Source: Botryobacter ruber (GTDB lineage: Bacteria > Bacteroidota > Bacteroidia > Cytophagales > Hymenobacteraceae). From it: DNA of 64,000 bases. Of the stretch, positions 1 through 64,000 are shown piece after piece (position 1 is the stretch's first letter; the number at the start of each line of letters is the position of its first letter). The stretch spans positions 1 through 64,000 of the forward strand of contig NZ_QCZK02000006.1 of the NCBI RefSeq assembly GCF_003347595.2, written 5' to 3'. The notes beneath the pieces are model-generated. The model was given only the letters and a program-made list of their open reading frames with translations. It had not been told where the DNA came from and searched no databases. A program made the position numbers and the translations under genes.

Positions 1-405
1 TATTGTCAGCTCTTTAAGAAAGGTGCAGCTGGAAAGGTTCTTAACATGTTTATCCCACTCAAAATTTAATGTAATAAGCTTAGGAAACACATCTAAATCC
101 AAAGTTTGTTCAGGGGCTCTATTAATATACAAATATTCTAAATTAGATAATGCGTGCACAGCATCTATATTCATCCCATTTACATCCTTAACAATATGTA
201 AGCCTTGAATGAATGGATAATCTTTAACAAAATCAATACTTTTAAGATTATATCCGTGAGCATAACTTATGACAATATAGGTTATCGCTTGTGTTCTGGC
301 ATAATCCAAAGTCTCATAAATTTGATTTGAATTAACTATTAAAAATTTTTGATAGCCATTTTCATAAAAGTTATACCCATTATTGGAGTACAGTCCATGT
401 TTCAT
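1..405 (-). CDS. leucine-rich-repeat-like protein, 3' end outside window
   Basis: An open frame starts at an ATG (405..403) on the minus strand and runs 135 codons without a stop to the window edge, so only the N-terminal part is present. The product begins MKHGLYSNNGYNFYENGYQ and then shows leucine/isoleucine-rich segments at regular spacing (LSNLEYLYINR, FPKLITLNFEW, CTFLKELTI), the pattern of irregular leucine-rich repeats. No signal peptide is seen, so a cytoplasmic location is likely. The DNA is clearly more AT-rich than the operon to its right, which hints at an accessory, horizontally acquired gene. Function unknown; such repeats occur in immunity-type and effector-type proteins, but nothing here proves that role. 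Confidence 0.6.
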   Translation of the reverse strand, partial: MKHGLYSNNGYNFYENGYQKFLIVNSNQIYETLDYARTQAITYIVISYAHGYNLKSIDFVKDYPFIQGLHIVKDVNGMNIDAVHALSNLEYLYINRAPEQTLDLDVFPKLITLNFEWDKHVKNLSSCTFLKELTI

Positions 406-552
406 CTATAAACAGATTTATTTGTTTTACCAGTTTGTTCGGCTAGCTTTCTTATATAAGCAATAGATTTCCTGCACATTATCTATTCAGAAATGGTTTA
501 CAATTACACCTAAATATCATCATCTCTCCCAATATACCCAATTAACAAACAA

Positions 553-593
553 AAAAGGAGCTGACGGTATTGCCCATACCGCCAGCTCCTTTT
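553..593 (-). terminator. intrinsic terminator of the Gfo/Idh operon
   Basis: Stem AAAGGAGCTG/CAGCTCCTTT extended by CGGTAT/ATACCG across one A-C mismatch, with a TGCCC loop. On the minus strand the stem is followed by a T run (CTCCTTTTTTGTTTG). It lies just downstream of the stop at 620, so it ends the operon starting near 7928. Confidence 0.85.
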
Positions 594-619
594 AAGCTTG
601 CTCTAAATTGCTACCCCGC

Positions 620-1750
620 TTACTGCTCCACTTCTGCAGCAGATAAAGTAAACTCCGGTAATTTGATGATTTCACCGCCTTTCATCGCCGATTCGTGTGC
701 GAGTATTCCTACGCAGGTGATGTTGGCCGACTGCTGTGCGTTCGGGTAAGGCTGGCGGTTATCTACCAGGGCGCTCACAAACTCGTGCACCAGGTGCGGG
801 TGCGAACCACCGTGACCGGCTCCCTGGATGAAGGACAGGTGCTGGTTCTCGTCTGAGTCGTAAACACCGGCGGTAGTAAAGGGCTGTATCTCTTTTGGCA
901 GCAGGTGCGCGTAATCAGGAATTTTTACCCTTTCAGGTGTTTCGCCGGTATGGATGACGCTGTTCTCGTGCTCTATCTGTGTCCATTCAAATGACTTCTT
1001 GGAGCCGTACACATCAAAGCTCTCGCGGTACTGGCGGGCTGTATTGAACAGCGAGCGCGTTACCTCCGCCGAAAGGTCTGAATCTTTGAACTTAATGTGG
1101 CACGATTCGATGGCAAACGGAGAACCATATTTAGCAATCAGGTTCGCATCTATTTTACCCGAACCGAAGCACGATACATATTCAGCCTCCGCTCTTGGCA
1201 GCGCCAGTACCGGGCCAACGCAGTGGGTAGCGTAGTGCATCGGCGGAAGTCCTTCCCAGTAGCCCGGCCAGCCGGCCATCTCCTGCTGGTGCGAGGCACG
1301 CAGGAACTGCAGCTTGCCTAGTTCGCCTTTCTCATACAGCTCCTTTACAAAGAGGAATTCGCGGCTGTACACCACCGTCTCCATCATCATATATGTCAGC
1401 CCCGTTTCCTGCACCAGCTCCACAATCTGGCGGCACTCGTCTACGGTGGTGGCCATCGGTACCGTACATGCCACATGCTTGCCGGCACGCAGGGCAGCTA
1501 TCGACTGCTCGGCGTGGTTCTGGATCGGCGTGTTGATGTGAACGGCATCCACATTGGGATCTTTGAGCAGCTCTTCGAAATCGGTATATCTTTTTTCAAT
1601 ACCGAAGAGGGCTCCGATTTCATCTACCTTGCTTTGTGTGCGGGCACAGATGGCATACATGTTGGCATTCGGGTGCTTCTGGTAAATGGGAATAAACTCT
1701 GCACCAAATCCCAGCCCAACAATGGCTATGTTGATTTTCTTCTCACTCAT
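620..1750 (-). CDS. Gfo/Idh/MocA family oxidoreductase
   Basis: A 376-residue cytoplasmic protein of usual family length. The N-terminal Rossmann fold has GLGFGAEF at residues 12-19 for NAD(P) binding, followed by the C-terminal alpha/beta domain (PF02894-like). The family oxidises or reduces sugars and cyclitols, often at C3. The usual Glu-Lys-Pro motif with its catalytic lysine is replaced by Thr-Val-Pro (96-98), so reaction chemistry may differ from classical members. It is the last gene of a minus-strand operon, 23 bp after the TIM-barrel epimerase gene, with a terminator immediately downstream. Neighbouring ThuA, MFS and epimerase genes fit a role in sugar or 3-keto-sugar catabolism. Family confident; substrate unknown. 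Confidence 0.92.
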   Translation of the reverse strand: MSEKKINIAIVGLGFGAEFIPIYQKHPNANMYAICARTQSKVDEIGALFGIEKRYTDFEELLKDPNVDAVHINTPIQNHAEQSIAALRAGKHVACTVPMATTVDECRQIVELVQETGLTYMMMETVVYSREFLFVKELYEKGELGKLQFLRASHQQEMAGWPGYWEGLPPMHYATHCVGPVLALPRAEAEYVSCFGSGKIDANLIAKYGSPFAIESCHIKFKDSDLSAEVTRSLFNTARQYRESFDVYGSKKSFEWTQIEHENSVIHTGETPERVKIPDYAHLLPKEIQPFTTAGVYDSDENQHLSFIQGAGHGGSHPHLVHEFVSALVDNRQPYPNAQQSANITCVGILAHESAMKGGEIIKLPEFTLSAAEVEQ

Positions 1751-1773
1751 AAAATCTGCTTGTTAAGAGTTGA

Positions 1774-2685
1774 TTATTTTACATAAGTAGCTATTTCTTC
1801 CTCCAGTTGCCGCTCCAAAGGTTCCGGCGCAGCGGCCCACTCCTTCAGGAACTTCAGTCCTTCGCTGGCAAACCCATCCTGGCTGGGCACCAGCGGTTTC
1901 CAGATGCACACGGCCCCGGCCAGCTCTTTTACTTCCGGCGTAAAGCTTTCGATGGAAAGGGTACCTTCGTAGCCAATGGCTGTGAGGCCGCGCTTGTAGG
2001 CATCCCAGCGGGTCTGGCCGGTACCGGGGGTGCCCCTGTAGTTCTCCGACACCTGCACATGCAGCAGCTTGTCGCCCGCCAGCAGGATGGCTCTTTCGAT
2101 GTCAGGCTCCTCGATGTTCATATGAAAGCCGTCGAGCAGTATTTTGGCTGCCGGATGATTAATGTCCTGCACCAGGCGAACTACATCTTCTGCAGTATTA
2201 ACAAGGTCTGACTCGAAGCGGTTGAGCGGCTCCAGGGCAATCTGCAGTCCCCGCTCTTCTGCCATCCGGCATACTTTACGCAGGTTCGTAACCGCCCGCT
2301 CCCACTCCACCTGCCGCTGCTCCGGCGACACAAGCCTTGCCTTGCCAACAGCCGAATACATGGGGCCACCAAAAAACTTAGCGCCCAGCGCCTGGCAAAT
2401 GTCGAGGCAGGATTCGATGTAGTCGAAGCTGGTCTGGTGGTAAGTTAGATCGTCGTGCGTGAGGTCGCGGGTGGGCCCGAAGGCGCCGCAGATGATTTGC
2501 TCCAGCTCATATCGGGCCAGTGCATCTTTTACTTTGGCTACATCGATCAGGGCCGGGTCTTCGATCGGTATTTCTACCGCATCGTAGCCCATGGCTTTAA
2601 TTTTAGGAAACAAGGCTATTGTTTCCGTCGTGAAGGGGGATGTCCACAGCCAGGTGCTGACGCCAAATTTTATTTCCAGTTTCAT
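1774..2685 (-). CDS. sugar epimerase/isomerase, D-tagatose 3-epimerase-like TIM barrel
   Basis: A 303-residue AP_endonuc_2-type TIM barrel. The likely divalent-metal ligands are Glu152, Asp185, His209 and Glu246, at nearly the positions of D-tagatose/D-psicose 3-epimerases. ALEPLNRFESDLVNTAEDV and LLDGFHMNIEE closely resemble that subfamily, and TPGTGQTRWD resembles its substrate loop. No signal peptide, so cytoplasmic. Expected chemistry is C3 epimerisation of a ketose or a related enolisation; homologous barrels also act as lyases or hydratases on 3-keto-glycosides. It lies 17 bp downstream of the MFS gene and 23 bp upstream of the Gfo/Idh gene, so it is co-transcribed. Exact substrate cannot be read from sequence. 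Confidence 0.88.
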   Translation of the reverse strand: MKLEIKFGVSTWLWTSPFTTETIALFPKIKAMGYDAVEIPIEDPALIDVAKVKDALARYELEQIICGAFGPTRDLTHDDLTYHQTSFDYIESCLDICQALGAKFFGGPMYSAVGKARLVSPEQRQVEWERAVTNLRKVCRMAEERGLQIALEPLNRFESDLVNTAEDVVRLVQDINHPAAKILLDGFHMNIEEPDIERAILLAGDKLLHVQVSENYRGTPGTGQTRWDAYKRGLTAIGYEGTLSIESFTPEVKELAGAVCIWKPLVPSQDGFASEGLKFLKEWAAAPEPLERQLEEEIATYVK

Positions 2686-2702
2686 CTGTTTTAGCTTTTT
2701 GA

Positions 2703-4253
2703 TTATTGAACAGCCACTGCTTTGCTTTCATCCTGCAGCACCACCACTTTGTAGCCGCCTCTGGCCCTGTAGTAGAGCATCAGGAAGATAAAGCCGGCAA
2801 ACATGATCACCGGGAAAATAGCGACGGTCTGCAGGGCTTCTTTCCGGGCGCCATTCCGGATGGTTTCTACCGTTTGCTGCACTTCAGGAGCAGCCTCTGC
2901 CAGTTTAGCAGTGTTCAGGGCCTGGTAATCTCCAAATATGCTGGTCTTTTCTTCGGTGGCGAAGGTGCTGTGCAGGGCGGTGCTGTTGGCAGCATCGTAG
3001 GCGCTGATGTTTTTGTCGATGGTCTTATCCTGGGCAAAGCCAAGAATAACTGCACCAATTACACCGGCAGCGATCATACCTACCCCACCGGTTATGTTGA
3101 GGGTAAGGGCACCTCCTTTGGGGAAGCGCTCGGCTACCACGCCCAGTATGGTTGGCCAGAAGAAGGTCTTGCCCAGGGCAAATACGGTAGCTGCCACCAA
3201 AACCATTGCACCTGTTGACACGGATAACAGCAGCAGCCCCAGGAAGGCTGTAGCCGAGCAAACTGCAAGCAAGCCCAGCGGCGAGATCCGGTGAATAATA
3301 GAGCCGGCAAAGAGGCGCAGCACGGCCATAATGGCCGAAGTGTACACCAGAATCCAGCCTGCTTGTATGCCGATGTTTTGCATCTCCGGCGCCATCAGGT
3401 CTGATATCCAGCTGTCGGTGCCCAGCTCGGTAATGGCCAGCGGAATCATGAGCAGGTTGAGTAAAATGAACACCGGCTGCCCGATGCTGCGCACATAGAA
3501 CCCGAAGAGGGCCACAATGGCTAAAGTAATACCCACATTGGTAACAGTAGACCAGCCGAAGATGGACCCCAGCTGGAACACCACCAGGGCGGTAACTATC
3601 AAGGCGCCGCCTACGCCTACCTCCTTGAGCATGGCCAGGTACGAAACACCGGCTTTCACACGCTCATTTACCGGGAAGCGGCGGGTAAACATCATGATAC
3701 CATACAGCAGCGTGGGCAGCAGGATGAGAATCATCTTCAGTTTCCAGCTGGTCTCCGCACCCAGCATCAGGGCCAGGATGCCACCCAGCACCAGGCCTGC
3801 TGGCCAGCCGGCGTGCAGCATGTTGAGCCACTTCGTTTTTTCCCGCGGGAACATGGTAGCCACTACCGGGTTTGTGACCGCTTCCACGGTACCGTTGCCT
3901 AAGGCCACTACTAGGGTAGCAATGTAGAGCGACCAGTAGCCGGTGGCAAAAAAGGTAAGGATGGCCGACGATAGATGGCAAACGAAAGCAAAGATCATAG
4001 CGTTCTTGTACCCTATCCTGTCGATGATCAGGCTAAAGAGTACGATGCTGATGGCAAAGGGCCATAGTCCTACGCCTGCTATTTCTCCTATCTGGGTGTT
4101 GGTCAGATTAAACTCTTCGCCCCATTGCGGCAGTGTGAGCGCCCGCAGGATAAAGCCGAAGGATGTGGTTACAAGGGCTACAAAACAACCCCAGAAAAGT
4201 TTTTTGTCAGGTGCCTCTTGCCGGGCAGCTGCATGCACATTGCTCTCAATCAT
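2703..4253 (-). CDS. MFS transporter, probable sugar or sugar-derivative carrier
   Basis: A 516-residue integral membrane protein with about 12 hydrophobic segments in two halves, typical of the major facilitator superfamily. Between the last two membrane segments is an unusual hydrophilic insertion of about 70 residues (around KTIDKNISAYDAANSTAL to EAAPEVQQTVETIRNGARK), longer than in standard sugar porters. The first segments contain GEIAGVGLWPFAISIVLFSL and the DRIGYK loop typical of MFS helices 2-3. It lies between the ThuA-cupredoxin gene (12 bp) and the epimerase gene (17 bp), so it is probably the inner-membrane importer for the product made outside the cytoplasm. Substrate is inferred from neighbours only. 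Confidence 0.9.
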   Translation of the reverse strand: MIESNVHAAARQEAPDKKLFWGCFVALVTTSFGFILRALTLPQWGEEFNLTNTQIGEIAGVGLWPFAISIVLFSLIIDRIGYKNAMIFAFVCHLSSAILTFFATGYWSLYIATLVVALGNGTVEAVTNPVVATMFPREKTKWLNMLHAGWPAGLVLGGILALMLGAETSWKLKMILILLPTLLYGIMMFTRRFPVNERVKAGVSYLAMLKEVGVGGALIVTALVVFQLGSIFGWSTVTNVGITLAIVALFGFYVRSIGQPVFILLNLLMIPLAITELGTDSWISDLMAPEMQNIGIQAGWILVYTSAIMAVLRLFAGSIIHRISPLGLLAVCSATAFLGLLLLSVSTGAMVLVAATVFALGKTFFWPTILGVVAERFPKGGALTLNITGGVGMIAAGVIGAVILGFAQDKTIDKNISAYDAANSTALHSTFATEEKTSIFGDYQALNTAKLAEAAPEVQQTVETIRNGARKEALQTVAIFPVIMFAGFIFLMLYYRARGGYKVVVLQDESKAVAVQ

Positions 4254-4265
4254 AAAAAATCCTGT

Positions 4266-7200
4266 TTATAAGTTATCTGCTTGCTTAACTGTCATCACCC
4301 CGTTCATGAGTCGCCAGTGGCCGGGAACGGTGCACACAAAAGGATAATCTCCTGGCTGGGAGGGAGCTGTGAACACCAGCGTCTCGCGTCCCTGCGGGTC
4401 AACCAGCCTGGTGGCTACAATCACCTCCGGTATCTGGGGCACATAATTTTTCTCCTGCCCTTTCGGATCTCTTACCAGTGCATCAGCAGCCTTTCCTACC
4501 TTTTCCAGTGCACCTGGTTTGGCAAGCACAAAGTTGTGCTGCATAAAGTCAGGATTGTCGAAGTGGAGCGTTACTTTCTGACCAGCTTTCACGGTGAAGC
4601 TCTTCTTGTCGAACTTCATCTCGTGCTCAATTACCTTGATGTTAATGGTAACAGCGCTCGCAGTAGCTTTAGAGCTTGCCGCTTTGGCAGCTGTTTTAGC
4701 TGCCGGGGCGGGTTTAGCTGTTTTTTTGGCGGCAGGCGTAGCTTTAGCGGCAGGTTTTGCAGGCGTAGCCGAAGCGGTCGCATGTGCATGATGTGCGGCT
4801 GCGGTTTTGGCTGATGCCTTTTTCACTGCAGCAGCCAGCGCCTCGACAGAAGGCTTGGTCAGTTCCAGCACGCCATCGTTGCGCATATCACCCCTGAAGA
4901 AGAACCTGTTGGGATAATCCCCGATTTTGTTCTCGTTATCGTAATCTCGCCCTATCCTTACCTCTACCGGCGACAGCGCCTGCGAAAACAGGGCCGGCGC
5001 TTTGCCTGTGGCTACTGTTTTGTTGTTAACATCCACCCGCATCAAGCCGCCTGCCTCCAGTCTGGCCACAACGGTAAAGCGTTCATCAGGCAAGGCGGTG
5101 GTGGTAACAGCTTTATAGGTCTTTCCATTCTGCTTCACGACCCAGTGCAGCTTATTATGCTGCACGTACAGGCTGTAACCGTCTGCTTTACCGCCCTGTG
5201 CCAGCACCACACCTTCCATGCCCTCGGCTGAAGGACCCATGGTGGCCTGAACGGTTATTTCCTTACCTGTTACATCTGGCGGGAAAAGTATTGGAATGCG
5301 CCGGTTAAGGGCATAGCGCTCTTTTTCCAGGCTCCTGGTAATGCGCTCTGTAAGCGTCAGCACCGAATCCGGCTTATGCGCCAGGTGCGGATCTTTTGGA
5401 ACAGCGCTCAAAAAGCCGCTTTCGTGCTTCAACGCTGCGGCAAAGTAAGCCTGGGGCAGGTACTGGTCTTTTCCTATGGCGGCATCCAGACTAGCTTCGT
5501 GCAGCAGTTTTCCAACTTCGGCTGAGGCAGGCATATCAGCTACGGCCAGTACGGCAGCCATGCGGGTTTTCAGGTCGGGGTCCTTCATCAGGTTGGCCTT
5601 CAGGATGCTGTTGAGCGAACGCTGATTTCGTGGCAGCACCTGCACCGCATTCTTGCGGACACCGGCAGCCGGGTGGTTCAGGGCCCTGGTTACTACTTCG
5701 AGGGCTTCTTCGTTAGACCCGTCGAGTTGCCCCAGGCCATGCAGCGTCCAGAGGGCATGCACAGCCGGGCTGTTGAGGCCAATTTCGTCCACACTTTGAT
5801 TGTTGATGAGATTGTAAAGACCGGGTATCACGGCTTTGTTCTGGTTTTCCACAATCAGGCGCTGGGCGGTCGTTCTCCAGAACATGTTGTCGTTCTTTAG
5901 AGCTTCCAGCAGGGCCTCGGTATTGCTAGCCGACAGTTGCATGGGCTTGTAAGGCTTGGCACCTTTGTACACCACGCGGTAAATACGACCATGGCCGCTG
6001 TCGCGCAAGGGGTTAATATAGGCGTTGCCTTTGCCGTTCTGGAAGCCGCGCGGCGTCGGGTTGTGCTGGATGATGAAGTTGTACCAGTCGGCTACCCACA
6101 CGGCACCATCGGGACCTACTTCGGCATGCACCGGCGAGAACCATTCATCGGCACTGGCCAGCAGGTTGAAGCCGTTTTTCTCTTTGTAGCCGGCCCCATC
6201 GCGCTCCAGCACAGCCTTGTGCAGCACGCGCCCGGTCGGCTCGCACACAAAGCCTACTTTGTTCCAGTACGATTTTGGATAGTTACGGGCCGTGTAGAGG
6301 TTATGGCCTGCTGCAGCTGTAAACCCACCGTGGAAGTCTACCTGGCGCAGGTAAGGCGTTACGTGCGGCATATCGTAGTGGCTGTCCGTTCTGAACACGG
6401 TGTTGCCTGAGCCACCCGCTACTGTTCTTACCACATACTGTTGCGGCATGGCAAAATAGGCGCTGTGCAGGCCGTTGGCGGTAGAGATAAACACATCAAA
6501 CTCCTCCGAAAAGCCGAGGCCCCAGGTGTTGTTGGTGGTACGGCCCAGGAATTCCAGGTTCTCGCCAGCCGGATCGAAACGGTAAACACCCTGGCTGAAC
6601 CGGTGGTGCTTGCCACTGACGGTACCGTCGAAGCCGGAGTAACCCAGCACGCCCCACACTTTATTATCGAGGCCATACTTCAGGTTAGAAGGCCCGGCAT
6701 GCGTGTCGCTTTTACCCCAGCCGCTGATAATGTTTTTCTTAATATCGGCTTTGTCGTCGCCGTTGGTATCTTTCAGGAAGACAAAGTGCGGCGCCTGGGC
6801 AATGATAACACCGCCATTGGCGAAGGTGATGCTGGTAGGGATGTTGAGGCCATCAGCGAAAACAGTAAACTTGTCTGCTTTCCCGTCGCCGTCGGTGTCT
6901 TCGCATATCTTGATGCGGTCGTTGCCCACACCTTCCTCGTCGCGCACCTCGTTGGGGTAATCCAGCGTTTCGATCACCCACAGGCGGCCTTTTTCGTCCC
7001 AGGCCATGGCAATGGGGTTGATGATATCGGGTTCGGAAGCAAAGAGCTGCAGCTCAAAATCCACCGGCACCTGCGTCAGCTTCTGCGACTGCTCCGGCGT
7101 GAGGGCATGCTGGAATTTAGGCGGTTCCGGCCGTCTTTCGTAGTTCGGGACATCCGCATCTGTAAAGGTAGGCGTTGGCAGATCGAGGCGCGCCAGCTGG

Positions 7201-7928
7201 TCTTTGGCCTGCTCGCCCACTGCCCACAGAATGCCCTGCTCCATCAGTTTATGGAAGCCCGGATTGCCCCAAACGCGGTCGTCGTGGCCGTAAGCCGTAT
7301 AGAATACACGGCCTTTGCCCTGCGTCCGTACCCAGGTCCAGGGCTCATGACGCTCCCCTTCCACACGCTCCATCAGCACCGTCATGTCCGGATTTATTTT
7401 GGTGTGCACATAGGTTTCGTCCCAGGCCTCGAACTCCTGCAGCCCCTTTGTTACTTCGTGCTCCGTGTTCGTTATTTTAGCAGTAAAGGTGCCGGTACGA
7501 TGTGATTTAAACTGCCCGCCCACTGCACTTACATACCAGTCGGAGTTCCGGAAACAGAAGGAAGCGCAGTGCACCGGAATTAGCCCCTTACCACTTTCCA
7601 CGTACGCCTTTACAGCCTGTTCCACTGCGGGAGTCGCCTGGTCGTGGTTAGCATAGATCATCAGCCCGTCGTACTTGTTCAGGTTTTCGAGGGTGATATC
7701 GCTGAGGTCGGACGTATACGTGATGTTGATGCCCTTCTGAAACAAAGGCAAAGCCAGCATGGGCGCATATTTCTCAGAGTCATGATGCTTGCTGTCGTGG
7801 CCCAGAAAAAGAATTTCCACCCGCTTGGGGGGCGGAGGGGTTTCGGCACTCACATCGGAATGAGTCTTTTTTGTACAACTACTGAAGACGGTACTGCCAA
7901 TAAAGAGTATGTAAAGTAACTTCCTCAT
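4266..7928 (-). CDS. multidomain lipoprotein: ThuA, beta-propeller dehydrogenase-like, HEAT repeats, azurin-type cupredoxin
   Basis: The ATG at 7928 (MRKLLYILFIGSTVFSSC) is preferred over the upstream TTG at 7955; it gives 1220 residues with a lipobox ending at FSSC. Domain order: ThuA (about 35-240), PQQ/sorbosone-dehydrogenase-like propeller (about 280-660), HEAT-like repeats (about 680-820), a jelly-roll resembling DUF1080/LamG (about 890-1045), an Ala/Lys/Thr/Pro linker, and a C-terminal cupredoxin. The last carries His1131, Cys1199, His1204 and Met1208; Cys-x4-His-x3-Met is exactly azurin spacing, indicating a type 1 copper site. It therefore looks like an outer-membrane or periplasmic sugar-oxidising protein with a built-in electron carrier. 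First gene of the operon ending at 620. PQQ ligands could not be verified. Confidence 0.88.
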   Translation of the reverse strand: MRKLLYILFIGSTVFSSCTKKTHSDVSAETPPPPKRVEILFLGHDSKHHDSEKYAPMLALPLFQKGINITYTSDLSDITLENLNKYDGLMIYANHDQATPAVEQAVKAYVESGKGLIPVHCASFCFRNSDWYVSAVGGQFKSHRTGTFTAKITNTEHEVTKGLQEFEAWDETYVHTKINPDMTVLMERVEGERHEPWTWVRTQGKGRVFYTAYGHDDRVWGNPGFHKLMEQGILWAVGEQAKDQLARLDLPTPTFTDADVPNYERRPEPPKFQHALTPEQSQKLTQVPVDFELQLFASEPDIINPIAMAWDEKGRLWVIETLDYPNEVRDEEGVGNDRIKICEDTDGDGKADKFTVFADGLNIPTSITFANGGVIIAQAPHFVFLKDTNGDDKADIKKNIISGWGKSDTHAGPSNLKYGLDNKVWGVLGYSGFDGTVSGKHHRFSQGVYRFDPAGENLEFLGRTTNNTWGLGFSEEFDVFISTANGLHSAYFAMPQQYVVRTVAGGSGNTVFRTDSHYDMPHVTPYLRQVDFHGGFTAAAGHNLYTARNYPKSYWNKVGFVCEPTGRVLHKAVLERDGAGYKEKNGFNLLASADEWFSPVHAEVGPDGAVWVADWYNFIIQHNPTPRGFQNGKGNAYINPLRDSGHGRIYRVVYKGAKPYKPMQLSASNTEALLEALKNDNMFWRTTAQRLIVENQNKAVIPGLYNLINNQSVDEIGLNSPAVHALWTLHGLGQLDGSNEEALEVVTRALNHPAAGVRKNAVQVLPRNQRSLNSILKANLMKDPDLKTRMAAVLAVADMPASAEVGKLLHEASLDAAIGKDQYLPQAYFAAALKHESGFLSAVPKDPHLAHKPDSVLTLTERITRSLEKERYALNRRIPILFPPDVTGKEITVQATMGPSAEGMEGVVLAQGGKADGYSLYVQHNKLHWVVKQNGKTYKAVTTTALPDERFTVVARLEAGGLMRVDVNNKTVATGKAPALFSQALSPVEVRIGRDYDNENKIGDYPNRFFFRGDMRNDGVLELTKPSVEALAAAVKKASAKTAAAHHAHATASATPAKPAAKATPAAKKTAKPAPAAKTAAKAASSKATASAVTINIKVIEHEMKFDKKSFTVKAGQKVTLHFDNPDFMQHNFVLAKPGALEKVGKAADALVRDPKGQEKNYVPQIPEVIVATRLVDPQGRETLVFTAPSQPGDYPFVCTVPGHWRLMNGVMTVKQADNL

Positions 7929-8088
7929 AAATATTTGTTTTATTATTGTTTTCAAAGGTGAAAATCAGACACTATTGTCCAGCTTTTTGCCCTGCCTTCC
8001 CGCGTGAATCTGCTTCTGATGCCGGCGTCACTGGCTTAAAAGTGTATTCCTGGCTTTAATCGGACGATGACAGGAACAGGCAATGGTT

Positions 8089-8128
8089 TAAATGTAATAA
8101 AAACATTTTACTAACTTACAATAGTTAG
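8089..8128 (-). promoter_or_regulatory. predicted -7 box and palindromic operator of the ThuA operon
   Basis: On the minus strand TACATTTA (8096..8089) resembles the Bacteroidota -7 consensus TAnnTTTG. Fourteen bases upstream is a perfect palindrome, CTAACT-N6-AGTTAG (8111..8128), placed where a bound protein would overlap the -33 region. The same spacing occurs at 22082..22121. The binding protein is unknown. Confidence 0.6.
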
Positions 8129-8255
8129 CACTAAAAACTAAAAAAATTGACCTCCTGAAAAATGGAATCAATTACCGCTTCTCCGCCAGCATACACAACC
8201 GTACAGGCATAGCAGTTACCTTAACAATTATCCAACAATTTACTTTAGCAATCCT

Positions 8256-8286
8256 ACTGTTTGTTAGCTAATTCTGACTGTATTTT
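8256..8286. promoter_or_regulatory. putative AraC-type box, copy 1
   Basis: A 31-bp box with two direct half-sites beginning ACTG, 21 bp apart, and a conserved GTTAGCyAA centre. The same box is at 22256 and at 15551, the latter just in front of the AraC-family gene. Two helical turns between direct half-sites is the usual AraC-family operator geometry. Confidence 0.55.
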
Positions 8287-8457
8287 ATCATCCTTTAAAC
8301 TAATATAAGAACACACATGCAATAACAGCTCTATTACAGCAGGTTCTGCGTCCCCTGGGCACTGGTATTCTACACCAGCAGCAACAACGCGGTCAGGCAG
8401 CCGGTTTTTTTGACGGGCAACAGGAGGTGAAGCAGAAGGGTCTCAGGCTATAAAGCA

Positions 8458-8525
8458 GCAGAGGCTGTGGTGGCAGGTGCAGCAAACTTATTTTTATATG
8501 CTGCACTTGCCACCACAGCCTCTGC
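8458..8525. repeat. fold-back pair of the 27-bp dispersed repeat
   Basis: Left arm 8458..8484 starts GCAGAGGCTGTGGTGGCAGG; right arm 8499..8525 is its reverse complement with one wobble position. The 14-nt AT-rich loop makes a very stable hairpin 27 bp beyond the eboF stop, where it could also terminate transcription or protect the mRNA end. Single or degenerate arms occur at 29162, 48852, 54412, 54513, 56036 and 62869. Confidence 0.85.
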
Positions 8526-8552
8526 GCATCCCGGGCCTCAGTTGGTTTCAGG

Positions 8553-9974
8553 TCATTCTAATGCAGCTACACGTTGTTTCATTTTTTCCTGCTGTTGCCT
8601 TACACCAAGATGCCGGAGGATCAGCTGGTACACGTCGGTTGCCTGTATGTCTGCTGCGGGGGCCAGTTCTTTCCGGTTGGTCAGGAAAAGCGGGTACTCG
8701 TCTTTGCTGTCGGGGATGCGCCCGTGGGAACCTTTCACCAGGGTAGCATCGAGTGGAATGATGTCCATGAGTGTCCGGAAGCCGAGCTTTTTCCTGAGCA
8801 GCTTGCCCGCCACCAGGGGCAGCAGGAATTTGATTTTCGGGTCGGCAAACATTTCTACCGGATCGTAGCCCGGCTTTTTATGAATCTCGACGGTGCGTGC
8901 AAAGTCCGGGGCTTTCTTATCGTCGAGCCAGTAGTAGTAGGTGAACCAGGCATTGGGGGCGGCAATGGCTACCAGTTCGCCGCAGCGGTCGTGGGCCAGG
9001 CTGTATTTATTCCGTTCTGCACCAGCCACCACTGCCTCTACACCCGGTACCTGCAGCAGGAGTTGTCTTACCTCCTCTATCCGGCTTTTGTCTTTTACAT
9101 AAATGTGCGCTACCTGGTGGTCGGCCACGGCAAAAGCCTCGCTGGCGCCTGCATCCAGCAGCTCCAGCCCACGCTCTTCGCGCAGGGCAAGTAAGCCATG
9201 CCTGCGCAGCACCCGGTTCAGGTGCACGGGCTGGTTTACATCCGAAATGCCGTACTCCGAGAGCACAATCACGCTGGCATTTCGCGCTTCGTAATACCGG
9301 ATCAGGTCGGCACAGACGGCGTCTATTTCCTGCAGGTCGGTGGCGATGCGCGGGTTACCTGGCCCCAGCCGCTGCAGGTTGTAGTCGAGGTGGGGCAGGT
9401 AAATGAGCGTGAGCGTGGGGTCGTAAAGGTCGTCAGTTATTTTAGAAGCCTCTGCTATCCACCGGCTCGACTTGATGGAGGTTTTCGGCCCCCAGTAGCT
9501 GAAGAGCGGGAAGGTGCCCAGCTTTTGCTGCAGGGTGTCGCGCAGGCTGGCGGGGTGGGTGTAGCAATCGGGTACTTTGCGCCCGTCGGCCAGGTACTGC
9601 GGCCTGGGCGTGAGCGAGTAATCCACGGAAGAATACATGTTGTACCACCAGCACATGTTGGCGCAGGTAAAAGAAGGATCGGCTGCTTTGGCCACCTCCC
9701 ATACTTTCTCCGCCTGGATCAGCTTGTTCGACTGCCGCCAGAATTTCACCTCGCACTCGTCGCGGAAGTACCAGCCGTTCCCGACTATCCCGTGTTCCTC
9801 CGGCGTCCTGCCTGTCAGGTAAGTAGCCTGTGCCGTGCAGGTAACAGCAGGAACCACCGGGTAAATGGCAGCTCCCTTTGCTCTTTGTGCAGCCCACTCC
9901 GCCAGGAATGGCGTGTGTTTACCTATAAGCGACTGCGTGAGCCCCACTACGTTGATTACGACCGTCTTCTGCAT
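8553..9974 (-). CDS. eboF: EboF, alkaline phosphatase/nucleotide pyrophosphatase-like
   Basis: A 473-residue protein of the alkaline-phosphatase/type I phosphodiesterase superfamily. It begins MQKTVVINVVGLTQSLIG, the first metal-binding strand with the nucleophile Thr. Later metal-binding elements are LSEYGISDVNQPVHLN, ADHQVAHIYV and KGSHGRI. Expected activity is hydrolysis of a phosphate or pyrophosphate ester. It is the last gene of a complete eboA-F cluster; the start overlaps the end of eboE by 56 bp, suggesting translational coupling. In cyanobacteria the ebo set is needed to move a scytonemin precursor to the periplasm; the molecule handled here is unknown. A fold-back hairpin follows 27 bp downstream. 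Confidence 0.88.
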   Translation of the reverse strand: MQKTVVINVVGLTQSLIGKHTPFLAEWAAQRAKGAAIYPVVPAVTCTAQATYLTGRTPEEHGIVGNGWYFRDECEVKFWRQSNKLIQAEKVWEVAKAADPSFTCANMCWWYNMYSSVDYSLTPRPQYLADGRKVPDCYTHPASLRDTLQQKLGTFPLFSYWGPKTSIKSSRWIAEASKITDDLYDPTLTLIYLPHLDYNLQRLGPGNPRIATDLQEIDAVCADLIRYYEARNASVIVLSEYGISDVNQPVHLNRVLRRHGLLALREERGLELLDAGASEAFAVADHQVAHIYVKDKSRIEEVRQLLLQVPGVEAVVAGAERNKYSLAHDRCGELVAIAAPNAWFTYYYWLDDKKAPDFARTVEIHKKPGYDPVEMFADPKIKFLLPLVAGKLLRKKLGFRTLMDIIPLDATLVKGSHGRIPDSKDEYPLFLTNRKELAPAADIQATDVYQLILRHLGVRQQQEKMKQRVAALE

Positions 9975-11193
9975 GCTTATTTTTATTGAATGTATGGATA
10001 ACCCATTCCAGCTCCCGCTGAATGGAGTGTGACAAATCGACTTTCAGCCCTTCGGGCAGCACCTCCCAGGTGTAGGTTTCCACCTCCAGGTGATCGGTGA
10101 TGTGCTGCTTCTGCAGGAGTGCCAGCACCTGCGCAATGTCGTCCTGGGTAGACTGCAGCCCATTGTAGGCATCGGTAAAGAGCGGCACGTGGAAGTGGGT
10201 GCGCCATTCCCTTGCTTCCGTCTCCTGCAATTTGTCCAGGGCCAGGTTTAGGTCTGTGAAGTGGGTAAGGTTGCCGGCGGCATCCTGTGCCACCACCTGG
10301 TGCAGGTAGGTAGACTCCACAAAAGGAGCCAGCCTTCCGGCCAGTGCCGCTCTGCCGGCAGCATCGGCTGGCACGTTAACTTTCAGGGCCGCGCTCAGCT
10401 GTATTTTACCTATTCTTATACCAGCTTCAGCCAGTTTCCGGAAGGCCTCCTCCGGCTGCTCATAAGCCAGGGCGAAGTGGCAGACATCGTAGCAGAGCTT
10501 TATATGAGTCAGTATGGCCGCTTCTGCCTCGTGTGCTGATATTTTCCCAACCGGCGCCAGGCGTGCTATTCCTTCCGGGAGCAGCCACTCGTGAAAGTAC
10601 CGGATAACCTCTTCGCTGTTCTCGAGCAGTCCGTCCGGTTCGGGTTCCAGGTCGATGTGGATGGTTTTGCCGGTCTTCTCCCGGATACGCAGCAGTTCCG
10701 CTACAAGCGCCAACAGGTTGCCGGTGGATTGGGCATACACCTCGTTTAACTCTTCTGCACTGGTGTGCCAGGGTTTGTAGGAAAGCGGCGAGGTAGAGAT
10801 GCCTCCCTCCACTTCCTCCGGCAGCAGCTCCGCCAGGATACGGGCCAGGCGGATGGTGTATTCCAGCCGGGCAGCCGTGGTCCAGTCGGGTTTGTGCACG
10901 GCGTCTTTTACCACCTGGTTATGAAAGCCCCCGAACGGGAAGCCGTTCATGGTGTACACATACAGGCCGTTGCTTTCCAGCCACGACCGGAACGCAGCCA
11001 GTTCAGCCTCCTCGGCAAGCTGCCGGCTGGCAACATCCGAAAGGCGCAAACCGATACCGAAGGGCTGGTCAGGCGACAGCTGCGCTTTGAGTACCGGCAG
11101 GTGCTTTACCAGGCTGTTGTACACTTCTTCCCAGGTTTCGCCGGGATGGATGTTGGTGCAATAAGATAAGTGAAGGTTTTGCTGTAGGCGCAT
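9919..11193 (-). CDS. eboE: EboE, TIM-barrel metabolite traffic protein
   Basis: A 424-residue protein resembling xylose-isomerase-type sugar isomerases and the family called metabolite traffic protein EboE. The N-terminal LSYCTNIHPGETWEEV is characteristic; IHIDLEPEPDGLLE and KLCYDVCHFALAYE carry the acidic and histidine residues expected at the metal site of the barrel. Predicted cytoplasmic. It follows eboD by 22 bp and overlaps eboF by 56 bp, so it is part of the same transcript. No defined reaction is established for this family; an isomerase or epimerase acting on the product of EboD is a reasonable inference from fold and position. Confidence 0.88.
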   Translation of the reverse strand: MRLQQNLHLSYCTNIHPGETWEEVYNSLVKHLPVLKAQLSPDQPFGIGLRLSDVASRQLAEEAELAAFRSWLESNGLYVYTMNGFPFGGFHNQVVKDAVHKPDWTTAARLEYTIRLARILAELLPEEVEGGISTSPLSYKPWHTSAEELNEVYAQSTGNLLALVAELLRIREKTGKTIHIDLEPEPDGLLENSEEVIRYFHEWLLPEGIARLAPVGKISAHEAEAAILTHIKLCYDVCHFALAYEQPEEAFRKLAEAGIRIGKIQLSAALKVNVPADAAGRAALAGRLAPFVESTYLHQVVAQDAAGNLTHFTDLNLALDKLQETEAREWRTHFHVPLFTDAYNGLQSTQDDIAQVLALLQKQHITDHLEVETYTWEVLPEGLKVDLSHSIQRELEWVIHTFNKNKHAEDGRNQRSGAHAVAYR

Positions 11194-11215
11194 GACTGAA
11201 AGGTATCGTAAAAAA

Positions 11216-12406
11216 TCAGGAAGTAGGAAGAAGTACTTTTTCAGTATGCCAGTGCTTCAGCTGGTTCACTGCTTCTGTTACCAGCCCTTCGTCCAGGTGA
11301 TGCACTTCCACGCCTTTGCCAATCTGCTCCAGCAGCATGATGGTCAGTTGCCCGCCCAGGTGCTCGCGGAATTCCTGCAGCCCCTGCAAAATGTGCAGCT
11401 TCCCGGCCGGCGTATCCAGCCCCTCCGACAGCTCCGGAATGTAAATATCAAACCCAAGTTCGCAGAGCAGGCTGAGGATATCATTGCATTCGGCTTCGCT
11501 CAGCATCCCCGCCAGTTTAGAATAGGTCACGTCGAGGGCAATGCCAATGGCCACCGCCTCCCCGTGCCGGAGCTCGTAATTTGTAATCTGCTCGAGCTTG
11601 TGCGCCGCCCAGTGCCCGAAGTCCAGCGGGCGCGAAGAACCGAACTCAAAGGCATCCCCGCTCCCGATGTGCTCCACGTGCATTTCGGCGCAGCGGAAGA
11701 TAAGCTCCTGCATCGGCTCCATCTCGCGGGCCACCAGGCGGCTGGCCTGCTGCTTTATCTGCTCATAGAAAGCGGCGTCTTTTATCAGGGCCACTTTTAT
11801 GGCTTCGGATATGCCGCCACGCCAGTCGCGGTCTTCGAGCGTAAGCAGGAAGCAGCTGTCGTTAAGCACGGCAAAAGGGGGTGCAAACGTGCCCAGGAAG
11901 TTCTTTTTGCCAAAGGCGTTCATGCTGTTCTTCACCCCCACACCCGAATCGTTCTGCGCAAGCACAGTGGTGGGGACGCGGATGTGGCGGATACCGCGGT
12001 GTGCGATGGCTGCGGCAAGACCGGCCATGTCGAGCACGGCACCTCCGCCAATGGCAACGAGATAGGAATGCCGGCACACCCCGAACCTGTGAACAGCCTC
12101 CAGCACCTGGTTCAGCACAGCAGGCTTGTTTTTAACCTCCTCCCCTCCCGGCACCAGCAGCGGCGCAGCAACGGCCGTAAGCGTGTCGGCATAGTGCGCG
12201 GCATAGGCCGCTATGTCTGTTGTTAATTGCGGGTGGGCTTTGGCTACGCCTTCGTCCAGCACAAAGAGCACTTTAGCAGCACCAGTACCGCCGCTTTTCT
12301 GCCGCAGCAGGTCGGCCAGCAGTGTATTCTGTTTATCAAATAAACCTTCTGTAAAATGGACTCCGTAACTAAAAGATACCTGGAAATCCTGTTGTATTGT
12401 TTTCAT
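11216..12406 (-). CDS. eboD: EboD, 3-dehydroquinate-synthase-like sugar phosphate cyclase
   Basis: A 396-residue member of the dehydroquinate synthase/sedoheptulose-7-phosphate cyclase superfamily. The NAD-binding motif PGGEEVKNKP is at 86-95 and GGGAVLDMAG at 120-129. Predicted zinc ligands are Glu201, His265 and His281; the 16-residue spacing between the two His matches classical DHQ synthase. The position between eboC and eboE shows it is the ebo paralogue rather than the shikimate-pathway aroB: no other aromatic biosynthesis gene is nearby. Expected chemistry is NAD-dependent cyclisation of a phosphorylated sugar acid or heptulose; substrate unknown. It starts 35 bp after the eboC stop. 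Confidence 0.9.
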   Translation of the reverse strand: MKTIQQDFQVSFSYGVHFTEGLFDKQNTLLADLLRQKSGGTGAAKVLFVLDEGVAKAHPQLTTDIAAYAAHYADTLTAVAAPLLVPGGEEVKNKPAVLNQVLEAVHRFGVCRHSYLVAIGGGAVLDMAGLAAAIAHRGIRHIRVPTTVLAQNDSGVGVKNSMNAFGKKNFLGTFAPPFAVLNDSCFLLTLEDRDWRGGISEAIKVALIKDAAFYEQIKQQASRLVAREMEPMQELIFRCAEMHVEHIGSGDAFEFGSSRPLDFGHWAAHKLEQITNYELRHGEAVAIGIALDVTYSKLAGMLSEAECNDILSLLCELGFDIYIPELSEGLDTPAGKLHILQGLQEFREHLGGQLTIMLLEQIGKGVEVHHLDEGLVTEAVNQLKHWHTEKVLLPTS

Positions 12407-12441
12407 AAAAATAAGCTAAACTAAACGCCGCTTCTGACAAC

Positions 12442-13349
12442 TCAGGTAACGGCAAAACTTTTGGCAATGTAGCGCGACAAGGGCAAGAGCAGGAGCACCA
12501 GCAGCCCGTACTGCCAGCCTGCAAAACCGGCGGCCATACTGGCATTCATCACAATCAGGGCCAGCACCCCGGCCTTCACGGCACGCATCACGGCAGCAGG
12601 CTCTTTGGCCGGCATGGCCCGAAGCAGTGGCGGAAAGATGAGGCTGGCAAAAAGCAGCAGAAAAGGCAGGCTGTAGAGCACGTTGAAGTGCGGCAGCAAG
12701 GTCAGGCTGACGATGCCGCCAATCACGAGCGCATACAGCAGCACCGCCCCCTTCAGGGCTGCACTGTTCCCGCCATGCACTTCGCCCCGGCTCACCATCG
12801 TAATAGCCGAGATGTAGACAATCGGGATGAGGGCCAGAAACCAGAACTGCTCCACGGCTGCCGGAATGGCACTGATGCCCAAAAGCAGGTTACCGCCCCG
12901 GCAGGCGCCCATGTTCACAGGCCCCAGCACCGGGTGGTGCTTTCCTTTCCAGTCGTAGAGCAGGGCGCACAGGGCGATGGCACCGGCAATGGCAGCGCTC
13001 AGCACCGACACCTGCCAGGCCGCCAGGATGCCGCCTGCCAGCAGCAAGGCGCCCAGTGTGGCAGCTCCTGTTACCGTAGCTTTGCCGCTCGGAATAGGCC
13101 TTTCCGGACGCTCCACCCTGTCAAGCTCGGCATCGAATACATCGTTGTACACCACACCGCCGCCATAGAGGCCGATGGTGGCCAGCACCAGCCACAGGAG
13201 CGGTTGCAGGTTTACCAGCGAAAAGGAGCTGCTCTCACCTACCGTGAGCGAAAGCAGTGCACCGGAAGCGGCAAACCCCATCAGTATATCAGCAACGGCA
13301 GTAACGATATTGGCGGGGCGCATCAACCTGATATAAGCTCTGATTTGCA

Positions 13350-13350
<1 letters not shown>
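12442..13350 (-). CDS. eboC: EboC, UbiA-like prenyltransferase
   Basis: A 302-residue integral membrane protein with about eight or nine hydrophobic helices. The UbiA-type metal-diphosphate motif is YNDVFDAELDRVERPERP, with Asn69, Asp70, Asp73 and Asp77 forming the first aspartate-rich site. UbiA enzymes transfer a prenyl group from a prenyl diphosphate to an aromatic or polar acceptor at the inner membrane. The start codon overlaps the eboB stop by one base (TAATG). As the membrane member of the ebo set it is the likeliest part to anchor or lipid-link the trafficked metabolite. It is not MenA or UbiA of quinone synthesis, given the ebo context. Confidence 0.9.
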
Positions 13351-14280
<930 letters not shown>

Positions 14281-14291
<11 letters not shown>

Positions 14292-15207
14292 GTGGTATAA
14301 ATGTTTTGTTAGTTTGCGTTAAAGATTTGATGCCGATGTTTTTCCAGTTCAGCTTGCCGGTTTCTATTTCGTTTTTCAGCACAGGGTGCTCCTCCAGTAA
14401 TTGCCGCGCCTCCAGAAAACTGCTCTGCGCGCAGGCCAGCGCCGCCGCCTCCTGCTGAATGCGGTCGGGATGGGCAAAGAGCTTTTTAATGTCTTGGATG
14501 AGCCCTTTGTTCAGGAACGGCCCCACCGGCTGCCAGAGCTCCGGCGTAACCGGCCGCCCTGCTGCCCAGCGCTCGTGGGCGTAGTCTGAGAGAATGCGGG
14601 CAAGGGTGGGATTGCTGCGTTTCTCCAATCCATAGATTTTGTAGAGTGGTTTGCCGACAAACACTGTCTTGAGCACCAGCTGGTTCCAGGCGCCTTCCTC
14701 CAGGTAACCGGCAGGATAGGGATTGCCCAGGGCAATGGCATCGAACACATTGCCCATGTTGCTCCGGATGCCTTCTGCAGCCCTGCCCCTGTGTGCTTCC
14801 GGGTAAGGCAGCAACGGCAGACTTCCGTACAGCGCTACCAGTTCGCCCATCTCGGCAGTACTGAATAGCTGGTCCAGCCGGTTCAGGTACGCTTCCCGGT
14901 CCTGGTGCGGGGTAGCCAGCAGCATTAGCGTACGTGCAGTCTGGTCGGTTGTCCAGCCGGAGGGGTTGAAGCCGGTACGCAGGATTTCCGCTCTTTCCAG
15001 GTCTGCTGCCTGCAGCGCCAGTGTGATTTTGCCTGTAAAGCGCGGGGCAGCGCTGAAGGCGAGATACAGGTCCTTACCGGAAGCGGCAGCACGTATTTGC
15101 TGCAGTTTATCCTCCAGCCAGCCCACAGCCTGCTCCGACGCAGTTCGCTTGAACAGTCCGAAGAGAAACGCCTGCGTTTTTTCTAAATCAACCTGGTAGA
15201 CAGTCAT
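14281..15207 (-). CDS. eboA: EboA domain protein
   Basis: A 308-residue soluble protein without signal peptide or membrane segments. It matches the EboA family in features: an alpha-helical protein with LFSTAEMGELVALYGSLPLLPYP and GNVFDAIALGNPYP, the latter being the most conserved type of segment in this family. No catalytic motif is recognisable, and its biochemical role is unknown. It opens the six-gene ebo operon in the same order (A to F) as in cyanobacteria and eustigmatophyte plastids. The 425-bp region upstream is shared with a divergent AraC-family regulator and carries both regulatory motifs found in front of the two sugar operons. Confidence 0.87.
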
Positions 15208-15345
15208 AGGAAAAGAAATTTAAAGTTTAAAGCAGCGAAACCGGCGTGGCTGCACACGCTATATTAAAACAATCCGGTGCACACCAGCACCAGGTAAAGA
15301 AAACCTTAATTTATTCAGACTTAAGCCAGCCACACAATAAAGTGT

Positions 15346-15363
15346 CTAACTAACATTAATTAG
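15346..15363. promoter_or_regulatory. palindromic operator, copy 3, in the ebo/araC divergent region
   Basis: CTAACT-N6-AATTAG, one mismatch from the perfect palindromes at 8111 and 22104. It lies 139 bp upstream of the eboA start. Unlike the other two copies it has no convincing TACATTTA box at the same distance, so its role is less certain. The whole gap 15208..15632 contains no gene. Confidence 0.45.
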
Positions 15364-15550
15364 GCGAATATAAGTATTTTTCTTTTATAAAAAAGACACA
15401 GCCGACCAATTGTTAAGAAAAAATTAAGATTGCTTAGGCCAATTTACCTGAAATTGCGGGCAAAGAACTCTTGAGCCGCATGAGGCATCTGGCTCTTTAG
15501 AGAAGGGAAACTGGTAACTAATACATGCTTTTATCAGGCACATCAAAACT

Positions 15551-15581
15551 ACTGCACGTTAGCCAACACTGACTGTATTTT
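15551..15581. promoter_or_regulatory. putative AraC-type box, copy 3 (autoregulatory position)
   Basis: Same 31-bp layout as at 8256 and 22256: ACTG, GTTAGCCAA, then CTGACTGTATTTT, with half-sites 21 bp apart. It ends 51 bp before the ATG of the AraC-family gene, where it could serve self-regulation and control of the divergent ebo operon. Confidence 0.55.
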
Positions 15582-15632
15582 GCCAATTATTTTTTATTAT
15601 TGCTTTAAATCAAGACAAAAGTCATTAGCCTC

Positions 15633-16517
15633 ATGAAAATTGCAGCGCGAAAATCCGCTATACCGGACTCCAGGGCTTTCGTGGTTAAACACCTGGTCGC
15701 TCCCTATTTCGACCCTAACTGGCACTTCCACCCTGAGTACCAGCTATTTTATGCGCAGGAAGGAAGAGGTACCCGTTTTATTGGCGATAACATTAAACAA
15801 TTTAAAGAAGGCGATTTGGTGCTAATGGGGCCTGACCTCCCCCACCTGTGGCGCAGCAACAACGAGTACTTCGACAAAAACAACGACCTCCGGACACGCG
15901 GCATCGTTGTCTATTTCAGCGAAGATTTCCTGGGCGATGCCATTCAGCAGAAAGAAGAGATGAAAGAAATACTCCACCTCTTCCACCGGTCGAAACGCGG
16001 ACTGGAGGTTACAGGAGCTACCAACGCCCTGGTGGGCGAGATGATGATAGCCCTGACGCAGATGAAAGGTGTGGTAAGCGTGATACAACTCTTAAAGATT
16101 CTGCACATCCTCTCACAGTCCACCGATTGCCACCCCATTACCAACGCCGGGTACGTGAACCTGAACAAGGAGTCTGAGAAAGACCGCATGAACCGGGTGT
16201 ATGCGCACGTGCTGAAAAACTTTGACAAGAAGATAAGCCTGGAAGAAGTAGCCGCCATTGCCAATATGTCGCTTAGCTCCTTCAGCCGCTACTTCAGGTC
16301 GCGGGCAAACAAGTCGTTCTCCGATTTCCTGAGCGAAATACGCATCGGGCACGCCTGCAAACTGCTCAGCGAAGAAGACCAAAACATCAGCCAGGTGTGC
16401 TACGAAAGCGGGTTCAATACGCTTTCCAACTTCAACAAACTCTTCAGGGAGATAACCGGTAAAACCCCGCTGCAATACAAGAAAGAGTGCCAGAGTGCAC
16501 AGCAGCTCTTTGAGTAA
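15633..16517 (+). CDS. AraC family transcriptional regulator
   Basis: A 294-residue cytoplasmic regulator. The N-terminal cupin sensor (about 20-120) has WHFHPEYQLFYAQEGRG and GDLVLMGPDLPHLW, typical of sugar-responsive Bacteroidota AraC proteins. The C-terminal double helix-turn-helix (about 190-290) includes ISLEEVAAIANMSLSSFSRYF and QNISQVCYESGFNTLSNFN, ending with the usual GKTPLQYKK. It is divergent from the ebo operon, and a candidate binding box (15551..15581) sits in its own promoter region with two more copies in front of the sugar-oxidation operons. It is therefore the best candidate for the local regulator. The ligand cannot be deduced; activator rather than repressor is the family norm. 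Confidence 0.93.
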   Translation: MKIAARKSAIPDSRAFVVKHLVAPYFDPNWHFHPEYQLFYAQEGRGTRFIGDNIKQFKEGDLVLMGPDLPHLWRSNNEYFDKNNDLRTRGIVVYFSEDFLGDAIQQKEEMKEILHLFHRSKRGLEVTGATNALVGEMMIALTQMKGVVSVIQLLKILHILSQSTDCHPITNAGYVNLNKESEKDRMNRVYAHVLKNFDKKISLEEVAAIANMSLSSFSRYFRSRANKSFSDFLSEIRIGHACKLLSEEDQNISQVCYESGFNTLSNFNKLFREITGKTPLQYKKECQSAQQLFE

Positions 16518-16783
16518 GTGCTACAGCAACTGGGGCAGCAGCCACTCTTGCGCCTGTTACCACTGCCTCAGCACTTCCCGTTCAGGTGTACATTTTTTTG
16601 GTTATCAGACTCCCCCTCTGCAAGGAATGTCACTGCAGCGCCTGAAAGCCTGTCCCAAAGTAGTTCAGAGACCTGCGTGTGTTTCTCCTGAACAGGTAAG
16701 GTGGCTGCTGCAGTTTGAATGTTCTGGCAGGGGCAGCAAAGGCTGCCACTCGTTTCAATGCCAATAGCTTCGGTACAGGAAAA

Positions 16784-17557
16784 TTACAGTTCCCTTATCC
16801 AGATGTTGCGGTAGCTTACCGGGTTGCCGTGGTCCTGCAGGCTAATCGGGGCTTTGCCGTGTGCTTTGTACTCCGGCAGGCCGATGTATTCGGTTGGCCC
16901 TTTTATTTCCACGTTATGCTGCACCAAAACCCCGTTGTGCAGCACCGTTACCCGTGCAGGCGTAAAAACGGTTCCGTCTTCTTTAAAACGTGGGGCTGTG
17001 TAGATGATGTCGTACACGTTCCACTCGGTGGGCTTGCGCATGGCATTTACCAGCGGACGGTGCTGCTTGTAAATACTGGCGGCCTGTCCGTTGGAGTAGG
17101 TGCGGTTGTTGTAGGAGTCCAGCACCTGTACCTCGTAGCGGTCCTGCAAAAAGATGCCGCTGTTGCCGCGCCCCTGGCTGTTGCCCTTTACCTCGTCAGG
17201 CGCACTCCATTCGATGTGCAGCTGGAAGTCCTGGAATTCTCTTTTGGTAGCGATATCGCCTTTGCCTACTGTAAATTCGCCATTCTTTACCTGCCAGGCT
17301 GCTTCGCCTCCGCCATTTTTAGCTTTCCACTCCGACAGGTTTTTCCCGTCGAACAGCACGATGGCATCTGAGGGGGCAGCTGTATTCGTGGCTCCCGGCG
17401 TTACCACCCGTGGTTCCGGTTCCCAGAACTCCGTCATTTCAGGTGCCATTTTCGGAGGTTTAGGCACCTCCTGTGCCTGCGCGTTTGTAAAGGCCAGTAG
17501 TGCGGTTGCCAGGGCAGCAAATGCCGTTTTTCGTGTTATTGAAAGGGGAATATCCAT
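16784..17557 (-). CDS. secreted DUF1080 protein (3-keto-disaccharide hydrolase family)
   Basis: A 257-residue protein with an N-terminal signal peptide (hydrophobic core AFAALATALLAFTNAQA, cleavage near AQAQ). Residues about 65-257 form a DUF1080/PF06439 jelly roll: GKNLSEWKAKNGGGEAAW, FQLHIEWSAPDE, GNSGIFLQDRYEVQVLDSY, and a final GNPVSYRNIWIREL. The Pfam family is named for 3-keto-disaccharide hydrolysis; several members cleave 3-oxidised glycosides by elimination or hydrolysis. It acts in the periplasm or outside. It follows the propeller-cytochrome c gene with a 515-bp gap filled by a mobile-element insertion, so it may need its own promoter. A half-site like the local operator (CTAACT) lies at 17609. 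Confidence 0.9.
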   Translation of the reverse strand: MDIPLSITRKTAFAALATALLAFTNAQAQEVPKPPKMAPEMTEFWEPEPRVVTPGATNTAAPSDAIVLFDGKNLSEWKAKNGGGEAAWQVKNGEFTVGKGDIATKREFQDFQLHIEWSAPDEVKGNSQGRGNSGIFLQDRYEVQVLDSYNNRTYSNGQAASIYKQHRPLVNAMRKPTEWNVYDIIYTAPRFKEDGTVFTPARVTVLHNGVLVQHNVEIKGPTEYIGLPEYKAHGKAPISLQDHGNPVSYRNIWIREL

Positions 17558-17648
17558 AGTATCTTTTGTGTTAGGTTCTCTTCCATCCCAAGAAACGAAC
17601 TTATTTCTCTAACTTATAAACTGATGTTACTCATAAATCCATGCGAAC

Positions 17649-18034
17649 AAAAAGTCCCCTTTTGAAGGGGGTAAGGGGGATGATACCCGGGCTGAAGAAA
17701 AAATGTGGACTACAACCTGTACAGTAGTATTTTGTTTGCAGGTGTAAATCATCCCCCAACTCCCTTCAAAGTTAATCTTGTAGGGAAAGTTTTGTAATAT
17801 TTTAAAAGCCTATTGTTTTTTATATACCGCAAGCTTGAGCGCAGCGGTAACTTGTGGTTATTTATGATGCCAGTTTGTAACTGGCGTGGCTGAATATTTG
17901 TGCTTTTGTACGCACGCCAGTTACAAACTGGCCCTATTTAGTACCACAAGTTACCGCTGCGCTCAAACTTGCGGCAGAAATTGATTAATAGTACCATTTT
18001 TCCCTACAAGATTAGCTTCAAAGGGGGACTTTTT
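17649..18034. repeat. palindromic intergenic element split by a MITE
   Basis: Left arm 17649..17684 begins AAAAAGTCCCCTTTTGAAG and ends GGGGGATGAT. Its partner is in two pieces, 17748..17771 and 18024..18034. Removing 17772..18015 with one copy of CTTCAAAG restores an almost perfect inverted arm of 35 bases. The original element was about 134 bp and holds no reading frame. Confidence 0.75.
17772..18015. mobile_element. 244-bp MITE with 17-bp terminal inverted repeats and 8-bp target duplication
   Basis: Ends are TTAATCTTGTAGGGAAA (17772..17788) and its reverse complement with one mismatch (17999..18015). Both flanks carry CTTCAAAG (17764..17771 and 18016..18023), a typical target-site duplication. 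There is no reading frame, so transposition needs a transposase in trans. The interior is a nested palindrome: 32-bp arms at 17827..17858 and 17943..17974 (one mismatch) and perfect 20-bp arms at 17869..17888 and 17913..17932, each containing a small GCCAGTT/AACTGGC hairpin. Confidence 0.82.
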
Positions 18035-18072
18035 CTCCTATCGTAATTTTTTGTGTAACATCAGTTTAACAT

Positions 18073-20037
18073 TTATTTCAAGGAATTAATCCAGGCAGCA
18101 ATTTTTAAAGCTTCGCTTTTAGGAACCTGCGGCATAGGCGGCATAGGGGTAGCATAGTCCGGCCAGTTTTCGGGTTTAGGCGTGTGAATCAGCTCCACAA
18201 TCTGCTGGTTGGTGTAGTTGCGAGCAGCTACTTCTTTAAACGCCGGTCCTACTTGTTTCTTGTTGGTGTTGTGGCAGGCAAGGCAGGTGTTTTTTGCCAG
18301 CAGGGGTTTCACATCATTGAACGTAAGCGCTTCTTTGGCGGGAGTGGCTTTGGTGGTAGCAGCAGCCGTTTTTGCAGTGGAAGCAACTGCTTTTGTTGTT
18401 TTTGAAGGAGCAGCTTTTGGCGCTGCTGCCTTTTCTGAGCTCCTGGTGCTTAGTTCGTTCAGCGCGAGCTTCTGCCCTTCCGGAATGCTGTTCAGCGTAT
18501 AATAAGCCGCCGGATGCACCAGGGTATAGTAGTTCTCTTTTGCACGTACGCCCTCCAGGCGAAGCAGGTGAATGTAACCCTCCCGCAGCTTGTCTACCAC
18601 CAAACGGGCTTTCAGGCCGTCCTCCGACAGCTTTACACCCTTGATTGGCAGTTGCTCTTTGTTTACCGTCGGGCTGCCATACACCGGATGGTACTTATAG
18701 ATGAAGCTTTCTACGGTGTACGAAGCCAGATCTTCAGCAGATTTCCGGTCTACAGGAGTAGTAAACTCTACCTCAAACCCGTCGGGCATGGCCCGTACGG
18801 TGCGCATCTCGAAAGGAACTTTGTTGTTCCACACGAGGCGCTGCAAGCCCTGCGCGGCATCGCCGGCAGATCCCCATCCCCGGTTAGTTTCCCCTACGAA
18901 CAGGGAGCCGTCGTTTGCCCAGGCCATGCGCAGTACCCCCGACTGGAAACCGCTGCGGAAGTCGATCGCTACGCCCTGGTACTCGCCGTTTACCTTCTCC
19001 AGCACTACCCGCGAAAGTTTACTCTGCCCCTGGTCGCCCACCAGCAGTTGCCCCTCGAAAGGCCCGAAGTGCCCTTCGGGTATTTTAACAACCTCTGTGT
19101 TCGAAATGCCCAGCACCCCGTGCGGCAGCCACACGGCAGGCAGCTGCATGGCAGGGAGCTGTTTTTTCATGTCGTACATGGTTACCGCAGGGTCCTCTTT
19201 TCTGTCCTCCGGCTTCACATCCCCTCCTTTTTCGTTTTTATCAAATCGGGGATCGATTTTGCTATAAATCTGTTCGTGGCTCAGCTTCACCGGCGACTCT
19301 GGCTGGTCTGCCCATCGCAGCCCGCCGGGATGTGCCGTAAAAGCGCCTTTTTTCAGATGCCAGAGCCCGCCGGAGCCAACCCAGTCGCCCTGGTTTTCGG
19401 TATAAAACAGTTCGCCGTCTACCATACCGGGGCCTGCCGGCGAGCGCATGCCGGTAGCCCATGGTTCCATTTTTCCGTCTTCGGTAATGCGCAGTGTCCA
19501 GCCGCGCCAGGGCGCCAGGCTTTTGGCATGCCACCACGGTTCCGGAAAGCCCAGGTTGGTGGTAACAAAGAAGGACCCGTCGGGTGCTATTTTTGGCCCG
19601 AAGCTGTACTCGTGGTAATTTCCCGACAAAGGCCAGGCATAAACCGTTTCATATTCGTCTGCCTTTCCGTCGTTGTTCGTGTCTGTTAGTTTGGTTAGTT
19701 CGCCGCGCTGGGCACAGTACAAGGCGCCGTCTTTATAAGCCAGGCCCAGTACTTCGTGCAGCCCGGAGGCAAACTTGCGGAAGTGGGGTCTGGCGCTGGT
19801 CGGATTTTCAACTATAAAAATATCTCCCCTGCGTGTTGCTATTCCCAGGTTGCCATTGGGTAATACGGTTAAACCGCCGACTTCCAGCAGCACCCCTTCC
19901 GGTACACGCACACGCATGATTTTGAAAAAGTCTTCTTCCATCGGCGACTCCTGCGCCTTGGCTGCAGTACCCATGCCTGCGAACAGCGCGCCCGCCAGCA
20001 GCACTTTCAGCAAAAACTTCTTTCCTGTATTTTTCAT
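18073..20037 (-). CDS. periplasmic beta-propeller dehydrogenase-like protein with C-terminal cytochrome c
   Basis: A 654-residue secreted protein. The signal peptide (LLKVLLAGALFAGMGTAAKA) is followed by a six-bladed-propeller-like region (about 40-450) resembling PQQ-dependent sugar dehydrogenases: GNLGIATRRGDIFIVE, DGALYCAQRGELTKLTDTN, GLPEP-type repeats and SLFVGETNRGWGS. After an Ala/Lys/Thr linker (about 535-575) comes a cytochrome c domain with the haem site CLACH (Cys585, Cys588, His589) and Met632 or Met635 as probable axial ligand. The linker resembles the one before the cupredoxin in the protein at 4266..7928. Likely role: oxidation of a sugar or glycoside with electron delivery through haem. 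It lies 19 bp after the DUF1080-PA14 gene. Confidence 0.88.
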   Translation of the reverse strand: MKNTGKKFLLKVLLAGALFAGMGTAAKAQESPMEEDFFKIMRVRVPEGVLLEVGGLTVLPNGNLGIATRRGDIFIVENPTSARPHFRKFASGLHEVLGLAYKDGALYCAQRGELTKLTDTNNDGKADEYETVYAWPLSGNYHEYSFGPKIAPDGSFFVTTNLGFPEPWWHAKSLAPWRGWTLRITEDGKMEPWATGMRSPAGPGMVDGELFYTENQGDWVGSGGLWHLKKGAFTAHPGGLRWADQPESPVKLSHEQIYSKIDPRFDKNEKGGDVKPEDRKEDPAVTMYDMKKQLPAMQLPAVWLPHGVLGISNTEVVKIPEGHFGPFEGQLLVGDQGQSKLSRVVLEKVNGEYQGVAIDFRSGFQSGVLRMAWANDGSLFVGETNRGWGSAGDAAQGLQRLVWNNKVPFEMRTVRAMPDGFEVEFTTPVDRKSAEDLASYTVESFIYKYHPVYGSPTVNKEQLPIKGVKLSEDGLKARLVVDKLREGYIHLLRLEGVRAKENYYTLVHPAAYYTLNSIPEGQKLALNELSTRSSEKAAAPKAAPSKTTKAVASTAKTAAATTKATPAKEALTFNDVKPLLAKNTCLACHNTNKKQVGPAFKEVAARNYTNQQIVELIHTPKPENWPDYATPMPPMPQVPKSEALKIAAWINSLK

Positions 20038-20056
20038 TTGTGTTGTTCGTTAGAAA

Positions 20057-21910
20057 TTAGAAAAGAATAGAATACACCAGCTTCTCCCGCACCGGTATCA
20101 CCAGTTCCTGACGACCGCCTATATTCCGAATCACCGGTTTAGCGCCGCCTGCATCGTCGAGCCGCACATAATAGGCTTTGTCGTCTATCAGGTACATTCC
20201 TTTACCGGCCTCCTCTATCCTACTGCCTTCCACTAAGCGGGCATACAAACCGGCGCCGGGCTGCTGGATGTTCAACTCGCGCTGCAGTCCTTTCCCATTG
20301 TCGATCACACGCACGGCATCCTGTACACGCGCCCCGTAAATCTGGTACTTAAAAGTAGGCTCCCCCTGCTGGTTTAAACTATATCCTTTCTGGCGGAAAG
20401 AAGTGCCTGCCGTATCGGTCGCCCAGGCGTCCTGCTCTGAGGCCAGTCTGGCCAGAGTGGTAGCTGGCTTCCCAAAATACTGCACTGAACCAATCGCACG
20501 GGAAGATCCGTCGCCGCGCTCATGCCACATAGGCGTTGCATCGAGGAAGTCGCCGCGCCACAGCTGCACAATCGTACCGAAATCCATGTCATAGGTATAA
20601 TGCAGCTGTGTCGGGCTGCCCACTGACACGGCATGCGTCACACGATAGCGCCCGGGCAGGTCCATAAAGCTTCGCAGCACGGGTCTTTCCTTCACATCCA
20701 CCAGGATCGGATCGGTCGCATCTGACTGCCCTGCTGCGTCCTTATCGCTGATCAGGAACTCCCGTACCCCCGGCCCGGACACATGCAGCGTAAAAGAAGG
20801 TCTTCCCCAGTCCATTGTTTTGGCGTACAGCAGCTCGAAAGGCACCTCTCCGGCAGGCAACGTTACCGTACCTGAACCGTTCCAGGCTTTCATAGGGATG
20901 GTTTCCTGGTTGTTAACTCTTACCAGCCCTGCTCCGGCAGCTGTATTCGTTTTAAAAGTGTATTTGCCCGGTTCTTTCACGACCAACGTTCCCGTGTAGC
21001 GCACCATAAACTGTCGTGCTTTTTCGTTCAGGTTGGAAGTAAGCAAATCAGACTTACCCTCCGGTCCCACTGCCCGGGCTGGCAGGCTGGCATAGTTCGG
21101 CTCTTCTTCATACAGGCCCCTGTAGATTTTGTAAGTAAGATTCCTGAGCTCCGGGCGGGGCTTGCTGTAGTGGCTTACCTTTATATTCCGGAAAGCGACC
21201 GCACCGTGGTCTCCCTGCAGGCGCAGCGGTCCGGTTGCTGCTTCGTCATTACCGATGGCACCTCGTGTAGGCCCGAACAGCTCCAGGTTCTCGTGAATGG
21301 TGACGCCATTCAGTTCTGCGCGCAGGATCCTGGCATTTTCTGTTTTGCGGCCGCTCGCGTCGAAGCGGGGCGCCTTGAACGAAATTTTCAGATGCTGCCA
21401 TAAGCCGGGTGCACGTCCTGCATTTTGCCGCGGCGCATACCCCTGGTAGCCTTGCTGCCCCTGCGGACGACTCTCATCCCATCGCTCGTAAATACCGCCG
21501 TTACTGCCTGCTGAAGTACCAGCTGTACCCCAGTTATCTGTCAGTTGCAGCTCATACCGCCCCTGCAGGTAAATGCCCGAGTTCGATCCTTTGGCCATCA
21601 GGTAATCCAGTTCCAGGTCCATATCGCCATGTTCAAAATTGGTGAACAGGTCCTCGCCTTTCGCTTTTTTGCCTGGCAGGTTTACCAGTATCCCTGTTCC
21701 CGCACTTGTTTCCAGCTTGTTGTCTTTGGCCAGGTCGGCCACTACGTTACCTGCCAGCTGCCAGCTCTTGCCTGGCTTCTGAAACGATGTAAAACCGTCG
21801 AGCAGCATGGGGTGCTGCTGGCTGTAGGCTGTTGCAGCTGTAGCCAGTAAGGCTATAACCGTGCAGGCCAGCGCCCCCCATTTATAAGATAAGATCTTTG
21901 ATGTGACCAT
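20057..21910 (-). CDS. secreted DUF1080-PA14 protein
   Basis: A 617-residue protein with a signal peptide (ALACTVIALLATAATAYSQQ). Domains in order: DUF1080 jelly roll (about 35-245; ELDYLMAKGSNSGIYLQGRY, GAVAFRNIKVSHY), a PA14-like carbohydrate-binding domain (about 265-395; FMVRYTGTLVVKEPGKYTF, GAGLVRVNNQE), and a C-terminal beta-rich region of unknown type (about 410-617; YDMDFGTIVQLWRGDFLDATPMW). It probably binds and cleaves a 3-oxidised glycoside outside the cytoplasm. First gene of its operon; the region in front carries the palindromic operator and the AraC-type box shared with the ThuA operon and ebo/araC. Confidence 0.87.
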   Translation of the reverse strand: MVTSKILSYKWGALACTVIALLATAATAYSQQHPMLLDGFTSFQKPGKSWQLAGNVVADLAKDNKLETSAGTGILVNLPGKKAKGEDLFTNFEHGDMDLELDYLMAKGSNSGIYLQGRYELQLTDNWGTAGTSAGSNGGIYERWDESRPQGQQGYQGYAPRQNAGRAPGLWQHLKISFKAPRFDASGRKTENARILRAELNGVTIHENLELFGPTRGAIGNDEAATGPLRLQGDHGAVAFRNIKVSHYSKPRPELRNLTYKIYRGLYEEEPNYASLPARAVGPEGKSDLLTSNLNEKARQFMVRYTGTLVVKEPGKYTFKTNTAAGAGLVRVNNQETIPMKAWNGSGTVTLPAGEVPFELLYAKTMDWGRPSFTLHVSGPGVREFLISDKDAAGQSDATDPILVDVKERPVLRSFMDLPGRYRVTHAVSVGSPTQLHYTYDMDFGTIVQLWRGDFLDATPMWHERGDGSSRAIGSVQYFGKPATTLARLASEQDAWATDTAGTSFRQKGYSLNQQGEPTFKYQIYGARVQDAVRVIDNGKGLQRELNIQQPGAGLYARLVEGSRIEEAGKGMYLIDDKAYYVRLDDAGGAKPVIRNIGGRQELVIPVREKLVYSILF

Positions 21911-22081
21911 ATTATTGTAGCATTTTCTGCAGTGACTATTCTGCTAAAATTTAAAAGCCGACCACCTGCACCATCAGTACCATCCTGTCCGGGCTTAGTT
22001 TGCCGTGCCCACTGGCTTTGTCTCGGACCCTGAGTTCCGGCAGCCCCTCGATGTGCTGCATGGCAGGAACAGGCAAGGCTA

Positions 22082-22121
22082 TAAATGTAATAAAAACACT
22101 TAACTAACTTACCATAGTTAG
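22082..22121 (-). promoter_or_regulatory. predicted -7 box and palindromic operator of the DUF1080-PA14 operon
   Basis: Minus-strand TACATTTA (22089..22082) and a perfect CTAACT-N6-AGTTAG palindrome (22104..22121), separated by 14 bases exactly as at 8089..8128. Confidence 0.6.
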
Positions 22122-22255
22122 GCTATTTTTTTAAAGTTACCAGCTCAGAAGGCTAAAATTCCTATCCCTTTCTCCCACAGGATACTCCGCTTCTCCAGCA
22201 GAAAAGGCACTTCTTTTACCTTTACAATTATCAAGCTATGACCTTTAGCAATCCA

Positions 22256-22286
22256 ACTGTTTGTTAGCCAATCCTGACTGTTTTTT
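22256..22286. promoter_or_regulatory. putative AraC-type box, copy 2
   Basis: ACTG half-sites 21 bp apart with a GTTAGCCAA centre, as at 8256 and 15551. The tail is TTTTTT instead of TATTTT. Confidence 0.55.
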
Positions 22287-22564
22287 ACAATTTTTAACAG
22301 GCATACTCCACCAGGCCAGCTCATGTCGGGCTACTCTTCCGGGTTCACCACCTACAATGCTACACTTATTGGCAGGAGAAGCGGGGGACCCAGTAAAAGG
22401 TAAGTTGGGAGGTAGAGCAGACTTTTGGCTTCCATAAAGCAACCATACCCTGGGGAGAAAACTATTTGGATCGGTTGGCATACCTTCTCCTGGATGTGCC
22501 GGGAATTCAGGCTCGCCCTACTCGCCCTATAGAAAAAATATGGAACAGGAAAAGGCTGCAAAAA

Positions 22565-22726
22565 TTGTCTGAACCTTTGATTTACGGTGATTAGTTTAAT
22601 TTAATTGATTTTTTTACATTAATAGTCAAAAAAATCACAGTCCATCAAGAAAATCACCTTAAATCAAAGGTTCAGACAAAAATCTTAGCCCATCAACAAA
22701 TCACCGTAAATCAAAGGTTAAGACAA
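22565..22726. repeat. three-arm inverted repeat
   Basis: Left arm 22565..22592 (TTGTCTGAACC...GGTGATT) is matched by two reverse-complement arms, 22652..22679 and 22699..22726, each with one mismatch. It can form either of two competing hairpins. It lies just downstream of the DUF4450 gene stop. The TTGTCTGAA start also occurs in the fold-back element at 63687..63796. Confidence 0.75.
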
Positions 22727-22730
22727 TTTA

Positions 22731-25700
22731 CTACCGCGCCGACACCGTATCCCGCACCAGCGTCATCCCCATCAACCCTATCACCACATCATTTGCCAGC
22801 GTGCGCACCTGCACCGATTTAAGCTCTTTCTTCGGGTTGAGGGGCAGGTCCAGGACGGTGGCGGCACCGCCGGGGATGGCGCTGTCGTAGGCGAAACCTT
22901 TGATGTCGGAGTAGCGGTAGTTTTGCCCGATGATGTTGCCTGTCTTCAGTTCTACCCGGATTGGTTTGGGTTTGGAGCTGCTAAAGGAGTAGTTGTTGAG
23001 GACATAATCCTGCTCGATAGGCCACCAGGTTTCGGGGTTGCGGAGTACCAGTTTCTCGGTGGTGCCGTCGGTGTAGGTGACAACTACCTCGCCGTTGTCG
23101 AAGCGGGTTTGCATGGGGTTGGTGGAACCGGCCATCAGGAAGTAGGCGTGGCTGGCGTTGCCGCTGACCGGTACCGTTACCTCTTTCGGGTAGTTGTCCC
23201 ACTGGCTTGTGAAGATAATGTTGTTGCTCGTGCCGGGGCCGGCGGTGCTGAACTGCAGGCCGTTAGGCAACGCGAATACGCCGCCGTTTGTGCCAGCTTT
23301 TTCACGTACGCCGGTATCGTCTATCTCGGCGGTTACCAGTGGGTAGCACCAGTTACCTATGCCTTGCGTGGGCAGCTGCAGCGTGGCAGAGGCGGGACGT
23401 GGCGAGAGGTATTTGTTTTTGAAAATCTGCGTTACCTTGTCGTTGTAGTGTTCGGCCAGGTCTACGGTTTCGAACTTCTGCTTCGTGGCCTGCGCCTGTA
23501 GCGGCAGGTTCCAGTTGATGAGGTCGGCGGTGGCGAGTACGTTGTCGCCGGTGCTTACCTGGACGCGGTTGCTGCCCGGCACGAGGTGTGAAGCGGGAAT
23601 GGTGACAGCTGCAGAAGCGCTTTGCGCTTTGGCGTTGAGACTGAGTTTGCGCGAATAGCTGCCGGTGCTGATGGTAACTTCTTTGTTCAGGTCTTCGGCG
23701 GTGTTGTTCTGCAGCACGAAATGGAGCTGCGGCTGGCCGTTATCCGGTTGCGCTACGAGTTTGAAAGGCTCCCGCAGCTCTACGTCCACCGGTTGCCACC
23801 AGGTCAGCTGGCCCTGTTTTGTCTGCACAAAGAAGGTGCGGTGCCCCTCCTCTCCTTTCAGTTTTACTTCTGCTTTGTTTTTGCTCTTCGTGCTGCTGGC
23901 TAACAGCTGCTGCGGGTCTTTCAGGTCGAGCACTTCGGCCTGTCCTAAATCCACAGTCATGGCTGCTCCGTTGGCAGCTACGGCTGCATGTTTTGGGGCG
24001 GCCAGGGTGTTTCCGGCCCATTCAATCTCGATTTCATAGGTATCAGCCACAGCAGGCGTGATGGTAATTTGTGGTTTGCCAATGGCTTCGGCGTAGCTGC
24101 TCCAGTTCGCGGACTTGCCATTCACTTTTACGGAGGCTACTTTATCTTTCAAAGCGGTGGCCCGGAAGTTCAGTTTCACTTGCTTGCCGAAGCGTGGCTC
24201 GATGCTGTAAATTTCTTTGCTGCCCTCGCGGCGGAAGCTGTACTTCACGTCCGGGGTTTCGAGGAGCGCGTGGTTCCAGTCGGACGGTAGTCCGGGACGT
24301 ACCGTCAGTTCGCCGGCCAGCATATCCGGCACGAGGCCGAACATGCCTTCAACCAGGGCGCGGGAGGTCATGCCGATGCCGTCGGCGAAGTCGCGATAGA
24401 GCTCGCCGCGGTAGTGGTCGTAGTACGACAGCTGCTGCAGGTTACCGGGACTGGACCCCATGTACATGCTTTCCACGAGCACGCTTTTCATCAGCTGGTT
24501 GGCTTTTTCGGCGAAACCTGCCTGCCAGTAAGCCAGGGCGGTGTGCACCACCTCGGCCAGCGCCACGTTATTTACCGACCAGGTATAAGGCATCCAGTTG
24601 GTGGTGGTGAGGGTGTAGAGCTTCTCGTCCGGTAAATCGCTGCACTTAATTGGGATTTTCGGAATCTGCGTGTCCACGTAGCGCAGCGTCTGGTAGGCCT
24701 GGAACGGGTCGGCCACTTCGGAGTCGAGGGTGTGGTAGACGGTCCAGAGCGCCGCTGACGTGTGCAGGCCGCGCTGCCCGAGCAGGTCTTTGAACTCGGC
24801 GTACCAGCCTTTGTCGGATAGCCACATGTTCGACTCGATGGCTTTCTTTATCTTTTCGGCTTCCAGGCGGTATGGTGCCGGGTTCTTGCCCAGCAGCTCG
24901 GCCAACCTTGCAGCAGTTTTGTTCGAGAAGTAGTGGTAGGCAGAGGAATGGGTTACGCCGCCGCCGCTGTACTGCACGCCGTCGCTGGCCCAGAAGCTCG
25001 CGTAGGCGTCGTAGAGGCCGTCGTTGTCGGCGTCGAAATTGCGTTTCTCCCAGGCCAGGTGCCGCTCCAGGATAGGCCAGGCTTCCGCTATGTATTCTTT
25101 GTCGCCGGTCCAGAGGAAGTGGCGGAGCATCTGGTCGATGAAGACCATGTTCATGTCGTAGTGGTGCGCCACGTGCTTTTTACCCGGGTTGCGGGAGATG
25201 TAGCCGCTGGTGTAGAGCGAGATGCCCAGCTTTTCGGTCTGGCGTGCCCAGTTCCGTTCTTCGTCCGGCACCACGGGTCCGCTGGCCGGTTCGGTTACCT
25301 GTGCTTCGCTGTAGCCCCGGAAGTTGGAGCGGGCGCGGTCGTGCCAGCCCAGCGCATCGGCCACGTAAGCGCCGCGCCAGCCGTTGAGCGGCATGCGCCA
25401 GGCAATAGCGCCGTGCATGTAGCTCTGGCCATCGTAAATCCCGTCAGCGGCAATGCTCAGGGCGCCACCCAGCGTGTTCAGGTACGGGTCCGGCGTTTCG
25501 AGGCGAATCTGGCTGGCTGTTTTCTGAACAGCGGCTTCTGCCTTGGCAATGGCTGCCGGGATTTGCTCATAGGTAAGCGGCTTGGCCGATTTGCCGTTCT
25601 GCATGGCAAAATACAGCTTCTGCTGCCCTTTTACCTGCTGCTTTCCGGCTACCACCGGCAACTCCGACTTACCGGATTGGAGCAGCGTCTTCGGTGATTC

Positions 25701-26450
25701 CTGCTGGTTGGCATCGGCTAAGGCTATGGTGGAAGCAGCCGGTACTACGCCATAAATCTGCGCGTCGTTGTTCTTGATTTTGAAGTCGAGCAGGAAAGTA
25801 TTTTTGTTCAGCGTGAAGCTGTTGTTCTTGGTGTGCTCCGGGTGCAGGTAAAAGCCGGATTCCGGGTCGGCCCCGATGTCGCCGTCGCGGGACGGGCGGT
25901 GGCCGCTGGCGCCGCCGTAGGTCCAGATCAAATCGAAGGCGGGCGTGTTCGGGGTGCTTTCTACCGCTACCACCATACCCTCTGCATCGGCCATCGCCAG
26001 CACCTGTATGTTCAGTTGCCCCTCGCCCAGCAGCGCATCTTTAATTTCGTAGCGCATGGTGCCGGGGGTGTAGATGGCTTTAATGTGGTCGGCTTTGATG
26101 AGCCATTTGTCGCCATTGTCGGTGGCCAAACCCAGTTTCAGGTTGCCGCCTTTGTTGGGCATGTAAAGCAGGAACTCGGGCAGGTCGCCAGTTTCTACCC
26201 GGAAGCCGCTGTGGGTGCCGTAGAGGGCACGGTTGAAGCGCTTCGTGCCGTTTACAATCACAAAGCTGTTGCCTTCGGGTTTGTAACGCAGCGGGCGGGC
26301 GCGATCGAGTTTATAATCAGAGGCAGTGGTGGCAGGAGCCACCGCTTTTTCGGTGGCGGCAGCAGTGCTGTTCTGCTGGGTAGCCAGGTGCTGCGACTGG
26401 CACGATACCAGTACCGCTAAGGCGAGGGCTCCAAAGTTTTTATTTATCAT
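22731..26450 (-). CDS. large DUF4450 glycosidase-like lipoprotein
   Basis: A 1239-residue protein with a lipoprotein signal (FGALALAVLVSC). The N-terminal beta-sandwich (about 45-300) matches the DUF4450 type found in Bacteroidota. The middle (about 320-730) looks like an alpha/alpha six-hairpin glycosidase barrel: GAIAWRMPLNGWRGAYVADA, GWHDRARSNFRGY, ERNFDAD-type acidic loops and YDAYASFWASDGVQYSGGG, with candidate acids there. The C-terminal part is beta-rich (NPTEP-like sandwich domains and a final CBM-like module). It probably faces the outside and cleaves a plant or microbial glycan; linkage unknown. It is monocistronic by spacing. A hairpin sits in its 5' leader (26483..26510). Confidence 0.8.
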   Translation of the reverse strand: MINKNFGALALAVLVSCQSQHLATQQNSTAAATEKAVAPATTASDYKLDRARPLRYKPEGNSFVIVNGTKRFNRALYGTHSGFRVETGDLPEFLLYMPNKGGNLKLGLATDNGDKWLIKADHIKAIYTPGTMRYEIKDALLGEGQLNIQVLAMADAEGMVVAVESTPNTPAFDLIWTYGGASGHRPSRDGDIGADPESGFYLHPEHTKNNSFTLNKNTFLLDFKIKNNDAQIYGVVPAASTIALADANQQESPKTLLQSGKSELPVVAGKQQVKGQQKLYFAMQNGKSAKPLTYEQIPAAIAKAEAAVQKTASQIRLETPDPYLNTLGGALSIAADGIYDGQSYMHGAIAWRMPLNGWRGAYVADALGWHDRARSNFRGYSEAQVTEPASGPVVPDEERNWARQTEKLGISLYTSGYISRNPGKKHVAHHYDMNMVFIDQMLRHFLWTGDKEYIAEAWPILERHLAWEKRNFDADNDGLYDAYASFWASDGVQYSGGGVTHSSAYHYFSNKTAARLAELLGKNPAPYRLEAEKIKKAIESNMWLSDKGWYAEFKDLLGQRGLHTSAALWTVYHTLDSEVADPFQAYQTLRYVDTQIPKIPIKCSDLPDEKLYTLTTTNWMPYTWSVNNVALAEVVHTALAYWQAGFAEKANQLMKSVLVESMYMGSSPGNLQQLSYYDHYRGELYRDFADGIGMTSRALVEGMFGLVPDMLAGELTVRPGLPSDWNHALLETPDVKYSFRREGSKEIYSIEPRFGKQVKLNFRATALKDKVASVKVNGKSANWSSYAEAIGKPQITITPAVADTYEIEIEWAGNTLAAPKHAAVAANGAAMTVDLGQAEVLDLKDPQQLLASSTKSKNKAEVKLKGEEGHRTFFVQTKQGQLTWWQPVDVELREPFKLVAQPDNGQPQLHFVLQNNTAEDLNKEVTISTGSYSRKLSLNAKAQSASAAVTIPASHLVPGSNRVQVSTGDNVLATADLINWNLPLQAQATKQKFETVDLAEHYNDKVTQIFKNKYLSPRPASATLQLPTQGIGNWCYPLVTAEIDDTGVREKAGTNGGVFALPNGLQFSTAGPGTSNNIIFTSQWDNYPKEVTVPVSGNASHAYFLMAGSTNPMQTRFDNGEVVVTYTDGTTEKLVLRNPETWWPIEQDYVLNNYSFSSSKPKPIRVELKTGNIIGQNYRYSDIKGFAYDSAIPGGAATVLDLPLNPKKELKSVQVRTLANDVVIGLMGMTLVRDTVSAR

Positions 26451-26482
26451 GAGTTGCTTTACTAAAATGGCTGCCAGAGAAC

Positions 26483-26510
26483 AGGCAGTGCTTTTATCTA
26501 AGCACTGCCT
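26483..26510 (-). promoter_or_regulatory. leader hairpin upstream of the DUF4450 gene
   Basis: Perfect 11-bp stem AGGCAGTGCTT/AAGCACTGCCT with a 6-nt loop, 33 bp before the ATG at 26450. On the minus strand no T run follows, so it is not a terminator; it may be an mRNA-stability or regulatory hairpin. The remaining DNA of 26451..26807 shows no gene; TATATTTA at 26767 could be the -7 box of the NADAR gene. Confidence 0.4.
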
Positions 26511-26807
26511 TTATTTGAACGCCGGCATCTTTTTAAAAAAGCCTAAAGTACTAATAATAGTTCGTTTTCGCATCCTGCGCTGTCCTGTTGGACTTCAGAC
26601 AGGCCTACTCTCTTAAAACTATAAAGATTTTTTTATTACATTGACGTAACAGGTACTGACTGAGCTAATGGCGGTTAAGCAAGTCAGCTTGCCAATAACC
26701 TGAAAATAAAACAGAGCGAAGTTGATAACACAGTTCCGGTTAGCTGCAAAACATGATAATAAAGTGTATATTTAGTATTGGTATGCGCTAGATTATGGCA
26801 ATTTTAC

Positions 26808-27572
26808 ATGAAAACACATTACGATATAAATTGGTTAATTGAAAGATTTGAAAGAGGAGACTCATTGAAGTTCATTTATTTTTGGGGACACACCAATAAG
26901 TATAATGAACCTGTAGGAAAATTTTGTTTTAGCCAGTGGTATGAAAGTCCCTTTACAGTTCAGGGAATAACCTACAAAACTTCTGAACATTGGATGATGG
27001 CCCAGAAAGCACTCCTCTTTGGCGATAGTAACAACTTTGAAAAAATAATTAGCAGCAACAAACCAGGTGAAGCAAAAGCACTCGGAAGAGAGGTTTCAGG
27101 CTATGACGACGATGTATGGAATGATCAGAAATTCGAGATTGTAAAGCTTGGAAACATTCATAAATTCAACCAAAATCCAGAGCTAGCAGAATTTCTCCTT
27201 AAAACAGAAAATAGAATATTAGTAGAGGCAAGCCCGATTGACACAGTTTGGGGTATAGGTTTGTCGCAGGACGATAATGACATTGACAATATTTATGTTT
27301 GGCGTGGACAAAACCTTTTAGGTTTTGCTCTAATGGAAGTTCGTGATTTCTTCAAAGCTTTCGGGCTTTTCAAACATCTAAATGATTCCATTCAACCTCC
27401 TTGGCAGCAGTATCCAAAAACAGAAAGCGTGGATATGTTCTGGAGAATGGGGAAAGGCGAAAATTATATGATAGAGTTTAGCAAATATTACTCATCGCTA
27501 AACGACCATGAAAAAACAGTGTATAAATTAACAAATCCCCAACCATATGATTGGCTTGGTTTTTACGATTGA
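26808..27572 (+). CDS. NADAR (YbiA-like) family protein
   Basis: The ATG at 26808 (MKTHYDINWLIERF) is chosen over an upstream TTG; it gives 254 residues. Residues about 25-180 form a NADAR domain: FIYFWGHTN, FSQWYESPFTVQGITYKTSEHWMM, KALLF, GREVSGYDDDVW, and ILVEASPIDTVWGIG with the conserved WGIG. NADAR enzymes remove ADP-ribose from modified nucleic acids or detoxify N-glycosidic riboflavin intermediates. A C-terminal extension of about 70 residues (FKHLNDSIQPPWQQYPKTES onwards) is not part of the core and is unidentified. The gene is more AT-rich than its surroundings, suggesting acquisition by transfer. NADAR genes are often found in defence contexts, but no defence partner is recognisable here. 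Confidence 0.88.
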   Translation: MKTHYDINWLIERFERGDSLKFIYFWGHTNKYNEPVGKFCFSQWYESPFTVQGITYKTSEHWMMAQKALLFGDSNNFEKIISSNKPGEAKALGREVSGYDDDVWNDQKFEIVKLGNIHKFNQNPELAEFLLKTENRILVEASPIDTVWGIGLSQDDNDIDNIYVWRGQNLLGFALMEVRDFFKAFGLFKHLNDSIQPPWQQYPKTESVDMFWRMGKGENYMIEFSKYYSSLNDHEKTVYKLTNPQPYDWLGFYD

Positions 27573-27697
27573 ACAAAGTAAAAGGCAGGTAACACTGTAC
27601 AGACAAAATTCTTGCAGACGCTCCGCCATTTTTCAAACCACCCCATCAGTGGTTATTAAAATACTCCAACTGAAGTAAAAAGTAAACCTTCAAAACG

Positions 27698-28177
27698 ATG
27701 GAATCAAAATCAACAGATAAAAAGACTTTTCAACTCCTCGATAACGGGCAAACGTTAGGCGAACTGATTTACGAAAATTTGTTTTTTCTGAAAGCTGAAA
27801 TTAAGCTGGCAAATGCGGACCTCTATCAGGTTAAGCCGGTTGGTATTTTCGGAACAAGCATCACCGTGACAAAAGACGGAGCAGAAATAGCGAACTTAAA
27901 AATGAATTGGCGCGGACAAGTTGTGTTTACTTTTCAGGATGGAAAAGAATTTGTTTTGAAAGCAAAAGGTATGTTTCACAACAAATATGTAATCGAAAAC
28001 AAAGACGAAGAAAAGCTAATGCAATTTGACCCAAAATTCAGCTGGAGCATATTCAACTTTAATTACGACATCACTTACGACCAAAAACCGCAGGACATGT
28101 TATTGGTTTTGCTTGGCATTTATGCTTCCAACTATTACATAGCTTCCATGTCAGGAGCAACGGGAGGAATGGTGTAA
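27698..28177 (+). CDS. hypothetical protein, possible LURP-one/Tubby-like fold
   Basis: A 159-residue protein with no signal peptide at its N-terminus. Alternating hydrophobic strands (ELIYENLFFLKAEIKL, DLYQVKPVGIFGTSITVTKD, QVVFTFQDGKEFVLKAKG) followed by a hydrophobic C-terminal helix (DMLLVLLGIYASNYYIA) resemble the LURP-one/scramblase-like beta-barrel with a central helix. This assignment is tentative. AT-rich like the preceding NADAR gene, 125 bp away, and 53 bp before the dienelactone hydrolase gene. No function can be given. Confidence 0.7.
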   Translation: MESKSTDKKTFQLLDNGQTLGELIYENLFFLKAEIKLANADLYQVKPVGIFGTSITVTKDGAEIANLKMNWRGQVVFTFQDGKEFVLKAKGMFHNKYVIENKDEEKLMQFDPKFSWSIFNFNYDITYDQKPQDMLLVLLGIYASNYYIASMSGATGGMV

Positions 28178-28230
28178 AACAAAGAATCAGTGGGTACCTA
28201 AACGATTAACAAAAATATCCGGCAGACAAC

Positions 28231-29118
28231 ATGAACGAAATCAAAAAAGAAGATATCAAACAGGAAGTGTTTGACCTGTATGATGATTATGCCCACAACC
28301 GGGTTAACAGGCGCGAATTTATGCAGAAGCTATCTATGTATGCCGTCGGAGGCCTTACCGTAGCGTCGCTGATGAGTTTTCTGATGCCCGATTACAAAGG
28401 CGCCATCCAGGTTGCCTCCGATGATCCGCGTCTAAAATCGGAATACATCTATTACCAGTCCAAAAAAGGTGGCGGGAGGATAAAAGCCTTGTTGTCTATG
28501 CCGGCGGATGCGAAAAAGAAACTCGGCGGCATTGTAGTGGTTCATGAAAACCGGGGCCTGAATCCGCATATCGAAGATGTTGCCCGAAGGGCTGCCCTGG
28601 CAGGGTTTATTACCATTGCACCCGATGCTTTAACCCCCTTAGGTGGCTACCCGGGTACGGACGATGAAGGCCGCGCCCTGCAAAGCAAGCGTGACCGGAA
28701 GGAGATGTTAGAAGACTTCATCGCGGCCTATGATTACCTGAAAAACCACAAAGCCTGTAATGGGAACGTGGGCGTGGTTGGCTTCTGCTTCGGTGGCTGG
28801 ATTGCCAATATGATGGCCGTGCGCATCCCAGATTTGGCGGCAGCAGTTCCTTTCTATGGTGGTCAGCCGGCGACCGAAGATGTTCCAAACATTCAGGCTC
28901 CCCTCCTGCTGCACTTTGCAGAACTGGACAAGCGGGTAAATGAGGGGTGGCCTGCGTATGAAGCTGCGCTAAAAGCAAATAACAAAGAATACACGGCGTA
29001 CATGTACCCCAACGTCAACCACGGCTTCCATAACGACACCACCCCGCGTTATGACAAAGCGGCGGCAGAACTTGCCTGGAACCGGTCCATTGATTTTTTT
29101 AAGGAGAAGCTGAAGTAG
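28231..29118 (+). CDS. dienelactone hydrolase family protein with Tat-like signal
   Basis: A 295-residue alpha/beta hydrolase. The N-terminus has [11 protein letters not shown] and then a hydrophobic stretch ([16 protein letters not shown]), a plausible twin-arginine signal or membrane anchor, as in YghX-type proteins. The catalytic triad is Cys186 in GFCFGGW, Asp233 in AELDKRV and His264 or His267 in NVNHGFHN. Dienelactone hydrolases open lactone rings in aromatic degradation; the natural substrate of exported members is unknown. It follows the small hypothetical gene by 53 bp but has normal base composition. A 27-bp dispersed repeat and a terminator lie downstream. Confidence 0.9.
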
Positions 29119-29161
29119 AATTGGAGCCATTTTCCAGCATCCCTTTTTGCTGTTTTAATTC

Positions 29162-29188
29162 TGCTGCACCTGCCACCACAGCCTCTGC
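29162..29188. repeat. 27-bp dispersed repeat, single arm
   Basis: Exact reverse complement of the left arm of the fold-back at 8458..8484 (ending CCACCACAGCCTCTGC). It lies 43 bp beyond the dienelactone hydrolase stop. Confidence 0.85.
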
Positions 29189-29248
29189 TGTTCATGTGTG
29201 AAAGCAGGTTGATACGATTCGGCCACATTTGACCGGAAGGCACTAAAA

Positions 29249-29286
29249 AAGCAGGCCTCCGAAACTTACGCTCCGGAGGCCTGCTT
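29249..29286 (-). terminator. intrinsic terminator of the FAS1/Sus operon
   Basis: Perfect 13-bp stem AAGCAGGCCTCCG/CGGAGGCCTGCTT with a 12-nt loop. On the minus strand it runs into TTTTTTAGTG, 24 bp after the SusD stop at 29311. Confidence 0.92.
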
Positions 29287-29310
29287 CAATATCAGGAAAA
29301 TCAGGAATGC

Positions 29311-31077
29311 CTACTCCCACTTAAAGGGAAGGAACCAGTTCTGTTTGTTCATCAGTTTTTGCCGGGCCTCCTCCGCTGCCGGGTCACCTTCTTTTACCAG
29401 TTTCTGGTATACCCTGTCTGCCAGGTAAGACGGGTCGTTTCTTCTCAAGGCAATCCGGACCAGGTCCTGCCAGCGGTTACCCTCGAAAGCCAGTTCCAGC
29501 GCAGCCTCTTCGATAATTTTATCTTCCATGTAATTTCTGAATTCCGGCTCTACGCCCTCTTTCAACGGCTTATCGAAGCGGGCCGGTTCAGACATATCAA
29601 AATAAGCAGCCGAATCTATCAGCGACAACTTCACATTCACCCGGTTTCTTAATCCTAAATTTCGATGGTATTTGCCCCGGTGGAATGGTGCGTCGAGTTT
29701 ACGGGCATCCAGGTCGTAAGGAAAATCCAGGAAAGTAGCCTGCTTTTCGTCTGCAGCTGTCGCATTCGGATTTTTATTGTAAGTAGCCTTGATCCCGTTG
29801 TTAATAAAAGCATAGGCTATTTTGTCGTGCCCTTCGCGGTTAGCAGCTTCCGAATAACGCAGGTGAAGCAGCGAAGCCCGGTACAACAGCCATTTGCCGT
29901 TTTTTTCCAGCAGGTTGGTTGGCACCCCGGTATTGGCATTCAGGTAGTTATAAAGGAATTTCATGACAACCGGTTGCCCGTTAATCACTTTATAAGAGTT
30001 GTTCTCGCCACGATAATCGTAGGGTGCATCGTTGGTCTGCGTTTGTGCCTGCCATTTTTCTATGGCCAGTTCAGATGGTTTTAACAGGTACTTTCCGCCG
30101 GTGTTCGAAAACAGCTCCACGAAAGGGTTCTGCGGCTTGAAATTCTTGTCAAAAAACATCGTCCATACCCACTCTGCCTGGTATTCCCGGTCGTTCTGGG
30201 AGCGCGACATAAACGTCTGCCAGGCCGATGCTGTAACGGCATCGTTGTCGGTGCCACTGGTGCCTATATAAGTGTTGTAGTATACATAACCAGCGCCGGC
30301 ACCCAGGGGTGTAGTTGTTTCGAGCACATTTTTATAGGCAATGGCTGCCTGGTGGTAATCGTTGCGGAACAAATGCAAATCGCCCAGCAAGGCATTTTTG
30401 TTTACAAACAGCATCTTGGTAGGATACCCGTCTATCTGCGCCACCATCGAACTGGAAGCCGGATACGGATCTTTGTAGGGAAGTGCCTCCATCTCCTCTA
30501 TAAGCTTCGACACAAGGCTCTCCAGCTTCAGGCGCGGATGTTTGGCTATGTTCTTTACCTCATCGATATTTTCTACTGGCTCAGTAATGTAGGGTACTTC
30601 ACCAAAGTGCAGGCCCAGTTGGAAGTACAGCCAGCTTCTTACCGCCACCAGGTCCGAATAACGGTGGTCGTATTCTGTTTTCGTGATCTTGCTGTTCTCC
30701 TGCATGATCTTCAGGTTCTTCAGCACATCGTTACAGTTCAGGATCACGCTGTAGAAATCCTTCGGATTAGCATAAGGATTTCCTTCGCTTACGTTATGAC
30801 TGTTTATTTCCCGCAGGTACACATCGGCATTGGAGGTTATGCTCATCAGGTCGGCCCGAAGCTCGTTCAGCACTTCGTACTGCCTGGCAACCGTCAGGAA
30901 CTGCCCGTACACACCCGTTACCGCTGCATCGGCATCGTAAATGTTCTGGTAATTGTTCGTATAATCTATGGCATTCTGAGGATCCAGATCAAATGCTTCC
31001 TTACAGGAAACAGCACCCGTAAGACCAACAGCAAGCGCCACGATCTGTAAAGATGTCTTTAATGTATTTCTTTTCAT
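29311..31077 (-). CDS. SusD/RagB family nutrient-binding lipoprotein
   Basis: A 588-residue SusD-like protein with lipoprotein signal (LAVGLTGAVSC). The N-terminal tetratricopeptide-like half (VTGVYGQFLTVARQYEVLNELRAD, VRSWLYFQLGLHFGEVPYIT) is followed by the C-terminal IIEEAALELAFEGNRWQDLVRIALRRND segment typical of the family. SusD proteins form the lid over their SusC pore at the outer membrane and bind the incoming ligand. It pairs with the SusC gene 15 bp upstream and is the last gene of the seven-gene FAS1/Sus operon, before a strong terminator. Ligand unknown; no glycosidase is encoded in the operon. Confidence 0.93.
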   Translation of the reverse strand: MKRNTLKTSLQIVALAVGLTGAVSCKEAFDLDPQNAIDYTNNYQNIYDADAAVTGVYGQFLTVARQYEVLNELRADLMSITSNADVYLREINSHNVSEGNPYANPKDFYSVILNCNDVLKNLKIMQENSKITKTEYDHRYSDLVAVRSWLYFQLGLHFGEVPYITEPVENIDEVKNIAKHPRLKLESLVSKLIEEMEALPYKDPYPASSSMVAQIDGYPTKMLFVNKNALLGDLHLFRNDYHQAAIAYKNVLETTTPLGAGAGYVYYNTYIGTSGTDNDAVTASAWQTFMSRSQNDREYQAEWVWTMFFDKNFKPQNPFVELFSNTGGKYLLKPSELAIEKWQAQTQTNDAPYDYRGENNSYKVINGQPVVMKFLYNYLNANTGVPTNLLEKNGKWLLYRASLLHLRYSEAANREGHDKIAYAFINNGIKATYNKNPNATAADEKQATFLDFPYDLDARKLDAPFHRGKYHRNLGLRNRVNVKLSLIDSAAYFDMSEPARFDKPLKEGVEPEFRNYMEDKIIEEAALELAFEGNRWQDLVRIALRRNDPSYLADRVYQKLVKEGDPAAEEARQKLMNKQNWFLPFKWE

Positions 31078-31092
31078 TTGACTAAAAGTAAA

Positions 31093-34000
31093 TTATAAAC
31101 CAAGGCGAACACCCACCATAAACGACTTATACAGTGGCTCCAGGCCCACATCAATGCCCTGTGCTACAGGACGGCTGGCCGCACTGAACTCCGGGTCGTA
31201 CCCGATGTAGCTGCTCCTGGTAAGTAAGTTGTTAGCGGAGGCATACACGGAAGTGCCTTTGATGAAGCCGGGCTTTACAGGAAGTTCATAGGCAACCGAA
31301 AGGGTTCTGAGCCTGATGTAGGAACCGTCCTCTATCCAGCGGTCGGAGAAACGGGCATTGCCGGCAGGGTCGCCGTAAGTTGCTCTCGGCATGTCGGTGT
31401 TCTGCCCGTCGAACTGCCAGCGGTTGTTCACAGAGCCCAGTTGGTTCTGAGTAGAGTTCATGGCTTCCAAGTTGGCTCGCACGCCGTTGTAGACATCGTT
31501 CCCGCTACGGAAAGTAACCAATGCATTTACCGAAAACCGTTTCCAGGACAGGTTGCTGCTGAAGCTTCCGTAAAAATCAGGGTTCGGATTGCCGATCACG
31601 GTTCTGTCGTTTTCGTCGATAATGTGGTCGTTGTTCAGATCCAGGAACTTCACATCACCGCCTCTGAACGGAATCAGGTCACCGTTTGGCGCTTTTGTTT
31701 TCAGGTTGGCCTGCGCCGCTTCTGCCTCAGTCGTGAAAATGCCGTCTGTTTTGTAGCCATATAACAGGTTGGCAGGTTGCCCGGCTTCTGAGAGTATGGT
31801 GGCTCCTGCAAAGTTAGTCAGCAGGCGGTTTCCGGGGATTTGGGTAAGCTCATTCCGGTAAGTAGACAGGTTCAGGCCCAGGTCGAGCTTCAGGTCACCG
31901 GTGTTTACCACTCTGCTGAACAAGCCAGCATTGATGCCGCTGTTCTTCATGCCGCCATTATTTGTCAGCATGTAATCTAAGCCTGTCTGTGCCGGCACGG
32001 GCTCGTACACCAGCATATCGGTTGTTCTGCTGTTGAATACATCCAGGCTGAGTGAAAGGCGCTCGTTGAGCACCGAAGCATCCAGCCCGAAGTTCAGCTT
32101 ACGGGTTGTCTCCCACATAATTTCCGGGTTGGCAATATTGCCTCTCCTGGTTCCCTGGGCGCCAAACAGGTTCTGGGTAATGTAGTATTGCTTGGCGGTA
32201 TAGTTGCCGATGTCGTCGTTACCGGTCAGGCCATAGCTCGCCCGCAGCTTAAGCAGGTTAACAGCACTGATACCAGCCATAAAATCTTCGGAAGAAATAA
32301 GCCAGGCAGCAGCAACGGAAGGCAACACAGCCAGTTTCATCCCATTCACGGAGAAAGCATCCGGTATGGCAGGACCAAACCTGGAGGATGCATCTACCGA
32401 CATATTAACGCTTAGCAGGTACTTGCTCAGCCAGCCATAGTCCGCGGAAACATAGGAATTTAACCACCTTGCTTCGCCCATATCGCCCGTAATATACCGC
32501 AGCGAATTCACACCTGTACCCAATGTTACAAAGTCGTCGCTCGGCGAGTTATAGCCGTACGATCTGTCTTCTTCACTTTTAATGTTGCTGAACCTAAAAC
32601 CAGCCCTGCCGGTAAAGCTATGTCCTCCGGACCAGTTCCTGTTGTAGGCATAGTAGGTATCGTTGAATAAAGAATTGTAGCGCTGCACGCGGTTACCCAA
32701 ACGGCTGTAGGCGATGGCGTTGTCCAGTTCTTCCGGCGCAACCCCCAGTCTAGGAATGAAGATGTCTTCCCGCACTTTATCGAAAGTAAGCCCGATCAGG
32801 GAGCTGATGGTGCTGTAAGTCGAAAGGGCATAGTTGAATTTGGCGGATCCGAAAAAGCGGTAATTCTGGTCCTGCCCCTGTGTACTGTTGATCAGCGCCG
32901 TTGGGTTGCTCCGGTTAAAGATGTCGGTATCGGCCAGGTTCGGTGACTCCACGCCTTCGTCGGTAACCTGCTGCACACGTAAGAAAGGTGCTTTTACCAG
33001 TGCAGCCAGTAGCGGGTTAGTGCCAAAATCGAGGCCCTGGTTGCGCAGGCTTTGCTGGTTTGAGGTAAACGAAAGGCTGGTGTTGCCGGTTAGCTTAGGG
33101 CTCAGGTTCAGGTCGGCATTAAAGCGGGTGCTGTACCTTTGCAGGCTTGTCTCTTTTGTAAGCCCCTGGTTCTCGAGGAAACCAACCGACAGCGCGTATT
33201 TAGCAATGTTATCACCACCGGTTACTTTCAGGTAATAGTTCTGGTTATAGCTGTTGCTCATAACCTCGCGCTGCCAGTCGGTGTTGGCGTGGTAGCGGGC
33301 ATATTCCGGGTTCGACGGATCGTCGTTCATGTAAGGCTGCGCCTGCAACTGGGCATCCGTCATGCCGCTGGTCCTGAGCAGGTCCGAGAGGTAAAGCCTG
33401 AAATCGCCGTTGTTGAGCACCGGCAGGTTTTTAGGTGCAAAATTCACACCTCCGTACGCAGCGAAATCTATTTTCGTAGCCAGTTCTTTGGCCCGTGAAG
33501 TAGAAATCAGGATGACGCCGTTTGCCCCTTTTGTGCCATACAACGAAGCGCCGTCTTTTATGATCGTGATGTTGTCGATGTCTTTGATATCGATATTGGA
33601 CAGCGGATTATTGCTATGCTCTTTGATGAGGGAACTACCGAAGGATTCGTGTTCATAGATCATCCCGTCTACGATGATGAGCGGTTTGTTACTGCCATAG
33701 AGCGAGTTGTACCCGTTTAACAGTATTTCTGCCCCCTGGCCCGGCGTTCCCGATTTCCGGATAACATCCACGCCGGCTGCCTTTCCCTGGAGGTAGCTAT
33801 CCGGAAATGCCATAGGGTTTTGCCAACTGCCTGCGGTGTTGATGGAGGTAACGGCATAAGGCACCTGGCTTTTCGCCCTGGCACCGGAAGGCAGCACGGC
33901 AGCCTCATAAACCGTGTTAAAGCTTTTCTCATGCAGCCCTACTACCACAACGTTCTCGCCCTTCAAAGCCACCTGCCTGGTCTGGAAATCAGGACTGGAT

Positions 34001-34296
34001 ACATGAAGCGTCGCTTTATAGGAAGGTACTTCTATGCTGAAATTGCCCTGTTCATCGGTAAAGGCAGCAGAATAGCCCGGCACACTGATGTTGATACCTG
34101 CTAAGGGTACTCCGGTGGCAGCATCTCTTACAGTACCTGTTGCTTTAATTCCTTTGTAACTAATGTTCTTCCTGACAGCAACAGCGTCTGCGCCGCTTCT
34201 CCCTTCTGTTGTCGTTTCCTGGGCCATTGCCGGCACAGTAATAACAACCAAACCGAGGAGCATCAGTCTTTTTATTGATCTGGTAACTATATACAT
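31093..34296 (-). CDS. SusC/RagA family TonB-dependent outer-membrane receptor
   Basis: A 1067-residue protein. Signal peptide LMLLGLVVITVPAMAQ, a carboxypeptidase-like regulatory (CNA-B type) domain at about 50-130 (KATGTVRDAATGVPLAGINIS), a plug domain (about 145-270; LIIVDGMIYE, IKDIDNITIIKDGASLYGTKGANGVILIST) and a 22-stranded barrel ending in a terminal strand (YKSFMVGVRLGL). It imports a SusD-bound ligand using TonB energy. It lies 36 bp after the second single-FAS1-type lipoprotein gene and 15 bp before its SusD. The plug motif is divergent from the second SusC in this operon, so the two pairs probably take different ligands. Confidence 0.95.
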   Translation of the reverse strand: MYIVTRSIKRLMLLGLVVITVPAMAQETTTEGRSGADAVAVRKNISYKGIKATGTVRDAATGVPLAGINISVPGYSAAFTDEQGNFSIEVPSYKATLHVSSPDFQTRQVALKGENVVVVGLHEKSFNTVYEAAVLPSGARAKSQVPYAVTSINTAGSWQNPMAFPDSYLQGKAAGVDVIRKSGTPGQGAEILLNGYNSLYGSNKPLIIVDGMIYEHESFGSSLIKEHSNNPLSNIDIKDIDNITIIKDGASLYGTKGANGVILISTSRAKELATKIDFAAYGGVNFAPKNLPVLNNGDFRLYLSDLLRTSGMTDAQLQAQPYMNDDPSNPEYARYHANTDWQREVMSNSYNQNYYLKVTGGDNIAKYALSVGFLENQGLTKETSLQRYSTRFNADLNLSPKLTGNTSLSFTSNQQSLRNQGLDFGTNPLLAALVKAPFLRVQQVTDEGVESPNLADTDIFNRSNPTALINSTQGQDQNYRFFGSAKFNYALSTYSTISSLIGLTFDKVREDIFIPRLGVAPEELDNAIAYSRLGNRVQRYNSLFNDTYYAYNRNWSGGHSFTGRAGFRFSNIKSEEDRSYGYNSPSDDFVTLGTGVNSLRYITGDMGEARWLNSYVSADYGWLSKYLLSVNMSVDASSRFGPAIPDAFSVNGMKLAVLPSVAAAWLISSEDFMAGISAVNLLKLRASYGLTGNDDIGNYTAKQYYITQNLFGAQGTRRGNIANPEIMWETTRKLNFGLDASVLNERLSLSLDVFNSRTTDMLVYEPVPAQTGLDYMLTNNGGMKNSGINAGLFSRVVNTGDLKLDLGLNLSTYRNELTQIPGNRLLTNFAGATILSEAGQPANLLYGYKTDGIFTTEAEAAQANLKTKAPNGDLIPFRGGDVKFLDLNNDHIIDENDRTVIGNPNPDFYGSFSSNLSWKRFSVNALVTFRSGNDVYNGVRANLEAMNSTQNQLGSVNNRWQFDGQNTDMPRATYGDPAGNARFSDRWIEDGSYIRLRTLSVAYELPVKPGFIKGTSVYASANNLLTRSSYIGYDPEFSAASRPVAQGIDVGLEPLYKSFMVGVRLGL

Positions 34297-34332
34297 GTTA
34301 ATAGGAATTGATATTTTGAATTGCTTTTCTCT

Positions 34333-35766
34333 TTATGGTAGCTGCGGAACAAGTTTAAAATAATCCAGGCTGATGGAATTCTGCCCGTCTACCCCGTTGT
34401 CAGCACCCACTATGTAGATATTCAGATCGCTCAGTTTATCGACAGTAAACTCCCCTACATATACTTCTTCAAAATTTTTAAGCGGCACGTCTGTCTCGGA
34501 GAACTGCGTTGACTTCGGATCGTTAACGGCAAACCGTTGTTTAAAAGCGATAGATTGCACATCGTTTGGCGCTACCCAGTACACTTTGTAGGTGCCACTG
34601 TACATGTTGGGCAACTGGTACCGCACATGGAACTGGTTTACCTTATGATTGAAGACATAGATGTCGTTGAAAAGCTCCTGCGTTTCCGGGTTCCGGCGCA
34701 GGCGGTAAGCAATGTTACCGGACTTATCGGTGCGGCTGAAGCCTGCCGGATGCTCCCCTTCCACCCGCACCGGAAGTATCTTCTCGGCCAGGCTAACATC
34801 TGCAGCGCTCATTACATACACAATCCCGTTGCTGGTAAAGTGATGGCTGATGATGGCATTCCGGTCAATGGGAATTTTCACGCCATCTTCGGAAGTAAGG
34901 TAGGCCGGCAGATTCTCCGGCGTATACAAACCTTTGAAGGCCAGGTCTTTTATAGCATACACAGAGGCTAACTTTTCTTCTTCCTCCGGAGTAGCTCCTT
35001 TTGTAAACGGTCTTATTTTTTCCCGCTCTGCCTCAATGGCAGCATCCGTCAACAGGATAAAAGTATACTCCTGGTCTTCATTAGCCAGGTTACCGGTTTT
35101 ATCGAACAGGAAGTTTTTCTCGATCTCTCCTGTTCCTTCTCTGTACTTTGGTTTACCGGTATCAGGATCTACGCCAATCTGCTCTGCTTTCGTCGGATCA
35201 AAAACAGTGTACTTCAGCCCCTGCATGTAATCCCGCTGTTTCCCGGAAATCGACATGACATAGTCCCACACATTCAGTTTGGGAATAAGTGCTTTGTCAA
35301 CAATGTGCAGCACACCATTGCCTACATACTGGTTCGCTTCCAGGATGGCAGCATCTTCCACAGTGGCGTTAGAAAACTTCAGGTATTTGCCATTGAGTGT
35401 TTTCAGCCGAAGCTCTGGTTTCGGGCTGTTGGTAAAGTAGCTCTGGTGAACGATGTGGTAGCCTACAAACTCCTTCAGCTTTGCCTCATCGTTCACAATG
35501 GCAGGATCCAGGTGCTCGAGCGCCTGGTTGGTTGGTGCCCACACCGTATACTTTTTAGAGGAAGCTATTTCCTGGTCATAGCCTGTTTGCTTCAGGAATT
35601 CGGCAAACCTGCTCAGGTTCTGATTGGCCTGTATTTTTTGGTACAGGTTACTGTTTAAAGTGGCGTCAGTTACTTTAGTGTATTCCTCAAACTTATCGTT
35701 ACAGCCCGAAAAACCAAACGCTGCCACACTAAAGCAAACGAGAAAAATTCTTGATTTAAAGTTCAT
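34333..35766 (-). CDS. FAS1 (fasciclin) domain lipoprotein
   Basis: A 477-residue protein with a lipoprotein signal (FLVCFSVAAFGFSGC). An N-terminal FAS1 domain at about 35-160 has SRFAEFLKQTGYDQEI, YTVWAPTNQALEHL and GNGVLHIVDKALIP, the conserved H1/H2-like boxes. A second, degenerate FAS1-like segment follows (about 170-335), then a beta-rich C-terminal domain (about 350-477; FHVRYQLPNMYSGTYKVYWVAP) resembling that of the preceding FAS1 protein. FAS1 domains mediate adhesion or ligand binding at the cell surface. It lies between another FAS1 gene (59 bp upstream) and a SusC gene (36 bp downstream). A surface accessory subunit of the SusCD complex is likely but unproven. Confidence 0.88.
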   Translation of the reverse strand: MNFKSRIFLVCFSVAAFGFSGCNDKFEEYTKVTDATLNSNLYQKIQANQNLSRFAEFLKQTGYDQEIASSKKYTVWAPTNQALEHLDPAIVNDEAKLKEFVGYHIVHQSYFTNSPKPELRLKTLNGKYLKFSNATVEDAAILEANQYVGNGVLHIVDKALIPKLNVWDYVMSISGKQRDYMQGLKYTVFDPTKAEQIGVDPDTGKPKYREGTGEIEKNFLFDKTGNLANEDQEYTFILLTDAAIEAEREKIRPFTKGATPEEEEKLASVYAIKDLAFKGLYTPENLPAYLTSEDGVKIPIDRNAIISHHFTSNGIVYVMSAADVSLAEKILPVRVEGEHPAGFSRTDKSGNIAYRLRRNPETQELFNDIYVFNHKVNQFHVRYQLPNMYSGTYKVYWVAPNDVQSIAFKQRFAVNDPKSTQFSETDVPLKNFEEVYVGEFTVDKLSDLNIYIVGADNGVDGQNSISLDYFKLVPQLP

Positions 35767-35825
35767 TTTGTTCCGGTTTTTAGAGCGTTAACCCCAGTGG
35801 CTGAGGCTAACGCTGTATTCATCTT

Positions 35826-37601
35826 TTAAGGTTTAGGAACAATGGTTCCATCCGGGTTAAACTTAGGCCATAACTGGTCTTCGCCCTCCGGGATAAAGTG
35901 TATCATGTCGAACTGCACATCGCCGCTGCCTTCCCAAACTGCATCCATGCGCAGTACATGACGGTCGGTTTTCTCCACGTCAATGGTTCCGGCCAGCAGC
36001 GCATAGTTCTGGCTACCGTGGTATTCAATAAATAATTCCGGGTTGTTGTAGAAAGGAACACGATACTCCGGTTCAGGTCGTCCGCCAAACGGTGATTTTA
36101 TACCTAAGGCTTCCAGCGATTCCGGAGTCACTCCTTCCGGATAGGTATAGGTGTCACCCACCAACCGCATGCCCGCTAACTGCTCATTAAATTTCAGGAT
36201 ACGTGGAAGCGGTTTGCCATTGAAGGATACCAGTACACCACCACCGCCTTTACGCCTGATAAAGGAAATCCATACTTTGTAACGTCCTTTCACCAGCAGA
36301 GGGGTCTTGAATTCAATCCAGCTGTTAGCTGCCACATTGGTTCGGAGCGCCGGGAAGAACAAGTAATCATTATGATACACATAAAACTGGCGTGCTTCTG
36401 GTGCAACCCTGTACTGCACATCCCCCATCTGCCAGTTTACATCCTGCAGATCGCCAGGTTTGAATTTAGGGCTGCTTGTGTTCATTTTTCTGAAGTTTGC
36501 CAGCTTGGTGATCTCGGGCTGATCGGTCACTTCCCAGAAAACAGCAATCGGAAACCGTACTTTAATGGCATAAGGATCTTTCATGGTGTGCAGCACTCCA
36601 TTTACAGCTGTAATGTCGCTGGATTCCCGTTTGATCTCAGAACCTGGCTCATGCTTACCATTGAAAGAATCATCATTTACCAGGATGGTAGTTCCATTTA
36701 GTTTGATCGTAATTACATCCAGTGGCGAGAGCGTGTTATGCGATGTCGCTTTAAATATTTCGGGCAGGTACTTCAAGCCTGGCAGAATATGATAGCCCAC
36801 GTACAGGTTCAGACTGTCGGATGCCGACTTCGGATCACCGGTGTTTGAATACTTAGCTTTCAGATCGTTGAAGGAATTGATACCTGCTGCCTTCAGTACC
36901 GTGTTTGACTCTACCATAACCGTATGAAACATTTTGGACGAGTCGCTCAGGTCTTTGGGCAGGATGTTCAGGTATTCGTAATAACCGGTTTCTTTCAGTG
37001 CCTGGCTGAAAACAGAGTATTCCGGGTTAGCCTCGATCATCTGGGCCAGCGTCTGCCTGGATGGCTTCAGCACATTGTCGATAACATGGATAATACCGTT
37101 ACCCACCCTGATGTCGGCCTGTTCCAGCAAAGCCTGCCTGTTGATAAGCCGTTTGGTGTTGCCATCGTTGTTCTGCGCTCCGGTAATGATGTACTGGCCG
37201 AACATAGTGGCTGTACGCAACTTGCCATCGTTGAATTCCCTGGAGGGAATGGTATCGCGGATAAGGTGAAATTTCACCAGTTCTTCCAGCTCCGGAATAC
37301 TGATATCGCTTACCGAAGCTTTTCCCTGCTCCTTCAGATAAGCTTCAATGGCTGTGTTGGTAGGCACAAATACGGTATAAGTACCGTACCCGCCTAACGA
37401 GCCTTCTGCTTTTGTTAAGGACAGAATTTTTGAAAAATGAGAAAAGGTGGCCGGATCTTTCTGCAGGTATTCCGATATGTTTACATCAGAAGTTGTGTAG
37501 ATATCAAACTCCTCCTTTTGGCAGGATGTAAATGTAATGATCAGCAGCAGCACTCCGACGAGTGGGGCCAACCAGTTTTTAGGAGAACTCATTTTTTCCA
37601 T
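35826..37601 (-). CDS. FAS1 (fasciclin) domain lipoprotein, two FAS1 domains
   Basis: A 591-residue protein with lipoprotein signal (LVGVLLLIITFTSC). FAS1 domain 1 (about 40-185) has FSHFSKILSLTKAEGSLG, YTVFVPTNTAIEAYL and GNGIIHVIDNVLKP. FAS1 domain 2 (about 190-350) has YSVFSQALKETGYYEYLN and VNGVLHTMKDPYAI. The C-terminal region (about 370-591; SWIEFKTPLLVKGRYKVWISF) is beta-rich and resembles that of the next gene, suggesting tandem duplication and divergence. It lies 31 bp after the first SusD gene and 59 bp before the next FAS1 gene. Location is the cell surface or periplasm; ligand unknown. Confidence 0.9.
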   Translation of the reverse strand: MEKMSSPKNWLAPLVGVLLLIITFTSCQKEEFDIYTTSDVNISEYLQKDPATFSHFSKILSLTKAEGSLGGYGTYTVFVPTNTAIEAYLKEQGKASVSDISIPELEELVKFHLIRDTIPSREFNDGKLRTATMFGQYIITGAQNNDGNTKRLINRQALLEQADIRVGNGIIHVIDNVLKPSRQTLAQMIEANPEYSVFSQALKETGYYEYLNILPKDLSDSSKMFHTVMVESNTVLKAAGINSFNDLKAKYSNTGDPKSASDSLNLYVGYHILPGLKYLPEIFKATSHNTLSPLDVITIKLNGTTILVNDDSFNGKHEPGSEIKRESSDITAVNGVLHTMKDPYAIKVRFPIAVFWEVTDQPEITKLANFRKMNTSSPKFKPGDLQDVNWQMGDVQYRVAPEARQFYVYHNDYLFFPALRTNVAANSWIEFKTPLLVKGRYKVWISFIRRKGGGGVLVSFNGKPLPRILKFNEQLAGMRLVGDTYTYPEGVTPESLEALGIKSPFGGRPEPEYRVPFYNNPELFIEYHGSQNYALLAGTIDVEKTDRHVLRMDAVWEGSGDVQFDMIHFIPEGEDQLWPKFNPDGTIVPKP

Positions 37602-37632
37602 ATCCTACTATATTGATTAATTTAGTTTTTGA

Positions 37633-39117
37633 TTATTGATAAAAAGGATTTTGAACCAGTTTCTTGTTGGTGGCGAGTTCGTAGAAGTATACTGGCAGGT
37701 AATGACTGTTCTTATCGCGGAGCTTGGTAATGGCAGACTGCTGGAACTCCAACTGCGCTGTATTTGCTACAATATTCAATAGCAGATCACTTCGTTCGTA
37801 GTTGTTTCTTCTGGCATTGCGCAACAGGTCATACCACCGCTTGCCTTCGTAGGCAAACTCCCGCGCTCTTTCGGCCAGTATGTAATCTGTTATGCCGTTT
37901 TTGTCGTCAGGTTCTACCACCTGGGCTGTTTCAGGCAATGCATTTGCCCTTGTTCTGATTATCTCAATGATGTCAAGCGCCTCCTGCCCCTGACCCAACT
38001 CATTCAGAGCTTCCGCTTTCATCAGTAAGATATCGGCATAGCGGTACACCATGAAGTTACCGTAAGAGGCAGCCGATGACCGCGCTGTACCGGAGTTTAC
38101 ACCCAGGTATTTCCAGATGCTGCCATCATTTAATTTAAAAGCAGCGCCATCGCCCCGAATGTCTTTTTCAATTATTTCTTCCGGATTAGAGGCAAAAATT
38201 TCTTCTCTAGCTAACAGCGAAGCCCCGAAGCGCCGGGACACGGAAGGCGAGAACATGCTGTAAAAGGGGTTCAGCCTGTTTATGTTGAAGTAGACTTCGA
38301 AAATACTCTCGCTGGACCCGCCTTCGTAGAAAATGGTTGGGAACCAGTTATTGTCTCCTACAACTAAGCCATACTGGCCGGAGTTTATTACTTTGTTACA
38401 TTCGGCTATGCTGCTCTGGTAATCGTTCTGCCACAGGTACACATCGGCAAGCATGGCATTTACGGCATATTTGGTAATTCTGCCCTTGTTCAGCTCATTT
38501 TTGCCATAGTTGGTTTGCACATACTGCTCGGCTTGCTTCAGGTCGGTCACCACCTGGTTCAGCACATCCTGCTGCGAGCTTTTCGGTAGCTGCACTTCGT
38601 CTTTATCGCTGGCAGTTGGCTCCAGCTTGAGCGGCACATCACCAAACGTGCGGGCCAGGTAGAAGTACATCAAAGCCCGGAGTGCCATCGCTTCGCCAAT
38701 GTAGCCATTAAGGGCTGCCTGCGTGAAAGTATTGTCGTTCCGGAGCACCTCCGGTGCAAACTTGATCACGTTGTTGCAGTAGTTAATCGTGGTATAAACG
38801 GCAGCCCAGTTCGAGAGAGGGTTGGTTGACTCAATGTTCACATTGATAATATCGAGTTCCTGGCGCCTGATGCCTGATCGCGCCTCCAGCATATCTGCCC
38901 GCAATTCTCCCCACAGAAACAGGTTTTCCACAAGCGGCGGGGCAAGCAACGAGGCATAACAGCCGTTTACGGCAGCCGCCACCTGTTCCTTGGTTTGCCA
39001 GAACTCCTGCCGCACCACGCCATCCTTAGGTTTAAGGTCGAGGTATTTGTCACAGGATGTAGTAGTCAGTAATAACAGTGCTGAAAGAACTAAAATATAT
39101 GTTGTATTTCTGGTCAT
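37633..39117 (-). CDS. SusD/RagB family nutrient-binding lipoprotein
   Basis: A 494-residue SusD-like protein with lipoprotein signal (LSALLLLTTTSC). Family segments: FWQTKEQVAAAVNGCYASLL near the N-terminus, ALRALMYFYLARTFGDVPL in the TPR part, YRYADILLMKAEALNELGQ and LAERAREFAYEGKRWYDLLR near the C-terminus. It partners the SusC gene 18 bp upstream. Middle gene of the operon 44607 to 29311; a two-domain FAS1 gene follows after 31 bp. Typical length for the family. Ligand unknown. Confidence 0.94.
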   Translation of the reverse strand: MTRNTTYILVLSALLLLTTTSCDKYLDLKPKDGVVRQEFWQTKEQVAAAVNGCYASLLAPPLVENLFLWGELRADMLEARSGIRRQELDIINVNIESTNPLSNWAAVYTTINYCNNVIKFAPEVLRNDNTFTQAALNGYIGEAMALRALMYFYLARTFGDVPLKLEPTASDKDEVQLPKSSQQDVLNQVVTDLKQAEQYVQTNYGKNELNKGRITKYAVNAMLADVYLWQNDYQSSIAECNKVINSGQYGLVVGDNNWFPTIFYEGGSSESIFEVYFNINRLNPFYSMFSPSVSRRFGASLLAREEIFASNPEEIIEKDIRGDGAAFKLNDGSIWKYLGVNSGTARSSAASYGNFMVYRYADILLMKAEALNELGQGQEALDIIEIIRTRANALPETAQVVEPDDKNGITDYILAERAREFAYEGKRWYDLLRNARRNNYERSDLLLNIVANTAQLEFQQSAITKLRDKNSHYLPVYFYELATNKKLVQNPFYQ

Positions 39118-39135
39118 GGTATGGATTGCTTAATT

Positions 39136-42100
39136 TTAGAAACCTACAGAAAAGCCCAAAACAATATTTTTGGTTGGAGGCGTCATGGAATTGTCAATGG
39201 CAACTCTGAATGGATCCGTTCCCCTGGTAGATACTTCCGGGTCCTGGCCTGTGTAGTTGGTGAAGGTGAGCAGGTTCTCTGCTGTTACATACACGCTGGC
39301 ATTCTTCATTTTTATTTTGCTCAGCGCATTTTTACCTAAAGCATAGCGGGCTGTTAGAGCTCTTAACCTTACAAAGGATGCATCTTCTACATAGCGGTCG
39401 GAGCCCAGCCAGTTGTAGCCACTGTTCCAGAGCGCACGTGGCATATCGGTCTGATCGCCAGGGTTTCTCCAGCGCCGCAGCACGGCAGTGCTTTGGTTAT
39501 CATAACCATACATGTTGGTGGTGTTCATTTGTGTACCATTCACAATCTGGTATTTCGTTCTGAAGCTGAAGAAAGCTGTAAGTTTAAGTCTTGACTTGTA
39601 GGTGATGGTTGGTCCGAAACCACCAATGAATTTAGGGTTGCCATTGCCCAGGTACACCACATCGCGGTAATCGATGTTGCCATCATGGTTAATATCTTCA
39701 TACATGGCATCACCCGGCTGGAAGATATAGTCTGTGTATGGATAGTTAAACCGCATAAAGAGCGGCTCTCCATCCAGACCTACAATAGCGTTGCCGTCTT
39801 TATCGCGCGCTACGGTTGCTTCAGCATCGGAGTAAACACCTTTGTAGCGGTAACCGAAGAAAGACCCAAACGGTGTATTTTCCTGCAGGAAGGATTTATA
39901 CTGGCCATTGGCAGCTGAATTACCTTTTTCGCGTGGGTAAAACTCTGATATTTCGCGGATGATGTTCACGTTCCTGGAAATATTGAAGTTCAGGTCCACG
40001 GTCCAGTCCTTTGTTTTGATGGGTGTGCCCTGAATGTTCACTTCCCAGCCCTGGTTGTCCATGGTACCCACGTTCATGTTAATGGAGCTGTAACCGGAAA
40101 TGCCTGGCAACTGCAGATCCGGGAAGTACAGGTCTGTTGTTCTCATGCGGTAGAAATCAACATCCACATCAAACCTGTTTTTGAACATGATCAGGTTAAA
40201 CCCGGCGTTGTGTCCGGTAACTGTTTCCCACCGTAGCGTAGACAGCTCCATGTTCTGCGGGTACACGGCAGGACCACCAATGTAGTCCCAGTCGTAGTTT
40301 CCGTAGACGCTGTAGAAGGAATAGTTATTGCGAGGAGCACGTCCGCTTTGCCCGAAACTGGCCCGTAAGCTCAGGTCGTTGATAAACCCAAACTGCTGCA
40401 TAAAAGGCTCACCTGATACTCTCCAGCGGGTAGAAAGCGAAGGGAAAGCGGCATAACGGTTGTCAGGACCAAACTTGGAATTACCATCGCCGCGCAAGGC
40501 AGCGTTAAAGATATAGCGGTCCAGGTAGCTGTACTGCACATTACCAAGCAGCGCCACACTACGGCCATGGGAATAACCGGAGCTCATGCCCTGGATACGG
40601 GCAGCCGCTGAAGGATCCTGCAGAAATGCCGAAGCTGAGTTAGAAGACTGCAACTGTACGCTGCTTACCTTGTTATCGTCCGACAGGAAAGACACCAAAC
40701 CAATCAGGCTATGGTTTTCACCCAGCTTTGGCGTGTAAATCAGGTTTGTTTTGGTCTGGATACCGAAGCGGTCCACATCCCCGTCATAGGCGCGGTTTAC
40801 CACTGTTTCACTCATTGGTCTGCCCGTTGCCAGCTGCGGCAGGAAAGTGCTGCTCTTCGTGTTGTCAATATCAAACTGCACGTCAAAAGTGGTGCGGAGC
40901 AGGTCGGGCACAATGTCGTACTGCAGGTTGAATTTAGGGATAATCCGCTCGCTGCGCACATTGTTTATACCCATTGTCAGCAAAGCCAGCGGGTTGTAGG
41001 TACGCGGGTATTCGCCCTGGATATTGCGGAGCGGGGATAAGTACAAACCGGTGTTGTTGCCTTGCAGATCGTACTCATACACGCTCATATTCGGCATTTT
41101 ATCGTAGGCAATGCTGCGCGCGTTGTTGCTGTAATTACGATCGGTATCCGTGTTTGTATAGGCAATGTCTGTTCTGAATCGTAGCCTGCTCGACACATCG
41201 TAATCCAGGTTAATGCGGGTTGAAATCCTGCTTAAACCTGTGCCTAAAGTAGTACCGGTTTCATCCAGGTAGCCAACCGAAGCATAGTACCGTGCTTTTT
41301 CACCACCACCCGACAACGAAAGGTTATGGTCGTGCTTATAACCGGTCTGGGTAATCAGGTCGAGCCAGTCGGTATTCGTGCCGTAGTTGTAGTAGTAATA
41401 AGGATCACTGATATCGTACAGGAATTCCTTTACTTGCTCGGTATTTAGAGGTGCACCATTACGGTTCATCACCGCCTCCGGAATCAGCATGGAGAATTGG
41501 TCGCCGGTCAGCATCGGGATGGGCTGTGGCTGTTTTGCCATGGTACCCCTGAAGGTATAGGTTACAGCAGGCTTTCCTACACGTCCGCGCTTGGTGGTAA
41601 TTAACAACACCCCGTTGGAAGCTCTGGATCCCCACACCGCCGTAGCAGCCGCATCTTTCAATACAGCAATTTCCATGATATCGGAAGGTGCAATGTTCAA
41701 AAGCGTGGCGTAGCCCTGGTCGTCGGCGGTACCGAAGTTAAAGTCTGAGGGAATTTCTGTTTCGAAGGGCATGCCATCCACCACGATCAAAGGGTCTGAT
41801 GAACCGTTGATGGTAGACGTACCCCGAATCCTGATCTGCATGCCGGCACCCGGGTCACCGGAATTTGCCGCGATGTCTACACCGGGAAGGCGTCCCTGGA
41901 TAGCCTGGTCGATGGAGCTGGAAGACATTTCCTCAAGTTCGCGGGCATCGATTTTAGCAACACTCACCGTGGAACTCCGTTTCTCCACTTCCATCAGGCC
42001 GTTACTGGAGGTCTGGCGGGCCACCACCACTACTTCCTGCAGTTGGTTGGCCGAAGATTCCAACTTAAAATTGAAAACTGTTCGGCCGCCTATCTCCTGA

Positions 42101-42390
42101 ACAATCTTTTTATAACCGATAAATGACACCGCTAGCTTGTTAGCCGGGTTTGCCACTTTCAGCACAAAATTTCCGTCCAGGTCTGTGTTGGCGCCATTTA
42201 CAATTCGACCTTCTTTGTCGATTTCCGTAACAACAGCGCCAATAATGGTTATGCCGCTTTCCTTGTCTGAAACATTTCCTTTAATGGTTTTGCCCACGCC
42301 GGTGTTCTGTGCATAAGAACCAAAGTTCAGCAACAGCAGCAACGCAACAGCAAGACTACCATAAAAAGGAAGTTGTATTAATCTCTTCAT
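39136..42390 (-). CDS. SusC/RagA family TonB-dependent outer-membrane receptor
   Basis: A 1084-residue receptor. Signal peptide (LAVALLLLLNFGSYAQ), CNA-B/carboxypeptidase-like domain (about 35-110; IKGNVSDKESGITIIGAVV), plug (about 120-250; MQIRIRGTSTINGSSDPLIV, AVLKDAAATAVWGSRASNG) and barrel ending VLGFSVGF with aromatic C-terminus. It transports the ligand captured by the SusD 18 bp downstream. It follows the four-FAS1-domain lipoprotein gene by 21 bp, so a FAS1 protein precedes each SusCD pair in this operon. No ECF sigma or anti-sigma gene is next to it. Confidence 0.95.
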   Translation of the reverse strand: MKRLIQLPFYGSLAVALLLLLNFGSYAQNTGVGKTIKGNVSDKESGITIIGAVVTEIDKEGRIVNGANTDLDGNFVLKVANPANKLAVSFIGYKKIVQEIGGRTVFNFKLESSANQLQEVVVVARQTSSNGLMEVEKRSSTVSVAKIDARELEEMSSSSIDQAIQGRLPGVDIAANSGDPGAGMQIRIRGTSTINGSSDPLIVVDGMPFETEIPSDFNFGTADDQGYATLLNIAPSDIMEIAVLKDAAATAVWGSRASNGVLLITTKRGRVGKPAVTYTFRGTMAKQPQPIPMLTGDQFSMLIPEAVMNRNGAPLNTEQVKEFLYDISDPYYYYNYGTNTDWLDLITQTGYKHDHNLSLSGGGEKARYYASVGYLDETGTTLGTGLSRISTRINLDYDVSSRLRFRTDIAYTNTDTDRNYSNNARSIAYDKMPNMSVYEYDLQGNNTGLYLSPLRNIQGEYPRTYNPLALLTMGINNVRSERIIPKFNLQYDIVPDLLRTTFDVQFDIDNTKSSTFLPQLATGRPMSETVVNRAYDGDVDRFGIQTKTNLIYTPKLGENHSLIGLVSFLSDDNKVSSVQLQSSNSASAFLQDPSAAARIQGMSSGYSHGRSVALLGNVQYSYLDRYIFNAALRGDGNSKFGPDNRYAAFPSLSTRWRVSGEPFMQQFGFINDLSLRASFGQSGRAPRNNYSFYSVYGNYDWDYIGGPAVYPQNMELSTLRWETVTGHNAGFNLIMFKNRFDVDVDFYRMRTTDLYFPDLQLPGISGYSSINMNVGTMDNQGWEVNIQGTPIKTKDWTVDLNFNISRNVNIIREISEFYPREKGNSAANGQYKSFLQENTPFGSFFGYRYKGVYSDAEATVARDKDGNAIVGLDGEPLFMRFNYPYTDYIFQPGDAMYEDINHDGNIDYRDVVYLGNGNPKFIGGFGPTITYKSRLKLTAFFSFRTKYQIVNGTQMNTTNMYGYDNQSTAVLRRWRNPGDQTDMPRALWNSGYNWLGSDRYVEDASFVRLRALTARYALGKNALSKIKMKNASVYVTAENLLTFTNYTGQDPEVSTRGTDPFRVAIDNSMTPPTKNIVLGFSVGF

Positions 42391-42411
42391 AATCTGGTAT
42401 TGATTCTAGTA

Positions 42412-44607
42412 TTACTTGGTATCAAATCTCAAAAAGTCATCAAGCAAATGGATTACAGCACGGTTGGATACATTATTGCTGCTGGCCGTGATAACACGGG
42501 CCGTGCCGCCTTTCATATCCCGGACAGTCATGCTGCCCGGTGTGTTTGTTACAGCTACCATGGTTGCCTCACCATTCTCTTTATCTAAAATGGTAAGATA
42601 CCCACCCTCTTTTTTACCGTCAGCCGCAACAGCTGCTTTGCTGATGATGTGATACCTGATAAAATTGGCAACTTTCTCTTTATCTTCATTTTCCGAAGGA
42701 TTGGTAGCGGCAGGCAGGTAACCTTCTGCAACAGCGGCATCGATGGCCGCATTATCCGGAGCGAGCAGGGTATAGAACGAGCCATCTGCCACTCCCAGAA
42801 GCGCACCTGTGGCAGGTGTGTAGATAGCAGCGTTGCTCAGGTAATCATAAAACTTTTTGTATGGAGAATCCGGCTGTTCTGCGAGTTTTTTCAGGTGCAG
42901 CCCCATAGCCTGTTGCGGGTCCAGGAACAGCTGATCGACATAGTACACGGTTCCGTTGGAGGTAACTTTCTGGTTAGAAGCTCCGGGCGCCATATCTTTT
43001 TCCAGGTTTCCGGCAGAGAAAACAGAATTCTGACTGAACCGGATATATTCGCCGTTGTACGTCTCGATAACACCGTTACCGGTTGTCACGTTGGTAAAAT
43101 CGCCGAGAGCCACATGCGCATTGATAATGCGGTTAAGTTTATCCCAGGCACTTGTTCCGGTAAGCTTAGCGCCACCGCCCGGAGGAGTATATTCCCACCT
43201 GTTGGCATCCAGGTTGTAATCAAATCCTGCTGCTTTCACTACCTCGTCAGAAGCCAGGAAAACAGTAAATTTAATGCTGGTGTTGATCAGGATCGGCTTG
43301 AGTGCTACCGTCAGGGCGCGTGTCATTAAGGAATACTTCGGATCAAGGTACACTTTCCCAAAAACGGAACTGAACACATTGGCTTCCTGCACTTTGCTGG
43401 TACCATAGAACATACCGTTGCTCAGTACCTTTTTGTCTACCACATCTGTTTCCGGGTTGAACAAAGCTCCTTGTCCAAAGCTGTTATGCGTGCTCTGGAA
43501 CTTGCTCGGCCACACCGTCATGTTCCACATGTGGGCATTTAGAAAGTCGTAGATGATCTGCTTTGGCACATCGTCGAGCGTTGGATAATGCTCGAGCAAT
43601 ACATTCTTCAGGTAAGCATCCAGGGCTTCGTTGGTAGGGGCAAAAAGCGTGTACCCTTCCTGCTGCCCGTCATTGTCCTCAAACTTCAGGTAGTTTTCGT
43701 TGTTGGGCGAATACATGAGCCCGGCATCGTACACCTTCACATAAACGTTGTTGCTGCCGCCGTTTATGAGATTATACTTTTCGGTTGCCGGCGCATTTAC
43801 CAGGTACGACACCATGTACTTCTCAAAGATGGATCTGAACTTGCTGTATCGGTTCTGCGAAGCAAGGTACTTGTCAAGATTCGGAAGAGGCGTAATTACC
43901 TTGTCTAGTTCATGCACAACCCCGTTTTCTGCAATGATATCCCAGGTCACTATTTTTGCGCCACCCACATTAAAACCGGTAAAGGGTGTGTTCGGGTAGA
44001 AATAATTGTAGTCGTAGGCGGTAAGGCCCCTGGCGTTGAAATACTTGTTCAGGAAATACGGGATGTACTTGTTATTATTATCGTTTACATTATAGTAATC
44101 GCTGCCGGACCTGTTGTTTCTGTTTGAAGCAACTACCAGATTTTCAGCGCCATTTATATTTTCCCGCTGAACACCCTCATAGTAAGCAGTTCGCCGCTTA
44201 TAAGCCTGGTTAGATTTCCAGCCTAATCCAGACTGGTAATCGGCCAGCCTGTCAGTTTTGAAAGCATTGTAAACCATGGCATACTTCACAATTTTTTCTG
44301 CTGTAGCAGCGTCCATAGCCTCTACACCAGCAATGCCGGCGTCTTGAAAGTATAATTGAAAAGCCTCGTCGTTTGGCGCAAAAATGGTCCAGTAGCCGGC
44401 TTTGCTTAAAACATCCTTATAGCCTGCCTTGTCTACACAGGCCAGGAAGCTTTTAAAATTTCCTTTTGCCTGCAACACCTGGTAAACAGGTTCTTCCAAG
44501 GTTTCAGGACGTTCATAAAATTCTTTGAATTCTTTCTTTTCACAACCTGCCACAACAAATAGCAGCAGCAGAAGACTTAAAGAATTCCGTAAAAGGTTGC
44601 ACATCAT
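42412..44607 (-). CDS. FAS1 lipoprotein with four fasciclin domains
   Basis: A 731-residue lipoprotein (LLLLLFVVAGC). Four FAS1-like units can be traced: about 35-250 (NFKSFLACVDKAGYKDVLS, ENGVVHELDKVITP), 255-425 (YTLFAPTNEALDAYL, NGMFYGTSKV), 430-575 (KFTVFLASDEVVKAAGF, SNGTVYYVDQLFL) and 585-731 (FYTLLAPDNAAIDAAV, VSNRAVIHLLDDFLRF). The first two have long insertions. First gene of the seven-gene FAS1/Sus operon; the 826-bp region upstream should hold the promoter, but no clear TAnnTTTG box was found on this strand. Probable surface ligand-binding or adhesive protein working with the SusCD pairs. Confidence 0.9.
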   Translation of the reverse strand: MMCNLLRNSLSLLLLLFVVAGCEKKEFKEFYERPETLEEPVYQVLQAKGNFKSFLACVDKAGYKDVLSKAGYWTIFAPNDEAFQLYFQDAGIAGVEAMDAATAEKIVKYAMVYNAFKTDRLADYQSGLGWKSNQAYKRRTAYYEGVQRENINGAENLVVASNRNNRSGSDYYNVNDNNNKYIPYFLNKYFNARGLTAYDYNYFYPNTPFTGFNVGGAKIVTWDIIAENGVVHELDKVITPLPNLDKYLASQNRYSKFRSIFEKYMVSYLVNAPATEKYNLINGGSNNVYVKVYDAGLMYSPNNENYLKFEDNDGQQEGYTLFAPTNEALDAYLKNVLLEHYPTLDDVPKQIIYDFLNAHMWNMTVWPSKFQSTHNSFGQGALFNPETDVVDKKVLSNGMFYGTSKVQEANVFSSVFGKVYLDPKYSLMTRALTVALKPILINTSIKFTVFLASDEVVKAAGFDYNLDANRWEYTPPGGGAKLTGTSAWDKLNRIINAHVALGDFTNVTTGNGVIETYNGEYIRFSQNSVFSAGNLEKDMAPGASNQKVTSNGTVYYVDQLFLDPQQAMGLHLKKLAEQPDSPYKKFYDYLSNAAIYTPATGALLGVADGSFYTLLAPDNAAIDAAVAEGYLPAATNPSENEDKEKVANFIRYHIISKAAVAADGKKEGGYLTILDKENGEATMVAVTNTPGSMTVRDMKGGTARVITASSNNVSNRAVIHLLDDFLRFDTK

Positions 44608-45381
44608 ATTAATTGCGTAAATTTTATTATAAAAAACATTCTAAAAGCAACGATATTTTTCCGGCACCCGGTAACACTACCGGCACAGCTTGCGCCAGGG
44701 CAGTCAGTAATCTGATTGACTAAAAAAGGGTATTGCAGGACACGACGCACAACTGAAGGGTTGCCTTCAGCTGGCAGAGGAGAATACAAAGAGAGCGTAA
44801 TTATTTCTTCATATAGTTTAATTTTAATTAACTATTCAGTTCTTTACAGCCGAAGTCTTACAGATGACCAACTTAGGTCAAGCAATGGATGAACGCCCGC
44901 TCCACCAGTTCCGGAAGCGCTCTTCACCCAAACTCTGCTTTAAGACATAGGCTGCATAAGCAAAAAATTTAAAACTAATGTTAGTAAGGAAAGAAATAAA
45001 AAAATACTACTGCCTGGCTCAAAAGCGCTATCGTTTGCACTATCGGAAATAAAAAAAAGCCAGGGCAGCTGTAGTATGTAAAAAAGATAAACTTGAATGG
45101 CTAAATGTAGAAAAGTAATTTTTTTCCGGCATCCTGTGGTATCCTGCCAATAAACCTGCTACACCGTTAATCATTCCAAAAAGCGCAAAAGAACCAGAAA
45201 CTTCAGTGTCGTAACTTTTACATATTAATATATTTTTTGGCGGCAGCGCTGCCAATACCTTTTCGCCTTCAAAAATTAATCTGCAACAAGGCAAATGAAC
45301 TTGTTTCAGGCGGCCTCCTCGCTTCTTTACAAGAATTAATATTTTTTTTCACCAACAGTTACTATCTAAAAAATATTTACA
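44608..45381. other. long AT-rich intergenic region between the FAS1/Sus operon and rplS
   Basis: No convincing gene. Reading frames of 61 and 84 codons on the minus strand lack any recognisable feature. There are small inverted repeats: CTGAAGG/CCTTCAG at 44753..44770, GGCAGCGCTGCC at 45242..45253, and a loose pair ATACTAC/GTAGTAT at 45004 and 45071. Both flanking transcription units must start here. Confidence 0.5.
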
Positions 45382-45389
45382 TATCTTTG
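45382..45389 (+). promoter_or_regulatory. -7 box of the rplS promoter
   Basis: TATCTTTG, a perfect TAnnTTTG match, 44 bp before the rplS ATG in strongly AT-rich DNA. No clear TTTG lies at the -33 position. Confidence 0.7.
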
Positions 45390-45433
45390 CAGTCCGAAAT
45401 TTCAAGAAGATATTTAGCTTTAAGAACATAGCC

Positions 45434-45787
45434 ATGAGCGAACTATTAAATTTTATTGAGCAGGAATCAACCGAGAAGCGTGCTTCTTTCCCTAACTTCC
45501 AGGCAGGCGACACAATCAATATTCACGTTAAAATCCGTGAGGGAAACAAAGAGCGTATCCAGCAGTTCCAGGGCGTTGTAATCCAGCGTAAAAACATAAA
45601 TACAAACGGCGAAACTTTCACAGTACGTAAAGTTTCTAATCAGATTGGCTTAGAGCGTATCTTCCCGCTTCTTTCTCCAAGCATCGAGAAAATCGAGCTG
45701 ATCAGAAGAGGCCGTGTTAGAAGAGCAAGACTTTACTACCTGCGTGGTCTGCAAGGTAAAGCTGCCAGAATCAAAGAAAGAAGATAA
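45434..45787 (+). CDS. rplS: 50S ribosomal protein L19
   Basis: A 117-residue protein, full length for bacterial L19. Diagnostic segments are [55 protein letters not shown] and the basic tail [28 protein letters not shown]19 sits at the 30S-50S interface. Here it is monocistronic: its own promoter (45382) and terminator (45822..45856) are visible, unlike the trmD-rplS arrangement of proteobacteria. A standard housekeeping gene that separates the accessory region on its left from core genes on its right. Confidence 0.98.
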
Positions 45788-45821
45788 AAATACCTGTTTT
45801 CATAAGTTTACTATAGTTTTA

Positions 45822-45856
45822 CAAAGAGGAGCCGTTTTCAGCGGCTCCTCTTTTTT
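45822..45856 (+). terminator. intrinsic terminator of rplS
   Basis: Stem AAAGAGGAGCCG/CGGCTCCTCTTT, 7-nt loop, then a run of T, 35 bp after the rplS stop. Confidence 0.93.
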
Positions 45857-45899
45857 TGCCTGCAAGCTACTGCCCTCTGGCACCTGCAACCGGATTGCG

Positions 45900-45907
45900 T
45901 ATATTTG
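45900..45907 (+). promoter_or_regulatory. -7 box of the pyrophosphatase-like gene
   Basis: TATATTTG, matching TAnnTTTG, 33 bp before the ATG at 45941. It overlaps the TTG at 45905, which is therefore not the start codon. Confidence 0.6.
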
Positions 45908-45940
45908 CAGCAGCAAACTATTTCGTTCCTGCCAACACGC

Positions 45941-46525
45941 ATGAAAAACTACCTTTACCTCCTTCCTCTTCTGTTTCTGTTTTTGCTGACCGGCTGTAAA
46001 AACGATTATGCCGACCTGCCCACCTACTCGGCCAGTAAACAATTGCAGGCAGTTATCGAAAATCCGGCAGGCACCAACCACAAGCTTCGTTACGACAAAG
46101 CCACCAAAGAATTTGTGAACACCAAAGAAGCAGGACGCGACAGGGTGATCGGCTTCCTCCCCTTCCCGGGCAACTATGGCTTTATTCCCTCCACAGAGGT
46201 TGGCGGCAACGGCGATCCGCTGGAGGTATTGGTAATAGCAGAGGCTATGGAGACAGGTACAGTATTAGAAATTGTTCCGCTGGGGGTGCTGCACCTGGAT
46301 ATTAAAGGTGAGCTGGAGCCCAAAATAATAGCGGTGCCGGCAAGGCCAAGCGAGCAACTGATCAGCGCCACCGACTACGCCGCGCTCTCCACCCAATACC
46401 CTGCCCTGAAAGAAATCCTCGAAAAGTGGTTTGTGTACCACACCCCCACCCGCCACGCCAGGTTTGCCGGCTGGCGCGACGAGCGGTTTGCCGATAAGCT
46501 CGTTCAGCGCTGGATGAAGTTATAA
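45941..46525 (+). CDS. inorganic pyrophosphatase-like lipoprotein
   Basis: Starting at the ATG at 45941 gives 194 residues with a clear lipoprotein signal (LLPLLFLFLLTGC). The rest is a family I soluble pyrophosphatase fold: FLPFPGNYGFIPST, NGDPLEVLVIAEAMETG, PLGVLHLDIKGELEPKIIAVP. The signature acids are altered: the usual DGDPxD is NGDPLE, and the position of the Asp after the VGVLxM strand is Ile, with a further Asp replaced by Glu; the following Lys is kept. Activity on pyrophosphate outside the cytoplasm would be unusual, so it may be a divergent periplasmic phosphohydrolase. Own promoter at 45900; QueD-like gene follows after 118 bp. Confidence 0.88.
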   Translation: MKNYLYLLPLLFLFLLTGCKNDYADLPTYSASKQLQAVIENPAGTNHKLRYDKATKEFVNTKEAGRDRVIGFLPFPGNYGFIPSTEVGGNGDPLEVLVIAEAMETGTVLEIVPLGVLHLDIKGELEPKIIAVPARPSEQLISATDYAALSTQYPALKEILEKWFVYHTPTRHARFAGWRDERFADKLVQRWMKL

Positions 46526-46534
46526 GGCAATAGA

Positions 46535-46565
46535 TTTGCCTTTCGGACATACAACACTAACTTTG
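46535..46565 (+). promoter_or_regulatory. promoter of the PTPS/QueD-folE operon
   Basis: TTTG (46535..46538), 19 bases, then TAACTTTG (46558..46565): a textbook Bacteroidota housekeeping promoter. Transcription should start near 46572, leaving about 70 nt of leader and placing the start codon at 46644. Confidence 0.8.
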
Positions 46566-46643
46566 TATAATTTAGCAAGGCAGTTTGATAATGTTTTTAG
46601 CAAATTGCCGAACATTAAACCCTCGGGATTTGTTGAAGCTAGT

Positions 46644-47051
46644 ATGAAACTAACTGTCTGCCGGAAAGAGAACTTTAATGCTGCGCACAGGCTGCACAAT
46701 GCCGCCTGGACCGATGAGCAAAACAGCGCTACTTTCGGCCTGTGCAACAACCCCAACTACCACGGGCATAATTACGAACTTATTGTAAAGCTAACAGGTC
46801 CTGTAGACCCGGAGACAGGTTATGTATACGACCTGAAAAAACTGAGCGACCTGCTGAAAACAGAAGTGCTGGAGCGCTTCGACCACAAAAACCTGAACCT
46901 CGATACGCCTGAGTTTCAGCAGCTGAACCCGACAGCTGAAAACATTGCGGCCGTTATCTGGAACCGCCTCCGGGATAAAATCAGCAGGGAACTGGAATTA
47001 GCTGTAACACTTTATGAAACTGAACGAAACTTTGTTGAATATCATGGATAA
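46644..47051 (+). CDS. 6-pyruvoyl/6-carboxy-tetrahydropterin synthase family protein
   Basis: The ATG at 46644 (MKLTVCRKENFNAAHRLH) gives 135 residues, normal for the family. Zinc ligands are the His of FNAAHRLH and the two His of HGHNY; the catalytic Cys is in GLCNNPNYHGHNY and the Asp-His pair in RFDHKNLNLD. FGLCNNPNYHGHNYELIV resembles eukaryotic 6-pyruvoyl-tetrahydropterin synthase more than typical QueD, so both 7-deazaguanine and tetrahydropterin roles are possible. Its stop overlaps the folE start (ATGGATAA), so the dihydroneopterin triphosphate made by FolE would be its direct substrate. No queC or queE is in the window. Confidence 0.92.
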   Translation: MKLTVCRKENFNAAHRLHNAAWTDEQNSATFGLCNNPNYHGHNYELIVKLTGPVDPETGYVYDLKKLSDLLKTEVLERFDHKNLNLDTPEFQQLNPTAENIAAVIWNRLRDKISRELELAVTLYETERNFVEYHG

Positions 47052-47709
47052 GCAGGACCAGGAGCACGAGTACGAACAAATGGACGACCATGTGATGAGC
47101 TCGCTGGAGACGCCCTTACGCCCTGATGCTTTTGATTTACCTGACGAAGAGAAAATCCGCATCATTTCCGGCCACTTCGAAAAAATCATGCACACGCTGG
47201 GCCTGGACCTGACCGACGACAGCCTGAAAGGAACCCCCTTGCGGGTGGCCAAAATGTATGTGCAGGAAATTTTTCACGGACTGAACCCGGAAAACAAACC
47301 GGTTATCCGCCGCTTCGAAAACAAGTACAAGTACAGGCAGATGCTGGTGGAGCGCGACATTACCGTGTACTCTTCCTGTGAGCACCATTTTGTTCCCATC
47401 ATTGGCAAAGCCCACGTGGCCTATATGCCCAACGAGCACGTGATCGGCCTGTCTAAACTGAACCGGATTGTGCAGCACTACGCCCGCCGTCCGCAGGTGC
47501 AGGAGCGCATGACCATGCAGATTGCAAACGAACTGAAAAAGGCTTTAAGAACAGAAGATGTGGCGGTGCTGATAGAGGCCGACCACCTCTGCGTAATGAG
47601 CCGTGGCGTAAATGATGTGAGCAGCAGTACCATTACTGCCGAATATTCCGGTATATTTGAGCAGGACATGTACCGGAACGAATTCCTGGGGCACATCCGT
47701 CTGAAATAG
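47044..47709 (+). CDS. folE: GTP cyclohydrolase I
   Basis: The ATG at 47044, overlapping the previous stop by 8 bases, gives 221 residues. Core motifs: DDSLKGTPLRVAKMYVQEIF, ITVYSSCEHHFVPIIGKAHVAY (zinc Cys and catalytic His near residue 112), IGLSKLNRIVQHYARRPQVQERM and VLIEADHLCVMSRGVNDVSS with the second zinc Cys. It converts GTP to 7,8-dihydroneopterin triphosphate, the entry to folate, tetrahydropterin and queuosine. Co-transcribed with the pterin synthase gene from 46535. Cytoplasmic homodecamer in known cases. Confidence 0.97.
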   Translation: MDKQDQEHEYEQMDDHVMSSLETPLRPDAFDLPDEEKIRIISGHFEKIMHTLGLDLTDDSLKGTPLRVAKMYVQEIFHGLNPENKPVIRRFENKYKYRQMLVERDITVYSSCEHHFVPIIGKAHVAYMPNEHVIGLSKLNRIVQHYARRPQVQERMTMQIANELKKALRTEDVAVLIEADHLCVMSRGVNDVSSSTITAEYSGIFEQDMYRNEFLGHIRLK

Positions 47710-47826
47710 GCGCAGCTCATCTACTAAACAGAAAACAAGCTTTTTTGCATACAGAGGGCCTCATAACAACAGGAGACTACCCTGTATACGTATAGTCAGA
47801 ACCCATAATGCTTATGCAAAAGAACT

Positions 47827-48741
47827 ATGCCAGGTAAAATACTTATCACAGGCGGCTCAGGCTTAATCAGCACCCGCTTATCTGAAGTACTGATAGACCA
47901 GGGGTACGAAGTGGCTCACCTGAGCAGGCACGCTACCAAATTTACCCACTACAAAACGTTTAAATGGGACATCGAGAATGCCCGGATAGACGATAGCGCC
48001 ATTACCTGGGCCGACTACATCATTCACCTGGCAGGCACCAATGTAACCAGCGCCAAATGGACCGAAGAGCATAAGCAAAACATCTACAACAGCCGCATTA
48101 AAAGCACCACCTTACTGTACAACTGCCTCCGGAACACGGAGCATCATGTAAAAGGCTTTATTTCGGCCTCGGCGATTGGTATTTACGGCGACTCCGGCGA
48201 GCAACTGATGTCGGAAGAAAGCATATATGCCGATGATTTCCTGGCCCGCGTTTGCAAAGACTGGGAAGCAGCCGCCTGGCGCATCAACGACCTGGGCATC
48301 CGGACGGTAATTTACCGGATCGGGATTGTGCTGAGTGATAAAGGAGGCGCCATGCCCCAGATGGCACGCCCCATAAAACTGATGGCCGGCGCACCGCTCG
48401 GTTCCGGCAACCAGTACATGTCCTGGATTCATATCGACGACCTTTGCCGCCTGTTCATCAGTGCCATCGAAGATCACGGGTTTCATGGCGTGTATAATGC
48501 CGTAGCCCCGCACCCGATTACAAATAAAAAGTTTGTAAAGGAACTGGCGGAGGTGTTGAACAAGCCACTCGTACTCCCCAATTTACCTGCTTTTGCTGTA
48601 AACCTGGTGCTTGGCGAAAAAAGCGAAACCATCCTGGCCAGCCAGCGCGTTAGCGCCAATAAGGTGCTGCAGACCGGGTTTACTTTTGAGTACAACTACA
48701 TCGACGAAGCCTTAAATTCTTTTTATAAACCGGAAGCTTAA
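47827..48741 (+). CDS. TIGR01777 family SDR epimerase-like protein
   Basis: A 304-residue extended short-chain dehydrogenase of the YfcH/TIGR01777 type. The NAD(P) site is ILITGGSGLISTRL at the N-terminus. YIIHLAGTNVTSAKWTEEHK, SRIKSTTLLYNCL, FISASAIGIYGDSGEQLM with its YGD (the Tyr of the active site) and PNLPAFAVNLVLGEKSE near the C-terminus match the family. Function is not well established in bacteria. It follows folE by 117 bp and is ended by the terminator at 48762..48797. Confidence 0.93.
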   Translation: MPGKILITGGSGLISTRLSEVLIDQGYEVAHLSRHATKFTHYKTFKWDIENARIDDSAITWADYIIHLAGTNVTSAKWTEEHKQNIYNSRIKSTTLLYNCLRNTEHHVKGFISASAIGIYGDSGEQLMSEESIYADDFLARVCKDWEAAAWRINDLGIRTVIYRIGIVLSDKGGAMPQMARPIKLMAGAPLGSGNQYMSWIHIDDLCRLFISAIEDHGFHGVYNAVAPHPITNKKFVKELAEVLNKPLVLPNLPAFAVNLVLGEKSETILASQRVSANKVLQTGFTFEYNYIDEALNSFYKPEA

Positions 48742-48761
48742 AAACTTTCTGCACCAAACGC

Positions 48762-48797
48762 AAGCGGCCCGACAGATACACTTCTGCCGGGCCGCTT
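48762..48797 (+). terminator. intrinsic terminator after the TIGR01777 gene
   Basis: Stem AAGCGGCCCG/CGGGCCGCTT with inner CAG/CTG pairs, followed by CTTATTTT, 20 bp past the stop at 48741. Confidence 0.85.
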
Positions 48798-48851
48798 CTT
48801 ATTTTCAGCTACCGAATACTACCCCGATACCTCTTCTGGTTCAAAAAATTC

Positions 48852-48878
48852 TGCTGCAGCTGCCACCATTGCCACTGC
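48852..48878. repeat. 27-bp dispersed repeat, degenerate arm
   Basis: TGCTGCAGCTGCCACCATTG then CCACTGC; four differences from the 29162 copy. It lies between the ends of two convergent genes. Confidence 0.6.
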
Positions 48879-48903
48879 TCCTGAACAAGCAGCAATACTG
48901 CTT

Positions 48904-51231
48904 CTAAATCGAATCTTCCAGCAACTCCAGGCCAAGATCCACAGCCGTGGAATCGACCTCTACCTTTTTCGGCAGTACCGTGGTGCAGTTATACTTTTTC
49001 CGGATTTTAACCGTAGGCTTGGGGAAGCGGCCCATGGTGTAGCCCAACTCCTTATCCTTGTAAAGCTCCTCCATATAAAGACCGAAGATCGGAAGCGCCG
49101 TTTTAGAGCCCTCGCCCAGTGCCGATGTCCGGAAGTGAATGCTGCGGTCTTCGCCCCCTACCCACACGCCTGTTACTAAATCTTTGGTTACGCCCATATA
49201 CCAGCCGTCGGAGTGGTTGGAGGTGGTACCGGTTTTGCCGCCGATTTCATTTCCTTTCCAGAGGTCGTACTCCCACAGCGCCTGCGAGGTGCCGCCCGGC
49301 TCTTCCATACCGCCTTTCAGCATGTGCATCATCAGGAAAGCGGTTTCTTCGCTCAGCACCTTTTTCTGCTGGGGTACAAACTGCTTGATCAGGTTGCCGT
49401 TCCGGTCTTCGATGCGGGTAATAAACATGGGATTCGTGTGGAACCCGTGATTTGGGAAGGTGCTATAGGCCCCGACCATTTCGTATACCGATACATCGCT
49501 CGGCCCTAAGCCAATAGATGGCACCACATCCAGCGGACTGTTAATGCCCAGGCGCTTGGCGTACTTCACTACCGTTTCCCAGCCGATCAGTTCCGTGAGC
49601 TGCGCGGTAACCGAATTAACCGATTTGCCCATAGCTCTGCGAAGCGTCATGGGAGCGCCAGTGTATTCCCAGTCGGCATTGGTAGGCGACCAGCTTTTCT
49701 TCTCCCCTTTCTCCACATAATTGATCGTAACACGGTGGTCTACAATCTTATCGCAGGGCGAGTAGCCGTTGTCGATGGCAGCCACATACACAAAGGGCTT
49801 AAACGTTGAGCCTGGCTGCCGCCGGGCCTGTTTCACGTGGTCGTACTTAAAGTATTTAAAGTTGATACCACCTACCCAGGTTTTTATTTCACCGGAAACA
49901 GGGTCCATCGTCATCATACCGGCATGCAGGAAGCGCTTGTAATACGCCAGCGAATCCAGTGGCGACATGGTTACTTTCTTCTCCCGTTCCGGATTATCCC
50001 AGGTAAACACCATCATTTCGCGTGGCGTGTTGAGCTCCCGGTTAATGGCAGCTTCGTCGTTGCCGTACTTCTCTTTCAGGCGCTGGTAATAGGCGGTGCG
50101 TTTAATGGTCGACTCGATAAAACCCGGAATTTCGCGGTTTTTCTCATCCACCCACGGGTTCCTGCCTTTCCAGTGATTGTCGAAGCGGCGCTGCAGCGTA
50201 CGCATATGCTTTTCCATGGCAGCTTCGGCATGTGCCTGCATGCGTGAGTCGATGGTGGTATACACTTTTAAACCATCACGGTAGAGGTCATAGCCATTTT
50301 GCTTGCACCACTCTTTCATAAAATCGGCCACTGCTCCCCTGAAATAGGTAGCAGGCCCATCGTAATGGTTCTCAACTTTGTAGTCCAGCACCAGCGGCAG
50401 CTGGCTGAGCGAATCGGCTGCAGCATCCGTCATATACCCATACTTGGCCATCTGCGCCAGCACGGTATTGCGGCGGCGGGTAGCGTTTTCGGGGTTAAAG
50501 CGGGGGCTATAGTAGGTCGGGGCCTTCAGCAAGCCAACCAGCACGGCCGCCTGCTCCGCCTTCAGGCTGTCGGGCGAGGTATTGAAAAATGTTTTAGAAG
50601 CTACTTTAATGCCGAAGGAGTTACTGCCAAAGTCGACGGTGTTCAGGTACATGGCCAGCAGTTCTTCTTTGGTATAACGCTGCTCCAGTTTGATGGCCGT
50701 GAGCCATTCTTTTGTTTTGGAAATAACGATGTTAAGGCCCGGAATATGGCCCAGCACGCCTTTGGAGTCGTCGGTGCGGGTTTTGTAGAGGTTTTTCGCC
50801 AGCTGTTGCGTGATGGTACTGCCGCCCCGGCTGTCGCCCTGCACTGTTGAATAAATGACAGATGCAATCGCCTTCGGGTCGATACCGGCATGTTCATAAA
50901 ACCGGACATCTTCTGTAGCCACCAGCGCATTGATCAGCACCGGTGCAATATCCGGGTAGCCGACAGGGCTGCGGTTCTCCTTAAAATATTTCCCGATCAG
51001 CTGCCCGTCGGCGGTGTAGAGTTCAGAGGCCTGGTCGCTTCGGGGGTTTTCCAGTTTATCCAGGCTTGGAGATGCACCGAACAGGTAAAACAGGTTGTGT
51101 TCCACACTGAACAGGTAGCCCACCACCAGTACGAACCCCAGCACAAACAGCTTCCAGGCAGTACTTACTATCGTTCGGTAAATTGACTTCTTTGGCTTGT
51201 CTACTTTCTCTTGCTTATCCAGCATTATCAT
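48904..51231 (-). CDS. mrcA: penicillin-binding protein 1A, bifunctional transglycosylase/transpeptidase
   Basis: A 775-residue class A PBP. An N-terminal membrane anchor (about 27-45, WKLFVLGFVLVVGYLFSV) is followed by the GT51 glycosyltransferase (about 70-250) with ALVATEDVRFYEHAGID (catalytic Glu near 107) and RGGSTITQQLAKNLYKTR. The transpeptidase (about 420-740) has SxxK as GSTFKPF (near 474), SxN as GKSVNSV and KTG as KTGTTSNHSDGW (near 664). It polymerises and cross-links peptidoglycan on the periplasmic face. Transcribed alone, with a -7 box at 51287. Symbol used in the broad sense of the PBP1A/ponA family. Confidence 0.95.
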   Translation of the reverse strand: MIMLDKQEKVDKPKKSIYRTIVSTAWKLFVLGFVLVVGYLFSVEHNLFYLFGASPSLDKLENPRSDQASELYTADGQLIGKYFKENRSPVGYPDIAPVLINALVATEDVRFYEHAGIDPKAIASVIYSTVQGDSRGGSTITQQLAKNLYKTRTDDSKGVLGHIPGLNIVISKTKEWLTAIKLEQRYTKEELLAMYLNTVDFGSNSFGIKVASKTFFNTSPDSLKAEQAAVLVGLLKAPTYYSPRFNPENATRRRNTVLAQMAKYGYMTDAAADSLSQLPLVLDYKVENHYDGPATYFRGAVADFMKEWCKQNGYDLYRDGLKVYTTIDSRMQAHAEAAMEKHMRTLQRRFDNHWKGRNPWVDEKNREIPGFIESTIKRTAYYQRLKEKYGNDEAAINRELNTPREMMVFTWDNPEREKKVTMSPLDSLAYYKRFLHAGMMTMDPVSGEIKTWVGGINFKYFKYDHVKQARRQPGSTFKPFVYVAAIDNGYSPCDKIVDHRVTINYVEKGEKKSWSPTNADWEYTGAPMTLRRAMGKSVNSVTAQLTELIGWETVVKYAKRLGINSPLDVVPSIGLGPSDVSVYEMVGAYSTFPNHGFHTNPMFITRIEDRNGNLIKQFVPQQKKVLSEETAFLMMHMLKGGMEEPGGTSQALWEYDLWKGNEIGGKTGTTSNHSDGWYMGVTKDLVTGVWVGGEDRSIHFRTSALGEGSKTALPIFGLYMEELYKDKELGYTMGRFPKPTVKIRKKYNCTTVLPKKVEVDSTAVDLGLELLEDSI

Positions 51232-51286
51232 AAAACGAGGGCCTCACCCTTACTTATTCAAAATCACGCTTCTTCCAAAACTAATG

Positions 51287-51294
51287 CAAATATA
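51287..51294 (-). promoter_or_regulatory. -7 box of the PBP1A gene
   Basis: TATATTTG on the minus strand, 55 bp upstream of the start. No TTTG at the -33 position was found. Confidence 0.55.
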
Positions 51295-51379
51295 CCTTTT
51301 GTACAGAACATCTATGGGTTAAAGGCATAAAACTTAGTAGCTGTACCTCCTTACCTGCAGGATTTTTGGCGGCTCTGCC

Positions 51380-51387
51380 TATCTTTG
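51380..51387 (+). promoter_or_regulatory. -7 box of the hypothetical gene at 51420
   Basis: TATCTTTG, perfect TAnnTTTG, 32 bp before the ATG at 51420. Confidence 0.6.
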
Positions 51388-51419
51388 CCTGACAGGCAAT
51401 ACTTTTAAACCGGAACAAC

Positions 51420-51935
51420 ATGCAACAGCAGCTACAGGATATATTTGCAAACGTCATGGGCCTATCCCTGACCAACACAACTCGCAACGAGCTGGTTCAA
51501 TATTTCCATTTTGGAAGCACGCATTACACTACCCCACAGGGACTTGTGCTCGATGTGGGGGAATTTACGCTGGCCCTGAACTGCCCGTGGCAGCTGTATT
51601 TGCCCGATGGGAGCATCCTTAAACACGACGAGGTTTTCCAGCGAAAACGCGAAGCAGGACTTCCCGCTCCCGGCGCACCCTTCGACTGGAAAGTACCGGG
51701 TGCCAACCTGCGCGACCAGCGCCTGAAAGAACTGGTTAATAAAAACGAAGCAATGGCGCCAACCCGTATAGAGGCAGGCGAACATTACAGCTTTTCCCTG
51801 TTTTTCTCCAATGGCTTACACCTCACGGTTACCCCCGACACCTCGAAACCGGAAGATGTATACTGGCAGCTTTTCAGCAATACAAACCAAAACATAAGCC
51901 TGCGCGCAGGCAAAAGCGGACTGACGACGGAATAA
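51420..51935 (+). CDS. conserved hypothetical protein
   Basis: A 171-residue soluble protein without signal peptide, membrane segments or a motif I recognise. It has MGLSLTNTTRNELVQYFHFGS near the N-terminus, a beta-rich middle (LVLDVGEFTLALNCPWQLYLPDG) and ends in a short polar tail. The promoter at 51380 fixes the start. The methyltransferase-like gene begins 79 bp downstream. Bacteroidota genomes often encode small proteins of this type; no function can be assigned. Confidence 0.8.
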   Translation: MQQQLQDIFANVMGLSLTNTTRNELVQYFHFGSTHYTTPQGLVLDVGEFTLALNCPWQLYLPDGSILKHDEVFQRKREAGLPAPGAPFDWKVPGANLRDQRLKELVNKNEAMAPTRIEAGEHYSFSLFFSNGLHLTVTPDTSKPEDVYWQLFSNTNQNISLRAGKSGLTTE

Positions 51936-52014
51936 TACGTTCTTATTTTTTACTCTGGACAGGTTGTGACAACCTTTACAGCCTTGGCGGAGTAACAGCT
52001 CAGAAACAAGCAAT

Positions 52015-52800
52015 TTGAACGTCAGACTTCAACTTTTCGAGCTGGAAGACCAGCCCTGGTTTCCGCACATCATCCGCCAGGGCATGCTGGATTTTCTGCG
52101 GTTTATGATCTCGAAGCTGCGGGCGTATGATGCTGCGCTACCTTTGTTGCAGGAACTGCTCGAGCAAACAGGGCAGCACCACATTACGGATCTGTGCTCG
52201 GGAGCAGGAGGCGGTATTGAGGTTATCCGGGAGGATCTCAGCCGGCGCATGCAGGCACCCGTGCAGGTAACGCTCACCGATTTGTACCCCAACCTGGATG
52301 CCTGGCAGTATTTACAAAAGCACTCCGGCGGCCAGATTCGCTATCTAGCTGAACCGGTAAATGCCACCGCCGTACCCGAAAATATTACAGGAGTACGCAC
52401 CATATTTTCTTCTTTTCATCACTTCAGCCCAAAGCAGGCGCAGGCCATTTTGCAGGATGCCGCCAACAAGCGTGCCGCTATCGGGGTGTTTGAAGGTGCA
52501 GGTAAAAGCTGGCTGGAGATGCTGGCCCTCTGGCTGTTTTTTCCGTGGGTTATCCTGCTCGTAACGCCATTTATCCGCCCGTTCAGGCTCAGCAGGCTAT
52601 TTTTCACGTACCTGGTCCCGGTAATTCCGCTGGGCATACTCTGGGATGGCACCGTTTCGCTCCTGCGTATTTACACGCCGGAGATGCTGCAGCAAATGGC
52701 CGCTAAGGTACATGCGCCTGCCTACACCTGGCGCACCGGCAAAGTCAGCTCCCGGCTCGGGAAAAATGTGATTTACCTGATCGGCTATCCGGAAAGTTAA
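52015..52800 (+). CDS. SAM-dependent methyltransferase-like membrane-associated protein
   Basis: The frame opens with TTG at 52015 (MNVRLQLFELEDQPWFPH) and gives 261 residues; ATG codons further in would remove conserved-looking sequence. HHITDLCSGAGGGIEVI matches motif I of class I methyltransferases, and VQVTLTDLYPNLDAW has the acidic end of strand 2. VRTIFSSFHHFSPKQAQAILQ resembles motif IV onwards. A hydrophobic stretch (MLALWLFFPWVILLVTPFI) near residues 165-190 suggests membrane association. A UbiA-type gene follows after 143 bp, which may point to modification of a prenylated or lipid substrate. Family moderately sure; substrate unknown. Confidence 0.78.
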   Translation: MNVRLQLFELEDQPWFPHIIRQGMLDFLRFMISKLRAYDAALPLLQELLEQTGQHHITDLCSGAGGGIEVIREDLSRRMQAPVQVTLTDLYPNLDAWQYLQKHSGGQIRYLAEPVNATAVPENITGVRTIFSSFHHFSPKQAQAILQDAANKRAAIGVFEGAGKSWLEMLALWLFFPWVILLVTPFIRPFRLSRLFFTYLVPVIPLGILWDGTVSLLRIYTPEMLQQMAAKVHAPAYTWRTGKVSSRLGKNVIYLIGYPES

Positions 52801-52850
52801 TGTGCTGATTTTTTAATGTGCTGATGTGTTAATTTATTGATGGTTACATG

Positions 52851-52933
52851 GTTTAATTGCTAAATTGTTGATGATCAGCAGGAGTATTATAAGTTGAAGA
52901 AGCTTTAACCATTTAACAATTCAACAATTAAAC
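52851..52933. repeat. AT-rich inverted repeat
   Basis: GTTTAATTGCTAAATTG (52851..52867) and its reverse complement with two mismatches (52917..52933). It is preceded by two direct copies of TTAATGTGCTGAT. It fills the gap between the methyltransferase-like and UbiA genes; no function evident. Confidence 0.5.
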
Positions 52934-52943
52934 AATATAAACA

Positions 52944-53834
52944 ATGCCACAGGTTGCTGCTACCGGTTATAAAAATGCGTTGGTGCTGATGCGGATACCG
53001 TTTTCGGTGTACCTGATGCCTATTTTCTGGTTTGCGCTAAGCACGGTATCCGGGTATGAACTGTGGCGGGCGGTGGCGGTTTTCGTGATACTGCACCTGC
53101 TGGTGTACCCGGCCAGCAACGGCTACAACTCCTACTGCGACCGCGACGAAGACAGCATCGGGGGCTTAAAACGTCCGCCCAAGGTAACGCGCGAACTGTT
53201 TTACCTGGTGCTGCTCTTCGACCTGCTGTCGGTTATAACGGCTTTGCTGGTGGCTCCTGTTTTTGGGGGGATGGTGGCGCTGTACCTGCTGGTGTCCAAG
53301 GCGTACAGCAACGAATATATCCGGCTCAAAAGGTATCCGATTCTCAGCACGGTGGTGGTTACATTCTTCCAGGGCGCCTTTACCTATGCCATGGTGCAGG
53401 TGGGGCTGGGGATTTCGCTGCCGGAGGTGCTGCAAAAGCCGAATGCATGGTTTGCGCTCATCAGCACCCTCTTCCTGTGTGGCTCCTACCCTCTTACCCA
53501 AATTTACCAGCACCACGAAGACGCCCGCCGCGGCGATAAAACGCTCAGTTTGCTGCTCGGCATAAATGGCACCTTTTTGTTTGCCGGAATCAGCCTGCTG
53601 CTGGGCGCGGCTTCGCTGCTCTGGCTTTACTACACAACCGGTCAGCTGCGCAACATTTTTATTTTCCTGGTGTGTACGGCACCAGTGCTTTACTTTTTCA
53701 CGACCTGGGTGACGCGTGCGCAGCGGGATAAGCGGGAGGTTAATTTTGAAAATACCATGCGCATGAATAAGATTTCGTCACTTAGTATCAGTCTTGCTTT
53801 TATTGCCATGACAGCAGCAAAGTTTCTTAGCTAA
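52944..53834 (+). CDS. UbiA family prenyltransferase
   Basis: A 296-residue membrane protein with eight or nine helices. First aspartate-rich motif: NGYNSYCDRDEDSIGGLKRP (Asn, then Asp-x-Asp-x-Asp). Second motif: QIYQHHEDARRGDKTLSLLLG. UbiA enzymes attach a polyprenyl chain to an aromatic or other acceptor. It is not EboC (12442..13350): motif and order differ. There are no quinone genes next to it, and the upstream gene is methyltransferase-like, so a lipid or pigment pathway is possible. ATG at 52944 follows AACAATATAAAC, without a Shine-Dalgarno site. Confidence 0.88.
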   Translation: MPQVAATGYKNALVLMRIPFSVYLMPIFWFALSTVSGYELWRAVAVFVILHLLVYPASNGYNSYCDRDEDSIGGLKRPPKVTRELFYLVLLFDLLSVITALLVAPVFGGMVALYLLVSKAYSNEYIRLKRYPILSTVVVTFFQGAFTYAMVQVGLGISLPEVLQKPNAWFALISTLFLCGSYPLTQIYQHHEDARRGDKTLSLLLGINGTFLFAGISLLLGAASLLWLYYTTGQLRNIFIFLVCTAPVLYFFTTWVTRAQRDKREVNFENTMRMNKISSLSISLAFIAMTAAKFLS

Positions 53835-53929
53835 TCAATTGGTTTATAACATCTTTACCCGCCTCGCTTCACAAATATTAAACTTTGCGAATACCTTGCG
53901 TATAAAAGCTAAACCATCACGCCAGTCCC

Positions 53930-54403
53930 ATGAAACTACTGTACGCAATCCTGGCCGGACTTGCCGGCACTGCCGCCATGACAGCTTTTTTGTACCTGCT
54001 CACCTACGCCACACACCGGGTTATGAAAACGGCAAAAACGCTGGGCACGATGCTGCTGGACCGCACCCAACCCGATGGTGGCCTTGCCGATGATACTAAA
54101 ACCCGGACTGTGGGAACAATCGCGCACTTTGTGGCAGGTATTGTGTTTGCCATAGGGTACCTGGCGCTCTGGAATTCAGAAGTGGGCGCTCCTACTGCTT
54201 CATGGGGTGTGTTCCTGGGCTTTGCCAACGGCATCCTGGCCATGATTATCTGGTACTTCTTCTTCATGATCCATACCAACCCGCCTTATATCTCTTTAAA
54301 ATCTTACCTGGTAACGCTCATTTTTGCGCACATCATTTTTGGGTTTGTGGTGAGCTACGTGTTCTACAGCCTGCTGCAGCCTCGCTATACGTTCTGGCAG
54401 TAA
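53930..54403 (+). CDS. conserved hypothetical membrane protein, four helices
   Basis: A 157-residue integral membrane protein. Four hydrophobic segments are visible: ILAGLAGTAAMTAFLYLLTY, IAHFVAGIVFAIGYLALW, WGVFLGFANGILAMIIWYFFF and LVTLIFAHIIFGFVVSYVFY. No catalytic motif. It begins 95 bp after the UbiA gene and ends just before a fold-back pair of the dispersed repeat. Function unknown. Confidence 0.85.
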   Translation: MKLLYAILAGLAGTAAMTAFLYLLTYATHRVMKTAKTLGTMLLDRTQPDGGLADDTKTRTVGTIAHFVAGIVFAIGYLALWNSEVGAPTASWGVFLGFANGILAMIIWYFFFMIHTNPPYISLKSYLVTLIFAHIIFGFVVSYVFYSLLQPRYTFWQ

Positions 54404-54411
54404 CTTTTCGT

Positions 54412-54540
54412 GCAGAGGCTGTGGTGACAGGTACAGCAGAACTTTTCAGCTGTCAAAAGGCTGCCAGGCACCCCGCTGTATGCTTCCAAAACCAAATTGC
54501 CGGCAAAAAAGTGTTCTGCACCTGCCACCACAGCCTCTGC
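54412..54540. repeat. 27-bp dispersed repeat, inverted pair with long loop
   Basis: Left arm begins GCAGAGGCTGTGGTGACAGG at 54412; right arm (54513..54540) ends CCACCACAGCCTCTGC. The left arm has a 3-nt insertion and two changes, the loop is about 70 nt. It sits between two convergent genes. Confidence 0.8.
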
Positions 54541-54566
54541 TCCACCTCAGCGCAACGGAGGTACTG

Positions 54567-54929
54567 TTACGCTTCCGCCCGCACCCAGTTAAACGCCTCC
54601 TGCCGCTGACCCCGCCCGAATTTCTTAATTTTGGCCGAAGTAAACGGAGTGGCCGCCACACTCAGGGCATCTATCCATTTTCCGTCGCCTACAATGGCAA
54701 CTTTGTTAAAATCGCGGGCATGCTTCACATCAAACTTCAGCTCTTCCCACAGCGCCTTCGCCGTAAAGTCCATGGAATCCATTATCTCTACGAACACGTT
54801 TATTTTGCCGTATGTTTTTATCTTTTCTTCCATAATGGGAAGTATCATGTCGTAATCGCCTTTATCCACGTGGCCATTAATGCGTACCGCAATTACATTT
54901 TCTCTTGATTCATCTAATATATGTAGCAT
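54567..54929 (-). CDS. SpoIIAA-like (STAS/SEC14-type) protein
   Basis: A 120-residue cytoplasmic protein. MLHILDESRENVIAVRINGH, YDMILPIMEEKIKTYGKINVFVEI and KVAIVGDGKWIDALS with the C-terminal FGRGQRQEAFNWVRAE match the SpoIIAA-like family (PF11964), which adopts a STAS-related fold. These proteins are thought to bind lipids or act as regulatory partners; no defined role is known in Bacteroidota. Convergent with the four-helix protein gene. Start at the ATG 54929. Confidence 0.88.
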   Translation of the reverse strand: MLHILDESRENVIAVRINGHVDKGDYDMILPIMEEKIKTYGKINVFVEIMDSMDFTAKALWEELKFDVKHARDFNKVAIVGDGKWIDALSVAATPFTSAKIKKFGRGQRQEAFNWVRAEA

Positions 54930-54974
54930 GTTTGTGTAAGGTGTAGTTTACTTGAAATCAAATTATTCGTGCTG

Positions 54975-55397
54975 TTAAGGACTAAACTGCCCCTCTATCC
55001 GTTGCAGCTCCAGGTTCAGCAGCTTATACGTTTCTACGATGGTTCCGTCTGCCATCCTGACCTTATACAGGTCGCCTGACATGGACGATTTTGTTGCCAG
55101 GTGGTCTATAAAATCATGCGCTGTTTTAATCTTGGCGGCATGTTTCCTGAACTTCGACCGCAGGTGTTTTGCTGCATCCTTTGGCGAATGGTCGCTGCCA
55201 TTCCGGATAAAGGTGGCCCCTTGCATGTTGCTGATGTACTGTAGCAGCTGATCAATCTTTTGTTCTTCTGACAGCCGCTGCACCGGTTTCTCGTCGCGTG
55301 CTGTATCTGTTTCCGAATGCTGGGCCGAAGCGCTAAAAATGAACAGAAAATACAGCAGAAAGGCTGCGCCTGAAAAAATATAATTTACCATATGCAT
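54975..55397 (-). CDS. DUF5329-like secreted protein
   Basis: A 140-residue protein with a signal peptide (GAAFLLYFLFIFSASAQ). The mature part carries SEEQKIDQLLQYISNMQGATFIRNGSDHSPKDAA, HLRSKFRK, TAHDFIDHLATKSSMSG and a final LLNLELQRIEGQF, matching the DUF5329 pattern (FIRNG, HL-K, SS-SG). Function unknown; probably periplasmic. Either Met1 or Met3 could be the start. It is divergent from the DUF421 gene, with only 70 bp between. Confidence 0.85.
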   Translation of the reverse strand: MHMVNYIFSGAAFLLYFLFIFSASAQHSETDTARDEKPVQRLSEEQKIDQLLQYISNMQGATFIRNGSDHSPKDAAKHLRSKFRKHAAKIKTAHDFIDHLATKSSMSGDLYKVRMADGTIVETYKLLNLELQRIEGQFSP

Positions 55398-55467
55398 TAA
55401 GAAACTTTAAAGCTAATTCCCCACAGTATATCCATACTCCAATAGCAGGAGCAAGGTTCAGTTTCGC

Positions 55468-56028
55468 GTGGCTGTGTTAAATTTGGCGGATAACATTCCG
55501 GCAGCTGTACCCGTTTCTGATGGTATGCAGGATTCGTTAAGCATTGCGTTTGGCATCGGAGACCAAAGCCTGACCTGGTGGCAAATGTCCATAAGGGCAG
55601 TGGGTGTTTTCTTTGCAGCCCTCGTTATCATCAGAATTGGCAACCCCCGCATATTTGGCAAACATACCGCCTTCGACATTGTGCTGGGTGTAATTTATGG
55701 CTCTATCCTGAGCCGCGCCATTACCGGCAACTCCCCCTTCTGGCCCACTATTGCAGCTGCGCTGGTGCTGGTAGTACTGCACAATATTCTGGCAGCCCTT
55801 GCCTATCGTACAAACTTTGGATTTGGAAACTTTATCAAGGGGAGGCCGCTGGTATTAATAAAAGACGGCGAGTTGCAGAAAAAGACCTTAAAAAAGCACG
55901 GTGTAACAGAAAATGATTTACTGGAAGCCCTGAGAAAGTCGGGTAGTGGCGGCGAACTTACCGATATTAAAGCGGCCTACCTCGAACGGAGCGGCGACAT
56001 CAGCATTATTCTGAAAGAGAAGGAGTAA
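55468..56028 (+). CDS. DUF421/YetF family membrane protein
   Basis: A 186-residue protein starting with GTG at 55468; an ATG at 55525 is the alternative. Hydrophobic segments: MSIRAVGVFFAALVIIRIG, TAFDIVLGVIYGSILSRAI, FWPTIAAALVLVVLHNILAAL. The cytoplasmic C-terminal YetF domain follows: LVLIKDGELQKKTLKKHGVTENDLLEALR and IKAAYLERSGDISIILKE. NPRIFGKHTAFDIV is the family's typical loop. Function of the family is unresolved. A single dispersed repeat follows 8 bp after the stop. Confidence 0.9.
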   Translation: MAVLNLADNIPAAVPVSDGMQDSLSIAFGIGDQSLTWWQMSIRAVGVFFAALVIIRIGNPRIFGKHTAFDIVLGVIYGSILSRAITGNSPFWPTIAAALVLVVLHNILAALAYRTNFGFGNFIKGRPLVLIKDGELQKKTLKKHGVTENDLLEALRKSGSGGELTDIKAAYLERSGDISIILKEKE

Positions 56029-56035
56029 ATTTCTT

Positions 56036-56062
56036 TGCTGCACCTGCCTCCATAGCCACTGC
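56036..56062. repeat. 27-bp dispersed repeat, degenerate arm
   Basis: TGCTGCACCTGCCTCCATAG then CCACTGC; three differences from the 29162 copy. It starts 7 bp after the DUF421 stop. Confidence 0.7.
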
Positions 56063-56123
56063 ACCTGCTCTACAATAAAACCGGCAGCAGCAGGAGGCGT
56101 TAAGTTATTACCCAAAAACCAAA

Positions 56124-56153
56124 AAAGGCCTCTTCTGTCCGGAAGAGGCCTTT
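56124..56153. terminator. bidirectional intrinsic terminator between DUF421 gene and trxA
   Basis: Perfect 12-bp stem AAAGGCCTCTTC/GAAGAGGCCTTT, 6-nt loop, T run on the minus side (TTTTTTGGTTTTTG), so it mainly ends trxA. Confidence 0.92.
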
Positions 56154-56180
56154 CTCGTTTAAAAAATTCCTACTGCTTAC

Positions 56181-56507
56181 TTACGCCATTTGCGCATCCA
56201 GTTTCTGAGATAACACATTTTTAGGCACAGCGCCCACTTGCTTGTCTACCACTTCGCCGTTTTTGAACACCAGCAGGGTAGGAATGCTGCGGATACCGAA
56301 TTTTGCAGAAGTCTGCGGATTGGCATCTACGTCTACTTTACCGATAACGGCTTTGCCTTCGTATTCACCAGCCAGTTCTTCTACAATCGGGCCTACCATG
56401 CGGCATGGTCCGCACCACTCTGCCCAAAAGTCTACTAAAACCGGTTTATCTGAATTGATGATCTCATCAAAGTTTGCGTCTGTAATTTCTATTGCTTTGT
56501 TAGCCAT
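56181..56507 (-). CDS. trxA: thioredoxin
   Basis: The ATG at 56507 (MANKAIEITDANFDEII) gives 108 residues, the standard length; the upstream part of the frame lies in the promoter. Active site WCGPC with Cys32 and Cys35; Asp26 in VLVDFWAEW and the cis-Pro in RSIPTLLVF are conserved. It reduces protein disulfides in the cytoplasm. Promoter at 56551..56580, terminator at 56124..56153, so it is monocistronic. Confidence 0.97.
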   Translation of the reverse strand: MANKAIEITDANFDEIINSDKPVLVDFWAEWCGPCRMVGPIVEELAGEYEGKAVIGKVDVDANPQTSAKFGIRSIPTLLVFKNGEVVDKQVGAVPKNVLSQKLDAQMA

Positions 56508-56550
56508 AACTTTAACATTTAGTTGAATAGATTCAAAATTTATATAATGA

Positions 56551-56580
56551 CAAATATATAATAAATATAAGCCCGACAAA
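56551..56580 (-). promoter_or_regulatory. promoter of trxA
   Basis: On the minus strand TTTG (56580..56577), 18 bases, then TATATTTG (56558..56551), 43 bp before the trxA ATG. Confidence 0.75.
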
Positions 56581-56825
56581 TTTGTTACCAAAAATTACTG
56601 CCTGACAAGGTGTCGTACACTGCTGACGGTTTAACTACATAACCTATACTTACGATAGCACATATAAGTTGGGTACACAACCCATGTACCTACAAATGTT
56701 GTAAATAAAAGTGTCTGCTGCAAGTGTTCCTCCAGAAAAGCCTCCAGCCTGTCATCCGGTCAGGGTATTGCCAGACAGGCCTGCAAACCAGAAGTAAGTC
56801 TGAACAGCCACGGTTGCGCCGCCAC

Positions 56826-58250
56826 CTACCTTATCACGACTTTGTACCGCTTCATCTCCTTCCCAGCCTGCTGCACCTGGAGCACATAAATGCCCGCAGC
56901 CAGTCCCGACAAATCTACCTGCACAGTTTCCGACAGTACCTGCTTTACCTGCCTGACAGTCTGGCCATTTGTATTCATTATCAGCAGTTGTATATCTTTT
57001 AACTGTATACCGGCACCTATTGCTAAGTTTAATTTACCGCTTGCCGGGTTCGGGTATAATGTAAGTTCCTCCTGCAATTCGCCCGGCAGGTTGGTTACAT
57101 TTTCGGTTAATCGCCATATTTTCCCGGCAGCTCCATAGGCAATTACCAACAACTCCCCGTTGCGTGTCTCCGCAAACGTGGAAATGGAGAAGGGCGCCGT
57201 CAGCAGCAATTCATTTCCGGCTGCCGTGCCGTTATCGTTGAAGGAGAGTGCCCATACTTTTTTGGTGATATAATCGCCGTACACATAGTTGCCCACCATG
57301 CCCGGAAGCTGCTGCCCCTTGTACACAAAGCCACCTGTAATCGACTCGCCGGTACTGGCTGAATTAACATATTCAAAAACCGGAAGAACAAGGCCTCCTG
57401 TCGGGCAGTTGGCAGCAGGATTGTAGCAAAGCGTACCCTCCATGATGCGCCAGCCGTAGTTGCCTCCGTTGGTAATCAGGTTGATTTCCTCGCGGGCATA
57501 CTGCCCCACATCGGCAGCCCACAGGCGCCCGTTGGCCCTGTCAAAACTGAAGCGCCAGGGATTGCGGAGGCCGTAGGCAAAAATTTCTTCCCGGAAGCCC
57601 TGGGTGTTGTCTTTGTACGGGTTATCGGCGGGGATGGCATAGGCAAGGCCGCCGCTGGTGTTGTTTACATCGATGCGCAGAATTTTACCCAGCAGGTTCG
57701 TCCGGTTTTGGGCATTGTTCAGTGGGTCGCCGGCACTTCCGCCATCACCGATTGAAATGTAGAGATAGCCATCGTGGCCAAAAGCAATCTTGCCACCGTT
57801 ATGGTTTGTATAGGGTTTGGGTGTAGCAAATAACACCACTTCAGACGCCGGATCGGCTACAAGCGGGTTGGTGGCACTACGCGAGAAGCGGGATACCCGC
57901 GCCTCCAGTTGCGTACCTGTTGTATAATAAACATAGAAGTAGCCATTCTGCGCATAATTTGGATGAAACGCCAGCCCCAGCAGTCCCCGCTCCCCACCCG
58001 ACACAATCCTGCTCGCAATGTTCAGAAACTGCGTGGTGGTCGTGGCCTGCGCCGGATTTTCTGGAAAGGAATAAATGATACCGCCTTGCGTAACAGCAAA
58101 GAGCCTGTCGCCCGCCGGGTGGTCGGGCACCACCTCAATCAGATTTGTAAATGTAAGGGCAGGATACGCCTCCTGCAGTTGATATTGTGCCCGGGCAGGA
58201 AAGGTTAGCAGGAGCAACAGCCCCAGCAAAGAGAGTAGCAATTTGTTCAT
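56826..58250 (-). CDS. PQQ-dependent sugar dehydrogenase-like protein with T9SS sorting domain
   Basis: The ATG at 58250 (MNKLLLSLLGLLLLLTFPARAQ) gives 474 residues with a clear signal peptide. The propeller (about 25-370) matches glucose/sorbosone dehydrogenases: LFAVTQGGIIYSF, GERGLLGLAFHPNYAQNGYFYVYY, HNGGKIAFGHDGYLYISIGDGG, GLRNPWRFSFDRANGRLWAADVGQ. The C-terminus (about 395-474; LYPNPASGKLNLAI, GLAAGIYVLQVQQAGKEMKRYKVVIR) is a type A sorting domain for the type IX secretion system, so the enzyme is exported to the cell surface. It likely oxidises an aldose; cofactor not proven. Monocistronic by its surroundings. Confidence 0.93.
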   Translation of the reverse strand: MNKLLLSLLGLLLLLTFPARAQYQLQEAYPALTFTNLIEVVPDHPAGDRLFAVTQGGIIYSFPENPAQATTTTQFLNIASRIVSGGERGLLGLAFHPNYAQNGYFYVYYTTGTQLEARVSRFSRSATNPLVADPASEVVLFATPKPYTNHNGGKIAFGHDGYLYISIGDGGSAGDPLNNAQNRTNLLGKILRIDVNNTSGGLAYAIPADNPYKDNTQGFREEIFAYGLRNPWRFSFDRANGRLWAADVGQYAREEINLITNGGNYGWRIMEGTLCYNPAANCPTGGLVLPVFEYVNSASTGESITGGFVYKGQQLPGMVGNYVYGDYITKKVWALSFNDNGTAAGNELLLTAPFSISTFAETRNGELLVIAYGAAGKIWRLTENVTNLPGELQEELTLYPNPASGKLNLAIGAGIQLKDIQLLIMNTNGQTVRQVKQVLSETVQVDLSGLAAGIYVLQVQQAGKEMKRYKVVIR

Positions 58251-58364
58251 AGTTTTATTTGTAACGTGGCAACGGTGGTAGGTAATGGTTAGCAGGCAGC
58301 ACACTCGTTTCTGCCTCTACTAATTTACTTATTTTTTTGGGAATCACCTCTACTACGGTAACGC

Positions 58365-58910
58365 TTATAATGCCAGCACAACAGGCACCAAACCATTTTG
58401 TCCGGCATAGTCGCCAGCAGAGCTATACAGGTAATACTCCTGTTCCGTCACCCACCCGGCCCGCACCGGGTTCTGGTGGATGTAGTCCAGCTTCTGGTCC
58501 AGGAAGTCATTGGTGTGAATTTCCTTGGCTTCGTTGCCTTCCTGCCAGAGTTTGTAGTTGGTAATCTTTGGGTCGTACTTACCCGCCAGGTGAAAACGAT
58601 AAAGCATCCATTCTCTTCTACTTTCGTTTTCCCGTTGAATAGCCTCCACTATTTGTCTGCTGGTAAACTTCTTGAAGTCGCGGAGTATGTCTGAGAGGTT
58701 CTTGCCTTCTTCGGCAGCGGCAATCATATGTAAATGGTTGCTCATGAGGCACCAGGCGTAGAGCTGAAGGCCTTTCTTTTCTACACAGAATTTCAAGGCA
58801 TCTAGGATGATGTGCTTGTATACCGGACGGGTAAAAACATCTACCCAATCCACTACTGTCATTGTCAGGTAGTACAAACCTCCTGGTACTATTCTGTTCT
58901 TTTGGCCCAT
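58365..58910 (-). CDS. REP-associated tyrosine transposase (RAYT)
   Basis: A 181-residue IS200-like Y1 transposase. HUH motif as MSNHLHMI (His59, His61); catalytic Tyr143 in DYIHQNPVRAGWV, the hallmark of RAYTs. GGLYYLTMTVVDWVDVF near the N-terminus is also typical. RAYTs cut and mobilise REP hairpins. Here five short palindromes lie directly upstream (58964..59133), the expected partner sequences. The frame looks intact. No terminal structures of an autonomous IS are present, so it is probably a domesticated single-copy gene. Confidence 0.92.
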   Translation of the reverse strand: MGQKNRIVPGGLYYLTMTVVDWVDVFTRPVYKHIILDALKFCVEKKGLQLYAWCLMSNHLHMIAAAEEGKNLSDILRDFKKFTSRQIVEAIQRENESRREWMLYRFHLAGKYDPKITNYKLWQEGNEAKEIHTNDFLDQKLDYIHQNPVRAGWVTEQEYYLYSSAGDYAGQNGLVPVVLAL

Positions 58911-58963
58911 TGCTGCTACTATCTGTTAAGCTGCTACTACCATTCTCTACTGCTACTACTGCT

Positions 58964-59133
58964 ACTTCGGATTTACCAATCCGAAGTATAGCTGTTGCGG
59001 GTCTCCAGACCCGCGTATATGAGCTTTTTGTATACGGGGATTAGGAAATCCCCGACAGTTAACTTTCGGATTAGAAAATCCGAAAGAGCATAATATCCCC
59101 AGCAGAGAACTTTCGGACGTGGACGTCCGAAAG
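58964..59133. repeat. cluster of five REP-like hairpins next to the RAYT gene
   Basis: Hairpins: ACTTCGGATT/AATCCGAAGT (58964..58987), GCGGGTCT/AGACCCGC (58997..59014), GGGGATT/AATCCCC (59036..59053), CTTTCGGATT/AATCCGAAAG (59063..59086) and CTTTCGGACGT/ACGTCCGAAAG (59110..59133). Stems are perfect with loops of 2-4 nt. Stem 1, 4 and 5 share TTCGGA. They lie between the RAYT start and the dnaE terminator. Confidence 0.88.
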
Positions 59134-59148
59134 AGCAAAGGGAGCAAA

Positions 59149-59180
59149 GAAAAAGGCACGCCATCTGAATAGCGTGCCTT
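59149..59180 (-). terminator. intrinsic terminator of dnaE
   Basis: Stem AAGGCACGC/GCGTGCCTT with a 10-nt loop; on the minus strand followed by TTTTTC. It is 20 bp after the dnaE stop. Confidence 0.85.
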
Positions 59181-59200
59181 CCTTATATTCAAATCAACTT

Positions 59201-62200
59201 CTAAATCAACTTACACTCTCCCAGTCCCAAATCCTTTATCTGCCCCAGGAACACCTTCGGGTCGATGCGGTATTTGCGGGAGTAGGTGGGCAGCGCCAGC
59301 TTCTCGTCCGGTACGTGCAGGGTTATCTCCAGGCGCTTCTGGCCGGGGCTGGAGACGATGGCGTTTTCCAGGGTTTCGGCCAGGCCGGCGTTGAAGAGCT
59401 GCAGGTTAATGTTGATGTGCACGCCCTGCGCCATTTTATCGGTGATGTCGCCGAGGAGCTGGATGTTTTGCGGCTTCAGCTCCCACTGGTCCTCGGTTTT
59501 GTAACGCAGCTGCACTTTGCCTCTTATGAACAGGTAGAGGCCCTGCTTCAGGTAAGGCGAGAACTTCACGTAATCTTCGCCAAAGAGCGCCATCTGCAAC
59601 GTGGAGTCGTAGTCTTCGATGGAGAACAAGGCGAAGGGATTACCGTTTTTGGCCGTGCGCAGCACCACTTCCGATACCATACCTGCTACGTTAATGTCGC
59701 GGTTTTTGTACTCGGCGATATCGGTGAGCGGACAGGTGCAGTAGGAGTCAATCTCCAGCTTGAACTGGTCGAGCGGGTGCCCCGAGATATAAAACCCTAC
59801 TACCTCTTTTTCGCGGCGCAGCATCTCAGCTTGCGTCCAGGGGGCTACTTCCGGGGTTTTGGGCATAGGCGCTGCCACAGCAGCACTGCCTCCGAACAGC
59901 GACTGCTGTGCCGCCTGTTGCTCTGCCTGGTAGCTGTTGCCGTAGCGCACCGCTTTCTCCAGTAAGCTCATGCTCTCTCCTTCCGGCACCTCTATCAGCT
60001 GCGCCCGGTGGTAAAGCCCCCACGAATCGAAAGCGCCGGCCAGGGCCATGCTTTCAAAGGTTTTCTTGTTCACGGCACGCAGGTTGATGCGCTTCGAAAA
60101 GTCGAAGATGTCCTGGTACAGGCCTTTTTCGCGTTCCGAAATAATGGCATCTACGGCCGCTTCGCCGGTACCTTTTATCGCCGCCAGACCAAAACGGATT
60201 TCGCCTTTCTCGTTCACGTTGAACTTCAGGAGCGATTCGTTCACGTCCGGACCCAATACGGCCACGCCCTGCTTCCGTGCTTCTTCAATAAAGAAGGTTA
60301 CTTTTTTGATGTCGTGCATGTTGTTGGTGAGCACGGCAGCCATGTATTCGGCAGGATAGTGCGCTTTGAGGTAGCCTGTCTGGTAAGCCACTACAGAGTA
60401 AGCAGCGGAGTGCGAGCGGTTGAAGCCGTACTGCGCAAACTTCTCCATCACGTCAAACACTTCGGATGCTTTTTTAGCCGGGATGTTGTGCTTCTCTGCC
60501 GCTCCTTTGATGAACTTCTCGCGCTCCTCGGCCATCTTCTTCATGTCCTTCTTACCCATGGCGCGGCGCAGCAAATCGGCGCCGCCGAGGGAGTAACCGG
60601 CCAGAATCTGGGCCGTCTGCATAATCTGCTCCTGGTACACCATAATGCCGTAGGAATACTCCAGAATCGGCTTAAGCAGCTCGTGCGGGTACTCTACCTC
60701 CTCGCGGCCATGCTTCCGGTTAATGAAGTTCGGGATGAACTGCATCGGGCCCGGACGGTACAGGGCGTTCATGGCAATCAGGTCTTCAATGTTGGTGGGC
60801 TGCAGGTCCTTGAGGTACATCCGCATCCCCTCCGACTCAAACTGGAACGTGCCGATGGTGTCGCCGCGCTGGTAGAGTTGGTAGGTTTTCTCGTCGTCTA
60901 TCGGAATAGCGTCGATATCAATCTCAACGCCATGGTTTTTCTTGATAAGTTCGATGGCATCCTTGATGATGGTGAGCGTCTTCAGCCCCAGGAAGTCCAT
61001 CTTCAGCATGCCGGCACTCTCGATTACCTTGCCGTCGAACTGCGTTACGAGCAGGTCGGCGTCTTTGGAAGTGGATACCGGGATGTAGTTGGTGATATCG
61101 TCCGGGGCAATGATAACGCCTGCCGCGTGGATACCGGTGTTGCGCACGGAGCCTTCCAGCTTTTCGGCCAGTTTGAGTACTGCGGCACGGGCATCGTCGC
61201 CCTCACGTATGGCGGCCAACTCCAGGTTTTCCATGAATGCTTTGGCCAGGGTGGTGCCGGGGGTGTCGGGCACCATCTTCGCCAGCTCGTTGGCTTCCGA
61301 AAGCGGTAAAGAGGTGGAGCGGGCCACGTCTTTGATAGACGATTTCGCCGCCATCGTACCGAAGGTAATAATCTGGGCCACCTGCGTTTTGCCGTACTTA
61401 TCCACCACGTAATCGATTACCCGCTGGCGGTTCACGTCGTCAAAGTCGATATCTATATCGGGCATGGACACACGCTCCGGGTTCAGGAATCGTTCGAAGA
61501 GCAGGCTGTACTTTATCGGGTCGATGTTCGTGATACCGATACAATAAGCCACTGCCGAACCCGCAGCCGAACCACGGCCCGGACCAACAGCCACACCCAT
61601 GTCGCGGCCACGGTTGATGAAGTCCTGCACGATGAGGAAGTAACCGGCAAAGCCCATGGTTTCGACAATGCGCAGCTCGTAGTCGAGGCGCTCGGTTATC
61701 TCCGTCGTAATTTCGCCGTAGCGTTTGGCAGCACCCAAGTACGTGAGGTGGCGCAGGTATGCATCGGCACCGGCATGTTCCGGCGGAATCGGGAAGTTGG
61801 GTAGCAGGATGTCGCGCTTGAGTTTTGGCGGCGTAATCTTGTCTACAATCTCGTTCGTATTGTCCACCGCCTGCGGCACGTCCTTGAACAGCTCGTTCAT
61901 TTCGGCCTGCGTCTTGAAGTAGAACTGGTCGTTCGGGAAACCGAAACGTGTTTTCGGGCCAGCCTCGTCGATGCGCTGCAGCATCTGGCGGATGTTCTGG
62001 CTGTTGCCGTACTTGTTGCGTACGTTCTCCACGGTATCGTAAATCACTTTCTGGTCGTCGGACAGGAAGCGATAGTAGCGGGTCTGGAAGTCACCCACGG
62101 GGGTGCTCTGGTCTTCGCCGGTGTTTACGCAGAGCAGGATGTCGTGTGCGTTCCAGTCTTCCTGGTCTACGTAATGGGAGTCGTTCGTGCAGATCACCTT

Positions 62201-62821
62201 CACGTTGTACTTCTGCGCCCACTTGAGCAGCACCTGGTTGATGTCTTCCTGGCTTTTGCCCGTGCCGTCGATGTTCATCAGGCCGTGGCGTTGTATTTCG
62301 ATGTAGTAGTCTTCGCCAAACAGGTCGAGCCACCACTTGAAAATCTCTTCTGCCTCTTCTTCCGTTTTCCACAGAATCGCCTGCGGCACTTCGGCACCGA
62401 TGCAGCAGCTGGTGGCAATCAGGCCTTTGCAGTACTTTTGCAGCAGCTCTTTGTCGATGCGGGGCCATTTGCTGTACATGCCCTCGATGTAGGAATAAGA
62501 GCAAAGCTTGGCCAGATTCTGGTAGCCTTCCTGGTCTTTGGCCAGCAGCAACTGGTGGTGGCGCACGTCTTTCTGCTCTTTGCTGAAGGATTTCTGGTGG
62601 CGGTCCGTTACGAGGTAAAACTCGCAGCCCACAATCGGCTTCACGTTGTATTTGCTGGCCTCGGCTACGAAGTTGAAGGCAGCAAACATGTTTCCGTGGT
62701 CGGTCATGGCTACGGCAGGCATGCCATCGGCCTGCGCCTTTTTAAAGAGGGCACCGATACCGGCCTGGCCGTCGAGCAGCGAGTACTGCGTGTGTGTATG
62801 TAAATGCGAAAAAACAGGCAA
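59201..62821 (-). CDS. dnaE: DNA polymerase III subunit alpha
   Basis: A 1206-residue replicative polymerase. N-terminal PHP domain (FSHLHTHTQYSLLDG, VAMTDHGNM). The polymerase core has GPGRGSAAGSAVAYCIGI and the catalytic PDIDIDFDD near residue 454; KMDFLGLKTLTII and RPGPMQFIPNFI follow, then YNRSH-type FNRSHSAAYSVVAYQTGYL, helix-hairpin-helix and an OB fold (INVAGMVSEVVLRTAKNG). No intein is seen. The start codon is TTG (62821); no ATG or GTG exists at a better place since the PHP motif begins five residues in. Essential for chromosome replication. Transcribed alone, ended by the hairpin at 59149. Confidence 0.96.
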   Translation of the reverse strand: MPVFSHLHTHTQYSLLDGQAGIGALFKKAQADGMPAVAMTDHGNMFAAFNFVAEASKYNVKPIVGCEFYLVTDRHQKSFSKEQKDVRHHQLLLAKDQEGYQNLAKLCSYSYIEGMYSKWPRIDKELLQKYCKGLIATSCCIGAEVPQAILWKTEEEAEEIFKWWLDLFGEDYYIEIQRHGLMNIDGTGKSQEDINQVLLKWAQKYNVKVICTNDSHYVDQEDWNAHDILLCVNTGEDQSTPVGDFQTRYYRFLSDDQKVIYDTVENVRNKYGNSQNIRQMLQRIDEAGPKTRFGFPNDQFYFKTQAEMNELFKDVPQAVDNTNEIVDKITPPKLKRDILLPNFPIPPEHAGADAYLRHLTYLGAAKRYGEITTEITERLDYELRIVETMGFAGYFLIVQDFINRGRDMGVAVGPGRGSAAGSAVAYCIGITNIDPIKYSLLFERFLNPERVSMPDIDIDFDDVNRQRVIDYVVDKYGKTQVAQIITFGTMAAKSSIKDVARSTSLPLSEANELAKMVPDTPGTTLAKAFMENLELAAIREGDDARAAVLKLAEKLEGSVRNTGIHAAGVIIAPDDITNYIPVSTSKDADLLVTQFDGKVIESAGMLKMDFLGLKTLTIIKDAIELIKKNHGVEIDIDAIPIDDEKTYQLYQRGDTIGTFQFESEGMRMYLKDLQPTNIEDLIAMNALYRPGPMQFIPNFINRKHGREEVEYPHELLKPILEYSYGIMVYQEQIMQTAQILAGYSLGGADLLRRAMGKKDMKKMAEEREKFIKGAAEKHNIPAKKASEVFDVMEKFAQYGFNRSHSAAYSVVAYQTGYLKAHYPAEYMAAVLTNNMHDIKKVTFFIEEARKQGVAVLGPDVNESLLKFNVNEKGEIRFGLAAIKGTGEAAVDAIISEREKGLYQDIFDFSKRINLRAVNKKTFESMALAGAFDSWGLYHRAQLIEVPEGESMSLLEKAVRYGNSYQAEQQAAQQSLFGGSAAVAAPMPKTPEVAPWTQAEMLRREKEVVGFYISGHPLDQFKLEIDSYCTCPLTDIAEYKNRDINVAGMVSEVVLRTAKNGNPFALFSIEDYDSTLQMALFGEDYVKFSPYLKQGLYLFIRGKVQLRYKTEDQWELKPQNIQLLGDITDKMAQGVHININLQLFNAGLAETLENAIVSSPGQKRLEITLHVPDEKLALPTYSRKYRIDPKVFLGQIKDLGLGECKLI

Positions 62822-62868
62822 CGCTTCTGGAGTTAAATATTAGTAATTCTGTATATTAAAGGACAGCT

Positions 62869-62895
62869 GCAGTGGGAATGGTGACAGCTGCAGAG
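62869..62895. repeat. 27-bp dispersed repeat, very degenerate arm
   Basis: GCAGTGGGAATGGTGACAGC then TGCAGAG. About eight differences from the 8458 arm, so only possibly a member. It lies 48 bp upstream of dnaE. Confidence 0.35.
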
Positions 62896-63051
62896 CTGTT
62901 TCCCGGATGTTAAAATTACGGAATTCCGACCGAAAACCGAAAGCTTTTTCACCCGCTCTTGCTACCTTTACAACACCAGCAGCCGCCAAGACGTTCTGGA
63001 ACAGGAGGATAAAATATTCTGTTGTCGCTGCTTTACCTTTTGCCAGTCACC

Positions 63052-63651
63052 ATGCACCTTATCGTCATTACCACGCCACATGCTTTTCCCAACGAGCACC
63101 AACTCATCCACCAGTTGCTGGAGGCGGGGCTGGAAACGCTGCATGTGCGCAAGCCGGGTTATTCGCTGGCCGAAATGCGGGCGTGGCTAAGCCAGATTTC
63201 CGTTCTGCACCACCCACGACTGATGCTGCACCAGCATCACGAGCTGGCGCAGGAGTTCCGGGTGAAGGGACTGCATTTCCCGGAGGCTGTGCGTGCTACA
63301 GCGGCTACCACACCCAAGATGAACCTGTTGTTTTCTACCTCCTTTCACGCTCTGCAGGAGCTACCAAAGCCACACCCGCTGTTCGATTATGCTTTCCTTA
63401 GCCCTGTTTTCGACAGCATTTCCAAGGAAGGTTATGCGGCTGCTTTTGCGGAAGAAGATGTAAAAAAAGCATTACAAACAGCCACTGTGCCTGTGGTGGC
63501 GTTGGGTGGTGTTGCTATGGAGAACCTGGCGAAGGTGCGGGAGCTGGGATTTGCCGGTGCTGCGGTGCTGGGGGCGGTCTGGCAGGCGGATGAGCCGGTG
63601 AAGGTGTTTAGCAAATTGTCTGAATTGGGATTCGTCAGATTAAAGGATTAA
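63052..63651 (+). CDS. thiamine phosphate synthase family (ThiE/TenI-like) protein
   Basis: The ATG at 63052 (MHLIVITTPHAFPNEHQ) gives 199 residues; a typical short ThiE/TenI TIM barrel. Features: LEAGLETLHVRKPGYSLAEM, HHELAQEFRVKGLHFPEA, DYAFLSPVFDSISKEGYAAAF (with the SPVF/ST-loop) and VPVVALGGVAMENLAKVRELGFAGAAVLGAVW. The canonical ThiE Arg/Lys pattern is only partly kept, so a TenI-like or other role is possible. A rhodanese-domain protein gene of opposite strand follows, as often near thiamine sulfur-carrier genes. Start at 63022 (TTG) is less likely. Confidence 0.88.
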   Translation: MHLIVITTPHAFPNEHQLIHQLLEAGLETLHVRKPGYSLAEMRAWLSQISVLHHPRLMLHQHHELAQEFRVKGLHFPEAVRATAATTPKMNLLFSTSFHALQELPKPHPLFDYAFLSPVFDSISKEGYAAAFAEEDVKKALQTATVPVVALGGVAMENLAKVRELGFAGAAVLGAVWQADEPVKVFSKLSELGFVRLKD

Positions 63652-63686
63652 CAGGATTGTTAAAGTTGCGGATTTACAGCATTTTT

Positions 63687-63796
63687 AAATTATCTGAATC
63701 ACGGATTAAACTGATTTAAAGATTTCACGGATATTCTTTACATGTACTACATCTGTGGCATCCCTAAATCAGTTTAATCCGTGATTCAGACAATTT
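63687..63796. repeat. fold-back intergenic repeat
   Basis: Arms 63687..63718 and 63765..63796 are inverted copies of 32 bases with one mismatch (contains CTGAATCACGGATTAAACTG). Further fragments of similar type (TCTGATTAATGGATTAATCA) run to 63865. No gene in 63652..63876. Confidence 0.85.
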
Positions 63797-63876
63797 CAGG
63801 TTCAATTCCGGTAAGCATTACTGCTGTTAGAATCTGATTAATCCATTAATCAGACGAATCCTAATTCAGACAAAAT

Positions 63877-64000
63877 TCAATACGGATACCTTTCAATGCC
63901 CCCGGCAAGGCTGTAGAAGGTGGTATAAGGAAAATGCTTCTGCAGAATTTGAATCGCCTGGCGGCTGCGGTTCCCGGTCTGGCAGTGCACAACTACGGTT
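63877..64000 (-). CDS. rhodanese-domain protein, 5' part outside window
   Basis: The minus-strand frame ending at the stop 63877..63879 encodes TVVVHCQTGNRSRQAIQILQ and ends GGIERYPY, i.e. the C-terminal half of a rhodanese domain. The active-site loop is CQTGNRS, with the catalytic Cys and the Arg expected for sulfur transfer. The start is beyond the window. The neighbour is ThiE/TenI-like, so this may be the C-terminus of a ThiF/MoeB-rhodanese fusion in thiamine or molybdopterin sulfur transfer; a stand-alone rhodanese is equally possible. Confidence 0.8.
   Translation of the reverse strand, partial: TVVVHCQTGNRSRQAIQILQKHFPYTTFYSLAGGIERYPY

Follow-up and report, generated by a model that had tools for sequence, protein, structure and literature searches.

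A seven-gene FAS1–SusCD operon conserved across Bacteroidota, with a probable role in pectin capture and import

Organization of the operon

The window analyzed here, a 64,000-nucleotide stretch of the Botryobacter ruber genome, carries on its minus strand (positions 29311–44607) seven ORFs in the order FAS1-SusC-SusD-FAS1-FAS1-SusC-SusD, separated, from gene 7 back to gene 1, by gaps of 15, 36, 59, 31, 18, and 21 bp. An intrinsic terminator on the same strand (about 29248–29287), consisting of a hairpin and then a T run, closes the operon; the hairpin, which a simple pattern scan had missed, folds with −34.9 kcal/mol (z −7.6), and 0 of 200 shuffles was as good. The ORFs, Pfam matches, and hairpin folding confirmed what an earlier note on this DNA had described, namely the seven genes with their coordinates and order, gaps of 15–59 bp, and one strong terminator, and the seven genes are presumably co-transcribed.

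The long intergenic region 5′ of gene 1 (44608–45433, minus strand) should hold the promoter or leader and is followed by a divergent ORF from 45434, which by eye resembles rplS. Upstream of gene 1, the Bacteroidota −33/−7 pattern had no full match, only three −7-like fragments, and the promoter-like sites in 28900–45500 were at chance level (17 found vs. 21.1 expected). No Rfam match, that is, no known RNA element, was found in 29000–45600.

The earlier claim that no glycosidase, sulfatase, or regulator lies within the operon also holds, but a DUF4450/GH116-like gene (22731–26450, minus strand) is situated 2.9 kb downstream on the same strand, with three plus-strand ORFs in between. Elsewhere, the window contains Ebo and 3-keto-disaccharide-hydrolase genes.

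Two SusCD pairs and three FAS1 lipoproteins

Gene 2 (39136–42390, minus strand; 1,084 aa) encodes a SusC-type TonB-dependent transporter with Plug, CarbopepD_reg_2, and TonB barrel matches in Pfam, and its sequence matches solved SusC homologs such as 8aa4. In the second SusC-type transporter, encoded by gene 6 (31093–34296, minus strand; 1,067 aa), Plug and CarbopepD_reg_2 exceeded the Pfam cutoff, and the TonB barrel is assigned through 28% full-length identity to gene 2. The SusD-type lipoproteins of gene 3 (37633–39117, minus strand; 494 aa) and gene 7 (29311–31077, minus strand; 588 aa) match Pfam SusD, although the latter resembles solved SusD proteins only marginally in sequence, and each gene lies directly 3′ of its SusC gene (gaps of 18 and 15 bp). 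Judged by sequence, genes 2–3 and 6–7 thus have the SusC and SusD features of putative outer-membrane uptake systems. That these are two distinct systems, as had been proposed, is borne out by the low identity between the pairs (28% for the SusC proteins and 25% for the SusD proteins).

The remaining three genes encode FAS1 proteins, with Fasciclin scores of 80–129 bits against a Pfam cutoff of 22. Gene 1 (42412–44607, minus strand; 731 aa) has about four fasciclin domains; its only Pfam matches are to Fasciclin, in five stretches, suggesting four FAS1 domains of which the first is split by an insertion. Gene 4 (35826–37601, minus strand; 591 aa; Fasciclin in two stretches and a DUF5108 match below the cutoff) and gene 5 (34333–35766, minus strand; 477 aa; Fasciclin in one stretch) each have two FAS1 domains, which in gene 5 correspond to model residues 32–325, aligning with a two-FAS1 stretch of periostin. 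Structural modeling covered genes 4 and 5. Their FAS1 fold scored Z 19.2 and 21.2, respectively, against the FAS1 domain 2vxp, and periostin and TGFBIp were the best structural matches of these parts. Both models end in a carbohydrate-binding-module-like fold. The CBM6/35/36-like C-terminus of gene 5 scored Z 13.8 against the CBM6 structure 2cdp and 12.4 against the CBM35 structure 2w47, which was solved with delta-4,5-anhydrogalacturonic acid. The CBM35-like beta-sandwich of gene 4 scored Z 13.6 against 7ehg and 10.0 against 2w47, but its assignment is less clear, as the non-CBM sandwich Cry2Aa (1i5p) scored as high as CBM35 (Z 10.1). A shared fold proves no function, and CBM6/35/36-type domains bind many glycans.

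The lipobox pattern was crude, matching from 32 of 39 to 39 of 41 sequences, and we therefore relied on invariant cysteines. Cys22 of gene 1, at the lipobox position, was invariant in a 21-sequence alignment that used 19 of the 42 named operon loci described below and omitted 23, and alignments of 41 sequences for each of the other two genes (using 39 of the 42 loci and omitting three) showed no variation at Cys27 of gene 4 or Cys22 of gene 5. From their sequences, the FAS1 proteins look like additional lipoproteins of the operon, probably located at the cell surface. The B. ruber genome contains 17 FAS1 domain matches.

Conservation of the seven-gene unit

In one scan, all seven genes were found in order on one strand at 41 of the 42 named loci, and the remaining locus was cut by a contig end. 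The earlier note had held that FAS1 genes unlinked from SusCD in relatives would speak against the cluster; the linkage instead proved intact. A second full seven-gene copy is present in the B. ruber genome itself, on contig C51, and a phylum sample of 395 genomes gave 8 full-length copies in 7 other genomes, all with the same gene order. Genes 2, 4, and 7 had close matches, among those listed, in exactly the same 6 of the 291 genomes of the order, the source genome included (two candidates per genome were scored in the gene 2 search). The nearest relative of the window copy is that of Pontibacter beigongshangensis, with 70–82% identity per gene (82% for gene 4). The gene order is beyond chance because it recurs in every copy of the operon family seen whole, and chance clustering was rejected on this ground. 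These results support the proposition that the seven genes are one conserved unit whose order is shared across Bacteroidota; the class names of the 42 loci are those we presume, except for P. beigongshangensis and P. mongoliensis. Weaker FAS1 relatives outside the operon family mostly occurred without SusCD next to them, and of 10 such loci (L253–L262), only L262 had a SusC-like neighbor by blast.

Pectin-related genes around the operon in relatives

Of 47 other operon copies, 39 have genes for pectin or rhamnose utilization (PL11, GH28, GH88/105, CE12-like, GH106, PL1-like, PL22-like, RhaD, and RhaI) within 7.5 kb, compared with 2 of 39 control SusD regions; the Fisher p of 4e−14 is optimistic because these families were chosen for recurring near the operon. 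The control regions were a non-random set, hand-picked at rough intervals among the top-scoring PF07980 rows in 18 genomes that carry the operon. In a split-half check without labels, families taken from half of the genomes were present at a mean of 84% of the held-out copies vs. 35% of controls, a smaller contrast than the labeled one. GH2 and HTCS genes occurred in control regions too (6/39 and 11/39, respectively). DUF4450 was found within 12 kb of 5 of the 47 copies and of 0 of the 39 controls. Among the labels, PL22-like denotes a faint match (E 3e−4) and CE12-like denotes matches to rhamnogalacturonan acetylesterase and YxiM; RhaI matches were strong yet under their cutoffs, and the FGGY kinase was far below the rhamnulokinase cutoff.

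Eight of the 47 copies lacked all of the gene families listed above, even within 12 kb: G302, G304, G314 (esterase-type only), G317 (nothing classified), two of G316, G324_C2, and G325 (some of these last with GH2 or HTCS). Several flanks among the 47 copies end at contig edges, and G305 was covered on one side. The set excludes the two B. ruber copies, G228 (CE12-like and GH2 genes), G196 (GH2 gene only), L072, and three wide loci within L049–L054 (Fibrella, Fibrivirga, and Belliella calami, all three with pectinases). In P. beigongshangensis, a GH88/105 gene lies directly upstream of the operon, followed by a GH31 gene, and a pectate-lyase-like gene is about 11 kb away.

The earlier note had suggested that the FAS1 proteins could be additional surface receptors or adhesins for a non-glycan ligand. 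That they look like additional lipoproteins is supported; a non-glycan ligand is not supported, given the pectin and rhamnogalacturonan genes beside most relatives and the CBM-like ends of the gene 4 and 5 models, and a non-glycan substrate was rejected as a first guess on the neighboring genes.

The window copy and its own genome

No GH28, GH88/105, or RGL11 match was found on the 77.8-kb contig carrying the operon (C56) or on C51, and the substrate of the window copy was therefore read from its relatives. The genome has 13 GH88/105, 15 GH28, and 9 RGL11 matches, all on other contigs, some being weak or fragments of one gene. Among the loci fetched, the window DUF4450 best matches (50% identity) the DUF4450 downstream of a Paradesertivirga operon copy, whose gene 4 is 66% identical to that of the window; the DUF4450/GH116-like gene is a possible remnant of an ancestral cluster. 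The C51 copy has no linked pectin enzymes within 7.5 kb, but kinase, RhaI, and RhaD genes lie 9–15 kb downstream, and on its upstream side is a GntR-type regulator that contains a periplasmic-binding-protein-like domain. Directly beside the window copy, no sensor or regulator was seen among the ORFs, the nearest noted being an AraC-type gene at 15633. Of the features of a complete polysaccharide utilization locus (PUL), CAZymes linked to SusCD are present in most relatives and missing from the window copy, as is a linked sensor or regulator.

Proposed function

We consider it probable, on the basis of sequences and models, that the operon encodes the outer-membrane portion of a pectin utilization system, responsible for capture and import. 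The three FAS1 lipoproteins (genes 1, 4, and 5), presumably anchored at the surface, would trap and retain pectic polysaccharide or fragments of it, those of genes 4 and 5 by means of the CBM-like C-terminal domains beside their paired FAS1 domains, and the SusC–SusD pairs 2–3 and 6–7 would bind acidic oligosaccharides and import them, powered by TonB. The two pairs may serve two fragment classes, e.g., rhamnogalacturonan and homogalacturonan oligosaccharides. In most relatives, the pectinases expected to produce and finish these fragments are encoded beside the operon; here, they are on other contigs. Surface glycan-binding proteins are usually encoded directly after SusD, and the FAS1 lipoproteins would fill this slot. 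Surface exposure, the identity of the ligand, and the division of labor between the SusCD pairs are what we infer, and pectin-related neighbors do not prove pectin binding by the FAS1 proteins.

It is conceivable, though in our view unlikely, that the SusCD pairs import pectic oligosaccharides while the FAS1 proteins bind no glycan and act as adhesins or scaffolds, keeping cells on plant material or arranging the outer-membrane complex through protein–protein contacts. The slot after SusD and the CBM-like domains modeled for genes 4 and 5 argue against such a role, and free adhesins would need no fixed operon with two SusCD pairs, yet that is the setting of the FAS1 genes at nearly all the named loci. 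Its appeal lies in the exclusively Fasciclin matches of gene 1, the structural likeness to periostin and TGFBIp, and the fact that FAS1 is best known as an adhesion or interaction domain, as stated in part of a review (PMC6032426).

Quite unlikely is a shift of the window copy to another ligand, an acidic glycan or a non-glycan, after loss of its enzyme neighbors, with the relatives still being pectin systems. The lack of pectinase matches on C56, the Ebo and 3-keto-disaccharide-hydrolase genes in the window, and the sialic-acid genes adjoining a divergent operon (below) would fit such a shift; however, the closely related P. beigongshangensis copy adjoins a GH88/105 gene, a DUF4450 gene is retained downstream on the operon strand, an arrangement shared with three relatives that have pectinases close by, and the genome itself is rich in pectinase-family genes. 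Finally, SusD genes are abundant (18 genomes had 19 to 74 matches each, among those listed) and FAS1 matches are numerous in this genome, but mere proximity of FAS1 and SusCD genes without a functional unit is extremely improbable in view of the shared gene order, the identical presence and absence of genes 2, 4, and 7, and the weaker FAS1 relatives that mostly lack adjacent SusCD.

Against the pectin system, which is our preferred reading, can be set a divergent six-gene version with a different neighborhood. This version, with the order FAS1-SusC-SusD-FAS1-SusC-SusD, was found at two loci, L251 and L252 (genomes G589 and G332, same GTDB class), and its genes have their best matches to the window operon at 22–35% identity. 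Unlike the window operon, it has no second inner FAS1 gene, and its last SusD is closer to gene 3 than to gene 7. Of 300 genomes, 9 had matches, and each of these had the SusD-FAS1-SusC core. BNR sialidase-like genes adjoin the operon at both loci, and L251 also has N-acetylneuraminate-epimerase, DHDPS-family (NanA-like), MFS, and sulfatase genes. These sialic-acid genes suggest that the design can change substrate, and FAS1–SusCD may serve acidic glycans more broadly. A wider reading, which we offer tentatively as possible but doubtful, is that FAS1 lipoproteins form an unrecognized class of acidic-glycan surface receptors in Bacteroidota, that the FAS1-SusCD-FAS1-SusCD block has been tuned at least twice (for the galacturonate and rhamnose of pectin and for sialic-acid glycans), and that the FAS1 domain joins in binding. 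For this last part, we draw a parallel to plant AtFLA4, whose possible interaction with the galactan side chains of rhamnogalacturonan-I is proposed in a section of the same review (PMC6032426).

Comparison with known systems

The open-licence PMC literature yielded nothing joining fasciclin with SusD and pectin or with TonB and pectin, fasciclin with rhamnogalacturonan and Bacteroidetes, or beta-Ig-H3 with Bacteroidetes and polysaccharide. Extracts of PMC10199937 read FAS1 as an adhesion gene in a symbiont that also has SusCD pairs and state no link between them, and extracts of PMC3870299 mention neither SusC nor GntR. If true, the proposal would assign a role to a set of bacterial FAS1 lipoproteins and would explain why seven surface genes are kept as one unit in pectin-degrading Bacteroidota of distant lineages. 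Bacterial FAS1 proteins would also be a test case for an open question about the plant cell wall, namely whether FAS1 domains bind pectin directly, and the block could serve as a marker that helps in predicting, from genomes or metagenomes, whether pectin or sialic acid is used, even in cases like this one with unlinked enzymes.

The operon resembles Sus-like PULs in its tandem SusC–SusD genes, in the lipoprotein genes directly behind SusD, in the enzymes for one polysaccharide that adjoin it in most relatives, and, at some copies, in an adjacent GntR or hybrid two-component regulator. It differs in having FAS1 lipoproteins in the surface-protein slots, in combining both SusCD pairs with the three FAS1 genes as a single fixed block, and, in the window copy, in lacking a linked regulator and any linked pectinase from the searched families. 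The neighbors in relatives, comprising PL11, GH28, GH88/105, a CE12-like esterase, GH106, GH2, GH43, GH115, and rhamnose catabolism, are like those of Bacteroidota PULs for pectin and rhamnogalacturonan-I. With the FAS1 adhesion proteins periostin, TGFBIp, and plant AtFLA4, the FAS1 proteins of the operon share the FAS1 fold and tandem FAS1 pairs; in contrast to these, they are bacterial lipoproteins tied to TonB-dependent transporters, and those of genes 4 and 5 are predicted to carry CBM-like C-terminal domains.

Organization and conservation of the seven-gene operon

The operon lies on the minus strand at positions 29311–44607 of the window, with intergenic gaps of 15–59 bp, and encodes, in order, a FAS1 protein (gene 1, 731 aa), SusC (gene 2, 1084 aa), SusD (gene 3, 494 aa), two FAS1 proteins (gene 4, 591 aa; gene 5, 477 aa), and a second SusC and SusD (gene 6, 1067 aa; gene 7, 588 aa). 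Gene 1 is separated from a divergent upstream ORF by an 826-base gap, and the operon ends in a terminating hairpin with a T run (29248–29287; −34.9 kcal/mol, z −7.6). The SusC proteins are 28% and the SusD proteins 25% identical to each other, indicating two distinct transporters rather than a recent duplication.

A second full copy, sharing 43–59% identity per gene, is carried by another contig of the B. ruber genome, C51. A single scan in which gene 4 was run against bacterial genome contigs yielded 42 named loci, which we take to cover Cytophagia, Chitinophagia, Sphingobacteriia, Flavobacteriia, and Bacteroidia (two of these classes were looked up). Genes 1–7 occurred in identical order and strand at 41 of them, including one (L095) with some ORFs split as if by frameshifts; at the remaining locus (L072), genes 2–6 were visible and the contig ended on both sides. 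Of 395 genomes sampled across the phylum, 13 had matches, B. ruber among them, and gene order was identical in all eight full-length copies outside the B. ruber genome, one of which belongs to a genome probably already within the 42-locus set. Among the matches listed for 291 genomes of B. ruber's order, genes 2 (E 1e−200), 4 (full-length), and 7 (E 1e−40) were confined to exactly the same six genomes, including B. ruber. The operon was absent from five other genomes of the genus, and Paradesertivirga (NCBI class Sphingobacteriia) has a gene 4 that is 66% identical to that of the window; together these hint at horizontal spread. Several gene 4 matches were found in single genomes (four in a Paradesertivirga, three in a Niastella), which suggests copies tuned to different fragments.

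Genomic neighborhood of the operon

For 47 operon copies from 37 genomes, flanks of at most 14 kb per side were compared with 20-kb control regions around 39 SusD genes from 18 operon-bearing genomes, and recurrent neighbors were named by clustering followed by family scans of cluster representatives. These comprised rhamnogalacturonan lyase PL11, GH28, GH88/105, GH106, GH115, GH2, GH43, a CE12-like esterase, pectate-lyase-like and PL22-like proteins, and the rhamnose catabolism genes RhaD, RhaI, and a kinase. Of the 47 copies, 39 had at least one pectin/rhamnose gene no farther than 7.5 kb from an operon end (eight were exceptions), versus 2 of 39 controls (Fisher p 4e−14), both owing to a PL1-like gene; core pectinases alone accounted for 36 copies. 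Because the scored families were picked after inspection of the flanks, an unlabelled split-half check was added: over 50 splits, families learned from one half of the genomes occurred at 84% (63–100%) of held-out copies versus 35% (15–51%) of controls. The link between the operon and pectin is thus well supported by neighborhood.

The closest relative found of the window copy, in Pontibacter beigongshangensis (70–82% identity gene by gene), has a GH88/105 gene immediately upstream, followed by GH31, with a pectate-lyase-like gene approximately 11 kb away; no counterpart of these neighbors was found in the window. Downstream of the window copy lies a DUF4450 gene of the same orientation, an arrangement shared with Paradesertivirga, Fibrella, and Fibrivirga. 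A GntR-type regulator is located upstream of the C51 copy, and genes for a kinase, RhaI, and RhaD occur 9–15 kb downstream of it on the opposite strand. The B. ruber genome contains 13 GH88/105, 15 GH28, and 9 RGL11 matches, a few of them weak or fragments of one gene, none on C51 or the window's contig, C56. Therefore, pectinase-family enzymes are present but unlinked to the operon, and we infer the probable pectin substrate of the window copy from its relatives.

A GntR-type regulator with a periplasmic-binding-protein-like domain (L009:6587–7609) is a candidate regulator of C51-type copies. Its relatives (in L104, L106, L137, L180, and L182) include regulators close to some operon copies or to rhamnose genes; 2 of 39 control regions contain relatives as well. 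A very long repetitive surface-like protein encoded downstream of the C51 copy (L010:4990–8100, continuing past the locus end) resembles an adhesin by eye.

Elsewhere in the window, an Ebo cluster (8553–15207, minus strand) has NCBIfam matches for an EboA-domain gene (14281), EboC (12442), and EboE (9919), and includes a 3-dehydroquinate-synthase-like gene (11216). Neither the gene at 13350 nor that at 8553 had an NCBIfam match; judging from position, they are presumably EboB/EboF. The minus-strand spans 620–7955 and 16784–21910 hold two 3-keto-disaccharide-hydrolase (DUF1080) genes, a ThuA/DUF7133/cupredoxin protein, a Gfo/Idh oxidoreductase, and a sugar-isomerase-like gene, and may form a 3-keto-glycoside degradation neighborhood adjoining the Ebo cluster.

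Predicted features of the FAS1 proteins

The cysteine at the lipobox position was invariant in alignments of genes 4 (41 sequences), 5 (41), and 1 (21). In the predicted structures of genes 4 and 5 (mean pLDDT 86 and 91), a region matching two FAS1 domains is followed by a beta-sandwich like CBM6/35/36 modules. Against 2w47, a CBM35 whose solved structure includes a ligand derived from galacturonate, the sandwich scored Z 12.4 for gene 5 and Z 10.0 for gene 4, the latter being less specific (Cry toxin sandwich, Z 10.1). Given this module behind the FAS1 pairs, glycan capture would be the simplest role, the fold by itself being no proof of ligand; the FAS1 pairs would act as a spacer, scaffold, or second binding surface. 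FAS1 proteins of about 589–617 aa at six other loci (L256–L261) adjoin an ORF of about 336–357 aa with no family assigned and had no SusCD match beside them; this is a separate FAS1 neighborhood in Bacteroidota.

Comparison with related and known systems

Two loci from B. ruber's GTDB class (L251 and L252) carry a divergent six-gene block, FAS1-SusC-SusD-FAS1-SusC-SusD, with 22–35% identity to the window operon. BNR sialidase-like genes adjoin it at both, and N-acetylneuraminate-epimerase, DHDPS-family lyase, MFS, and sulfatase genes lie nearby in L251. The SusD-FAS1-SusC core of this lineage was present in all nine matching genomes of a sample of 300, within flanks of about 1.5 kb on each side. 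Since the six-gene version adjoins sialidase-like and sialic-acid genes, the FAS1-SusCD design could be used for two or more acidic-glycan diets.

In the open-licence PMC literature, fasciclin was not found joined with SusD and pectin, with rhamnogalacturonan and Bacteroidetes, or with TonB and pectin. A review (PMC6032426) raises the possibility that AtFLA4, a FAS1 protein of plants, interacts with rhamnogalacturonan-I. We regard the operon as a SusCD uptake block with FAS1 proteins as its predicted surface proteins.
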